Below are positions 1 through 43,609 of a stretch of DNA of 43,609 nucleotides, piece by piece. A program made the translations under genes and the position numbers. The stretch is from Candidatus Fibrimonas termitidis. Lineage in GTDB: Bacteria > Fibrobacterota > Fibrobacteria > Fibrobacterales > Fibrobacteraceae. The notes under the pieces are model-generated. The model did not search any database. It was not told where the DNA came from and was given only the letters and a program-made list of their open reading frames with translations. Positions within the stretch are counted from its first letter, which is position 1, and each line of letters opens with the position of its first letter. The stretch covers positions 468 to 44,076 of the forward strand of contig LIUG01000149.1 of assembly GCA_001462245.1 (NCBI GenBank). Direction: 5' to 3'.

Positions 1-963
1 TTCAGCGGAATGAACCAGCCCGAAGATATTTCCATGAACCCAGAGTTCTGCTCCCTGTGCGGAATAACTCAAGAGGAGTTGGAAAAAAATTTTGATGTAG
101 AGATTGCTTTTTTTGCAAAAAAATACGGCAACAAGGCAGCTTACCTTGCAAGGCTCAAATCTTACTATAACGGCTATCTTTTCGCTAAAGAGGGAAATTC
201 CGTTTATAACCCTACGAGCATAATAAAGCATTTTTTGAATCAGGGGGATTTTAATCCGTTCTGGATAGACACGGGAACGCCAAGTTTTTTGGTTAATTAC
301 ATTAAAGAGCAGCCTGAGAAAATTTTGGATATAGACAGCATTGAGGTTTTCCCGGAGGCTTTTGCAAAATACAACAAAGAAAAATGGACTATCATTCCTC
401 TTTTGTATCAGAGCGGCTACCTTACAATCGCAAGCTATAACCAATCCACAAATTCGTATAAATTGAAATATCCCAATGGCGAGGTAAAGACATCTTTTGC
501 GGAATTTTTATCCGGTTATTTCGGCAATAAAGACACAATAGAGAACGGCAGCGCGAAATTAAATTTGACGGCCGCTCTTAAAAATGGTAATGTCAAGAAT
601 TTCATAAAGATTTTGGAGAGTTATCTGCAGGGAGTTGATTACAGTTTGATTGCGAGAATAAAGGAGCATTATTTTTCCTTTGCGGTGAGCAATGTTTTAA
701 GGATGCTGGGATACAATTGCAATACGGAAGTTAGAACAGCAACGGGTTCTGTGGATTGCGTTATAGAAATAGGCAAATATATATATGTTATGGAATTCAA
801 GCTGGATAAGAGCGTTGCCAGCGCATTGAAGCAAATTGACTCAAAAGGCTACGCTATTCCATACAGGCATTTATGCAATGGAAACCGCAAAAAAATCATC
901 AAACTCGGCGTTAAGTTCAGCAGCGAGAAGAAGAATATTGTGGATTGGGGAATTCAGCCTTAG
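1..963 (+). CDS. AAA-ATPase-like / PD-(D/E)XK nuclease superfamily protein (DUF1703-type), 5' truncated by window edge
   Basis: Frame is open to base 1 (ttc agc gga before the first ATG at 10). Motifs YNGYLF...VYNPTSIIKHF, LLYQSGYLTI and C-terminal YVMEFKLDK match the AAA-ATPase_like/PDDEXK_9 family. Confidence 0.8.
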   Translation, partial: FSGMNQPEDISMNPEFCSLCGITQEELEKNFDVEIAFFAKKYGNKAAYLARLKSYYNGYLFAKEGNSVYNPTSIIKHFLNQGDFNPFWIDTGTPSFLVNYIKEQPEKILDIDSIEVFPEAFAKYNKEKWTIIPLLYQSGYLTIASYNQSTNSYKLKYPNGEVKTSFAEFLSGYFGNKDTIENGSAKLNLTAALKNGNVKNFIKILESYLQGVDYSLIARIKEHYFSFAVSNVLRMLGYNCNTEVRTATGSVDCVIEIGKYIYVMEFKLDKSVASALKQIDSKGYAIPYRHLCNGNRKKIIKLGVKFSSEKKNIVDWGIQP

Positions 964-1008
964 CTGAACCCTCTGCTATAGGCTCTGACAGTTGTTTTTA
1001 AGGGACGA

Positions 1009-2745
1009 CTAATTAGACCCAATCCTGAAAACTCCGTTATTTTCCGAGTACCAAGAAACGAAATTATTTGAGGTTAACGGTTTGGCCATAAAATAGCCTT
1101 GACCTACATCGCATTTAACATTGTTTAGGTATTCATAGTCGGATAAGGTTTCTACACCCTCGGCTACGGTTTTTATATCTATTGTGTGCGCCAAATCTAT
1201 TATCGCTTTTACTATTTCCTTTGACTCCCTGTTTGCCCCAAGATTGCGAACAAAAGACTGGTCTATTTTTAAATAGTCTATCGGCAGCCTTTGCAGGTAT
1301 TGGAAAGAGGAATAGCCGGTTCCGAAATCATCTAGGTAAATTTTAATTTTGGCATCGTGAAAACGCTTGAGGCTGTCCAAAACGTGTTGAAAATCGGAAA
1401 TCAAGGAGCCTTCGGTAACCTCAATTTCCAAGCATTCCGGCGGTAAATCCTTTTCCTTTAACAAACTCAAAACCTTGTTCACAAAATTAGGCTGCAACAG
1501 GTTGTAAGTTGAAATATTAACGGCAATGTTGACGTAAATTCCGCTGCGCTGCCAGAGTTTTAACTGTAAAATAGCCTGCCTAATTACAAAATCGGTTATG
1601 TTTTCTATCAAGGTGCTCTGCTCCGCTTGCGGGATAAATAGCCCGGGCGGCACAAAACCTCTGGTCGGATGGTTCCACCTGATTAAAGCTTCCACCGAAT
1701 CTATTTTTCCCGTAGCCATATCTATTTTAGGCTGATATACCAAGAACATCCACCTGCTTCTTATAGCTAGATCTATTTCACCCAAAATATCGGTAGCTTT
1801 TGAATGTTTCGGATTTTGCGCAAGGTTAGAGGGAACATACACAACCAAGTCTTTCATCTGTTTCATGGCTGTATCGGCGGCTTCTTCTGCATAGCGAAGC
1901 GGTAGTTCGCCTTGATTTATTTCCGAAAAATCCGAAAAGCGATAAAGACCGATGTGTGAATCCGCATGTATAAAAAAACCATTGTGGAGAAAATTCTTTT
2001 TAGCTATGCCCACTAGGCTGTCTTCAAATTTTTCTTTTGTTTCAAAGTTATCTCCGTCGTTTTTTCCAAAAAAGAATGCTATTTGGTTAGAATCTATGGA
2101 GTATGTTTCTATTTCGGCTTTTGTTCTTTTAGTGAGTTCCATGCACCTGTCTTTAAATTGATTGAAAATGCTCTTTGTCACATCGTTTCCAAATGTTTCG
2201 GAGAGTATTTTTCTGTTGGATATGGTAATCACCACTATTGCAAAAAGCCCGGTTGCTTGTGCTTTTGACAATTCCGATAGTTTTTCACTGAGAGCCAGCT
2301 TGCTAGGCAACCCTGTTGAAACATCTATATGGCGAATATTTTCTTCAAAATTCAACCGTCTTTTTATGGCGGTGCTCATACCCCCAACAGCAAGGCCAAC
2401 AGCGGCAAAGCTAAAAGCCCTTACCACCCACCATGCGGAGCCGTAGCCGCTTAAATCGAGCCAAAGCGGGCTAAAGCACATGGCAACAGCAACTGCGAAA
2501 AGAAGCCCTGCCAATTCTCCGAAAAAAAACGCTGTGCAAATTATTGTTATAAGGCTCAAATTGGTCATTTCGTTTATACGAGAGCCGGAAACCATTAAAA
2601 AAATGAAAAACTGGGCAATTGCGATAAATACCCCCATTTCTATCATGGAGTGCTTATCTTGCATCAGCAAGTATTTTTTTATAATCGTTTTTACGAACAT
2701 CCTCTTGGGAATATAGTAAGTAACATTTTCTATATTACTACCCAA
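1009..2745 (-). CDS. Membrane-anchored c-di-GMP phosphodiesterase with degenerate GGDEF and intact-looking EAL domain
   Basis: N-terminal hydrophobic segments; EALIRW, EVTEGSL, DDFGTGYSS and LKIDQSF motifs; GGDEF motif not recognisable. Apparent TTG start. Confidence 0.85.
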   Translation of the reverse strand: MGSNIENVTYYIPKRMFVKTIIKKYLLMQDKHSMIEMGVFIAIAQFFIFLMVSGSRINEMTNLSLITIICTAFFFGELAGLLFAVAVAMCFSPLWLDLSGYGSAWWVVRAFSFAAVGLAVGGMSTAIKRRLNFEENIRHIDVSTGLPSKLALSEKLSELSKAQATGLFAIVVITISNRKILSETFGNDVTKSIFNQFKDRCMELTKRTKAEIETYSIDSNQIAFFFGKNDGDNFETKEKFEDSLVGIAKKNFLHNGFFIHADSHIGLYRFSDFSEINQGELPLRYAEEAADTAMKQMKDLVVYVPSNLAQNPKHSKATDILGEIDLAIRSRWMFLVYQPKIDMATGKIDSVEALIRWNHPTRGFVPPGLFIPQAEQSTLIENITDFVIRQAILQLKLWQRSGIYVNIAVNISTYNLLQPNFVNKVLSLLKEKDLPPECLEIEVTEGSLISDFQHVLDSLKRFHDAKIKIYLDDFGTGYSSFQYLQRLPIDYLKIDQSFVRNLGANRESKEIVKAIIDLAHTIDIKTVAEGVETLSDYEYLNNVKCDVGQGYFMAKPLTSNNFVSWYSENNGVFRIGSN

Positions 2746-3822
2746 ATGTCCCCTTTGCCTTTTGCTAAAAAACTCCGGTGGTTCTTTATGCGCTTCTTTT
2801 CGGCGCAGCGGTTGAGGCTTTGGTTTGAAAAAAAGAGCGGCGGCAAAAACGAAATGTTTCAGTATAAGCCCGATATTGCCAACTGCAAAAGAATTATCAT
2901 GTTTTTGCCTGAGGAACAGGATAAGTTTTTTGTCATTTTGCCTTTTGCGATTGCGCTTTCGGAAAAGCGGGACTCAAATGACTTCTTAATTGTAACGGAT
3001 GAAATCAACCGCCATATTCTAAGGGCCTTGGGTCTGGAACGGCTAGCTCTTTTTTACAACAGCCAAAATATGCTTTACGGCGAGGCGGATTTTTTTGAAC
3101 TGGAAAAAAGAATACAGGAGCAAAAATGGGATTTATGCGTCTTTTTGCAGGAAAATGCATGGCTTCCCTTTCTTTACTTGGCTAGAATGACCCGTGCACC
3201 CTATCGCATGGGCATAAAGCAGGAATTTCCGTTTTTAAACATAGCTCTGCAAAACTCTTCGAATAGGGAAAATATCTATGCGAACAGAAGTTTTCTCTAC
3301 AAAACATTTTTCATAGAGCCTGAAAAAGCGAAAAACAAGAGCATTCAAGTCACGCTAAAAAACGAGAAGCCGGGCTTAAATTCAAAACTCTCTACGCTAA
3401 ACACCTTATTGCTGAATCTAGAGCCGCCTGTTGAAGGTGAACCTTGGTCGGACAATGAGGTTTTCATGATTTGCAAATCATTTCAGCCCAGATGGCGTTT
3501 GATAACCACTGCCGCAACAAACAAGCAACTTGAACCCTACGCCAAAGTTATGGAAGAGCTTGAGATGCGAAGCAGCACTGTTCTCTTGCATTCCGAATCC
3601 ATATTCAGTATGCTAAGGCAATACCCTGCTATAATAACCCTCAACTCCATGCATTCTCATCTGTTTTTGAATTTGAGCACCATAAAAATCCTTATGCTTG
3701 AACAGAATGAGGATTACGAAATTCCCAACGATCAAAGAATGCTGAAATTCAGCAGGCAGGGGAATTACTATTCATTTGCTAGGTTAGTCGCAGATTTTTT
3801 GAAAGAACCGGCTGGCAAATGA
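2746..3822 (+). CDS. Glycosyltransferase family 9 / heptosyltransferase-like protein
   Basis: ATG at 2746 gives MSPLPFAKKLRWFFMR. GT9-like layout (IIMFLPEEQDKFFVILPFAIALSEK... MTRAPYRMGI...). Overlaps ispH by 4 nt. Confidence 0.55.
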   Translation: MSPLPFAKKLRWFFMRFFSAQRLRLWFEKKSGGKNEMFQYKPDIANCKRIIMFLPEEQDKFFVILPFAIALSEKRDSNDFLIVTDEINRHILRALGLERLALFYNSQNMLYGEADFFELEKRIQEQKWDLCVFLQENAWLPFLYLARMTRAPYRMGIKQEFPFLNIALQNSSNRENIYANRSFLYKTFFIEPEKAKNKSIQVTLKNEKPGLNSKLSTLNTLLLNLEPPVEGEPWSDNEVFMICKSFQPRWRLITTAATNKQLEPYAKVMEELEMRSSTVLLHSESIFSMLRQYPAIITLNSMHSHLFLNLSTIKILMLEQNEDYEIPNDQRMLKFSRQGNYYSFARLVADFLKEPAGK

Positions 3823-4745
3823 AATGTTTTTTGGCAAAACCAAGAGGCTTTTGCGCCGGCGTTGAGCGTGCTATTTTAATGGTTGAAAAATCCATAAAAA
3901 AATTCGGCAAGCCGGTTTATGTTCGGCACGAGATAGTGCATAATCGTTTTGTTGTGAACAATCTGCAAAAAATCGGAGCTATATTCGTTGAGAATTTATC
4001 GGAAATACCGGAAAAGTCCGTTGTTATATTTTCTGCGCACGGCGTGAGCAAAGATATTTACGAAAAAGCAAAGAGCTTGCAGTTGAAAGTCATAGACGCA
4101 ACCTGCCCAATTGTAAAATCCGTTCACAGGAGCGCAATCAGGTATGCAAATTCGGGATGTTCCGTAATTTTAATAGGCCATCAAGGACATGCGGAAATAG
4201 ACGGTACTTTGGGGCAGCTTCCGGTTGGCAAAATGCATCTCATAAGTTCTGTGGAAGAAGTTCAAAAACTGCCCGCTATGGAAAAATATGTTGCATACCT
4301 TACGCAAACCACTTTATCCACCGAAGAAACCGCAGATATAATATCGGCGTTAAAAAAGATATACCCTAATATACAAGGTCCGAAAACGGGAAATGTTTGC
4401 TATGCCACTACTAATAGGCAAAGCGCAGTTCGTTCCATATGCAAAGATGTGGATTTGCTCCTTATAGTCGGTTCTCAAAATTCAAGCAACTCAAACCGTT
4501 TGAAAGAACTTGGAGAGGAGCGAGGGGTTAAAAGCTTTTTGATAGATTCCGCAGAAGATTTAAGCAAAGATATGTTTGCCGGTGTGAATTCCGTAGGAAT
4601 ATCAAGCGGCGCAAGCGCTCCGGAATATTTGGTTCTGGAAATTATAGAATGGCTAAAGATGCATTTTAGCATTGAAAAGATTATAGAAGAGCAAATAGTA
4701 AAAGAAGTGACAAAATTCCCCCTGCCTGCCGAGCTGGAGTGGTAA
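3819..4745 (+). CDS. ispH: 4-hydroxy-3-methylbut-2-enyl diphosphate reductase
   Basis: MKCFLAKPRGFCAGVERAI, YVRHEIVHN, FSAHGVS, DATCPIV and SGASAPE are IspH/LytB signatures. Confidence 0.97.
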   Translation: MKCFLAKPRGFCAGVERAILMVEKSIKKFGKPVYVRHEIVHNRFVVNNLQKIGAIFVENLSEIPEKSVVIFSAHGVSKDIYEKAKSLQLKVIDATCPIVKSVHRSAIRYANSGCSVILIGHQGHAEIDGTLGQLPVGKMHLISSVEEVQKLPAMEKYVAYLTQTTLSTEETADIISALKKIYPNIQGPKTGNVCYATTNRQSAVRSICKDVDLLLIVGSQNSSNSNRLKELGEERGVKSFLIDSAEDLSKDMFAGVNSVGISSGASAPEYLVLEIIEWLKMHFSIEKIIEEQIVKEVTKFPLPAELEW

Positions 4746-4767
4746 GCTCAACCTGCCTAACAATGCC

Positions 4768-4796
4768 TTGGCAGGCACGGAAATTTTTTCTACATT
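4768..4796 (+). promoter_or_regulatory. Sigma70-like promoter TTGGCA-N17-TACATT
   Basis: -35 at 4768-4773, -10 at 4791-4796, 17-nt spacer; followed 7 nt later by ATGATGATG. Confidence 0.6.
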
Positions 4797-4803
4797 TAAA
4801 AGT

Positions 4804-4866
4804 ATGATGATGTACAATACCCGAAATACAGGAGCTTGCGGTGCAGGCTATGCCTGTTGCTTATGA
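4804..4866 (+). CDS. Leaderless 20-aa short ORF MMMYNTRNTGACGAGYACCL (type 2 sORF, copy D)
   Basis: Starts 7 nt after the -10 box. Peptide and nucleotide similarity to the sORF at 40036-40095 in the same promoter architecture. Confidence 0.5.
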   Translation: MMMYNTRNTGACGAGYACCL

Positions 4867-4962
4867 CATAAATGTTAACAATGTCATCAAATTAAATGTA
4901 TATTCTGCTCCGTTTTTTCCACACATAAGTCCAAAATTCCCAATTAAATCAAGGAGTTCGTT

Positions 4963-7794
4963 ATGAACAAGTTCAGAATAGTGCTTAAAACACTGTTCCT
5001 TGCCTCGGCTTTTGTCATAAACGCATTTGCAGAGGACAAGGATACGGCATTTGTGCCGTTCATGGTTAACGTTGACGCTGTTGCCACGGCACGGCTTGAC
5101 GGTGTTGGTAAGTTTGAAAAGCAGGTGAGGGCGGGTTATATAGATACCCTGCTCATTATCACTGAAGGAGACCCCTCTTTGACGAGGCCGGGCAAGACGC
5201 CAAATCCGGTGATAATGCATAGCTCCCGAGGGAGAATATCATTGGAGTTGTCCCAGCAGTTGTACAGGAGTGCGGATATTGCTTTGTATTCGCTGAACGG
5301 TAAGCAGGTTTTGCGTGGCAGCGGTGAACACCCTAACCTTGCTATGGGTGTTTATTTGCTTTCGGTGAGAGGGGAAAATGGGAGTGCTTTTACTGCCCGC
5401 TTTGCCCATAGCGGCGGCGAATTGAATATTGATGTGGGGTTTGGGAATGGGAATTCCGGTTCGTTGCTGGAGAAGCCGATTCCTGGGAATTGGACAATAA
5501 CTGTTTCGGCAGAGGGGTATTTGGATACCTTGTATGTGTTTTTTCCTGAGACGGGGCGGGGGAGTACCGAGATCCAGGAGATAACTTTAATTCCCATTAC
5601 ACTTGCTTGCGCCGCAGTGCCGGCCTCTGGCAATGTAACTCAGCCAATAACCCCGCCCGCTTTGACTTGCAACAACGGCGCAACAGCAACAGGCATAAGC
5701 TGGCTTGGGTCACCTGCTATCAATTGGAGCAATCCCAAAGACGGAACATACAGCAGTATAAGCGCAAAGGCAACTTGCGGTACAACGGCTAATTTAACAG
5801 CTTCCTGCCTCGGTACATTGACGGTGCAACCTACAGTTTCTTGCAGCATGGCCAGCACTGGATATGAAGGCACTGCAATAACTCAGCCTGTGATTTCTTG
5901 CAGTAATGGCTCTACACCTTCCGATATTGTTTTCAGTGGCATTTTACCTAGTTGGGATAATCCTGCAACAGGAAGTTATACGGTGTTTGCGGAAGCAGAC
6001 TGTGGACTGGGAGCTTTGCCGGCAGTTTCTTGCGGTACGTTGACTGTTAATGAGGTTACGCTCACTTGTGCTGCGGTGCCATCTTCCGGCTATGCAACCA
6101 AGCCAATAACCCCCCCTGCCTTGACTTGCAATAATGGAAAAACTGCAACCGACATAAGCTGGCCTATTGATTGGGACAATCCTGAAGACGGAGCATACAG
6201 CAATATAAATGTAACCGCAACTTGTGGCACGGCGAGCAGCTTAACTACTAATTGCAACGGCACATTGACAGTGCAACCTATTGTTTCTTGCAACATGGCC
6301 GGTATTGGATATGATGGCACGGCAATAACTCGTCCTGCGGTTTCTTGCCGTGATGGCTCGGAGCCTTCCGGCGTTGTTTTCAGCGGCACTTTGCCGGATT
6401 GGGACAACCCTGCCGTAGGAAGTTATGAAGTGTTTGCGGAAGCCGATTGCGGATTTGGAGCTTCGCCTGCAATTTTTTGTGGTACACTGACGGTTAATGA
6501 GGTTGTACTAACCTGCGGCAAAGCACCGGCGAGCGGAATTTCTGATATCGCAATAACCCCACCCGCCTTGACCTGCAATAATGGAAAAACACCAACTAAT
6601 ACAGAGTGGTCGGAAAGTACCCCGGATTGGAACAATCCCGTGCATGGTATATACAGCAATATAAGCGTAACTGCTGATTGTGGCACATCAAGCGGTTTAA
6701 CGGCCAATTGCAATGGCTCGCTGACGGTTAACCCGGCTATGCTCACTTGTGACACTGTACCGGCGAGCGGAATTTCTCATCTTTATGTAACTCGACCCGC
6801 CTTGACCTGCAACAATGGAAAAACAGCAACCAATGCAATTTGGACAAATGCGCCGACTTGGGGCAATCCTGCACATGGTACATACAGCAATATAAGCGTA
6901 ACAGCAGATTGCGGTACATCAAGCGGTTTAACAGCAAATTGCAGCGGTTCATTGACGGTTACGGCTACGCTTAACTGCGGTAACGTACCGACAAGCGGAC
7001 TTATCGGCGCTGCGATTGCCTCACCCGCCTTGACCTGTAACAATGGAACAACACCAGCCAATACAGCTTGGTCGGCAAACGCCCCGGATTGGAGCAATCC
7101 TGCTGATGGCATATACAGCAATATAAGTGTAACAGCGGATTGTGGCACATCAGTCGGTTTGACAGCTAACTGCAGTGGTACATTGGACATCTCTTCGATA
7201 GAATACGGTTCATTGAACGACAGCCGAGACAATCAGACCTATAAAACCGTTGTAATAGGCACGCAAACATGGATGGCTGAGAATTTGAACTACTCCGCTC
7301 CAAATGGCGTTGGAATGTGCTATGGCGACCTTACCGGTGGCGATAGCCAAGGCAACTGCGCAAAATACGGCAGGCTTTACAGTTGGTTACAGGCCATGTA
7401 TTGCAACTCAAATGGCTGCAACACAACACAAACAATACAGCCAAAGCACAGGGGCATTTGCCCTTCCGGCTGGCATTTGCCAAACGTCACAGACTGGAGC
7501 GTACTAGAAAAATATATCGGCGGAAATAGCTATGATGGATACAAGCTGAAAGCAAGAAGTGGCTGGAACGACCGAAATGGTACGAACAATTACGGCTTTT
7601 CGGCTCTCCCAGGCGGTATGGGCAGTTCGTATGGCAGTTTCAGTGGTGTCGGCAAAAACGGCTATTGGTGGAATAGTAGCCTTGGTACCAGTAATGAAGG
7701 CTACTACTATTATAGACTCAGTGCCGACGACAATATTCTCTATTCGAACCGTAGTGCAACTGTCGATGCCTCGGTTCGTTGCGTTAAAGATTAA
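4963..7794 (+). CDS. Secreted FISUMP-domain protein with seven Cys-rich repeats
   Basis: Signal peptide MNKFRIVLKTLFLASAFVINAFA; repeats of the type LTCxxVPASG...PPALTCNNG...GTLTV; C-terminus TYKTVVIGTQTWMAENLNY...CPSGWHLP...VRCVKD is FISUMP (TIGR02145). Confidence 0.9.
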   Translation: MNKFRIVLKTLFLASAFVINAFAEDKDTAFVPFMVNVDAVATARLDGVGKFEKQVRAGYIDTLLIITEGDPSLTRPGKTPNPVIMHSSRGRISLELSQQLYRSADIALYSLNGKQVLRGSGEHPNLAMGVYLLSVRGENGSAFTARFAHSGGELNIDVGFGNGNSGSLLEKPIPGNWTITVSAEGYLDTLYVFFPETGRGSTEIQEITLIPITLACAAVPASGNVTQPITPPALTCNNGATATGISWLGSPAINWSNPKDGTYSSISAKATCGTTANLTASCLGTLTVQPTVSCSMASTGYEGTAITQPVISCSNGSTPSDIVFSGILPSWDNPATGSYTVFAEADCGLGALPAVSCGTLTVNEVTLTCAAVPSSGYATKPITPPALTCNNGKTATDISWPIDWDNPEDGAYSNINVTATCGTASSLTTNCNGTLTVQPIVSCNMAGIGYDGTAITRPAVSCRDGSEPSGVVFSGTLPDWDNPAVGSYEVFAEADCGFGASPAIFCGTLTVNEVVLTCGKAPASGISDIAITPPALTCNNGKTPTNTEWSESTPDWNNPVHGIYSNISVTADCGTSSGLTANCNGSLTVNPAMLTCDTVPASGISHLYVTRPALTCNNGKTATNAIWTNAPTWGNPAHGTYSNISVTADCGTSSGLTANCSGSLTVTATLNCGNVPTSGLIGAAIASPALTCNNGTTPANTAWSANAPDWSNPADGIYSNISVTADCGTSVGLTANCSGTLDISSIEYGSLNDSRDNQTYKTVVIGTQTWMAENLNYSAPNGVGMCYGDLTGGDSQGNCAKYGRLYSWLQAMYCNSNGCNTTQTIQPKHRGICPSGWHLPNVTDWSVLEKYIGGNSYDGYKLKARSGWNDRNGTNNYGFSALPGGMGSSYGSFSGVGKNGYWWNSSLGTSNEGYYYYRLSADDNILYSNRSATVDASVRCVKD
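5590..7190 (+). repeat. Intragenic tandem domain repeats (order A-B-A-B-A-A-A)
   Basis: Repeat type A (LTC..VPASG...PALTCNNG..., about 70 aa) alternates with type B (VSC.MA..GY.GTAI...), seen in the ORF translation. Confidence 0.85.
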
Positions 7795-7826
7795 GAGCTG
7801 TGCCACGGTGGCACGAACTTGCCAAA

Positions 7827-7857
7827 CTCTAACTTTTCCCAGGGTTTGGCAGGGTAA
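7827..7857. terminator. Inverted repeat downstream of FISUMP gene (possible terminator, no U-tract)
   Basis: tgccaaac...gtttggca, 8-bp perfect arms, preceded by gtgccacggtggcac. No clear T-run, so termination is uncertain. Confidence 0.35.
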
Positions 7858-7878
7858 ACTGGACCAGGGGAAATAGGA

Positions 7879-8850
7879 GTGAGGAAAATGAAGTTGAATG
7901 TAGAGATTAAAGATAGTAATGGAGGTATAAATCGTACCTATGAATTATCCAAGCCTGCCTTTGTGAAGCATTCGGCTTTGTCTGGTTGTTATTTTCTATT
8001 AAATGAGCAGGAATTTTTTAAATGTATATTTAGATGTATAGGTATATTTTTTTATTATGGCTATTATTTGCAAAAGAAAACATTCGATAATGTTAGTTTT
8101 TCTAATCCCAAAGATTATATTTATGACCCAACAGAAAAATCACACTTTTCAAATCTTGCAGGAAAAGCAATTGCTGATTTTCTTTCAAAAAGAATAGATA
8201 AAAGTATATTTACTGTTAACTATGAAGCCGCAATGAAAGTAATGGGGTTATCTATGAAGAAAGAAAAGCGCCCTGATTTATTAGCATTTTCTAAAAATAA
8301 TATGTTCGCTATAGAAGCAAAGGGGTATTCTGCTGGAAGTATAACTAAAGAAGATATGGAAGTTTATGTGAAACAATCTCAATCCAGCAAAATCTCTGTT
8401 GACTTTTGCGTTGCTTCTGTTTCTTATCATTTATATAAAGAAATTAAATGCAAATATCATAAGAATCCATCTTCCGATAAAAATTCTAATAATGGCGAAA
8501 GGCAACATATATTAAAAGAGTTAAGTAAAAGTTATTACTCGGAATTTTTAAAACTTGTTAAAGAACATAAACTTTATAAGATAGGAAAAGAGGAATTTTA
8601 TAAAATAGATTTATCGTATGAATATTTTGAAAGATACTTTAGTGAACTTCCGTTAAAAATTTGTTTGAGAGAAATTTTAAATTTCTGTAAGCCAAAATTA
8701 ATTATTCCAAAAGATATTGAGAAATATGCAGAAAAAGGTTTAACTGACGATGTGGCACCATTTGAATTTGAGAGCAATGATAATACTAACAACGGGAATA
8801 TCTACATTGATAATGATAGAATTGGAATAGAATTAAATTGCGATAAATAG
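7879..8850 (+). CDS. Putative PD-(D/E)XK-like nuclease / restriction-like protein
   Basis: KRPDLLAFSKNNMFAIEAKG resembles the D...ExK core; otherwise unrecognised; AT-rich. Confidence 0.5.
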   Translation: MRKMKLNVEIKDSNGGINRTYELSKPAFVKHSALSGCYFLLNEQEFFKCIFRCIGIFFYYGYYLQKKTFDNVSFSNPKDYIYDPTEKSHFSNLAGKAIADFLSKRIDKSIFTVNYEAAMKVMGLSMKKEKRPDLLAFSKNNMFAIEAKGYSAGSITKEDMEVYVKQSQSSKISVDFCVASVSYHLYKEIKCKYHKNPSSDKNSNNGERQHILKELSKSYYSEFLKLVKEHKLYKIGKEEFYKIDLSYEYFERYFSELPLKICLREILNFCKPKLIIPKDIEKYAEKGLTDDVAPFEFESNDNTNNGNIYIDNDRIGIELNCDK

Positions 8851-8937
8851 GAAGAATTTTTTCATGCGTGATCTAAAGTACGGTGCCCATACCGGCGACG
8901 AGCTTGCTGTTCCTATGTATAAGTATGGGTCTTGCAT

Positions 8938-9099
8938 TTATTTCATTTTATATTTAACGTTTAAAGATTTTTCAATATCCGCCAATGTAAGCTCTCCGCA
9001 AATTTCTTTTTTTGCCATTTCTACAAAATCATCCGTAGGTTTTAAACCATCAACCTTGATTAAGCCAAAAGCATAATTCCAAGCCTTTTCTTTATTCAT
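8938..9099 (-). CDS. VbhA-like antitoxin-domain small protein
   Basis: MNKEKAWNYAFGLIKVDGLKPTDDFVEMAKKEICGELTLADIEKSLNVKYKMK fits the VbhA pattern (A...leGl.p......ey..G.it..e). Start re-set to the internal ATG at 9099. Confidence 0.6.
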   Translation of the reverse strand: MNKEKAWNYAFGLIKVDGLKPTDDFVEMAKKEICGELTLADIEKSLNVKYKMK

Positions 9100-9155
9100 A
9101 ATCACCTCAAAACCGCCCCCTCGCCCCCAACACACGCCAAATCATCTACGGCGGG

Positions 9156-9191
9156 ATATTGATTTTTATGATGTTCAGGTGTAGCAAGTAA
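9156..9191 (-). repeat. 36-nt direct repeat, copy 1
   Basis: atattgatttttatgatgttcaggtgtagcaagtaa; 31/36 identical to 9874-9909, with an identical 20-nt core. Confidence 0.8.
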
Positions 9192-9218
9192 TGGTTAACT
9201 TAATGTTTGGGTTTGGGC

Positions 9219-9857
9219 TTATTTTGTGGCGAAATATGGCAGATTTTGCTTTCTTGCCTTTTCTTGCAACATTTGTGAACTTTCCGTTGTTTTGTTATTC
9301 TTTTCCGAAAAAAAATCTATATTATGGGTAGGGAGGCTAGATGCGGGGTTCGAGCTGGATTTTAATCTTGTTTCGTTCAAAATACCTTCTAGCTTCCCTA
9401 ATTCTATAAGCTCTACACTATAAATTCTTTTGCCTTGCTCTGTTGCTTCCTTTACGGTTATATAAGCGGCATTGTTTCCAAATAACAGGGCAACAAACCT
9501 GTGCATAGCCACTACGTTAGGGTCATTGTTCCTATCGGCGTGAATCAAGACTTTGACAGAGTTTCTAAATAAATTGTCAATGTCAGAAGCTATGGCGAAA
9601 TGTTGTGCGGCGGCAAACCCATTATTTACGGATTTTTTAACAGATGTCTCTGATACTAATTTGTTAACGGAGTTCTTGCTTAACCTAGCTTCTTCCCCGT
9701 CTCTGCTTTTTATTAAAATCGATTCATTGCCATTGTCTTTAATCAACTCAATCAGTTTTAACGCCGCCTCTTTGCGGTTCATTCCCTTCCGATACATATC
9801 AGCTTTCTCTTCCGATACATTCGCCAAGATTCCTTCAAAAATATTTTCCAAATTCAT
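9219..9857 (-). CDS. LPD3/PBECR-like (polyvalent-protein / barnase-fold-associated) domain protein
   Basis: SVKVLIHADRNNDPNVVAMHRFVALLFGNNAAYITVKEATEQGKRIYSVELIELGKLEG resembles domains of phage/MGE polyvalent proteins. Confidence 0.45.
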   Translation of the reverse strand: MNLENIFEGILANVSEEKADMYRKGMNRKEAALKLIELIKDNGNESILIKSRDGEEARLSKNSVNKLVSETSVKKSVNNGFAAAQHFAIASDIDNLFRNSVKVLIHADRNNDPNVVAMHRFVALLFGNNAAYITVKEATEQGKRIYSVELIELGKLEGILNETRLKSSSNPASSLPTHNIDFFSEKNNKTTESSQMLQEKARKQNLPYFATK

Positions 9858-9873
9858 TTTTCTTGAATTTAGA

Positions 9874-9909
9874 ATATTGCTTTTTATGATGTTCAGGTGT
9901 GGTAAGCGA
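9874..9909 (-). repeat. 36-nt direct repeat, copy 2
   Basis: atattgctttttatgatgttcaggtgtggtaagcga; see 9156-9191. Confidence 0.8.
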
Positions 9910-10063
9910 AATTTTGGGTTCGCCTTGCCCCTACTGAATTAATCGAATTTGTAGGAGAAATTTGTCAACATATGTTTGCAAAATGACAGGGATTAATTTT
10001 TTTTGTCCATTTTACCTGAACGTTTATTATATTTACAACAAAAATTGCATAACAGGAGTTTTT

Positions 10064-10204
10064 ATGAAGAAAAAAAATGTTTCCTTGCTATCTGAAATTC
10101 GTTCTTTGATAGAATCTGCTCGCCAAAGAGTAGCGGTAAATATCAATACGGAATCAATAAAATGGATAAAGCCAAGGCATCCAAATGCTTTCACACAAAA
10201 TTAA
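10064..10204 (+). pseudogene. N-terminal remnant of a DUF1016 (YhcG-type) PDDEXK nuclease
   Basis: SLLSEIRSLIESARQRVAVNINTE matches the conserved DUF1016 N-terminus (EIRxLIexARqrva..vN.E) and then ends after 46 aa. Confidence 0.6.
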
Positions 10205-10228
10205 TATAGCAAACGCGTTAGCTTAATT

Positions 10229-11983
10229 CTAGCTCCTGCACCACACGACCTCATTCATTCTCATATCCGTTGCGTTTTGAGGGAGCGAATTTCTGATTTG
10301 GGCGGAATAGGCTATTCCCAACCTAGCTACGCCCTTGAATGCGGCCAAAAAGCGGTCGTAGTAGCCTGAACCATGCCCTATGCGGCTACCGTCTTTTCCA
10401 AAAACCACACCGGGAACAAGGAAAGCTGCCGGGGTTCCCTCAAATGCCGGTAAATCCGCCTTTGGTTCCATTATTCCAAAAGTTGCAGTTTCAAGATCTT
10501 TTTCAAGACTCTGCACTTGAACAAATTCCATCTTCTGCTTGTCCAGCACCCTCGGCAAAAGCAACCTGCCTTCGTTAGCCAATTTCTTCAGGAAAGGGAT
10601 AATTTGCGGCTCGCGTTTTGTTGGGTAAAATGCGGCTATGCATCCGTTTTCCAAAGCGGCACGCTTTGAGAGTTCCAAAAGCAATTGTTCATTTTCCTTC
10701 GTTTTGTTTTCTGCGCTCATGGCCAAAAGTTTTTCATTTGCCCATACCCTAAACTCATTCGCAGTTTTTGGCAAAACAGCTTTTGGAATCAAAGACCTCC
10801 AAATCTCACGCTGCCAATTCATAAATCCTGCGGCTTCAAATTTTTCTTCCCAAGTTCCGTTCAGGGCATCTGCTAGAGCATTTAATTGATTTTGTTTCGC
10901 CAAAAGCCCGCAATCTATTTTTAACTGCCAAGCTTTTTCATTTCTCAGTTCTTGCAATTTTTCACGCAAATCTTCGTTTATGGAGGTTCGCGGGGAGGTT
11001 TTGCGTAGCAGTGGAGCGGGGAATTCGCTTGCGGGTGCGGAAGCCGCCGCATTTAGATCTGCTAAAAAAGACTGCAACAGCTTGCCTTTAAGATTTCTCG
11101 GCAATCTAGGCAAATCACGCTCGGTGATTTTCCCCTTGATTTTTGCCGCAACTTTAACAAAGTCAAGTATAAAATACGGCCCCAAAACCCTGTAAGGAGC
11201 ACAGTCCCTTTTTTTTGCTTCTTGGTCTCGCCATTGCCAGATAGCTCTCAAGAGTTGCAATTCAAAGGGCTTGAAAACATTTGAGCCTTTTAGCCTCCAG
11301 CTATCTTTTGGCTTGGATTCCGCTGCTTCATTTTGGCTATTCCTAGTTTTTTTTAGCAGGGTTTCACAGGATTCCAGCAACCACTCCATGCGTCCCAATT
11401 CCCTCAGCTTCTCGCATTGGATCTCCTTTATGGCATCCAAATAAATTGTGTCCATCACAGCATAGCGGCACATTTCCGGCGAGAGAGGTCTTTTTGTCCA
11501 GTCCGCTCTTTGATTTTCCTTATCCAATTTTATTCCGAAATATTTTTCGGCCAGCGCAGCCAAACCGGTCTGCTTTTCACCCAAAAGCTTTGCGGCTATG
11601 GAAGTATCATAGATGCTTTTCGGGTGAAAATCGTGGAACATCGCAAGCAAGCGCAAATCATAATCGCAAGCGTGGAAGGTTATTTGTTTCAGGGCCTTGC
11701 ATTTCCAGAGCGGTTTTATATTAAGCCCGCAAAGCGGGTCTAAAAGCCAATGGTATTTTCCAACGCTTATTTGAATAAGGCTGAGTTTTTCCTGATAGTG
11801 ATGCATGGAATCCGCCTCGGTATCCATAACACAGGAAGAAACCTTTGATAAAATCGATAGCATTTTTTTGAATGATTTTTTGTCATTTACCAAAATGTGT
11901 TCCGGCTCTTTATCCACAAAACCGGCCTCCTCCTCCACGTATTTGGGAGCGAGAAATTTGGACAGCAGTGAAGAAAAAAACAT
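10229..11983 (-). CDS. Fusion protein: ribonuclease D (DEDD exonuclease + HRDC) and 5-formyltetrahydrofolate cyclo-ligase
   Basis: N-terminus: VMDTEADSMHHYQEKLSLIQI, FHACDYDLRLL, YAVMDTIYL. C-terminus: FYPTKREPQI, LVPGVVFGKDGSRIGHGSGYYDRFL (5-FCL signature). Single uninterrupted ORF. Confidence 0.9.
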   Translation of the reverse strand: MFFSSLLSKFLAPKYVEEEAGFVDKEPEHILVNDKKSFKKMLSILSKVSSCVMDTEADSMHHYQEKLSLIQISVGKYHWLLDPLCGLNIKPLWKCKALKQITFHACDYDLRLLAMFHDFHPKSIYDTSIAAKLLGEKQTGLAALAEKYFGIKLDKENQRADWTKRPLSPEMCRYAVMDTIYLDAIKEIQCEKLRELGRMEWLLESCETLLKKTRNSQNEAAESKPKDSWRLKGSNVFKPFELQLLRAIWQWRDQEAKKRDCAPYRVLGPYFILDFVKVAAKIKGKITERDLPRLPRNLKGKLLQSFLADLNAAASAPASEFPAPLLRKTSPRTSINEDLREKLQELRNEKAWQLKIDCGLLAKQNQLNALADALNGTWEEKFEAAGFMNWQREIWRSLIPKAVLPKTANEFRVWANEKLLAMSAENKTKENEQLLLELSKRAALENGCIAAFYPTKREPQIIPFLKKLANEGRLLLPRVLDKQKMEFVQVQSLEKDLETATFGIMEPKADLPAFEGTPAAFLVPGVVFGKDGSRIGHGSGYYDRFLAAFKGVARLGIAYSAQIRNSLPQNATDMRMNEVVWCRS

Positions 11984-11987
11984 TATA

Positions 11988-14420
11988 TCACTCCTCCATC
12001 ACCAGCGCCGGCACCTTAACCGCCTTTTTAACTCTCTTTAAATCCAGTTTGCTGCCAATAGCCTTATAACCGCGAACTTCGCCGAGTTCCGCCAGATTGT
12101 ATTCCTTGCCGTCAATTTGAGCAATGGGAAGTTCATCATCGTAAAATAAAATCATGGAACTTTCGGGACTGTCGGTTAAAAGCGAAAATTCCGTTGTTTG
12201 AGGGGCGTTTTCCAAATTGAATCTTTTAACGCAATATTGCGAACCTGCGCCGTCAAAATATAAGAGCGTATAGATTTTAGAACTCTCATAGCGAGCTATA
12301 TAGGCTATTTGCTGCCCAACTAAAATGGTTTCGCTTGTCTCATAAATTTTTGCGGTTCCGTTTTCCTTAATAGCGAGAAGTTTATCGAATTTCCCGAACT
12401 CGCCAAGGCTCTCGCCCTTGTCCGCAATGCTCACCACCCCGGAAAGCTGGTCAAAAAATAACTCCATATCGCCAAGGGTGCTTGAACCTTTTTTCAGCAT
12501 CTTAACATTTTTAACCGCGTATTTTGTCACCAAATTTCCGATTGCATCCCTGCCCTTCACAAGGGTTTCCGAAAAATCGACCGGAATTTCCAGCTTTATT
12601 CTCGGCTTGGGTTTTAAGAAAATTGTCACGCTCTCCGCTTCGCCGTTTGGGTTCGAGGTAATCCACAAAATTTTTGAACCTGCCGCTCCCTTGCCTATTG
12701 TATAAGGTTTTTCCCTAGTTATGCCGCCTATGTTAAATCGCTTTACATAAGCGGGACCGTCTTTGCCTTCTTGGTAAATCACATTGTAAATTCTGCGGGT
12801 ATCATCTTTATTGAATTTCTCTATAAGCAAAATATCTTTGCCTATAAATGCCTTGTCGGAAGCTTTGAATACCTTGAAAGTCCCGTCCAAGCAAAATGCG
12901 ATTAAATCATCGTATTCGGAAACATCAAATAAATACTCCTCTTTCTTTAAACCGGTGCCTATAAAACCCTCTTTGCGGTGAACATATAATTTTTGGTTAG
13001 AGAGCGCAACATGAACTGCGCTAACCTTTCCGAACTCCGCTATTTGCGATTTGCGCTCCCTGCCCGTTCCATATTTTTTCAACAAATTCTTGAACCAATT
13101 AACTGCATACTCGGTTAAATTCTCCAGATTTCCGGCTGTTTCCTTTATTTGCTCATCAATCTCTTTCAACAATTCATTTGCTTTTTTCTGGTCAAAAAGA
13201 GAAATTCTGCGCATTGGAATTTCAACCAGTTTCAGGATATCTTCCTTTGTCACCGCACGGCGAAGCTTTTTCACAAAGGGCTTTAACCCGCTATCCACAA
13301 GGGAAATCATCTCCTCTTTATCATGTGCCTTTTTGATAACCTCATAAACTTCCTTCTCTATAAATATTTTCTCCAAACTTATCATATGCCAGCGTTCTTG
13401 CAAATGATTCATTTTATTCTTTAATTCCCATTCCAAAAGGGTTTTTGTGTGTTCTGCGCTTTTTCTCAAAATTTCGGTTGTGCCCAAAAATTGAGGCTTT
13501 TCATCCACTATAATGCAGTTATTGGTGGCGATGGATTTTTCGCAATCCGTGAAAGCGTAAAGAGCATCTATAACGGTTTGCGGATCGCTGCCGGGCTGCA
13601 AATGCACAACAAGCTCAACAAATCTCGATGTGTGGTCATCCACTTTTTTTATCTTTATTTTACCCTTTTCGTTTGCCTTTGTAATGCTGTCCATAAGGCT
13701 TACGGTTGTGGTGCCAAAAGGAATTTCTCTGATAACAAGGGTTTTGGAATCCTGCTTTTCTATCTGCGCCCTTACCTTAACACGCCCCCCGCGAAGCCCG
13801 TCATTATAGGCACTCACATCTATTATCCCGCCTGTGGAAAAATCCGGATAAAGCTCAAACTTTCTCCCTTTTAGGGCTGCTATGCTGGCCTCGCAAAGTT
13901 CACAAAAATTGTGAGGCAAAACAGTGGTGCTCAAAGCAACCGCAATTCCTTCTGCCCCTTGAGCCAGCACCAGCGGAAACTTAACCGGCAAGCAAACCGG
14001 TTCTTTGCTTCTGCCGTCATAGTTGGGAACCCACTCGGTTGTTTCCGGATTAAAAAGCACCTCCAATGCAAACTGTGAAAGCCTGCCTTCTATGTAACGA
14101 GGCGCAGCTGCAGGGTCTCCGGTTACTTGGTTTCCCCAGTTCCCCTGAGTTTCTATCAGCAGCTTCTTTTGCCCCATGTTCACAAGAGCATCACCAATGG
14201 AGGCATCACCGTGTGGGTGGTATTGCATAACGCGCCCAACAATATTTGCCACCTTGTGCATTCGCTCGTCGCTTCTGTTCATCTCATAAAGCGTATGCAA
14301 AATACGCCTTTGCACAGGCTTCAAGCCGTCTTCATAATAAGGCACGGCTCTATCTAAAATCACATAGCTGGCATAATCTAAAAACCAGTTTTCGTAAAGA
14401 TTTTCTAAATGGTCGGACAT
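11988..14420 (-). CDS. parC: DNA gyrase/topoisomerase IV subunit A
   Basis: YASYVILDRAVPYYEDGLKPVQRRILHTLYEM, YHPHGDASIGDALVNMGQ, APRYIEGRLS. ParC versus GyrA inferred from length and C-terminus. Confidence 0.85.
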   Translation of the reverse strand: MSDHLENLYENWFLDYASYVILDRAVPYYEDGLKPVQRRILHTLYEMNRSDERMHKVANIVGRVMQYHPHGDASIGDALVNMGQKKLLIETQGNWGNQVTGDPAAAPRYIEGRLSQFALEVLFNPETTEWVPNYDGRSKEPVCLPVKFPLVLAQGAEGIAVALSTTVLPHNFCELCEASIAALKGRKFELYPDFSTGGIIDVSAYNDGLRGGRVKVRAQIEKQDSKTLVIREIPFGTTTVSLMDSITKANEKGKIKIKKVDDHTSRFVELVVHLQPGSDPQTVIDALYAFTDCEKSIATNNCIIVDEKPQFLGTTEILRKSAEHTKTLLEWELKNKMNHLQERWHMISLEKIFIEKEVYEVIKKAHDKEEMISLVDSGLKPFVKKLRRAVTKEDILKLVEIPMRRISLFDQKKANELLKEIDEQIKETAGNLENLTEYAVNWFKNLLKKYGTGRERKSQIAEFGKVSAVHVALSNQKLYVHRKEGFIGTGLKKEEYLFDVSEYDDLIAFCLDGTFKVFKASDKAFIGKDILLIEKFNKDDTRRIYNVIYQEGKDGPAYVKRFNIGGITREKPYTIGKGAAGSKILWITSNPNGEAESVTIFLKPKPRIKLEIPVDFSETLVKGRDAIGNLVTKYAVKNVKMLKKGSSTLGDMELFFDQLSGVVSIADKGESLGEFGKFDKLLAIKENGTAKIYETSETILVGQQIAYIARYESSKIYTLLYFDGAGSQYCVKRFNLENAPQTTEFSLLTDSPESSMILFYDDELPIAQIDGKEYNLAELGEVRGYKAIGSKLDLKRVKKAVKVPALVMEE

Positions 14421-14461
14421 CTGGGGGGTAATTTAGTAAAATTTTCTACGTTTGCAGAGTA

Positions 14462-15406
14462 ATGCGGTTTCTTATTTTTATAATTCTTCTTTTCGCTTTG
14501 TCTTTTGCGCAGGAACTGCCGGAAGAGCAAAAGAGCGAGGCGGATAAGCGTGCGGAATTGCTGGGTACGGTGCAAGTTTCAAGGGTGCACCCGCTGGATG
14601 CAGCTAAAGGCCGCTATAAAAGCCCGCGCAGAGCCATGTTCATGTCTTTGCTTGTGCCCGGTTCGGGGCAGTTTTACGTTGGCGGAAAATCTCGCTACAT
14701 AAGAGGGTCATTTTACTTAGCGGAAGAGCTAGCCTTGATAACCGGTTTATACTACCATTCCGTATATAAATATGATAAACAGGTGAAAAAATACCAGAAT
14801 TTTGCAGATTTATATTTTGACGCCAGAAAATACGATAGCACTATGTACGCAATTCGCCCTCACGAAAATACAAATGACTTCCAAGATAAATACGATTCCG
14901 AAAGAAAAGATTATTGCAAGGCTATTTATGGACCAGCACTGGGCAGCAACGAGGGATGCTTTAACTTTGAGAAGGATAGTTGGGGTTTTCATCGAGAATA
15001 TTATCCAAAAGTAAAGCAGTTTGATGATCTTTCGGCATTTTATAGAGTTATTGCAAGCGAAAAATTTATAATTGGCTGGAAGGACACGGAAATAGACAAC
15101 ATAGAGATTTCCAAGATACAAAATGGAGATTTTACACCATTAGAAGAAATAGAATCCAAACAATATGATGAATATCTTTCCATGCGAAAAAAGGCGGCCA
15201 ATTTGGCAGATAGGCAAGTCATTTTTATCGGTGCTATAATTTTGAATCACGTGGTTTCCGCTATAGATGCCGCTCTTTCCGCAAAGGCGCATAACAACAG
15301 CCTTTACGAGGAAAAAGTTTCTTTCTTGGACAGAATCAGGCTGGGAAGCGATTTGCAGCTCGGCGAGAATTTCAGAACAGGCGCAGCGGTGGTGTATCTT
15401 TTTTAG
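14462..15406 (+). CDS. DUF5683-like membrane/exported protein
   Basis: Signal peptide; MFMSLLVPGSGQFYVGGKSRYIRGSFYLAEE. Paralogous to the next ORF. Confidence 0.6.
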   Translation: MRFLIFIILLFALSFAQELPEEQKSEADKRAELLGTVQVSRVHPLDAAKGRYKSPRRAMFMSLLVPGSGQFYVGGKSRYIRGSFYLAEELALITGLYYHSVYKYDKQVKKYQNFADLYFDARKYDSTMYAIRPHENTNDFQDKYDSERKDYCKAIYGPALGSNEGCFNFEKDSWGFHREYYPKVKQFDDLSAFYRVIASEKFIIGWKDTEIDNIEISKIQNGDFTPLEEIESKQYDEYLSMRKKAANLADRQVIFIGAIILNHVVSAIDAALSAKAHNNSLYEEKVSFLDRIRLGSDLQLGENFRTGAAVVYLF

Positions 15407-15414
15407 CGGTTGAT

Positions 15415-16125
15415 ATGAAAAAATTTTTAATCCTATTAATTTTGGTTCAGATAGTTTATTCCCAAACCGTTATTTCCGTTGATGAAAATTTGTCGCGCAA
15501 TAGAGATAAAAGCATGATTTTGTCTATGGCGGCTTCTGCTGTGCTGCCGGGGGCCGGGCATTTTTATTTGGGAGAAAAATCAAGAGCCGCTGCGTTTTTT
15601 TGGGTGGATGCCGCTTTGTGGGTTGCCGCAGGCACAACCTGGCTTTACAGCGATAGCCAGCTGGAAAACGCAAGAGGCTATGCGGTGAGGTATGCCGGTG
15701 CGGAAGGCGCTCCTAAAGATCTGGATTTCTTGACCCTTATGGGAGACTACAGGAGCAGGGGCGGCCCCCTATACCAAAACTCAAGCCCCGATAACGACGA
15801 AGACTACAACCAAGCGATGATAAGAGCCGGGCTTGCGATAGATCATGAATATCCTTATGAGTACGGCTATATATGGGATTGGGGTTCAAGCGACAACCCT
15901 GAGACAACAGCTAGAATGGAAAAGTACAACGAAATGCTGAAACGCCATCGCATCGCAAAAATAGCATTTCAGGTTTCATTGGGGGCAATGGCTTTGAACA
16001 GGGTTTTGGCGGTTCTTGATGCGATGCGAATTTACAAGAGAACATCGGCGAATTTTTCCGAGCTGCAAATTACGCCATTTGCAACACCCAACCGTTCCGG
16101 AATTTTTGTGAATTATGAATTCTGA
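15415..16125 (+). CDS. DUF5683-like membrane/exported protein (paralog)
   Basis: MAASAVLPGAGHFYLGEKSRAAAFFWVDAALWVAAGTTWLY. Confidence 0.6.
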   Translation: MKKFLILLILVQIVYSQTVISVDENLSRNRDKSMILSMAASAVLPGAGHFYLGEKSRAAAFFWVDAALWVAAGTTWLYSDSQLENARGYAVRYAGAEGAPKDLDFLTLMGDYRSRGGPLYQNSSPDNDEDYNQAMIRAGLAIDHEYPYEYGYIWDWGSSDNPETTARMEKYNEMLKRHRIAKIAFQVSLGAMALNRVLAVLDAMRIYKRTSANFSELQITPFATPNRSGIFVNYEF

Positions 16126-17014
16126 AATACTTTCCGTACGCAATTTATCCATAGCTTTTGACAATATTCGAGTTACGGACAGGGTTTCCTTTAACATTTC
16201 AAACGGAGAAATTTTTGCCCTTATGGGGGAATCCGGCTGCGGAAAAAGCGTAACCGCCATGGCAATCCCAAGGCTGCTCCCATACCCCAGCGCAAAGATC
16301 GCAAGCGGCGAAATTATTTTTGAAGGTAAAAATCTTTTGGAATTATCTGCAAAAGATATGTACAAAGTGAGAGGAAAGCGAATTGGCTGTGTTTTTCAGG
16401 AACCTATGCAAGCCTTGAACCCCGTTGCCGGCATTGGCGCACAGCTTCTTGAAGCCGTTAGATTTTTGCCAAAAGAAAATAGGCTAAAGAGAATAAAAGA
16501 GCTTATGGCCAAAGCCGAATTAAAAGACCCGGAACGTATTTTGAAAAGCTATCCGCATGAGATGAGCGGCGGTATGTTGCAAAGAATTGTGATTTGCATG
16601 GCACTCGCACCTAAGCCTTCGCTTGTAATTGCGGATGAACCCACAACCGCATTGGATGCAAACATACAAACCGCCGTTATGGATACGCTGAAAAATTTGT
16701 GCAAAAGCGAAAACGCAGCGATGCTTTTAATAACGCATAACGCTCACTTAGCCGCAAAATACGCAGACAAAATAGCGGTGATGTACGCAGGCAAAATAGC
16801 CGAGTGCGGCAATGCAACCGATGTTTTAAACACCCCCAAACACCCATACACAAAGGCTCTGCTAAACGTTGTCCCGGCAAAAGGGAAAACCCTTGCGGAC
16901 TTAAAACCAATCCCCGGCTCCGTCCTGAGTCCCAAAGATTTTGACGATGGCTGCAGATTTAGATTTAGGTGTGAATTTGCGAAGGAGGAATGTGCGTATG
17001 ATATTAAATGTTGA
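16115..17014 (+). CDS. Oligopeptide/dipeptide ABC transporter ATPase (DppD/OppD-like)
   Basis: Walker A GESGCGKSV, MSGGMLQR, ADEPTTALD; C-terminal oligopeptide-type Cys motif CRFRFRCEFAKEEC. Confidence 0.9.
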   Translation: MNSEILSVRNLSIAFDNIRVTDRVSFNISNGEIFALMGESGCGKSVTAMAIPRLLPYPSAKIASGEIIFEGKNLLELSAKDMYKVRGKRIGCVFQEPMQALNPVAGIGAQLLEAVRFLPKENRLKRIKELMAKAELKDPERILKSYPHEMSGGMLQRIVICMALAPKPSLVIADEPTTALDANIQTAVMDTLKNLCKSENAAMLLITHNAHLAAKYADKIAVMYAGKIAECGNATDVLNTPKHPYTKALLNVVPAKGKTLADLKPIPGSVLSPKDFDDGCRFRFRCEFAKEECAYDIKC

Positions 17015-17693
17015 AAATTTATCCGTTACATTTCGTTCAAAAGGCGGAACAGTTCATGCTTTGAAAAATATCTGTTTTTCCCTTGATGAGGGTGATGTTT
17101 TAGCGCTTGCCGGTGAGTCCGGGAGTGGGAAGAGCACCATTGCAAATGCGTTGGTCGGGCTTGTTCCTTGGGAGCGTGGCGGAACTTATGAACTTTTTGG
17201 CGAGAACATAAATCCGTACCAAAAAAAATCCTTTTCCTTTGTTCGCAGCAAAATGCAAATGGCTTTTCAAGACCCGTATTCTTCGCTGAACCCGAGAAAC
17301 ACCGTTTTTGAAATTATCGCTGCTCCCCTGCTGGCAAAGGGTATCTCAAAAAGCAAAGCTGCCGAGAAAGCAAAAAAAATGTTGGATTTAGTTGGGCTTT
17401 CTAACGCAGATTTAAATAAATTTCCGCACGCTTTTTCCGGCGGGCAAAGGCAGCGCATAGGCCTAGCACGTGCCCTTGTGCTAGAGCCTAAAATTTTAAT
17501 TTGCGATGAAATAACCTCTGCGCTTGATGTTAGCGTGCAGGCTCAAATTCTGCACCTATTAAACAACCTGCGAAAGGAATTAAATCTTTCTTTAATTTTT
17601 ATTTCACATGATATCGCCGTTATGGAAATAATCGCGAATAAAATTTTGATGCTGAAAAACGGGGAAACCGTTCATTCTCGCTTGTTTACATAA
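16998..17693 (+). CDS. ABC transporter ATPase (DppF/OppF-like)
   Basis: ATG at 16998 with gaaggagg SD; GESGSGKST, FSGGQRQRIGLARAL, CDEITSALD. Overlaps the previous gene. Confidence 0.9.
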   Translation: MILNVENLSVTFRSKGGTVHALKNICFSLDEGDVLALAGESGSGKSTIANALVGLVPWERGGTYELFGENINPYQKKSFSFVRSKMQMAFQDPYSSLNPRNTVFEIIAAPLLAKGISKSKAAEKAKKMLDLVGLSNADLNKFPHAFSGGQRQRIGLARALVLEPKILICDEITSALDVSVQAQILHLLNNLRKELNLSLIFISHDIAVMEIIANKILMLKNGETVHSRLFT

Positions 17694-17809
17694 CAAAATA
17701 CTGTGTAAACCAGTGAAAAAACAATGCAAAATACGCCGGCAAAAATCCCGGCAAGACCTATTTTGCTCATTTCAGTAAAGTTAGCCAAAAAAACATTATT
17801 TTTTTTCAT
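17672..17809 (-). CDS. 45-aa single-TM small protein MKKNNVFLANFTEMSKIGLAGIFAGVFCIVFSLVYTVFCYVNKRE
   Basis: ATG overlaps the stop of the upstream lipoprotein gene (ATGA). One hydrophobic helix. Not in the supplied ORF track. Confidence 0.55.
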   Translation of the reverse strand: MKKNNVFLANFTEMSKIGLAGIFAGVFCIVFSLVYTVFCYVNKRE

Positions 17810-19311
17810 GGGTATAATATAGAAAAAGTTTTTACAACAGAGCCTCCCGTGTAGATTCCGCCCTCATATAAGCCTAAGGCGTTTGCGGAACCTGAATGCG
17901 AACCCCCAGACGAGATTTTGAATATTCCTTTGCCGAGGAGGGGGCTGCTAATCAGCAAACTTCTTATGCTGCCTATAGTTTTGATAGTTAGCACTTCCGT
18001 GCCCAAATCCGACGATATGTTGATAAGTGTACCTGCCGGTACCGCATCGATTGCGGCAAGAAAAGCGGATTGCGCAGTATCGGAGGATTCAGGTGCTTTC
18101 ATCTTATCAGTGGTATAGCCGAGGCCAACGAGCAAGCCGCCTGTTATGTTAAGAGTGCGGTCAAAGTCTATGGAACGGTCTTTGCTGCCGGGTGAGGTTG
18201 GCCCGAATGCGACAAGATTGCCGCCGGACATTTCAATGCTTCCGTTGGAATCCACCGCATCGCCTTCCGACTCCACATAATATTCTCCGCCTGTTATGGT
18301 AAGCGTTCCGTCTATAGTCTCTTCTACATTTCCAACTCGCCTGCCACCTGAAATATTGATTCCGTCATCCGAGGATTTTATCTTCACAAAACCTCCGTTC
18401 AAATCTATGTCGTAAGATTCCAGCCCTTCATAGCATTTTGTTATATTTATCTCTCCGCCGTTGATAGTCAAACGCTTTTCCGCACGAATAGCATCATCTC
18501 CGCTGGAAATGGCAAACTTTCCGCTATTGATAGTCAATGTGCCGTTTGAGTGAATAGCGTCGTCGTTGCTGTCTATATCAAATGTCCCTGAATATATGGT
18601 TATATCGGAGGCAGCTTTTAAACCTTTTGAGCTTCCGGCAATATCCGGAATATTGCTCCCTCCGCCGGTTTTGATTTTAAAGGCAGCGTTGGATATGGAC
18701 AGGTTAGAAGCTTGAATGGCGTCTTTGTTGGCATCCACTTCTATTTCTCCACCTTCAATATTCAAGTTAGCACGGCTCACTATTCCTTTGTTTAGTTTGC
18801 TGTTTACGATAAGTTTGCCGGTACCTCTGATTGTCAAATCGCCTTGTGTGAGCAGGGTGGCACTCGGTTGTTTCTTGCTGTCTTTGCTGCCATAGGATAG
18901 GGAGTTCGTTGTATTTTCTGCGAGTTCCAAAGTGACTTTGGATTTTTTCATGCTCGCTAATGCGGCGTAATTTTTGCTAACAATACTAGCGCCATTCAAA
19001 ATAATAGTGACATCCAGGTCTTTTTCGGATACGGAAATGAAACCCGGGTTTAATGTTCCTTGTATTATATATGCCCCGCTGCCGGTGATTTCAACAATTG
19101 TTCCATAATAATAGTTTTGCACGATATTTACGTTCTTGCCCGCAAATTCTGCCGTTGTTTCCTTCAAGGCAATTACGGTGGTATCACCCATTGGAAGAAT
19201 GGCTGAGGCTTTTTTTTCATCGCAGCTTGATATACCCAAGCCAAGCATTAAACCCGCCAATACGAAAAACAACCTTTTCCTATTCATCTTACTCCCCGAT
19301 TCAAAACCCAT
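17806..19311 (-). CDS. Lipoprotein with carbohydrate-binding (DUF4353-type) repeats
   Basis: LGLGISSCDEKK lipobox; repeated DAIHSNGTLTINSGKFAISSGDDAIRAEKRLTINGGEINI motifs. Confidence 0.8.
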   Translation of the reverse strand: MGFESGSKMNRKRLFFVLAGLMLGLGISSCDEKKASAILPMGDTTVIALKETTAEFAGKNVNIVQNYYYGTIVEITGSGAYIIQGTLNPGFISVSEKDLDVTIILNGASIVSKNYAALASMKKSKVTLELAENTTNSLSYGSKDSKKQPSATLLTQGDLTIRGTGKLIVNSKLNKGIVSRANLNIEGGEIEVDANKDAIQASNLSISNAAFKIKTGGGSNIPDIAGSSKGLKAASDITIYSGTFDIDSNDDAIHSNGTLTINSGKFAISSGDDAIRAEKRLTINGGEINITKCYEGLESYDIDLNGGFVKIKSSDDGINISGGRRVGNVEETIDGTLTITGGEYYVESEGDAVDSNGSIEMSGGNLVAFGPTSPGSKDRSIDFDRTLNITGGLLVGLGYTTDKMKAPESSDTAQSAFLAAIDAVPAGTLINISSDLGTEVLTIKTIGSIRSLLISSPLLGKGIFKISSGGSHSGSANALGLYEGGIYTGGSVVKTFSILYP

Positions 19312-19370
19312 AAACGTATGCCGAATATAGTAAATTACCGAATTTTCTATTCTAGCTCGGTCGGAATTTA

Positions 19371-19952
19371 TTATACATCCACCGCAAAAAAATTATTCAT
19401 CCCGAATTGAAAATACCTATGCTCCATTTTTCCAAAACCGGCTTCTGCAAAAATTTCCGCTAAATCCTTTTTGTTAAAATATTGTTTATGATGTCTAATC
19501 TCTGTCTCGTTCACTATTCCTAATTTATAACTCAAAAATTCTAAAACAGGCTTTGCAGCTTTACTCGGCACAGTACCAATCAAAATACCCCCCGGCTCAT
19601 TTGCCGCTTTCTTTTTTAGCACACGGTGAATTTCCTTCAGAATATCAAGCGGCTTCTCCAGATGCTCCAAAACAGCCATCAAACTCACAACATCAAAAGA
19701 ATTGTCTTCAAAAGGCAGTTTATCGTTTAAGGTTGCAGATATGGTTTTTAATTTTGCAGTTTCCAAATCAGGAGCCTTAAAATCTATACCCACTCCGCTC
19801 GCTATATACGGTTCTACTGCTTTCAAAAATCTCGCTTCCCAACCGCAACCGACATCCAACAAACGAACTGATGAACCTATGCGATTCAATATCGGCAAAA
19901 CTTTTGCAATACGCCTTTTACGTAAAATAGGTTCCAGAAAGGGTTCTTTCAT
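19371..19952 (-). CDS. Class I SAM-dependent methyltransferase
   Basis: LLDVGCGWEARFLKAV, LPFEDNSFDVVSLMAVLEHLEKP, EIHRVLKK. Confidence 0.85.
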   Translation of the reverse strand: MKEPFLEPILRKRRIAKVLPILNRIGSSVRLLDVGCGWEARFLKAVEPYIASGVGIDFKAPDLETAKLKTISATLNDKLPFEDNSFDVVSLMAVLEHLEKPLDILKEIHRVLKKKAANEPGGILIGTVPSKAAKPVLEFLSYKLGIVNETEIRHHKQYFNKKDLAEIFAEAGFGKMEHRYFQFGMNNFFAVDV

Positions 19953-20017
19953 TTTGGTGCCTCTGAAGGCTAATATATAAATTAATTTGATAATAATTTT
20001 TTTTTTTTAAAATACCC

Positions 20018-20046
20018 TTGACAAATTTTTTTAAATTTTCTATATT
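20018..20046 (+). promoter_or_regulatory. Promoter TTGACA-N17-TATATT of leader A
   Basis: -35 at 20018-20023, -10 at 20041-20046. Confidence 0.75.
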
Positions 20047-20057
20047 TATCCCTGATT

Positions 20058-20126
20058 ATGACTTTAAACAACAAAATAGTACCCTTTGGACACCTGTTCT
20101 GCATGAACAGCTTGTGTTGTTGTTGA
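20058..20126 (+). CDS. Cys-rich leader peptide A: MTLNNKIVPFGHLFCMNSLCCC
   Basis: Starts 11 nt after the -10 box with no SD. Homologous in position, start region and poly-Cys-stop ending to leaders B and C. Confidence 0.75.
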   Translation: MTLNNKIVPFGHLFCMNSLCCC

Positions 20127-20141
20127 ACATTTAAATTTTGT

Positions 20142-20174
20142 ATTTCCGTTAGCAGATAATATTTCTGCAGAAGT
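20142..20174 (+). promoter_or_regulatory. Stem-loop between leader A and first operon gene
   Basis: Outer ATTTC/GAAGT and inner GCAGA/TCTGC arms; same position as the hairpins of leaders B and C. Confidence 0.45.
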
Positions 20175-20198
20175 TCCATTTTAACAATGAGGTTTATT

Positions 20199-21254
20199 GT
20201 GTCTTATATGCAGCCGAAGATAATTTTTGTAGTTGATGATAGCTCGGTTAACTTGACCAGAGCAAAACAGGTTTTGGAAGACAGCTACCGTGTTTTAACA
20301 TTGCTTTCCGCCGCGAGAATGTTTGCGCTCCTTGAAAGAGTTACGCCGGATATCATTTTGCTCGATATTGAAATGCCGGAAATGGATGGCTTCACAGCCT
20401 TGCAAAAATTAAAGGAATCCGAAAAAACAAAGCACATTCCGGTAATATTTTTAACCGGATCCGGCGTAGAATCCATGGAAACGCGCGGTTTGGAATTGGG
20501 CGCGGTGGATTTTGTGTTAAAACCTTTTTCTGATTCTGCTCTCCTAAAGCGTATCTCGCACCATTTACATATAAAAAAGTTTATCTATAAACAAACTCTT
20601 TTGCTAAAAGAGAAAACCCGGCAGCTTGAGCAACTGAATTCCAGTATTATATCAATTGTAGCCGAATTGGTGGAAAATCGAGATAGACCAACAGGCAAGC
20701 ATATTGAGCGTTCAACAAAATACCTAAGGATATTGATTGAAGCCATGCTGGAACGCAAAGTTTATGCAAATGAATTGCTGAATTGGGATATAGAAGTTGC
20801 AATAGCCTCGGCTCAGTTGCACGATGTAGGCAAAATTGCCATTTCGGATTTAATTTTGAACAAACCCGCCCGGTTAACCAAAGAAGAATACGAACAGATA
20901 AAAACTCATGCGGCAACCGGTGAGCAAATTATTGACAGTATGATTATGCAAACCAATGGTTGTGTTTTTTTGCAAAATGCGAAATACTTTGCCGGCTATC
21001 ACCACGAACACTGGGATGGCTCCGGTTATCCATACGGATTAAAAGAAGACAATATTCCTTTGCAGGGGCGTATAATGGCTATTGTAGATGTTTATGATGC
21101 GCTTGTTTCGGAGAGAGTTTACAAACAGGCTCTGTCGCACGAAGAGGCTGTGAACATTATTATGTCTGAAAAAGGAAAGTACTTTGACCCCAAAATCGCA
21201 GATGTATTTTTTGAAATTCATAACAGTTTTCAATCCGAGGCAATGAGGTTGTAA
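20199..21254 (+). CDS. Response regulator with HD-GYP c-di-GMP phosphodiesterase domain
   Basis: Receiver domain FVVDDSSVN...ILLDIEMPEMDG; HDVGKI and HHEHWDGSGYP. GTG start proposed (gagg-tttatt-GTG). Confidence 0.85.
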   Translation: MSYMQPKIIFVVDDSSVNLTRAKQVLEDSYRVLTLLSAARMFALLERVTPDIILLDIEMPEMDGFTALQKLKESEKTKHIPVIFLTGSGVESMETRGLELGAVDFVLKPFSDSALLKRISHHLHIKKFIYKQTLLLKEKTRQLEQLNSSIISIVAELVENRDRPTGKHIERSTKYLRILIEAMLERKVYANELLNWDIEVAIASAQLHDVGKIAISDLILNKPARLTKEEYEQIKTHAATGEQIIDSMIMQTNGCVFLQNAKYFAGYHHEHWDGSGYPYGLKEDNIPLQGRIMAIVDVYDALVSERVYKQALSHEEAVNIIMSEKGKYFDPKIADVFFEIHNSFQSEAMRL

Positions 21255-21255
21255 T

Positions 21256-23250
21256 ATGAAAATTTATTATCACTACACCCACGGGGGCGGAGGCTCAAAA
21301 GATGCTATTAACGATTATGCTGCGGCTGTTGCCGAGTACAAAAAGACTTTTCCAAATAAAGAAGATGTAATTTCCTTCACTCCGGACCCAGCTGTAAAAG
21401 AAATGCTTATCAATATGCAGGAAAGCGGCATTGAAACAACATTTGACCGCTTTGATGCCCAAAAACCGCAATGCACATTTGGGATTGCAGGCGTGTGCTG
21501 CAAAAATTGCACAATGGGGCCTTGCAGAATAACAAAAAAGACATCCAGAGGCGTTTGCGGAGCAGATGCGGATACTATTGTTGCACGTAATTTGCTTAGG
21601 GCAATGGCTGCCGCTGTGTGCGGGCATGGCGCACGGGGAAGGGAAACCATGCTTGCTTTGAAATATGCCGGTGAAGGCAAATTGAATATGGAAATTGCAG
21701 GCAAAGACAAGGTTATAAAGACCGCTAAGGTTTTTGGGCTTGAAACCGAAGGGAAAACCATTAACGAACTTGCGGTTAAAATAGCCGATATCCTGCTTGA
21801 GGATTTGTCTAGAAGCGTTCCGGGCAAACATAAAACGCTTCACGCCTTTGCTCCTAAAGATAGAATTGAAACCTGGGAAAAGCACGATATTCTGCCGATT
21901 AGCGCATATCACGAAGCTTTTGAAGCTCTGCACAGAACAGGCACAGGCACTGATGGCGATTATGAAAATTTGCTAACTCAATATGAAAGATGCGGAGCCG
22001 CTTTTGCATGGTCAAGCGTTCTCGGCTCGTCTATCGCCAATGACAGCTTGTATGGACTGCCCGCAAGGAATACGCTTAAAGCAAATGTCGGCGCATTGGA
22101 AATGGGATATATCAATATTGCCGTGCACGGCCATTCCCCGCTTTTGGTGAAAGAAATAGTGAAGCAAGGCAGCAGCGAATATTTTATAAACTTGGCAATG
22201 GAGCGTGGTGCTTTGGGAATACGTTTTTACGGTATATGCTGCAGCGGTTTGTCTGCTATGTATAGGTATGGGAATGTAATCCCTCTTTCAAACGCTGTGG
22301 GCGCAGAGCTTGTGCTTGGTACCGGTGCGCTTGATTTGTGGGTTGCGGATATTCAGGATGTTTTTCCTTCCATTATGGATGTTGCCAAATGCTTTAAAAC
22401 GGTTGTTGTTACAACAAGCGATTCCGCAAGACTTAGAGGAGCGGAACATTATGGGCTTGCGCATGATCACTCAAATATCGGTGAAATTGAGGTGATAGCA
22501 AAAAAAATAATTGAAAGGGCAATAGAGAGTTTCCTGAACAGGCGTGATGTTCCCGTAAAAATACCCAAATACGAAATAGATGCCGAAATAGGTTTTTCTT
22601 TGGAATCCATCACAGAGTATTATGGCGGAATTTCAAATGTTGCGAATGCGCTCAAGGAAGGCGAGATAAAGGGAATTGTAAACCTTGTGGGGTGCAGCAA
22701 TCCACGGGTTATATATGAAAAGGCTGTTGTCGATGTTTGCGAAGAACTTATAAAAAATGATATTCTCGTGCTTACAAACGGTTGTGCTTCTTTTCCTCTT
22801 TTGAAATTGGGGTATTGCAATAAAAACGCATTGAAATTCGCAGGTTCGGGATTGAAAAAATTTTTGAAGAACGATTTGCCTCCGGTGTGGCATCTCGGCG
22901 AGTGCATTGATAACGCAAGGGCTTCTGCCATATTCAGAGCCTTGTCTAATGAACTCAGCACAGATATAAAAGATTTGCCTTTTGCATTTGCAAGCCCGGA
23001 ATGGTCAAATGAAAAAGGAATAGGGGCGGCACTTAGCTTCCGGCTCTTAGGCATAAACTCCTATCATTGCGTTTACCCGCCTATACAAGGCTCAGATAAT
23101 GTTATGAATTATATTTTTAACAAGTCTTCGGAAAAATTAGGTTCCAAAATGGTGGTTGAGGTTGACCACGCTAAATTGGCACAGAGAATTATATCGGACA
23201 TTACCGATAAAAGAAACTTTTTTCACTTCAACATAGGAGAGTTCCCATGA
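21256..23250 (+). CDS. cooS: Anaerobic Ni-Fe carbon monoxide dehydrogenase catalytic subunit
   Basis: PQCTFGIAGVCCKNCTMGPCRI, VHGHSPLL, GICCSG, LVGCSNPR, LTNGCASFPLLKLG, WHLGECIDNARA. Confidence 0.93.
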   Translation: MKIYYHYTHGGGGSKDAINDYAAAVAEYKKTFPNKEDVISFTPDPAVKEMLINMQESGIETTFDRFDAQKPQCTFGIAGVCCKNCTMGPCRITKKTSRGVCGADADTIVARNLLRAMAAAVCGHGARGRETMLALKYAGEGKLNMEIAGKDKVIKTAKVFGLETEGKTINELAVKIADILLEDLSRSVPGKHKTLHAFAPKDRIETWEKHDILPISAYHEAFEALHRTGTGTDGDYENLLTQYERCGAAFAWSSVLGSSIANDSLYGLPARNTLKANVGALEMGYINIAVHGHSPLLVKEIVKQGSSEYFINLAMERGALGIRFYGICCSGLSAMYRYGNVIPLSNAVGAELVLGTGALDLWVADIQDVFPSIMDVAKCFKTVVVTTSDSARLRGAEHYGLAHDHSNIGEIEVIAKKIIERAIESFLNRRDVPVKIPKYEIDAEIGFSLESITEYYGGISNVANALKEGEIKGIVNLVGCSNPRVIYEKAVVDVCEELIKNDILVLTNGCASFPLLKLGYCNKNALKFAGSGLKKFLKNDLPPVWHLGECIDNARASAIFRALSNELSTDIKDLPFAFASPEWSNEKGIGAALSFRLLGINSYHCVYPPIQGSDNVMNYIFNKSSEKLGSKMVVEVDHAKLAQRIISDITDKRNFFHFNIGEFP

Positions 23251-24188
23251 GCAACATTCATTTAAAAATGCTCGCAGCAATAGTAACAATAGCAACAGTT
23301 ATTTCTCTGTTTGCTTGCAAAGAAGAAGCCAAAAAGCAAGACACGGTTAAAATCGGATATCTGCCGATTACCCACGCCTTGCCGCTTCTTGTTGCAAGTG
23401 AATTGCAAAAGGAATTCTCCAGCGAGGTCAATATTGAGCTTGTAAAGTTCGGTTCTTGGACTGAGCTTATGGATGCTCTAAATACCGGCAGAATAGACGG
23501 GGCTTCCGTTTTGGTTCAGCTTGCGATGAGGTCTAAAGAACTCGGCATAGGATTAAAAGCCGTAGCACTCGGGCACACCGATGGAAATGTTGTGATATCT
23601 TCAAAAAAAATCAACTCAACTACCGACTTAAAAGGCAAAACGGTTGCCATACCTGCCAGGCAATCATCTCATTTTTTGCTGATAAACCAAATGCTTAAAG
23701 AAGCCGGCATGAGCATAAATGATATTAACATTGTAGAACTTCCTCCGCCGGAAATGCCTTCTGCGCTTGCTTCCGGGCAAATTGACGCTTATTGCGTTGC
23801 CGAACCATTCGGAGCGAGAGCCGTTGCATTGGGAGCTGGAAATGTTTTATATGAATCGGTGGCTTTATGGAACCATTCCTTATGCTGCGTGCTTGTTTTA
23901 ACCGATAAATTTATCAATGGCAAAAAAGATGCTGCCAAAAAACTCGTTGCGGTATATAAAACCGCCGGAAAATATATCGGCAAGAATAAAGACCGGGTAT
24001 ATGAACTCACGAAAAAATATTTCAATAATATAGCCAAGGAAGTTTTTGATATTTCAATGCGCTGGATTGAATATGATGAGTTGGAGATAACAAAAGAATA
24101 TTACGAAGATTTAACCATAAGGATGAAGGAAGCAAAGCTATCCGATAATCCTCCGAGTTTTAGCGCTTTTGTGGATAACAACTTATGA
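23247..24188 (+). CDS. ABC transporter substrate-binding lipoprotein (SsuA/TauA/NrtA-like)
   Basis: FACKEEAKK lipobox; KIGYLPITHALPLLVA; NMT1/ThiY-like fold pattern. Confidence 0.85.
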   Translation: MSNIHLKMLAAIVTIATVISLFACKEEAKKQDTVKIGYLPITHALPLLVASELQKEFSSEVNIELVKFGSWTELMDALNTGRIDGASVLVQLAMRSKELGIGLKAVALGHTDGNVVISSKKINSTTDLKGKTVAIPARQSSHFLLINQMLKEAGMSINDINIVELPPPEMPSALASGQIDAYCVAEPFGARAVALGAGNVLYESVALWNHSLCCVLVLTDKFINGKKDAAKKLVAVYKTAGKYIGKNKDRVYELTKKYFNNIAKEVFDISMRWIEYDELEITKEYYEDLTIRMKEAKLSDNPPSFSAFVDNNL

Positions 24189-24943
24189 AAAAAACACTCA
24201 GCGGTGCGGTAGGACTAATTGCTTTATTGACAATATGGCAACTTGCCGCATTAAAATACAATTCCGTGCTTTTTCCCGGCCCTTATGAGGTGATAAAAAG
24301 CTGGCTAGATCTATTTAAAGATGGTTCTATGACCGAGCATATAAAAACAAGTATGCTGAGATTTGCAATAGGATACATAGTTGCGGCGATATCCGGAATT
24401 GTGCTTGGGATGTTCTTTGGCTGGTTTAAAAAGTTATGGAATTTTTTTAATCCGGTAATACAGGTTATGCGTCCTATATCCCCAATTGCATGGATACCTT
24501 TTATTGTGCTATGGTTTGGGATAGGCGATATACCTGCCGTTGTGATTATTTTCCTCGCATCGTTTTACCCTGTATTGCTGTCCACAATAGCGGCAGTGGG
24601 GCGAGTAGATAAAATATACTTAAAGGTTGCGCAAAATTTTGCATTGACCAGATTTGAAACCCTCACAAAAATAGTTTTGCCGGCATCGTTCCCGCAAATT
24701 TCCACAGGGCTTCATCAGGCGATAGGCACAGGATGGGTATTCCTTGTAGCCGGCGAAATGATAGGTTCTCAATCGGGGCTTGGTTTTTTGATTATTGATT
24801 CAAGAAATAATCTAAGACCGGATTGGCTGCTTGCTGCTATACTCACCATAGGCATCATAGGTTTGCTTTTGGACGAATTGATTAAATGGATTGAAAAGCA
24901 GATATATATTAAATGGGGTGCCACGGAAAAACACGAGGGATAG
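24185..24943 (+). CDS. ABC transporter permease (SsuC/TauC family)
   Basis: FPGPYEVIKSWLDL, RPISPIAWIPFIVLWFGIG, GTGWVFLVAGEMIG. Confidence 0.9.
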   Translation: MKKTLSGAVGLIALLTIWQLAALKYNSVLFPGPYEVIKSWLDLFKDGSMTEHIKTSMLRFAIGYIVAAISGIVLGMFFGWFKKLWNFFNPVIQVMRPISPIAWIPFIVLWFGIGDIPAVVIIFLASFYPVLLSTIAAVGRVDKIYLKVAQNFALTRFETLTKIVLPASFPQISTGLHQAIGTGWVFLVAGEMIGSQSGLGFLIIDSRNNLRPDWLLAAILTIGIIGLLLDELIKWIEKQIYIKWGATEKHEG

Positions 24944-24945
24944 AT

Positions 24946-25716
24946 ATGTACATTGAAGTGAAAAATGTTTCAAAGGATTTTAAGCAGCACGGGCAAATAT
25001 TCAAAGCGCTGAGCGATGTATCATTAGATATAAGCAAGGGCGAATTTCTCTGCTTGCTAGGCCCAAGCGGATGCGGCAAAACAACTCTGCTTAACGCCAT
25101 TGCGGGCTTTGACAAAATTTCGTCCGGAAGCGTAAAAATTGACGGGCAAGAGGTAAAAGGGCCAAGCGCAAGGAACACAACTCTTTTTCAAAACTACGGC
25201 CTTCTTCCGTGGCGCACTGTTCAGAGCAATGTAGAACTTGGGCTTGAAAGCAGAAAACTCGCCAAAATTGAGATGCATGAAATCTCCGACAAATACATAA
25301 ACCTTGTAGGGCTTGATGCTTTCAAAAAGAACTATCCCCATCAATTATCGGGCGGTATGCAACAGCGTGTTGCAATCGCAAGAGCACTTGCCGTTGACCC
25401 GGAAATACTCTTTATGGACGAGCCTTTCGGCGCATTGGATGTTATCACAAGAGCCAATATGCAAGACGAGATAACACGTATATGGCAAGAATACAAGAAA
25501 ACCATCATATTTGTCACTCATGATATTGAAGAGGCGGTATATTTAGCGGATAGGATAGTAATCATGGCACCCAACCCCGGAAGGATTAAGGCTGTTATAA
25601 AAGTAAGTCTGGGAAGAGGGCGAGATAGAGATGTAAAGGAGTTTTTCAACATAAGAGATAATATTCTTGATATTTTTGAAATGAAAAATCATGATGCAAT
25701 TGAATATTTTTTATGA
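24946..25716 (+). CDS. ABC transporter ATPase (SsuB/TauB family)
   Basis: [38 protein letters not shown]; start re-set to ATG 24946. Confidence 0.92.
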   Translation: MYIEVKNVSKDFKQHGQIFKALSDVSLDISKGEFLCLLGPSGCGKTTLLNAIAGFDKISSGSVKIDGQEVKGPSARNTTLFQNYGLLPWRTVQSNVELGLESRKLAKIEMHEISDKYINLVGLDAFKKNYPHQLSGGMQQRVAIARALAVDPEILFMDEPFGALDVITRANMQDEITRIWQEYKKTIIFVTHDIEEAVYLADRIVIMAPNPGRIKAVIKVSLGRGRDRDVKEFFNIRDNILDIFEMKNHDAIEYFL

Positions 25717-25742
25717 TTTTAAAATTTTTTCCATTTTTACCC

Positions 25743-25770
25743 TTGACAAAGTTTTTAAAATTTCTATATT
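25743..25770 (+). promoter_or_regulatory. Promoter TTGACA-N16-TATATT of leader B
   Basis: -35 at 25743-25748, -10 at 25765-25770. Confidence 0.75.
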
Positions 25771-25781
25771 TGATGCTGATT

Positions 25782-25865
25782 ATGACTTTGAGCAACAAAA
25801 CATTATTCTCTAAACATCTGTGCTGTCGAGTGTTCTCCAGCAACAGGCTGTGTTGTTGTTGCTAA
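25782..25865 (+). CDS. Cys-rich leader peptide B: MTLSNKTLFSKHLCCRVFSSNRLCCCC
   Basis: Starts 11 nt after the -10 box. Differs from leader C largely at synonymous third positions plus one in-frame Cys codon. Lies upstream of an operon ending in cysK. Confidence 0.85.
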   Translation: MTLSNKTLFSKHLCCRVFSSNRLCCCC

Positions 25866-25884
25866 AATCCCCCAAAACGATTCG

Positions 25885-25918
25885 TATTTCACGGTGTGCT
25901 TCGCACCATAAAAGAAGT
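25885..25918 (+). promoter_or_regulatory. Stem-loop in leader B 5' UTR
   Basis: GGTGTG-CTT-CGCACC with outer ATTTC/GAAGT; 33 nt identical to the leader C 5' UTR. Confidence 0.6.
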
Positions 25919-25954
25919 TGAATTTTCCTTTCACCAATAACCTATGAGGTTTCT

Positions 25955-27196
25955 ATGAAAAAAGTATCTCTTGATACGTACGCTGTCCATAAGGGACTCG
26001 TTTCTCTCACCGCTCTGCTAATCGGGGCTTCAGCTGCATTGGCAGAAGACATTCCTGTTGTAAATGTAGGCGGAACAAAAATCTCCCTATACGGATTTTT
26101 GCAAGCAAACGCCGTTTATGAAGACGGTGCTAATGGTAACGTAAATTGGTCGGAAAAGGTTCCGTCAAGAGCTGAAGACGGTGAAGGCCGTTTTGCGCTT
26201 AATGTGAACCAAACAAGAATCGGTTTCAATCTATCCGGACCTTCCGGAGAAGCAACAGAAGTAGCCGGAAAATTTGAATCCGACTTTGCAAACGATAATG
26301 AACGCAGATCTAATGGAGTTAGCAACTTCCGCATAAGGCAATCTTATGGACAGGTGAAATTCAAAGATGTCGGCTTAACCATACTCTTTGGCCAAACCGG
26401 TGATTTGATAGCTCCTCTGACTGCGCCCACTATCAATCAGGGAGGCTTGAAACATCAGGGTTCTATCGGCACTCGCCGTCCGCAGATCCGCTTGACTCAA
26501 GGCATTGGGCCGGTTGAAATAGCCGTTGCAGCCACAGATGACCGTGCAAACCAGCCTGTTTTGCCGGGCTTTCAAGGTTCTTTAAAAGGAAAAATCCCTG
26601 CAGTCTGGGCTGGAGAAAAACAGAACGTAGAGATTATCCTTAGCGGGCACTATGCATCGGAAGAATCCGCCGCAGACGACACAACGGGAGTAAAAGCGAA
26701 GAAAGAAGATGATTGGGGAACACCGTCTTCTTGGTCTGGTGTTGCAAGTTTGTCTTTGCCTGTGATTAGCATCATAAACCTTTCCGGAGAAGTTTTCTAC
26801 GGACAAAATCTTAACCGTTATAGCAACGGAAGCATAGGTTTAAGCGGCACGGCAACTGGCGGCAAAAAAGACGAGGGGATACAGTCACTAGGTGGCTGGG
26901 GCGCAGCAACCGTAAAACTTCCACTGGGTTTCTCTATCGCCGGCGGCATAGGCCTTGAAGCCATTGATGAAAATCGCGAATTAAAAACCAGCGATCCTAA
27001 AAAACCAAATCCGAACAAGAATACGGTAATATTCACAAATCTGAGATACAATGTTGGAGAGACAGCATTTATCGGTTTTGAATATGCGAATTTGAAAACG
27101 GATTATGCGGATTTGATAACTGGCGAAAAACCGGAAAAAGTTGATAGCGGCAAGCTAAATCGCTTTGAACTGGTTTTCAACTATGCTTTTAAATAA
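25955..27196 (+). CDS. Outer-membrane porin (DcaP-like)
   Basis: Signal peptide; ISLYGFLQANAVYED; FALNVNQTRIGF; C-terminal RFELVFNYAFK beta-signal. Confidence 0.75.
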   Translation: MKKVSLDTYAVHKGLVSLTALLIGASAALAEDIPVVNVGGTKISLYGFLQANAVYEDGANGNVNWSEKVPSRAEDGEGRFALNVNQTRIGFNLSGPSGEATEVAGKFESDFANDNERRSNGVSNFRIRQSYGQVKFKDVGLTILFGQTGDLIAPLTAPTINQGGLKHQGSIGTRRPQIRLTQGIGPVEIAVAATDDRANQPVLPGFQGSLKGKIPAVWAGEKQNVEIILSGHYASEESAADDTTGVKAKKEDDWGTPSSWSGVASLSLPVISIINLSGEVFYGQNLNRYSNGSIGLSGTATGGKKDEGIQSLGGWGAATVKLPLGFSIAGGIGLEAIDENRELKTSDPKKPNPNKNTVIFTNLRYNVGETAFIGFEYANLKTDYADLITGEKPEKVDSGKLNRFELVFNYAFK

Positions 27197-27228
27197 CCGG
27201 AGAAGAACCACAAACCAAGGAGGTCAAT

Positions 27229-28203
27229 ATGACTGTATTCTCTAAGAAGCGCGCATCAGGTTGCGCAAAAATCACCGCCCTCATTCTGCTCTCGCTCTTC
27301 GCGCTAGGCTGCAAAGAAGAGAAAGCGAAAACAGAAGCGGCAGCAGTGCGGACTAAGATTGTAGTGGCAGATGCAAAAACCACTCACCATCTGAACCTTT
27401 ACGTAGCCAGAGAACTCGGATTGTTCGATAAATACAATCTGGACGTAGAAATCAAATGGGTGGATGACAATGCGGCGGCTCGCGACCTTGTAGTTTCCGG
27501 CGGTGCGGATGTATTCTGGAGCTGCCCGACCGTGGCTATCGCAGCCATCGCAAACGGCGCCCCTATAAAAACCATCGCGCAGGTAAAAACACCTTGCACA
27601 AGCGTGCTATTGGTTCCGCAAGACTCCCCAATTTCCAAACTTGAGGACCTAAAAGACAAGGAAATCGCCGGTATTTCGCCAACTTGCGAAGCGGTTATTT
27701 CCCTGACTTCTGCGGCAAAAAAAGCAGGTGCCAAATTTAACCTTCAGCGTTTGGCAGGCGGCCCCGCAATCACCGCTCTAAAAGGCGGCTCGGTTGACGG
27801 CGCAATACTGGAAGAACCGCAAGCCAGCATCGCCGAACTCGATGGTTATAAAGTGCTGTTCAGAGAAGTATCTGAGAATATCCCGTGCCGCACCATCAAT
27901 GCGAGCGACAGGGTTTTGGCATCCAATGCCGAGGGACTCAAAAACCTCATCAAAGCCATTGACGAAGCCAACAAGATAATTCTCTCCAACCCCAAGGCGG
28001 ATAATATCGTGAAAATCGCCGCAGATTACACAGGTGCGCCGGTGGAAGCGATTATCCATGGCAATGACAGGCTGAAATTCGGAATTGCTATCAAAGTAGA
28101 TGGCTTAAATTTACTGGCCGACGAATTGCTAGCTAACGGCAACATCAAGGAAAAACCCGGTAACGCTATGTTTGCCGCCGAATTCAAGGGTATCACATGG
28201 TAA
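27229..28203 (+). CDS. ABC transporter substrate-binding lipoprotein 1
   Basis: LFALGCKEEK lipobox; THHLNLYVARELGLFDKYNLDVEIKWVDD. Confidence 0.85.
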   Translation: MTVFSKKRASGCAKITALILLSLFALGCKEEKAKTEAAAVRTKIVVADAKTTHHLNLYVARELGLFDKYNLDVEIKWVDDNAAARDLVVSGGADVFWSCPTVAIAAIANGAPIKTIAQVKTPCTSVLLVPQDSPISKLEDLKDKEIAGISPTCEAVISLTSAAKKAGAKFNLQRLAGGPAITALKGGSVDGAILEEPQASIAELDGYKVLFREVSENIPCRTINASDRVLASNAEGLKNLIKAIDEANKIILSNPKADNIVKIAADYTGAPVEAIIHGNDRLKFGIAIKVDGLNLLADELLANGNIKEKPGNAMFAAEFKGITW

Positions 28204-29084
28204 AGAAAACGCTCCTTGCCTTGCTTCTTTTGCTCCTGCTTGTTTTAATAACCTGCGAGAAGAAGAAGCGCAATGCGCTCAGAGTTGGGCATAGCGGCGG
28301 CTATCTCTCTGCCGCCCTTTACGCTGCGCAAGATAGTTTGGTAAATGTTGATATTCAGCATTTTAACTCAACTTCGGACATAGCTTATACGCTGCTTTTG
28401 GGCGCATTGGACGCAGGGTTTGTGGAAGCCGAAAAGCTGGCTGCTTTTGCAGAACTGGACGGCTTTGACCAACTCACTGTTGTAGGCAAGGTGACATATC
28501 CTTATGGCGCAACCCTTATTCTGCGAAAGGGCTTGAATGTCCGTTTGCAGGAACTCGGCGGGCTTACTATAGCCGTATCGGAACCGACCTGCGTGTTGCT
28601 GGACACTTTTTCAAGTGATGCCAAGCGGCTGGGTGCGGATATATCCAATGTGAAATATAAGTACATGGTATTTCACGCCATGCTGCCCGCTTTGGAGTCG
28701 GGCGATGTGGATGCGGCAATAATCAAGGGTACCTACGCTGTAGCAGCTTTGCAAGCCGGCCATTCCATTCTATATCAGAACTGGGAAGTGCAACCAGGCG
28801 ACGAGTGCTGCCCTGCGATTTTAGACCAGGCTGCTCTTGTATTGCTCTCACGTCGCGAAAAGCTGGAAGCGGTAAAGCCCTTTATAAATGCGCTTGTATT
28901 TGCGCAAAAGTCTCCTCCAGACCAATTGCGCCAATCAGTCGCAGAGCATTCGGTAATTCCGTTTGAGATGCTGCGAGGGCAACCCGTGCCGGAATTTTCT
29001 CTTGAAAGTGACAAACTGCTTGAAACTTTCATTAAGCATAAACATGAAGACGGTGACCATGATGATCATGACCACCACGATTAA
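28197..29084 (+). CDS. ABC transporter substrate-binding lipoprotein 2 with His-rich C-terminal tail
   Basis: LVLITCEKKK lipobox; C-terminus KHKHEDGDHDDHDHHD. Confidence 0.8.
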   Translation: MVKKTLLALLLLLLLVLITCEKKKRNALRVGHSGGYLSAALYAAQDSLVNVDIQHFNSTSDIAYTLLLGALDAGFVEAEKLAAFAELDGFDQLTVVGKVTYPYGATLILRKGLNVRLQELGGLTIAVSEPTCVLLDTFSSDAKRLGADISNVKYKYMVFHAMLPALESGDVDAAIIKGTYAVAALQAGHSILYQNWEVQPGDECCPAILDQAALVLLSRREKLEAVKPFINALVFAQKSPPDQLRQSVAEHSVIPFEMLRGQPVPEFSLESDKLLETFIKHKHEDGDHDDHDHHD

Positions 29085-29099
29085 CGGATTGAGGTTAAA

Positions 29100-29948
29100 A
29101 TGGCAATGAACAAAAACAAATACGAAGTAAAAGGCGCACGCAGCACTTTCCGGCTGGTGTTGCGTGAACTCGGCTATTTTTTTAAAGGAGCCGCCTTGAA
29201 TATATTCTCGCCGGAATTCCTCGTGGTGTTTATCCCTTTGCTTGGGCTTTGGGAAGCCTTGCCGCGCCTCGGTGCAGTGCCACGAACATTGGTGCCGCCG
29301 CCCAGCGACGTGGCTATGGCTTTTTGGGAAATGCTCACCGTGCGCAATTTTTTGGGAGATGTTGCAAGCAGTATGCTCAAATTCTTTATGGGGCTGGGAA
29401 TTGCTATCATAGCCGCCATTCCAATCGGGGTGCTTATGGGCTGGAATATCGCCGTGAGAAAACGCACTCTGCCGCTGTTCCAGCTTTTATCTCCCATACC
29501 ACCGCCCGCATGGGTTCCCATCACGATAATCCTCTTCGGAATAGGCCTCCCCATGCAAACATTTCTGATTTTTCTAGGGGCTTTCTACCCGATTTTGTTC
29601 AATACCTACCAAGCGGTCAAAGACACCGACCCCAGGTACCTTTCCAGCGCAAGGGTGTTCGGGGCAAGCGAGCTTACGCTCATTTTGCATGTATATTTTT
29701 GGCACGCCATCGGAGCTATTATCATGAGCGTAAAAACAGGCGTAGCTATGGGGCTTGTGATGCTCGTTATTGCGGAAATGTACGGCGGGCGAACAGGCAT
29801 TGGCTATGTGCTCAACGAAGCCAAGGACTATTTTCAAATTTCGAGAATGGTGGTGTGCATGGTAACGCTTGGTGTAATTGGCTGGTTTTTGATTGAGGTG
29901 TTGAAATTTGTTGAATTGAAACTTGCCGTATGGAAGGGGGTGCGTTAA
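29100..29948 (+). CDS. ABC transporter permease (SsuC-like)
   Basis: VPPPSDVAMAFWEML, PIPPPAWVPITIILFGIG, MGLVMLVIAEMYGG. Confidence 0.9.
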   Translation: MAMNKNKYEVKGARSTFRLVLRELGYFFKGAALNIFSPEFLVVFIPLLGLWEALPRLGAVPRTLVPPPSDVAMAFWEMLTVRNFLGDVASSMLKFFMGLGIAIIAAIPIGVLMGWNIAVRKRTLPLFQLLSPIPPPAWVPITIILFGIGLPMQTFLIFLGAFYPILFNTYQAVKDTDPRYLSSARVFGASELTLILHVYFWHAIGAIIMSVKTGVAMGLVMLVIAEMYGGRTGIGYVLNEAKDYFQISRMVVCMVTLGVIGWFLIEVLKFVELKLAVWKGVR

Positions 29949-30821
29949 ATGATTGAAGCTCGCAATGTAAGCAAATTCTTTTCCGTTGTGAATGAAGACC
30001 GCACCGCAGACGGCATCACCGCCGTGCTTTCGGTATCGCTCACCGTGGAAGACGGAAAAATCCTAAGCCTTTTAGGTCCCTCCGGGTGCGGAAAATCCAC
30101 ATTTTTAGAAATTTTGGGCGGTTTACAAGCTCCCACCGAAGGCAGCGTTTATATCGATGGCGTGCAGGTATTGGAACCTCTGCCGTCCACTCGCAAAGAG
30201 ATGGACGACTATCGCCGCAAATATAAATTTCTATCGCCGCTCGCAAACAGCATGTTCAAAAACCGCCCAAAACACGACATCGCTATGATTTTTCAGGATT
30301 ACGCTGTATTTCCGTGGATGACCGTGCTTCAAAATGTTGTGTTTGCGCTGAAACTCCGCGACATTCCACGCCGGGAGCGTGAAGCCAAGGCTATGATATA
30401 CCTGAAAAAAACAGGGCTTGCCGACTCTCTGAGCAAATATCCGGCACAGCTTTCGGGTGGAATGCGGCAGAGGCTGGCTCTTGCCCGTGCGCTGGCGGTG
30501 GATCCCCGCATTATCCTTATGGACGAGCCTTTTGCCGCCGTGGATATGCTCACCCGTGAACGCCTGCAAGACGACCTTCTGCGTTTGTGGAACGAAACGG
30601 GTATCACCATTATACTTGTAACCCACGACATCAATGAGGCTTTGTATCTCTCGGATGAAATTGTTGTGTTTTCCGCCAACCCCGGCTCAATACGCAATCG
30701 TTTTCCCATTGAAACGCCACGCCCTCGCAGGCGCAGCGATCCGGATCTCTTGGTGCTTGGGCAACGCATAGAAGCGCTTTTCAAATATGACATCAACCAT
30801 GAAAGTGAGTACTCAATATGA
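29949..30821 (+). CDS. ABC transporter ATPase (SsuB-like)
   Basis: [38 protein letters not shown]. Confidence 0.92.
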
Positions 30822-31765
30822 CTGCATTTCGTTCAAAGGTGTATGATACCATCACCGAAGTAATAGGAGCAACGCCGTTGGTGCGTTTGCCGAAAATCAG
30901 CACTGGCCTTCCGGGAATTTTGCTCGGCAAGCTGGAATACTTTAACCCGGCCGGCAGCGTAAAATGCCGCATAGGCGCAGCAATGCTTGCGGCGGCACAG
31001 CGGGAGGGCAAACTCAAACCCGGCGGCGTGGTTATAGAACCAACCAGCGGCAACACGGGCATTGGGCTTGCCTTTGCCTGCGCAGCGCAAGGCTATAAGC
31101 TGATACTAACGATGCCGGAGACCATGTCTCTGGAGAGGCGCAAATTGGCACGAATGCTCGGAGCCGGTCTTGTTTTGACTCCCGGCAACGAGGGCATGGT
31201 GGGTGCTATAAAAAAAGCAAAAGAACTCAGAGCGCAAATAGCCGATAGCTTTATGCCCTTGCAGTTCGAGAACCCAGCCAATCCGCAAATTCACCGTGAA
31301 ACCACGGCAGAGGAAATCTGGCAAGACACAGACAGATCGGTGGATATTTTTGTAGCCGGCGTAGGCACGGGCGGCACCATTACCGGTGTGGGCGAGGTGC
31401 TCAAAGAGCGCAAGCCAACCGTGAAAATAATTGCGGTAGAGCCGGATGCCTCCCCAGTGCTTTCGGGCGGCAGAGCCGGCCCGCATCGCATACAGGGCAT
31501 CGGCGCGGGTTTTGTCCCAAAAATCCTGAACCGCTCCATAATAGACGAAATCGTCCGTGTAACCAACGAGGATGCCTTTGACACAGCCAAAAGATTGGGC
31601 CGTGAAGAAGGCATACTTGCGGGTATATCCTCAGGAGCGGCGGTTTGGGCGGCATTGCAACTGGCATCCAAGGCGGAGAACGCCGGCAAAATCATAGTGG
31701 CGATGCTGCCGGATTCGGGGGAAAGGTATCTTTCTACGCAGCTTTCGGATACATCGGAGGGTTAG
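30818..31765 (+). CDS. cysK: Cysteine synthase A
   Basis: [61 protein letters not shown]. Confidence 0.95.
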
Positions 31766-33210
31766 AGGTTAAATCCAACCCCCGTTTTCACCCATGCGTC
31801 ATTTTTTTTATTATTTTGAAAACCGGCTCCGGCGTAGATGCTAAAATTTTTGTTGTAAAAATAATTTGCCAAAAAATCGAGCAAAAATATTTTTTCTTCT
31901 GCTCCGCTCAAAATTTTTTGCTGGCTGCATTCGTTGTGGTCGGAATATATTTTGCATTCGCCCTGCCTTAAATATGCGGTCTCTAATTCCGCATTGAATT
32001 TTTTATTCGCAGAAGTATATTTCAAGTTCCACCATAAATCTATGGCATCCGGCCCTCTGCGATAACCCAGCGGATAATCAACAATGTACATATCCGCGAA
32101 ATTGGGTTTTCCCTGTTCTCTGAAATTGCTGTTGTAAATTTTTCTGCTCGTCATTTTTTGCAATGGAACCTCGTTGTTGTTATATTGCGGGTCTGTGCGA
32201 ACCGCATCCATCCTGCTTTCAATTTCGCCATAAATTCCAAGCGGTATTTTTTGCTTGTAACCGGCGAGGAATGCAAGCGTTATATAGCCTTTATCTCCCT
32301 CAACTTCGCCAACCGGGCTTTGAATATCTTCCATGGCAAACTGCCAATAGAATTCGGAATTTTTTATTGGTCTAAGCCCCGCTTCAAGAGCAGTGCTCAT
32401 TTTGCTATAGCCATAGCTGAAATTATTGTGCCAAGCAGCGAATGGCGAAAAATCTCTGAATTCCAAATTTTTGCCGCCTATCAAACTTTGTTCCGTGATG
32501 GAAATATAGCCCCAGCCGCCGTCTATCCCAACTCTGTGCAAAAGCAGGTTTTTGGTATGTTCCGTATAAGTGCGCTCCCTCGCATTCGGGATGCTGACTT
32601 TTGCTTGCAAAGAATCTTCATCTTTTGAGAGCCAAGCGTTCAGGGAAACAATTATGAAATCGTACCTTGCAACTCCGGCGGCAAATTTCCAATGAATTGC
32701 ATCGTGGTGAGGCGCACCGCCTAAAATTATTGAATTTGGAGTTGGAGCGATTTCCGGCTTGAACCGCCCGAATTTCACAAAGCCCGTAGGATTGTTCCAT
32801 TGTCCCCATGCCTCTGTAGGAACATTCAAATCCAGTTCCGCCGGCTCAAAAGTGTAAGTGCGTTTATAGGAATCCTGGTACCACGCCTCAATATCACGCC
32901 TCAAAGGAAATTCCGCATGAATCAAAAAATCATCCTTGTAATTTGCGCCCAGCCCGAGGACAAAGAAAGGAGGCAAGGTCTCGAAATACCTCGCTGTTTC
33001 CAATGGAACTCTCAAAGCCCGCCAGTTGCCTCCAAAATTTTCCATTGTGTCCACAGCAAATACACTTGCGGTAGGCGCACCCCAAATTCCCGCATTTATT
33101 TTGATGTAAGCGGAGCCACCGATATTTTCGGTTGAAGTTTCTGCGGTTGCTTGGGAAAAAACTGTGAGGAGCAACAGGAAAAAAAAGACAGTTACATTGA
33201 ATCTGCGCAT
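31762..33210 (-). CDS. Outer-membrane beta-barrel protein, function unknown
   Basis: Signal peptide; many amphipathic strands; terminal VKTGVGFNL. Confidence 0.6.
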
Positions 33211-33257
33211 AGCGAGGAAAGGTAGAAATTTTCTATATTATTTCAGAGGATCAAGAA

Positions 33258-34118
33258 GTGACTGCCATAGTTTTGGGTAATTTTGACGGTTGTCATTTGG
33301 GGCATAAAGCCTTGTTTGAGGCATTGAAGTCAGAAGCAAAAAGAAATGAGATGCCGCATCTCGCAATATCTTTTGAACCGCACACAAGGCATTTAATTCA
33401 AGAACCCGGGCATCCGGAACTTTTAACCTTGGATGAAGAGAAAAGAGATTTTATGGAACATTGCGGAGTTCCTCTTGTTTTGCAAAAATTTGACAAGGAT
33501 TTATTCGCAATGCCATTTCGCTCTTTTGTGGAGGAGTTTGCCGTAAAAAAATATGGCGCAAAACTTTGGGTACTTGGTTTGGACCAAAGGTTTGGACGAG
33601 GCGGCAAAGGCAGCGCAGAATCTCTAAAAACATTCTTTCCAAATTTATCCATCTACGAAATAAATCCGGTTTTATTCGATGGCGAAGCGATTAGCTCTTC
33701 TCGCATACGAGAGTCTCTTAAAAGCGGAAACTTGGATTTGGCAAATGCAATGCTCGGGCGAGATTATTCGCTTTGCGGAATTGTGGAACACGGTTTGGGA
33801 CAGGGAAAGCAGCTCGGTTTTCCAACTGCGAATCTGAGTTTTGCGCCATATAAACTTTTGCCTAAAAACGGCGTATATTCCGGGACTGCATTTTTTGACG
33901 GGCAAAAACATAATGCGGTAATCAACATAGGCTGCCGCCCATCGCTTGGCAATAGACCCGTTGGCTTGGAAGCGCATTTGCTCAATTTTGACGGAGATTT
34001 ATACGGCAAAAAATTATCCGTAGAACTCGGCAAACGGCTTAGAGATGAGATTAAATTTGAAAGCATAGACGCATTGAAAGAGCAAATAAAAAAGGATATT
34101 TCCCTAATATTTATTTGA
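33258..34118 (+). CDS. ribF: Bifunctional riboflavin kinase / FAD synthetase
   Basis: VLGNFDGCHLGHKAL, SSSRIRESL, GFPTANL, PKNGVYSG; GTG start. Confidence 0.93.
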   Translation: MTAIVLGNFDGCHLGHKALFEALKSEAKRNEMPHLAISFEPHTRHLIQEPGHPELLTLDEEKRDFMEHCGVPLVLQKFDKDLFAMPFRSFVEEFAVKKYGAKLWVLGLDQRFGRGGKGSAESLKTFFPNLSIYEINPVLFDGEAISSSRIRESLKSGNLDLANAMLGRDYSLCGIVEHGLGQGKQLGFPTANLSFAPYKLLPKNGVYSGTAFFDGQKHNAVINIGCRPSLGNRPVGLEAHLLNFDGDLYGKKLSVELGKRLRDEIKFESIDALKEQIKKDISLIFI

Positions 34119-34415
34119 ATCTAGGCTGTTGGTTGTAATTGTTTGAACGCTTGAGTCCGGTTTTGTCACAGTCCAGTGCAAGAGCGTGCCGTCCTTACGC
34201 ACAGTCATCCTTCCGCCCAAGCCTCCCATATCCTCGCCGAGAAAAAGCGCTATTGCCTCTGCCGGGCATTCCTTGACGCAAGAAGCACACCCCCAGCAAC
34301 GTTCCGGATGCAAAATAACAGCCTTGCCTTCTTTCAATTTGATTAAACTTCCGGGGCAAATTTTTGTACATCTACTGCAACCAGTGCATTTTTCATGCCG
34401 CATTTCAATGCTCAT
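34104..34415 (-). CDS. AprB-like 4Fe-4S ferredoxin subunit
   Basis: CTGCSRCTKICPGSLI and CWGCASCVKECPAEAI; overlaps the AprA-like gene. Confidence 0.8.
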   Translation of the reverse strand: MSIEMRHEKCTGCSRCTKICPGSLIKLKEGKAVILHPERCWGCASCVKECPAEAIALFLGEDMGGLGGRMTVRKDGTLLHWTVTKPDSSVQTITTNSLDSNKY

Positions 34416-36015
34416 AAATTTCTCCCTCCCGAACCAAGGGGCGCAGAACAATCTTTATTTCACCGTTTTCCAACCGAGAGTTGATATAATATTCCGTTTC
34501 TTTTCCGACGGACAGATGAGCAATCAGCGACCTGCACAAAGTAAGGCGTTCTTTGAGTTCCAATACATATACGAGTTCCTGCATATCCGCAGCTGAGATG
34601 AGTTCGGAGCGAGCTTCCAATTCCCGGATTTTTTCGTCCGCAATTTTTAACGAAGTTTCCGAAAAACGGTAAGAGGTGCTTATTCCTCCGGCGTGTTCGT
34701 CCATTACCGCTTGCATTTCTTCTTCCAAATCATTTATAGTAAATGCTGATTTATTAGCTTGGGTATAGGGTATGGGGTTTGGGGTATAGGGTATGGGGTT
34801 TGGGGTATAGGGTATGGGGTTGGGGGTATAGGGTTCATCTATGTATTTTAGCGCTGCTTTTGCTGCGATTTCCCCTTCAACCAAAGCTCCGGTCACATAT
34901 TTTTGCGGGCAGCCTCCCGCTGCATCCCCTGCTGCAAATAGGCCGCGCACGGTTGTTTCTCGGTTTGTACTTACCCAATATCCCGCGGCAGTGTGGCCGC
35001 CTGTGATATAAGGTTCGGTTCCCTCAATTTCAACATTTTGCACGCTTGGCCCTTTGCCGCTTTCTAACCAGCGCAAACTCTGGCTTGGAGCCATATTTAA
35101 GTAAGCTTTCACCAAATCCGTTTCCTGCTCTTTTGTAATTCCTGCAGTTTGCAGATAACAGGGGCCTCGTCCGCTCAAATTTTCCATCACCGTTCCATGC
35201 AGGCGTTGAGAGGTTGTAAGGCCGTATAGGGTTTCATAAACTTCCCCGGCTGAATTTATTTGCTTTGCCCCAACTCCCTGTGCCAAAGTTCCCGTAGGAG
35301 CAATGGTATCTTTGCATCTCAAAGCGATAAAACGCATTTCCAAAGTGGTCATTTCCGCACCCGCGCGAATACCCATTGCAAGCCCCGCTCCGGTGTTGAA
35401 AGGCGGATACCATAACTTGTGCCGGGAAAAGCCAGGGTGGTTCGGTTTATACAGCCCCGAAGCACCTCCGGTAGCGCATAACACAGCTTTAGCAGAAATA
35501 ACATAAAGCACAGGTTCGTCAATAGATATTGCATAAGCACCGAGAATACGGTTGTCCTTAACGATATATTCAAATACATTCACCCGGTTTAGCACGGTGA
35601 TATTCTCCCGTGCCGAGACCGCTTTGGCTAAAATAGGTTTAATGTTCTCCCCGTTGATTTTGATATTGCGCCAGCCACGTGTGACATATTGCCCCTGCTC
35701 ATTTTTCAAAATGGTAAGCCCAAGTGCTTCTAATTTTTCGGCAGCACGGTTAAGCCCCTCCGCCATAGTCAACAGGAGGTCGCCACGCACACTGCCATCC
35801 GCATCGGCACGAGCGTAATCCACATAATCCTGCGGCGTTTTACCCGGCCCTATATAGGCATTGAGAGCGTTAACCCCGGCAGCAAGGCAACCGCTTCGCT
35901 TGATATCGGCTTTTTCAGCGATTAAAACACGAGCATCCGAATTCAGCGCAGCCCAACATCCCGCTGTGCCGCCGCCTATAATCAGAAAATCCGTATCAAT
36001 ACGCCGCAAATCCAC
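34405..36015 (-). CDS. AprA-like (adenylylsulfate reductase alpha-type) FAD flavoprotein
   Basis: TDFLIIGGGTAGCWAAL FAD motif; GRGPCYLQT, GGHTAAGYWVSTNRETTVRGLFAAGDAAGGCPQKYVTGALVEG. Confidence 0.75.
   Translation of the reverse strand: MDLRRIDTDFLIIGGGTAGCWAALNSDARVLIAEKADIKRSGCLAAGVNALNAYIGPGKTPQDYVDYARADADGSVRGDLLLTMAEGLNRAAEKLEALGLTILKNEQGQYVTRGWRNIKINGENIKPILAKAVSARENITVLNRVNVFEYIVKDNRILGAYAISIDEPVLYVISAKAVLCATGGASGLYKPNHPGFSRHKLWYPPFNTGAGLAMGIRAGAEMTTLEMRFIALRCKDTIAPTGTLAQGVGAKQINSAGEVYETLYGLTTSQRLHGTVMENLSGRGPCYLQTAGITKEQETDLVKAYLNMAPSQSLRWLESGKGPSVQNVEIEGTEPYITGGHTAAGYWVSTNRETTVRGLFAAGDAAGGCPQKYVTGALVEGEIAAKAALKYIDEPYTPNPIPYTPNPIPYTPNPIPYTQANKSAFTINDLEEEMQAVMDEHAGGISTSYRFSETSLKIADEKIRELEARSELISAADMQELVYVLELKERLTLCRSLIAHLSVGKETEYYINSRLENGEIKIVLRPLVREGEIYEH
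34761..34834 (+). repeat. 21-nt coding minisatellite, about 3.5 copies, G-rich on + strand
   Basis: gggtatagggtatggggtttg repeated; encodes (IPYTPNP)n in the AprA-like protein. Confidence 0.95.
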
Positions 36016-36017
36016 CC

Positions 36018-36806
36018 TTAAATTCCTTGCTTAATGTCGTTTATGGACTCATACAAATGTTTCTTTTGCTTTAACAAGGGCCTGTTCACATCGCTGAGAA
36101 AGTCGGTGACAAACGGGTTTGCCGGATTATCGCATACCTCTATCGGGCTTCCCATCTGTTCGATTTTCCCTTTGTTCACAATGACTATAGAATCCGAGAC
36201 TTCAAGAGCCTCATCCTGATCGTGTGTTACAAAAATACTGGTGACGTGAATTTCATCATGCAAACGGCGAAGCCAGTTTCGCAGTTCCTTGCGGACTTTT
36301 GCATCAAGAGCACCGAAAGGTTCATCGAGCAGCAATACGGTGGGTTCCACGGCAAGCGCTCTAGCAAGCGCAACTCGCTGCCTTTGCCCGCCGGAAAGTT
36401 CCGATGGGAAGCGATTCACAAAATTCTCCAGTTGAACAAGGGAAACAAGACGCATTACATTTTCATGTATAGTCTTTTTGTCCGGGCGTATTTTTCGTGG
36501 GCGAACACGAAGCCCAAAAGCGATGTTTTCAAACACGTTCATGTGCCTGAAAAGGGCGTAATGCTGAAAGACAAAGCCAACTTTCCTGTCTTTCACCTGT
36601 TTTTTGGTCAAATCTTCCCCAAAAAACTTTATTACGCCGGTATCTGGAGTTTCCAAACCCGCTATAATCCGGAGTAGCGTAGTTTTGCCACAGCCGGAAG
36701 GCCCCAACAAGGCGATGATATCCCCTTTGGGAATATTGATGCTGATGTTGTCCAAGGCAACAAAGTTGCCGAACTTTTTGCTGACGTTTGCTATTTCAAC
36801 GTTCAT
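36018..36806 (-). CDS. cysA: Sulfate-type ABC transporter ATPase (CysA-like)
   Basis: [88 protein letters not shown]. Confidence 0.85.
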
Positions 36807-36830
36807 AATTGTATCTCCAAAGATTATTTG

Positions 36831-36863
36831 CTTCTTTTATGGTGCGAAGCACACCGTGAAATA
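36831..36863 (-). promoter_or_regulatory. Stem-loop in leader C 5' UTR (33 nt identical to 25885-25917)
   Basis: Reverse strand tatttcacggtgtgcttcgcaccataaaagaag. Confidence 0.6.
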
Positions 36864-36881
36864 AGGATTTTTTGAAAAATT

Positions 36882-36962
36882 TTAGCAACAACACAGTCTG
36901 TTGCTGGAGAATACTCGACAGCATAGGTGTTTAGAGAATGATATTTTGTTGCTCAAAGCCAT
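36882..36962 (-). CDS. Cys-rich leader peptide C: MALSNKISFSKHLCCRVFSSNRLCCC
   Basis: Starts 11 nt after the -10 box; lies upstream of the CysA/AprA/AprB-like operon. Confidence 0.85.
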   Translation of the reverse strand: MALSNKISFSKHLCCRVFSSNRLCCC

Positions 36963-36973
36963 AATCGGACTTA

Positions 36974-37002
36974 AATATAGAAAAATAAAGAAACCTTGTC
37001 AA
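36974..37002 (-). promoter_or_regulatory. Promoter TTGACA-N17-TATATT of leader C
   Basis: Reverse strand: -35 at 37002-36997, -10 at 36979-36974. Confidence 0.75.
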
Positions 37003-37037
37003 GGGAAATTTTTCAAAGTGAAATTTTTCAAAGTAAA

Positions 37038-39983
37038 TTATTTTACCACCTTAGCTGTTTTCCCACCCGCCTTTACAATATATACACCCTTTGGCAAATG
37101 CGCTACGGAACTTGTCATCAATACTTTGCCTTGCAGGTTGTATATGCGCATGGGGGTTGCTTGCGATATTCCTGCAATTTGGAGGCTGAGGATTGGGACT
37201 ATTTCCTCAATTTCCGTAATATTCACCTTTATGTCTGTCGGCTGTGTAAGGATGTAGTTCCCTGCATCAGTGCCGGACAGTGTAATATTTGTTGTGACCG
37301 CCTTGCCGTTACCTATGTCTGCATCGTCAATCGTGCCGATTCCGAGTATTAATACAACATCATCGTCAGGCACAATGCCAACAAGTGTTCCGCCGGTAAG
37401 TTCAACTGTTGTTATGTCGCTGTCGTAAGTTCGGTCCATTGCAGTTACACCGGAAACTGTAACAGATTTCGCTTTAATCTCATAATCCCCAAGCGCGATT
37501 CCATCTGCTGCATAAAAATCTTCGCCACCGTCAACATTAACCGTTACATCATACGTTCCAGCATTGATTGGAATGATTGCGCTGCCGTTATACAATACCG
37601 TTATCGCACCCATGCCGGTACCTGTCACTTGGCCGATTCCTTGCGCTGTGCCAGTGTAAATGTGATCGGGTATGGCAAAAACCAAATCCGTTGTTTTGGG
37701 TATTCTTTTTATAATTTGCATTTTTGAAGCTCCGGCTGCAAAATTTGCATTCGCTTTTGAGCGAGCGAATATATAATACTTTGATTCCTCATCAAAATTC
37801 TCAAAAACCGTTTCTGCTTGCCAGCCACTTATAGGCTCGGTAGCAATCGTATTTATCGCATATTCTACAGTTTGCCCTGTGTTAGCCAACAGTGTTGCTT
37901 CGCTTGCGAGTGCCGGATCGGATACATTTGCACCGACAATCAGGTTACCGATACGTGTTCCGTTAATGACGATAGCAGAGCTGTCCTCAGGTATTACCGT
38001 GCCATTATTTGCTATCGTCGCACCACTGGGTACTGTAAGCGTTGCGTCGCCAGGTATTTTCAGCGTTCTGCCGCTTGGTATAGTCAGTGTTCTGCCGCTT
38101 GGCAGTGTATATTGAACAGGAGATAGCGTTATTTCGGCGTTACCATACCAGCTCGTAGCACTGCCGCTAACAAGAATACCGCTTGTTTTTGCGCTTGCAT
38201 CGCCAACGGAACTTGCAAATACCAAGGCGTTGCCATTCATTGTGAGTGTACCTGTGCTACCGTTTTGTCCGTAGCCTATACCTCTGGCACTACTATTACC
38301 GCCTGTAGCCGTTACCATTCCGCCGTTAATTGCAACATTTCCGCCTGCGCCACCGTTATATCGAGTGCCACCGACTGTGCCTCCGGCGCCACCACCAATG
38401 CCTGCTCCACCGTTGTAACCGCCTATAGCGTTGACCGTGCCGCCTATAATTATAACCTCACCGCCTGAGGCACCATAACCACCGCCTATGCCTGCTGCAC
38501 CTCTACCACCCTCAGCGTTGATCGTACCGCTTTCAATAATAAGCGTACCGTCTGTTGTGTTGATGGCTGCGCTCCCGCCTATAGGATATACATAAGTCAT
38601 TTCTTCATTGCTAACATTAAGGATGCCGCCTGAACGACTGTCTTTAATGATAAATGTTTTGCCTGAAGCAATTTTTATGCCGTTGTCTCCGCCATTAGGT
38701 ATCTCAATCGTCAATGTATAACCATTTAAATCAAGGGTAAAGTCTTCTCCAATATTAAGTTGTCCTGTTAATTTATCGGCATCGACAAAGTCTGCTTGCA
38801 ATACGTATGTTCCGCCATTAGCGGCTTTATACACCAAATTATCTCCGGGTGAATCGCTAGGTTTGATGTTTATTACAGCAGCTTGACCATAGCTATAAGG
38901 ACCATTAGGGGAAGGGCTTGGATTTAAACCGCTGTTACTGTTAACCGTAATAGCATAGAAGCCGTCAGAATTTCCTCCCCAACCCCAATTGATATGAAAA
39001 TTATTGCTAGAATTATAGCCATCTAAAACAAAAGCGTGACCACCATTGCCATTGCCGCCATTTCCGGAATAATACACAGGCAAGCCATCGTTAATCTGGT
39101 CTTTTAAAAGTCCTACCCAATCTAATGTAGCTTTGTCTCGATCTATATATTGAACTCTATAGTCATAATCAAAATATTTCATTAATGCAGAAGGGACGTC
39201 CTTTGAATACGCACCACTCTCACCAGTCCCATAATTCATTTCAACAGACCTTCCTGCCGCATTCATCAAATCCGCAACAGCATAATCTTGTGCTATATTC
39301 GCCCAATCAAATGCAACTTGAGGCAAAGCCGAAACCGAAAGTCCGCCTCTGGAGGTATATGCCGGTATTGTGCCGGTTGTGCTTGCAGGGTATTTATGGT
39401 AATTCATTATTTGTGCCATCGTTGTTGCAATGCAGCCTGTAAGAGTTTGTACCCCATTTATCATAGGCGTTTGGTTCCAATATGGTCCCCGTTGATTCCA
39501 TTGCGTTTTTACTAAATAATCCCCCACAACATAAGCTGCCCCAGCAGCGTAAAGTGCCCATTCATCCTTTATATCCTGTGTCTGCGCCTGCCCATTCTCC
39601 AAGGCAAACTCCATTTCCCGCTCAATATTCCCAATATACCACGCAAAGTTGAGCGGCAAATTAGCTGGGTCGTAGGCTCCTTTATCCGAAATCCCTATAA
39701 TAGGACTAAAAACATCATCTCCTGAAACGATAATAAAACCCTTGTCATTATCGTTCTGGAAAACGTAAAGCAAGGCATCTTCCGCAACGGCAGGGGCAGC
39801 AGCATCGGGTGCCGGTGCATACATTAACCTTGCTTCTCGCTTCTTAAACGACTTGTGTTTAAGGCTCAATTTTTTGCTTTTGGCAGCGTTTTCCGCTACC
39901 TGCGAAGCCTTCTCAAAAGAAACCGGAGCGGCAAAAACCACAACCGAGAGCGCAAGAACGGCAATTAGAAATTTTAAGGACAT
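37038..39983 (-). CDS. Secreted C10-family (streptopain-like) cysteine peptidase with Gly-rich, MBG/YDG-like and C-terminal sorting-type domains
   Basis: TGCIATTMAQIMNYHKYP (Cys site), NGGHAFVLDGY (His site), FHINWGWGG; C-terminus MRIYNLQGKVLMTSSVAHLPKGVYIVKAGGKTAKVVK. Confidence 0.9.
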   Translation of the reverse strand: MSLKFLIAVLALSVVVFAAPVSFEKASQVAENAAKSKKLSLKHKSFKKREARLMYAPAPDAAAPAVAEDALLYVFQNDNDKGFIIVSGDDVFSPIIGISDKGAYDPANLPLNFAWYIGNIEREMEFALENGQAQTQDIKDEWALYAAGAAYVVGDYLVKTQWNQRGPYWNQTPMINGVQTLTGCIATTMAQIMNYHKYPASTTGTIPAYTSRGGLSVSALPQVAFDWANIAQDYAVADLMNAAGRSVEMNYGTGESGAYSKDVPSALMKYFDYDYRVQYIDRDKATLDWVGLLKDQINDGLPVYYSGNGGNGNGGHAFVLDGYNSSNNFHINWGWGGNSDGFYAITVNSNSGLNPSPSPNGPYSYGQAAVINIKPSDSPGDNLVYKAANGGTYVLQADFVDADKLTGQLNIGEDFTLDLNGYTLTIEIPNGGDNGIKIASGKTFIIKDSRSGGILNVSNEEMTYVYPIGGSAAINTTDGTLIIESGTINAEGGRGAAGIGGGYGASGGEVIIIGGTVNAIGGYNGGAGIGGGAGGTVGGTRYNGGAGGNVAINGGMVTATGGNSSARGIGYGQNGSTGTLTMNGNALVFASSVGDASAKTSGILVSGSATSWYGNAEITLSPVQYTLPSGRTLTIPSGRTLKIPGDATLTVPSGATIANNGTVIPEDSSAIVINGTRIGNLIVGANVSDPALASEATLLANTGQTVEYAINTIATEPISGWQAETVFENFDEESKYYIFARSKANANFAAGASKMQIIKRIPKTTDLVFAIPDHIYTGTAQGIGQVTGTGMGAITVLYNGSAIIPINAGTYDVTVNVDGGEDFYAADGIALGDYEIKAKSVTVSGVTAMDRTYDSDITTVELTGGTLVGIVPDDDVVLILGIGTIDDADIGNGKAVTTNITLSGTDAGNYILTQPTDIKVNITEIEEIVPILSLQIAGISQATPMRIYNLQGKVLMTSSVAHLPKGVYIVKAGGKTAKVVK

Positions 39984-40035
39984 AATGCCTCCGATTGAAG
40001 GGAATAAGGCATAAGTTTACAGGGGAGATTGAATG

Positions 40036-40095
40036 TTAGGCTTTGCCTGCACCGTAAGCTCCTTTCGCCTTGTTTTGGGTGTTATACATCATCAT
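40036..40095 (-). CDS. Leaderless 19-aa short ORF MMMYNTQNKAKGAYGAGKA (type 2 sORF, copy E)
   Basis: Starts 7 nt after the -10 box; similar to the sORF at 4804-4866. Confidence 0.5.
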   Translation of the reverse strand: MMMYNTQNKAKGAYGAGKA

Positions 40096-40102
40096 GTGCG
40101 TG

Positions 40103-40131
40103 AATGTAGAAAATATTTTTTGGCTTGTCAA
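40103..40131 (-). promoter_or_regulatory. Promoter TTGACA-N17-TACATT upstream of the C10 peptidase
   Basis: Reverse strand: -35 at 40131-40126, -10 at 40108-40103. Confidence 0.65.
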
Positions 40132-40177
40132 GGCATTTTTAGAAAATTTTTGAAAAATTTGTAAATTAGCAAAGCTA

Positions 40178-41407
40178 ATGTATTCATCCGCTGACAAACC
40201 GCTTTGGTTTCCATACGCTCAAATGCAAACCATGCCACCCCCATTGCGTGTTAAAAACGCAAACGGGGTTATGCTCAAATTGGAGAATGGGCAAGAACTG
40301 ATAGATGCCATTTCCAGTTGGTGGTGCGTTATTCACGGCTATAATCACCCGGAAATAAATGCGGCTCTTAAAGAGCAGATGGAAAAGTTTTCCCATGTGA
40401 TGCTAGGCGGGTTAACCCATGAACCTGTGGAAAATTTGGCAAAGGAGCTTGTTGGGCTTACAGGTTTAAACCATGTTTTTTTCGCTGATTCCGGTTCGGT
40501 TGGAATGGAAGCAGCAATGAAAATGGCGGTGCAATTTTGGAAAAACCGAGGTGTTAATGGCAAACATAAATTTGCCTGTTTGTTGAAGGGCTACCACGGC
40601 GATACAACCGGCGCAATGTCGCTTGGAGACCCCGAAGAAGGTATGCATCATTTGTTCAAGGGCTATTTGCCAAAGCAATTTTTTATAGAACCATCTTTGC
40701 AAAAAATGGAAACCCTGTTCGAGGAGCATTCTGCGGAAATAGCGGCTTTTGCTTGCGAACCGCTTTTGCAAGGCGCGGGCGGTTTTAATTTTTACCCCCC
40801 GGAATTTTTAAGCGGAGCGAGGGAGCTTTGCGATAAATATAATATATTGCTGATAGCAGACGAGGTAGCTACCGGTTTCGGACGCACAGGAACAATGTTC
40901 GCTTGCGAGCAGGCCGGCGTTATTCCGGACATAATGGTTTTAGGCAAGGGCTTAACCGCCGGTTATTTAGGGTTAAGCGCAACTCTTGCAACGGATAAAG
41001 TTTATAATTCCTTTTTGGGCAATTCATATGAAAAAGCGTTTATGCACGGCCCGACTTTTATGGGAAATGCGCTTGCGTGCAGTGTTGCTCTTGCTTCGTT
41101 AAAAATTTTTGAGCGTGAAAATTATTTGCGAAAAATAGCCCGCATAAATGAAATTTTAAAAGAGGAACTTTTGGGTTTTGAGATGCATGGGGTTAAAGAA
41201 ACACGTGTGTTCGGAGCATGTGGGGTTATAGAGACTGAAACGGAAGAAATTCACAAAGGCATTCAGGAATTCGCCGCTCTCCGTGGCGTGTGGCTGCGTC
41301 CTTTTTTACGAGTTGTTTATGCAATGCCGCCTTATATAATCTCGGAAAAGGAACTCCGAAAAGTTTGCAGCGTGATGAAGGAATTTTTTATCAAAGCCAG
41401 CCGATAA
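40178..41407 (+). CDS. bioA: Adenosylmethionine-8-amino-7-oxononanoate aminotransferase
   Basis: LIDAISSWWCVIHGYNHPEIN, GYHGDTTGAMS, LIADEVATGFGRTGTMFACE, LGKGLTAGYL, HGPTFMGNALAC. Confidence 0.95.
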   Translation: MYSSADKPLWFPYAQMQTMPPPLRVKNANGVMLKLENGQELIDAISSWWCVIHGYNHPEINAALKEQMEKFSHVMLGGLTHEPVENLAKELVGLTGLNHVFFADSGSVGMEAAMKMAVQFWKNRGVNGKHKFACLLKGYHGDTTGAMSLGDPEEGMHHLFKGYLPKQFFIEPSLQKMETLFEEHSAEIAAFACEPLLQGAGGFNFYPPEFLSGARELCDKYNILLIADEVATGFGRTGTMFACEQAGVIPDIMVLGKGLTAGYLGLSATLATDKVYNSFLGNSYEKAFMHGPTFMGNALACSVALASLKIFERENYLRKIARINEILKEELLGFEMHGVKETRVFGACGVIETETEEIHKGIQEFAALRGVWLRPFLRVVYAMPPYIISEKELRKVCSVMKEFFIKASR

Positions 41408-42098
41408 GTTCTGCCGCATCTTCCCAAGAAATTTCGTCAGGGATTTCCAAATTCGGCATAGCTACCCTGCACAGGTCGCTTATCACCTTTTCTGCTGGAA
41501 TTCCCGCCTCTCTTTCCATGAAAATTCCCTCCGAGCCGTCTCGTTTGCTGAGTTTTTTTCCGTTAGAGCCGTAAAGCAAGGAATGATGAAAAAATTGCGG
41601 CATCTCTTTTCTGCCTAAAACTTTCGCCAGAGAAATCTGCTTGTCTATTGAATCTTCTAGGTCTTCGCCGCGTATTATCAAATCCATGTCTTCTTCAAAA
41701 TCGTCCACAACAACGGCAAACATATAAGTCCATTGCCCCCAGGCATCCTTAACTGCGAAATCGCCGATTGGCTCCGGATTTTTGAACATGGTTTTGGGTT
41801 TTTCGGTTTTATAAACATCGTACAATAAATTGCATTTCTGCAAAAATTTAAAGTATTTTTCATAAATTTCGTTTCGTTCGCTTTGAACGCTTTCGCTTTG
41901 CCACTTAAAGCCAAGCCATTCCAAATCCTTTTTTATAATGTCAGAAAAATACTGCGAACACCGCAATCTATCATGGTCTTCCAGCCTCAGATGAATGCTT
42001 GCGTTCTTGGCTTTAGCAATGGCAGAAACGCAGAGAGCGCTCCAAATATGCCCTTTATGCAAATATCCGGTTGGGCTAGGGGCAAAGCGAGTTTTCAT
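41391..42098 (-). CDS. Glutamyl-Q tRNA(Asp) synthetase-like protein
   Basis: RFAPSPTGYLHKGHIWSAL, LRLEDHDRLRC, HHSLLYGSNGKKLSKRDG; short form lacking an anticodon-binding domain. Confidence 0.85.
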   Translation of the reverse strand: MKTRFAPSPTGYLHKGHIWSALCVSAIAKAKNASIHLRLEDHDRLRCSQYFSDIIKKDLEWLGFKWQSESVQSERNEIYEKYFKFLQKCNLLYDVYKTEKPKTMFKNPEPIGDFAVKDAWGQWTYMFAVVVDDFEEDMDLIIRGEDLEDSIDKQISLAKVLGRKEMPQFFHHSLLYGSNGKKLSKRDGSEGIFMEREAGIPAEKVISDLCRVAMPNLEIPDEISWEDAAELIGWL

Positions 42099-42162
42099 AA
42101 CACTTTATTAGCTATGTAATGTAGAAATGATTTTACTATATTAGTAACTCATTGGTGAAAAT

Positions 42163-43260
42163 ATGGCAAAGTTTGAAATTTTTATCTCGTATAGGCGTAA
42201 AGGGGGGTTTGATACAGCTAAATTGCTTTACGACAGGCTGAGGCTTGATGGGTATTCCATTTCTTTTGATATAGATACTTTGGAAAAAGGGAATTTTGAC
42301 GATGAATTGGAAAGCAGGGTAAAAGAATGCAAGGATTTTTTATTAGTATTGAGTCCGGGAATTTTCGATAGGTTTTTTGATTCTGAATACGACCCTAAGG
42401 ATGACTGGGTTAGACGAGAAATATCCTGTGCGCTTGAGGAAAATAAAAACATAATTCCGCTTTTTCTCGATGGATTTGATTTCCCTAAGCAACCCTTGCC
42501 CCAAGACGTTAAAGACATAACCAGAAAAAACGGCATAGACCTTAACCCCAAGCATTTTGAGTCTGCATATGCAGGTTTAAAGCGAAAATTTTTGATTTCA
42601 CAGCCGCGCTGGACAACCAAGCATAAAAAGAAAATTATTGCAGCCTTTTCTTTGGCGTTTTTAGCAATTGCCGCTTGTTTATCTTTTGTAATAAATAAAA
42701 ATATATCCGATAGGGAAGAAGGATTTAGACGAGTAACCGATTCTATAGCCGTAGAAAAGCAAAGAATAGCCGATTCTATAGCCACAGAGAAGCAGCGAAT
42801 AATAGATTCCATAACAATGATAAAGAAACCCGTAACGGAACCGGCACCACCGGCACCATCGCCATCACCGAAACCATCGAAACCACAGCCTGTGAGTCCC
42901 GTAACAAGCAAATCTTTTCATTGCGCAAGCTCCGGTGATAAGCTTGTTAATATAATTTGTGAAAAATTAGCTCCTGCCGGGGTTAAAAAAACAGAATGTT
43001 CCGGCAACGGCGTAAAAATAAATGTAATCCCCAAAAAGGCAGGTTGCAGACAAGATCAGTTGGGTAAAGTGACTTGCTCTTATTCCCCGAAATTAAAATT
43101 CACGGATTGCAATGGAGCTTCGGTATCTCCTGATTTGGAAAGATCCAAAATAGAATCGGAAGGAACTGATGAGAATAAAGTAAAGAAAGAAATAGAAAAA
43201 ATGTTAGAAGAAGCTAATTTTAGCCAATGGGTTTCAAAAATAAAAAGCATGCAAAAATAA
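42163..43260 (+). CDS. TIR-domain protein with a TM segment, heptad-like repeats, Pro-rich linker and Cys-containing C-terminus
   Basis: KFEIFISYRRKGGFDTAKLLYDRL...DDELESRVKECKDFLLVLSPGIF; TM KIIAAFSLAFLAIAACLSFVI; repeat (A)DSIAxEKQRI. Confidence 0.85.
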   Translation: MAKFEIFISYRRKGGFDTAKLLYDRLRLDGYSISFDIDTLEKGNFDDELESRVKECKDFLLVLSPGIFDRFFDSEYDPKDDWVRREISCALEENKNIIPLFLDGFDFPKQPLPQDVKDITRKNGIDLNPKHFESAYAGLKRKFLISQPRWTTKHKKKIIAAFSLAFLAIAACLSFVINKNISDREEGFRRVTDSIAVEKQRIADSIATEKQRIIDSITMIKKPVTEPAPPAPSPSPKPSKPQPVSPVTSKSFHCASSGDKLVNIICEKLAPAGVKKTECSGNGVKINVIPKKAGCRQDQLGKVTCSYSPKLKFTDCNGASVSPDLERSKIESEGTDENKVKKEIEKMLEEANFSQWVSKIKSMQK

Positions 43261-43281
43261 AAGGATTTTTGCTCAACAATT

Positions 43282-43609
43282 CTACCCTCCAAACACCTCC
43301 AAAAACGGAAGCACATTCCCCATAGGATTATGCTCCTTCTCACTATTGTGATCCTCAAATATCGCAAAAACTATATTCCGGAAAAATCCAAAAAACTCAT
43401 CTTCCGAAAAAACTTCTTTAAACAATTCCGCAACATGATTCGGAGGATTTGCGAATGCTCCACAACCAAACGCACTCAATACCAAACTGTCATGATTATA
43501 TTTCCCCGCTATCCTCAGAATCGTTCTGATTTTTTCTTTAGCCGGCTCAATCAATGAATCAACGATATAATATAAATTGTTCCTCTTTATCAACTCCGGC
43601 CTATTTATT
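43282..43609 (-). CDS. TIGR02452/microbial PARG-like protein, C-terminal part (truncated by window edge)
   Basis: HDSLVLSAFGCGAFANPPNHVAELFKEVF...FRNIVFAIFE; frame stays open to the window end. Confidence 0.75.
   Translation of the reverse strand, partial: INRPELIKRNNLYYIVDSLIEPAKEKIRTILRIAGKYNHDSLVLSAFGCGAFANPPNHVAELFKEVFSEDEFFGFFRNIVFAIFEDHNSEKEHNPMGNVLPFLEVFGG

Follow-up and report, generated by a model that had tools for sequence, protein, structure and literature searches.

Why should an operon that encodes a carbon monoxide dehydrogenase (CODH) begin with a short open reading frame ending in consecutive cysteine codons? This arrangement occurs in the window, by which we mean the whole stretch of 43,609 nucleotides from Candidatus Fibrimonas termitidis that was analyzed. 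We consider it probable that the reading frame, leader 1, is a cysteine sensor that acts by Cys-stall attenuation and governs a sulfur-acquisition operon of a clade-B Ni-CODH and a NitT/TauT-family importer, to which an HD-GYP gene was recently added.

Leader 1 lies on the forward strand behind a TTGACA-17-TATATT promoter at 20018–20046 (TTGACA at 20018–20023, TATATT at 20041–20046). Its reading frame, MTLNNKIVPFGHLFCMNSLCCC, spans 20058–20126, with the ATG at 20058, 11 nt after TATATT, three consecutive TGT cysteine codons at 20115–20123 and the stop codon at 20124–20126; a predicted hairpin, CUGUUC-UGCAU-GAACAG, at 20094–20110 stands immediately 5′ of the cysteine run (fold z=-2.97 against synonymous recoding). 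Two relatives are found elsewhere in the window: leader 2 at 25742–25865 on the forward strand (promoter included; reading frame 25782–25865, MTLSNKTLFSKHLCCRVFSSNRLCCCC) and leader 3 at 36882–37002 on the reverse strand (promoter included; reading frame 36962–36882, MALSNKISFSKHLCCRVFSSNRLCCC). An nhmmer model trained on 12 leaders from two other genomes only, and then run on the window, recovered all three with E=5.2e-34, 3.5e-32 and, for leader 1, 6e-24; the next-best match in the window was promoter only (E=0.001), and leader 1 without its promoter gave E=7.9e-14 with a model of the reading frame only. Since a model from other genomes picks out exactly these three places, we regard the leaders as real and not as chance occurrences. 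The poly-Cys leader described here by a first-pass annotation, with its promoter and 11-nt spacing, is thus present, and the annotation's count of three is correct for the window; the genome as a whole carries seven. Occurrences of TGTTGTTGTTGA elsewhere in the genome were rejected as further copies, as they fall within other sequences. An Rfam scan of the window gave no match.

The leaders form a family of about 28 members in three related Fibrobacterota genomes of one genus, with 7 in the window genome, 12 in the sister genome G005 and 9 in G010. The family was delimited by searching 113 genomes of the order with a sequence model, full-length matches being those with E below about 1e-14; all weaker matches (E above 1e-7) share the promoter and have little or no leader, with the exception of one truncated copy in G005, so that the two sets are well separated. 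Nearly all members have the TTGACA-17-TATATT promoter, an ATG 10–11 nt past the -10 box, and cysteine codons at the end of the reading frame. This spacing leaves no room for a Shine-Dalgarno site between the -10 box and the ATG, which suggests that the leader mRNAs are probably leaderless. Class I leaders (M[TA]LSNK...HLCCRVFSSNRLCCC) are near-identical copies, and class II leaders, including leader 1, are more varied (MIFGNK...HLF...N.LC.CC). All in all, the leaders average 4.2 cysteines in 27 residues, compared with 1.2% cysteine in the window genes, and they use TGT and TGC in a ratio of 86:31 against 11:60 in the window genes (Fisher p=3e-15). A preference for TGT, the codon that the window genes avoid, would be expected of a stall sensor. 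A hairpin, GGUGNGC-UUCGCACC-AUAA, comes after roughly one leader in two, and in the window genome this pattern is found only behind leaders (three places at up to 1 mismatch); in the window it lies at 25893–25911 on the forward strand behind leader 2 (GGTGTGCTTCGCACCATAA) and at 36837–36855 on the reverse strand behind leader 3.

Several members depart from this layout or stand in unusual surroundings. Leaders before cysM have lost the cysteine run in two genomes, where they end NWLCI (L148, L157), and have kept it in the third. In G005:C22 (L154), a stop after MTLSN truncates the leader, and cysD lies directly downstream. At a further locus (L053), three class II leaders occur within 17 kb, with downstream genes that resemble, by eye from the sequence, corrinoid/uroporphyrinogen-decarboxylase-like methyltransferases, a 2-oxoacid oxidoreductase and a substrate-binding protein. 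CCC-type matches in other Fibrobacter genomes (MRVSIKLCLLTYVWLCCC...) were rejected as leaders, being lipoprotein-like N-termini.

The genes behind the leaders point to sulfur. Most of the approximately 28 leaders in the three genomes precede sulfur or cysteine genes, and the leaders are short reading frames with contiguous cysteine codons near the stop that come first in their operons, as is typical of mycobacterial-type polycysteine attenuators. The sets that they head include Sbp-CysT-CysW, CysD/CysN, MetY, CysM with a JAB protein and MoeZ, a sulfite reductase with ThiF and a JAB-type protein, a CysA-like and an AprA-like protein with a ferredoxin-like protein, SsuA-like transporters with CysK, and cooS with SsuABC-like genes. 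In the window, leader 2 precedes operon 2 (25955–31765, forward strand), which encodes a 413-amino-acid protein that belongs to no known family, two SsuA-like proteins, a permease, an ATPase and CysK; leader 3 precedes operon 3 (34104–36806, reverse strand), which encodes the CysA-like ATPase, the AprA-like flavoprotein and the ferredoxin-like protein. Only three SsuA-family genes were found in the window genome, and all of them lie behind leaders. In all three genomes, a Cys leader precedes CysK, a family-2A encapsulin shell, its cysteine-desulfurase cargo and CysE (L147, L149, L158), which suggests that this compartment responds to cysteine supply. Sensor genes also occur behind leaders (L153, L155, L156; partly identified by eye): a chemoreceptor-like and a sensor kinase-like gene in G005:C9, a response regulator with an HD-GYP domain (RR-HD-GYP) and a downstream 779-amino-acid protein in G010:C65, and a further case in G010:C68. 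Signaling genes may have been recruited to the same Cys-leader control. Further features adjoin the window's sulfur operons or lie in them: a tandem 21-nt G-rich repeat in the AprA-like gene region (34761–34834), and genes for a TIR-domain protein (42163–43260) and for a C10-family peptidase that carries a Spi-type inhibitor domain (37041–39983).

The operon behind leader 1 is on the forward strand throughout. Its first gene, for a response regulator with an HD-GYP domain (20199–21254), most likely starts at the GTG at 20199 and not at the ATG at 20187, judging from a ribosome-binding site, GAGG (20189–20192), which together with this GTG spans 20189–20201. It is followed by cooS (21256–23250), a NitT/TauT-type substrate-binding protein (23247–24188), an SsuC/TauC-type ABC permease (24185–24943) and an SsuB/TauB-type ABC ATPase (24913–25716, the start of which may lie further in). 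The first-pass annotation had placed the HD-GYP gene, cooS and the SsuABC-like transporter in one cysteine regulon and had suggested looking for the leader before cooS in related genomes. That search bore fruit in G005, where a leader stands directly upstream of the orthologous cooS, with 92% identity to that of the window, with no HD-GYP gene between them (MIFGNKITSLKHLFPRNGLCMCCTNP; L063/L159). The third cooS in the genus, in G014 (68% identity), has no leader, and the G014 genome has no full-length match to the leader family; the conservation case therefore rests on two related genomes. A run of regular repeats near this leader-less cooS (L160, 9899–11935; NWFHFSKFRIVRN on translation) is likely a CRISPR array. 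Among the cooS loci searched outside Fibrobacterota, no poly-Cys leader was seen before cooS.

As to the proposed regulon itself, cooS and the transporter do sit behind a member of a family whose other members are mostly found ahead of sulfur or cysteine genes. Conservation does not extend to the HD-GYP gene, although G010 has a leader before a different RR-HD-GYP gene. The string GAGGTTTATTGTGTC begins cooS in G005 and begins the HD-GYP gene in the window genome; DNA similarity between the two genomes starts only near the cooS start; and the RR-HD-GYP family is multicopy: each genome of the genus has 5–12 matches, and a paralogue at another site in the window genome is 74% identical. Because of these three observations, the HD-GYP gene appears to have been inserted recently, as a lineage-specific event, into a leader-cooS-ABC operon that was already in place, and its membership of the shared regulon looks like a local feature.

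What kind of CODH does this operon encode? Clade-B Ni-CODHs are marked by Asp or Glu at the second C-cluster cysteine, a type II D-cluster and neighboring NitT/TauT ABC genes (PMC6344411), and as of 2026 they were functionally unassignable (PMC13056359). The window CooS scores 510 bits against TIGR01702 (cut-off 478), and alignment with solved CODHs shows that the B- and D-cluster cysteines and the catalytic His and Lys are kept (the latter two aligned with 6t7j). The idea that all C-cluster ligands are present was rejected, as the second cysteine is Asp (IQDVFP; ADIQDVFPSIMDVAKC). Asp or Glu occupies this position in 60 of 60 homologues (55 Asp and 2 Glu by pattern, 3 Asp by eye). The protein also has a type II (CX7C) D-cluster, CTFGIAGVC, and its gene adjoins NitT/TauT ABC genes. 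By these marks, the window CooS is a Ni-CODH of clade-B type. In a tree, the nearest companions of the window and G005 proteins are those of termite-gut Bacteroidales; G014 joins next, followed by Acetivibrio and Methanosarcina, to which the genera named for group B-1 are close (PMC6344411). A His-rich N-terminus, the mark of group B-1, is seen to varying degrees: the first 60 residues hold 2 His in the window, 5 in the sister genome and up to 32 elsewhere.

The gene context of cooS beyond Fibrobacterota provides the strongest new point of this analysis: in several lineages, clade-B CODHs lie in sulfur-gene surroundings under predicted cysteine or SAM control. A SAM riboswitch with an intrinsic terminator lies directly 5′ of cooS in two Clostridium genomes, before cooS alone in one (L073) and before cooS-ABC in the other (L183), and the two CooS proteins fall on different branches in the tree. 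At 13 of 62 loci, a few of the 62 being duplicates, cooS has a gene for MetY, CysK, a cystathionine-synthase-like protein or PatB within about 6 kb. Some of these sets are operon-like (metY-cysK-SBP-permease-ATPase-cooS at L094; ABC-cooS-metY-cysK at L088). By lineage, there are metY/cysK beside cooS-ABC in Lachnospiraceae, CGS-like and PatB genes upstream of cooS in Acetivibrio, ABC genes followed by cysK in Ruminobacter, and, in another Clostridium, a divergent CGS-like gene beside cooS and behind a T-box. The loci within Lachnospiraceae are not mutually independent, and about five separate lineages are represented besides Fibrobacterota. Since most of the cooS loci searched contain no Rfam sulfur RNA element, and most lack a sulfur gene within about 6 kb, the link is recurrent and not universal. 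The first-pass annotation had noted the connection between CO dehydrogenase and sulfur status as one it did not know from the literature; by gene context across phyla, this CODH type indeed appears tied to sulfur amino acids. Near cooS-ABC in Butyrivibrio and Eubacterium (L096, L102) there are also nitrogenase-like D/K or H genes, possibly encoding sulfur-related reductases.

We propose that RNA polymerase would start a few bases 5′ of the leader ATG, and that the ribosome would load on the 5′-terminal AUG. With plentiful Cys-tRNA(Cys), it would pass the cysteine codons and leave, and the downstream genes would be poorly expressed; under cysteine shortage, it would halt at the consecutive TGT codons, and the operon would be expressed more strongly. 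By inspection of the 28 leader regions, there is no intrinsic terminator (a G+C hairpin with a T run) between leader and first gene of the kind that a classical transcription attenuator has; coupling would be Rho-dependent or translational. Constrained folding showed no consistent opening of the downstream ribosome-binding site by a ribosome stalled on the cysteine codons, and pairing of the poly-Cys tract with ribosome-binding-site regions was not above that in 75 controls (KS p=0.71). Hairpins similar to that of leader 1 occur in several sister leaders, and hairpin strength within the reading frames is weak on average against synonymous recoding (z=-0.66); because the hairpin register varies among leaders, we do not claim covariation. 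On balance, a ribosome that stalls at the Cys codons, with attenuation through Rho or at the level of translation, is most likely, a scheme that has been proposed or demonstrated for the polycysteine leaders of mycobacteria. Downstream, CooS with its altered C-cluster and the importer may jointly help to provide the sulfur from which cysteine and methionine are made; the HD-GYP gene would have joined the operon recently in the window lineage. More tentatively, clade-B Ni-CODHs and their NitT/TauT importer might be sulfur scavengers: they would free sulfide from some sulfur compound, perhaps through reduction of a COS-like thiocarbonyl, and pass it to CysK/MetY, with cysteine- or SAM-responsive RNA elements controlling them in several phyla.

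The main rival to a sulfur role is nickel import. The substrate-binding protein has S. aureus 3UN6 as its nearest structure (Foldseek E=4e-33, 37% identity), which was solved with zinc bound and which may be the CymR-regulated TauA of that species. The window's substrate-binding protein can be termed only SsuA-like because it scores 155.5 bits against the SsuA family TIGR01728, below the curated cut-off of 163.5. As 3UN6 binds metal, Inoue et al. (2019) proposed that the transporter imports nickel for CooS maturation (PMC6344411), and the leader could then be present through Fe-S assembly limited by cysteine shortage or through another indirect cause. His43, His110, Cys213 and Cys214, which are invariant in the family, could bind metal, and most CooS homologues have His-rich N-termini. 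However, nickel import leaves the Cys leader, the SAM riboswitches and the metY/cysK neighbors unexplained, two Clostridium cooS clusters also carry a separate CbiM-type Ni/Co transporter, and in S. aureus a TauA-type transporter operon is a member of the cysteine regulon of CymR, with sulfide repressing its expression (PMC5480029). We therefore hold nickel import to be unlikely, though the most serious competitor. A CooS that merely oxidizes CO, delivering low-potential electrons for sulfate or sulfite reduction during cysteine shortage without acting on sulfur compounds, would fit a leader regulon that includes sulfite reductase and AprA-like genes; it is less probable again, given that clade B lacks the second C-cluster cysteine, that no ferredoxin or CooF gene adjoins the window cooS and that the importer would be unexplained.

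Two further explanations concern the leader itself. Because class I leaders are near-identical copies, the element has evidently spread by duplication, and leader 1 could be a passenger of a duplicated promoter with no regulatory meaning for cooS, a view that the insertion of an HD-GYP gene behind it would also fit. We judge this quite improbable, since the peptide and promoter frame have been kept before cooS in two genomes despite much greater divergence in the leader than in CooS, and since the SAM riboswitches at cooS elsewhere are independent of it. The least probable of the alternatives, to which we give very little credence, is that the product is a functional Cys-rich peptide acting in trans as a metal or persulfide ligand: its pattern (N-K...HL...CCC) is conserved, but the middle and end vary widely (LCMCC, LCICC, LCCCC), the reading frame is always first in its operon, and a cysteine run beside the stop codon fits stalling.

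Cysteine-stall control of a sulfur-acquisition operon thus remains our preferred explanation. The presence of the leader before cooS, as before cysteine and sulfur-uptake genes, suggests that this orphan CODH branch may help microbes to obtain sulfur, and if CooS does release sulfide, the CODH scaffold would have gained a function not seen in it before. Published clade-B Ni-CODHs with NitT/TauT ABC genes (PMC6344411, PMC13056359) share the gene order and the Asp/Glu at the second C-cluster cysteine; their function is given there as unknown or nickel-related, and a link to sulfur was not found in these accounts of the clade. Taken across several lineages, regulatory elements and gene neighborhoods now indicate a part in sulfur supply and make the question of clade-B function testable. 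Among known leaders, the classical Cys attenuator of other Fibrobacterales (genus g5; Fibrobacter-type genomes G077, G095 and G098, loci L058, L059 and L062) is likewise a leader with Cys codons, in this case ahead of cysK and a cystathionine-synthase-like gene, but it is Shine-Dalgarno-led, has a strong intrinsic terminator and encodes a different peptide (MTQSLMNMCCCCWGRCRTGD). Candidate Cys leader peptides of Actinobacteria (PMC1262725) also have a cysteine run near the stop and no conserved terminator, and Rho was suggested for them, whereas they precede single cys/cbs operons. There is also a parallel with the mycobacterial polycysteine leaderless short reading frames (Canestrari et al. 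2020, doi 10.1111/mmi.14498, as cited in PMC9031893 and PMC13236596), which, as portrayed in the citing papers, share contiguous cysteine codons, several copies each before a cysteine or sulfur operon, and the lack of an intrinsic terminator; the leaderless start would be a further likeness, being probable for the Fibrobacterota leaders. The Fibrobacterota leaders belong to another phylum and masking of the ribosome-binding site finds no support in them; the likeness is one of proposed mode of action and does not imply relatedness. Set against that same account, the putative Fibrobacterota regulon is distinguished by a clade-B CODH, an encapsulin, chemotaxis/sensor genes and HD-GYP genes, and it would extend the multi-operon cysteine 'ribulon' beyond mycobacteria to sulfate assimilation, a cysteine-desulfurase encapsulin and sensor genes in Fibrobacterota.

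Follow-up and report, generated by a model that had tools for sequence, protein, structure and literature searches.

The short open reading frame MTLSNKTLFSKHLCCRVFSSNRLCCCC, which precedes a porin, ABC transporter and cysK operon in Candidatus Fibrimonas termitidis, is quite probably a translated leader peptide that ties expression of the downstream sulfur genes to cysteine supply. The coding character of the frame, its use of TGT codons, the stable helices that it forms, the family to which it belongs and its genomic context together make it very likely that this is a Cys-responsive ribosome-stalling leader. The frame lies in a 43,609-nt stretch of DNA, the whole of which is referred to here as the window, and it is one of 35 intact leaders found, with one truncated remnant, in this genome and three relatives.

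The leader and its promoter

The promoter of the leader (25743..25770, + strand) is of the sigma-70 type, TTGACA-N16-TATATT, with 11 of 12 consensus matches; the −35 box occupies 25743-25748 and, after a 16-nt spacer, the −10 box occupies 25765-25770. Direct reading of the coordinates bears out the earlier note's account of a 27-codon frame (25782..25865, + strand) that begins 11 nt 3' of TATATT without a Shine-Dalgarno (SD) sequence and ends in four Cys codons (tgt tgt tgt tgc, 25851-25862) and a taa stop, 89 nt before the porin ATG at 25955. The same note took the frame to be leaderless. The near-constant spacing of −35 box, −10 box and start codon in all copies is consistent with an mRNA 5' end close to the ATG, but transcription starting 6–9 nt past the −10 box would leave ∼2–5 nt before the start codon, and the frame is described here as near-leaderless.

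The first gene of the operon (25955..27196, + strand) encodes a protein that resembles a porin in its sequence character and gave no Pfam or NCBIfam match. It is followed by genes for two SsuA-like substrate-binding proteins, an ABC permease, an ABC ATPase and CysK (27229..31765, + strand). That the operon ends in a cysteine synthase, as the earlier note had it, is confirmed for 30818-31765, which scores 456 bits with TIGR01139, a model whose cut-off is 351. Two further leaders of the same family inside the window had been overlooked. The first, MALSNKISFSKHLCCRVFSSNRLCCC (36882..36962, − strand), precedes genes for the CysA sulfate ABC ATPase, adenylyl-sulfate reductase alpha and a ferredoxin-like protein that is probably AprB (34104..36806, − strand); the second, MTLNNKIVPFGHLFCMNSLCCC (20058..20126, + strand), precedes genes for an HD-GYP response regulator and CO dehydrogenase and SsuABC-like genes.

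A family of leaders in four genomes

Copies were sought with the last 15 nt of the leader against the genome, then by protein search, and then with two sequence models (R1 and R2) of promoter plus leader. The 15-nt query revealed a second copy on contig C72, where it precedes the gene for a sulfate-binding protein. The models recovered all intact copies at E≤3.3e-18 (the weakest at 3.3e-18) and the remnant at 4e-9, while background promoters appear from ∼4e-8. The window genome (G000; 3.16 Mb in 211 contigs) carries 7 intact leaders, three of them within the window. G001 has 12 and the remnant, a cut-down leader reading MTLSN and a stop in front of cysD; Candidatus Fibrimonas sp. Mcx344_bin28 (G002), the assembly of which is 60% complete, has 9, and Fibrobacteria bacterium GUT31 (G010) has 7. 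The existence of this conserved family excludes a chance origin of the MTLSNKTLFSKHLCCRVFSSNRLCCCC frame.

A near-invariant promoter of the TTGACA/TATATT type is common to all 35 leaders, and promoter, start and open frame are intact in essentially all copies. At least two Cys codons lie near the end in 33 leaders, the exceptions being two cysM leaders (C179 and C130) with a single Cys (LCI before the stop). The earlier note had looked to related genomes for the decision, and the homologous leaders there do keep frame, start and position before sulfur genes, as well as, in nearly all copies, a Cys tract. The CCCC tract itself, however, is not universal, as CLCC, CMCC, CICC and CCC also occur.

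Among 97 other Fibrobacterota genomes, including nine of the same genus, there was no strong match to the promoter-plus-leader model. Pattern matches at two loci outside the four-genome group (L109 and L114) were rejected, as neither has a Cys leader. The four leader-bearing genomes likely form a single clade. A gyrA tree groups G000, G010 and G001 and leaves G002 unresolved, while the rpoB tree places G001 elsewhere. Given this disagreement, mixing of genome bins or transfer is possible.

The region upstream of cysP was also read in three relatives of the genus. The promoter is similar in G009 and G012, but no leader follows it; in its place G012 (L147) has a palindrome-like stretch, aaacatatatgttt, and G009 (L148) has such a stretch as well. 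Neither leader nor similar promoter or palindrome was evident upstream of cysP in G008. The palindrome-like stretches are possibly repressor sites, which would imply that one regulator has been exchanged for another within the genus.

Genes behind the leaders

Most leaders precede operons for sulfate uptake, sulfate reduction or cysteine synthesis, although the names of the downstream genes rest partly on a reading of their sequences. The set comprises cysP-T-W, cysA with adenylyl-sulfate reductase, cysD, cysN, metY, a gene resembling sulfite reductase subunit C together with further sulfur-transfer genes, and SsuA-type transporters with porin and cysK. At one Cys leader of the window genome (L089, contig C7) the operon consists of cysK and the genes for a family 2A encapsulin, for the cysteine desulfurase that it carries as cargo and for serine acetyltransferase. 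A cysM-type synthase also lies behind a leader, with neighbours that resemble Mec+ and a ThiS/ThiF-type protein. Some first genes are not obviously concerned with sulfur, namely those for HD-GYP response regulators, CO dehydrogenase, carbonic anhydrase, a corrinoid protein and a small protein that precedes a PBP-like gene.

Coding character of the leader frame

All intact leaders are open, in frame, over 22–30 codons. Pooled in-frame pN/pS is 0.36 for type A, the value that applies to the MTLSNKTLFSKHLCCRVFSSNRLCCCC leader, and 0.51 for type B (the type A pool took in one type B row), compared with 0.73–0.82 in the other two frames. Codon choice is also distinctive: the leaders have 111 TGT and 37 TGC codons versus 69 and 299, respectively, in 98 open reading frames of the same loci (p=3e-33, a value that overstates independence because the leader copies are paralogues). 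TGT is thus the Cys codon favoured by the leaders and avoided by ordinary genes.

The start codon is marked by a gene fusion. A carbonic anhydrase gene of G002 lacks an SD and opens, in frame, with the first seven codons of a leader (MISSNKT); its homologue in G010 is preceded by a full leader. As the G002 carbonic anhydrase begins with leader codons in this way, ribosomes very probably initiate at the leader ATG. The G002 carbonic anhydrase gene (L236, G002:C68:1361) and a cysN of the window genome (L235, G000:C109:15010) each start with a leader-like ATG immediately behind a −10-like box, as if a deletion had fused the leader start to the gene; the cysN, which begins MVLS, parallels the fusion less strongly.

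Conservation of the peptide extends beyond its Cys residues, which would also be expected of a Cys-rich product with a role in trans, such as a microprotein that binds metals or thiols. Such a role is extremely improbable, as there are many copies, most of them directly 5' of a sulfur operon, the non-Cys residues coincide with the arms of RNA helices and the length of the Cys tract varies.

Nested helices in the leader RNA

The RNAalifold consensus for most groups of leaders is a nested fold in which a helix P1, formed by 5' codons reading (A/G)GCAACA and the Cys codons, encloses a hairpin P2. In the window copy P1 (25790..25863, + strand) joins GAGCAACA at 25790-25797 to the Cys codons at 25851-25863, and P2 (25818..25846, + strand), which adjoins the Cys tract on its upstream side, joins CUGUGCUG at 25818-25825 to CAGCaACAG at 25838-25846. 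Both helices are more stable than synonymous recoding would give, in tests that count paralogues as independent: for P1, p is about 1e-7 over 35 non-independent leaders, and for P2 the window copy has z=−2.9 and the 35 leaders a mean z of −2.1, with 27 below −1. By a formal pair count the outer pairs of P2 are formed in 89% of cells, and the same count gives no excess of covariation in P2 over shuffles.

Downstream of the leader a hairpin GGUG-UGCUUCG-CACC followed by AUAAAAG (25893..25914, + strand) occupies the intergenic region. Its general form, GGUG..CACCAUAAMAG, recurs behind many leaders and, in the genomes searched (G000, G001 and G010), is found only downstream of leaders. RNAalifold of seven cysP/porin leaders gives a further small hairpin, AACCU-aug-AGGUU (25939..25951, + strand), that includes the porin SD (GAGG, 25946-25949).

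The stability of P1 and P2 and the restriction of the intergenic hairpin to leader loci could be read as the signature of a structured RNA element, either a riboswitch or a leader bound by a protein, to which the frame is incidental. This is very unlikely in view of the in-frame lengths, the pN/pS values, the retention of the Cys tract as codons and the capture of the start codon by a downstream gene in G002. In addition, a local search with Rfam covariance models (T-box, S-box and others) gave nothing at E≤1, and no model reached its gathering score in the window.

Proposed mechanism and the output step

In a Cys-responsive stalling leader of this design RNA polymerase would start within a few nucleotides of the ATG and the ribosome would load at the 5' end. 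When Cys-tRNA is ample the ribosome would finish the frame and release, P1 would form between the Cys codons and the 5' codons, with P2 inside it, and output would be low. When Cys-tRNA is scarce the ribosome would stall on the Cys tract and cover the 3' arm of each helix, derepressing the downstream genes. Of this scheme, put forward in the earlier note as stalling followed by derepression, the first part is in keeping with the conserved frame, the Cys tract and the sulfur context, but folding gave no support for the output step. As the same leader precedes most sulfur-assimilation steps in the window genome, these would all answer to one signal, with no repressor involved, as a 'ribulon'.

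Pairing of the Cys tract with the downstream SD found no support as the basis of output, own ribosome-binding sites (RBSs) being paired no better than control ones. In folding calculations covering the Cys tract barely moved SD exposure (0.32 to 0.33–0.36), a comparison with 77 control genes showed at most a slight deficit in SD exposure for the leader genes, and no leader region preferred its own intergenic region to control regions as a pairing partner. A YAAYAA motif is enriched before the SDs (17/35 versus 6/77, among loci that are paralogous). A candidate pairing of intergenic CAUAA with UUAUG at the leader start was dropped, as the bases do not co-vary.

The stalled ribosome might instead prevent an early transcription stop, either Rho-dependent or at a non-canonical terminator. 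The leader with its nested helices resembles the layout of the trp and his systems, and in 2 of the 35 leaders an AGCAACA:UGUUGCU hairpin is followed by AAAAUUUUU. Rho has been proposed for actinobacterial Cys leaders that also lack terminators (PMC1262725). Transcription attenuation is nonetheless doubtful. No intrinsic terminator with a U-run was evident between leader and gene at any of the 35 leaders; terminator-like sites occur in 5 of them against 1.4 expected, but in all five the hairpin lies inside the open reading frame, and the window copy has none. Intrinsic terminators do exist in this genome, as illustrated by an unrelated leader (L243, contig C31, − strand, from about 3761) in front of a porin and a ModA-like gene, where a short open reading frame is followed by AAAGGCGTG...CACGCC and a long T-run. 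L243 is itself likely an attenuator with an intrinsic terminator, and a candidate for molybdate-type control.

Relief of a translational block is thus slightly favoured over early transcription stop, as the terminator was not found and the closest studied system works through translation. In that system, the mycobacterial poly-Cys leaders of Canestrari et al. (2020), the stall reportedly frees a sequestered downstream RBS, and the genes so controlled are said to form a 'ribulon'. It is unlikely that stalled ribosomes mainly shield the mRNA from decay. In favour of such protection, the anatomy of the leaders would place the stall no more than about 90 nt from the 5' end of each copy, but the conserved intergenic hairpin would be left unexplained.

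Spread of the leader cassette

Unrelated genes behind the leaders have their RBS and first codons in common. The window porin and the unrelated CysP share the N-terminus MKK..LDT.AVHKGLVS, the start of a G002 porin gene matches metY over about 84 nt, and the cysK start region is carried by an HD-GYP gene in G010 and a CO dehydrogenase gene in G001. Homologues also differ in whether they have a leader of their own: a binding-protein gene in G001 and a permease gene in G001 and G010 do, while their window homologues lie inside the porin operon. These two features indicate that a regulatory cassette has been copied among loci. Its unit would comprise promoter, leader, intergenic hairpin, RBS and the donor gene's first codons, and leader copies in the related genomes appear to have spread together with those codons.

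On balance, and with some reserve, we favour the view that a Cys-sensing stalling regulon arose separately in this termite-gut Fibrobacterota lineage and spread by copying of the cassette before unrelated genes, leaving chimeric N-termini. The G002 porin with a metY-derived start and the G002 carbonic anhydrase that opens with leader codons would be examples. As the copies carried donor codons along, the evolutionary route can be read from sequence.

Relation to known leader peptides

Leader peptides rich in the end-product amino acid mediate classical attenuation of the trp and his operons. The Fibrobacterota leaders share with these the control codons for the end-product amino acid and a hairpin in the leader, but have no U-run terminator and place the Cys codons at the very end of the frame. 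Poly-Cys leaderless open reading frames are cysteine-responsive attenuators in Mycobacterium smegmatis (Canestrari et al. 2020, doi 10.1111/mmi.14498, as described in PMC9031893 and PMC13236596). They reportedly have a frame at the mRNA 5' end (see also PMC9094748), as the Fibrobacterota leaders probably do, and like these have a Cys run near the stop, stand before several cysteine operons per genome and lack an intrinsic terminator. The Fibrobacterota leaders, by contrast, belong to a different phylum, are carried on a cassette of promoter, leader and often intergenic hairpin at many loci, contain nested P1 and P2 helices and precede a wider gene set, which includes APS reductase, encapsulin and porins. 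A response to cysteine has been demonstrated for the mycobacterial leaders, and is predicted from sequence for those of Fibrobacterota. Candidates predicted by Seliverstov et al. (2005; PMC1262725) in the actinobacteria Mycobacterium, Propionibacterium acnes and Bifidobacterium longum likewise have Cys runs near the stop and no terminator, and Rho was suggested for them; these precede cys operons or cbs, whereas the Fibrobacterota genomes hold 7–12 copies each.

Compared by description, the Fibrobacterota leaders look like a separate occurrence from the mycobacterial ones, and the literature searched contained nothing on Cys-leader control in Fibrobacterota. Pathway-wide control by stalling on many separate leaders is, for cysteine, documented mainly in mycobacteria. 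Another case in so remote a phylum suggests that evolution can arrive at regulons of this ribosome-run kind repeatedly. With about 10 natural leaders per genome, these bacteria offer a tractable set for how a stall becomes an output.

Other near-leaderless open reading frames

Two further families of short frames were noted. A recurrent near-leaderless frame, exemplified by MLILNNITLLVRSLYADFMGRCVLESLHPPSR (ending ..LHPPSR before the stop), lies upstream of a P-type ATPase resembling MgtA at L237 (G010:C201:3364), L238 (G001:C56:2790) and L239 (G000:C22:30738, − strand), and is possibly a proline-codon Mg2+ leader. Another dispersed family, MMMYNTQNK..GAYGAG.., has the same type of promoter and occurs at L240 (G000:C78), L241 (G000:C3) and L242 (G010:C119), where TAGCACTTTTTTAC comes next downstream, and also at L223, L231 and L234.
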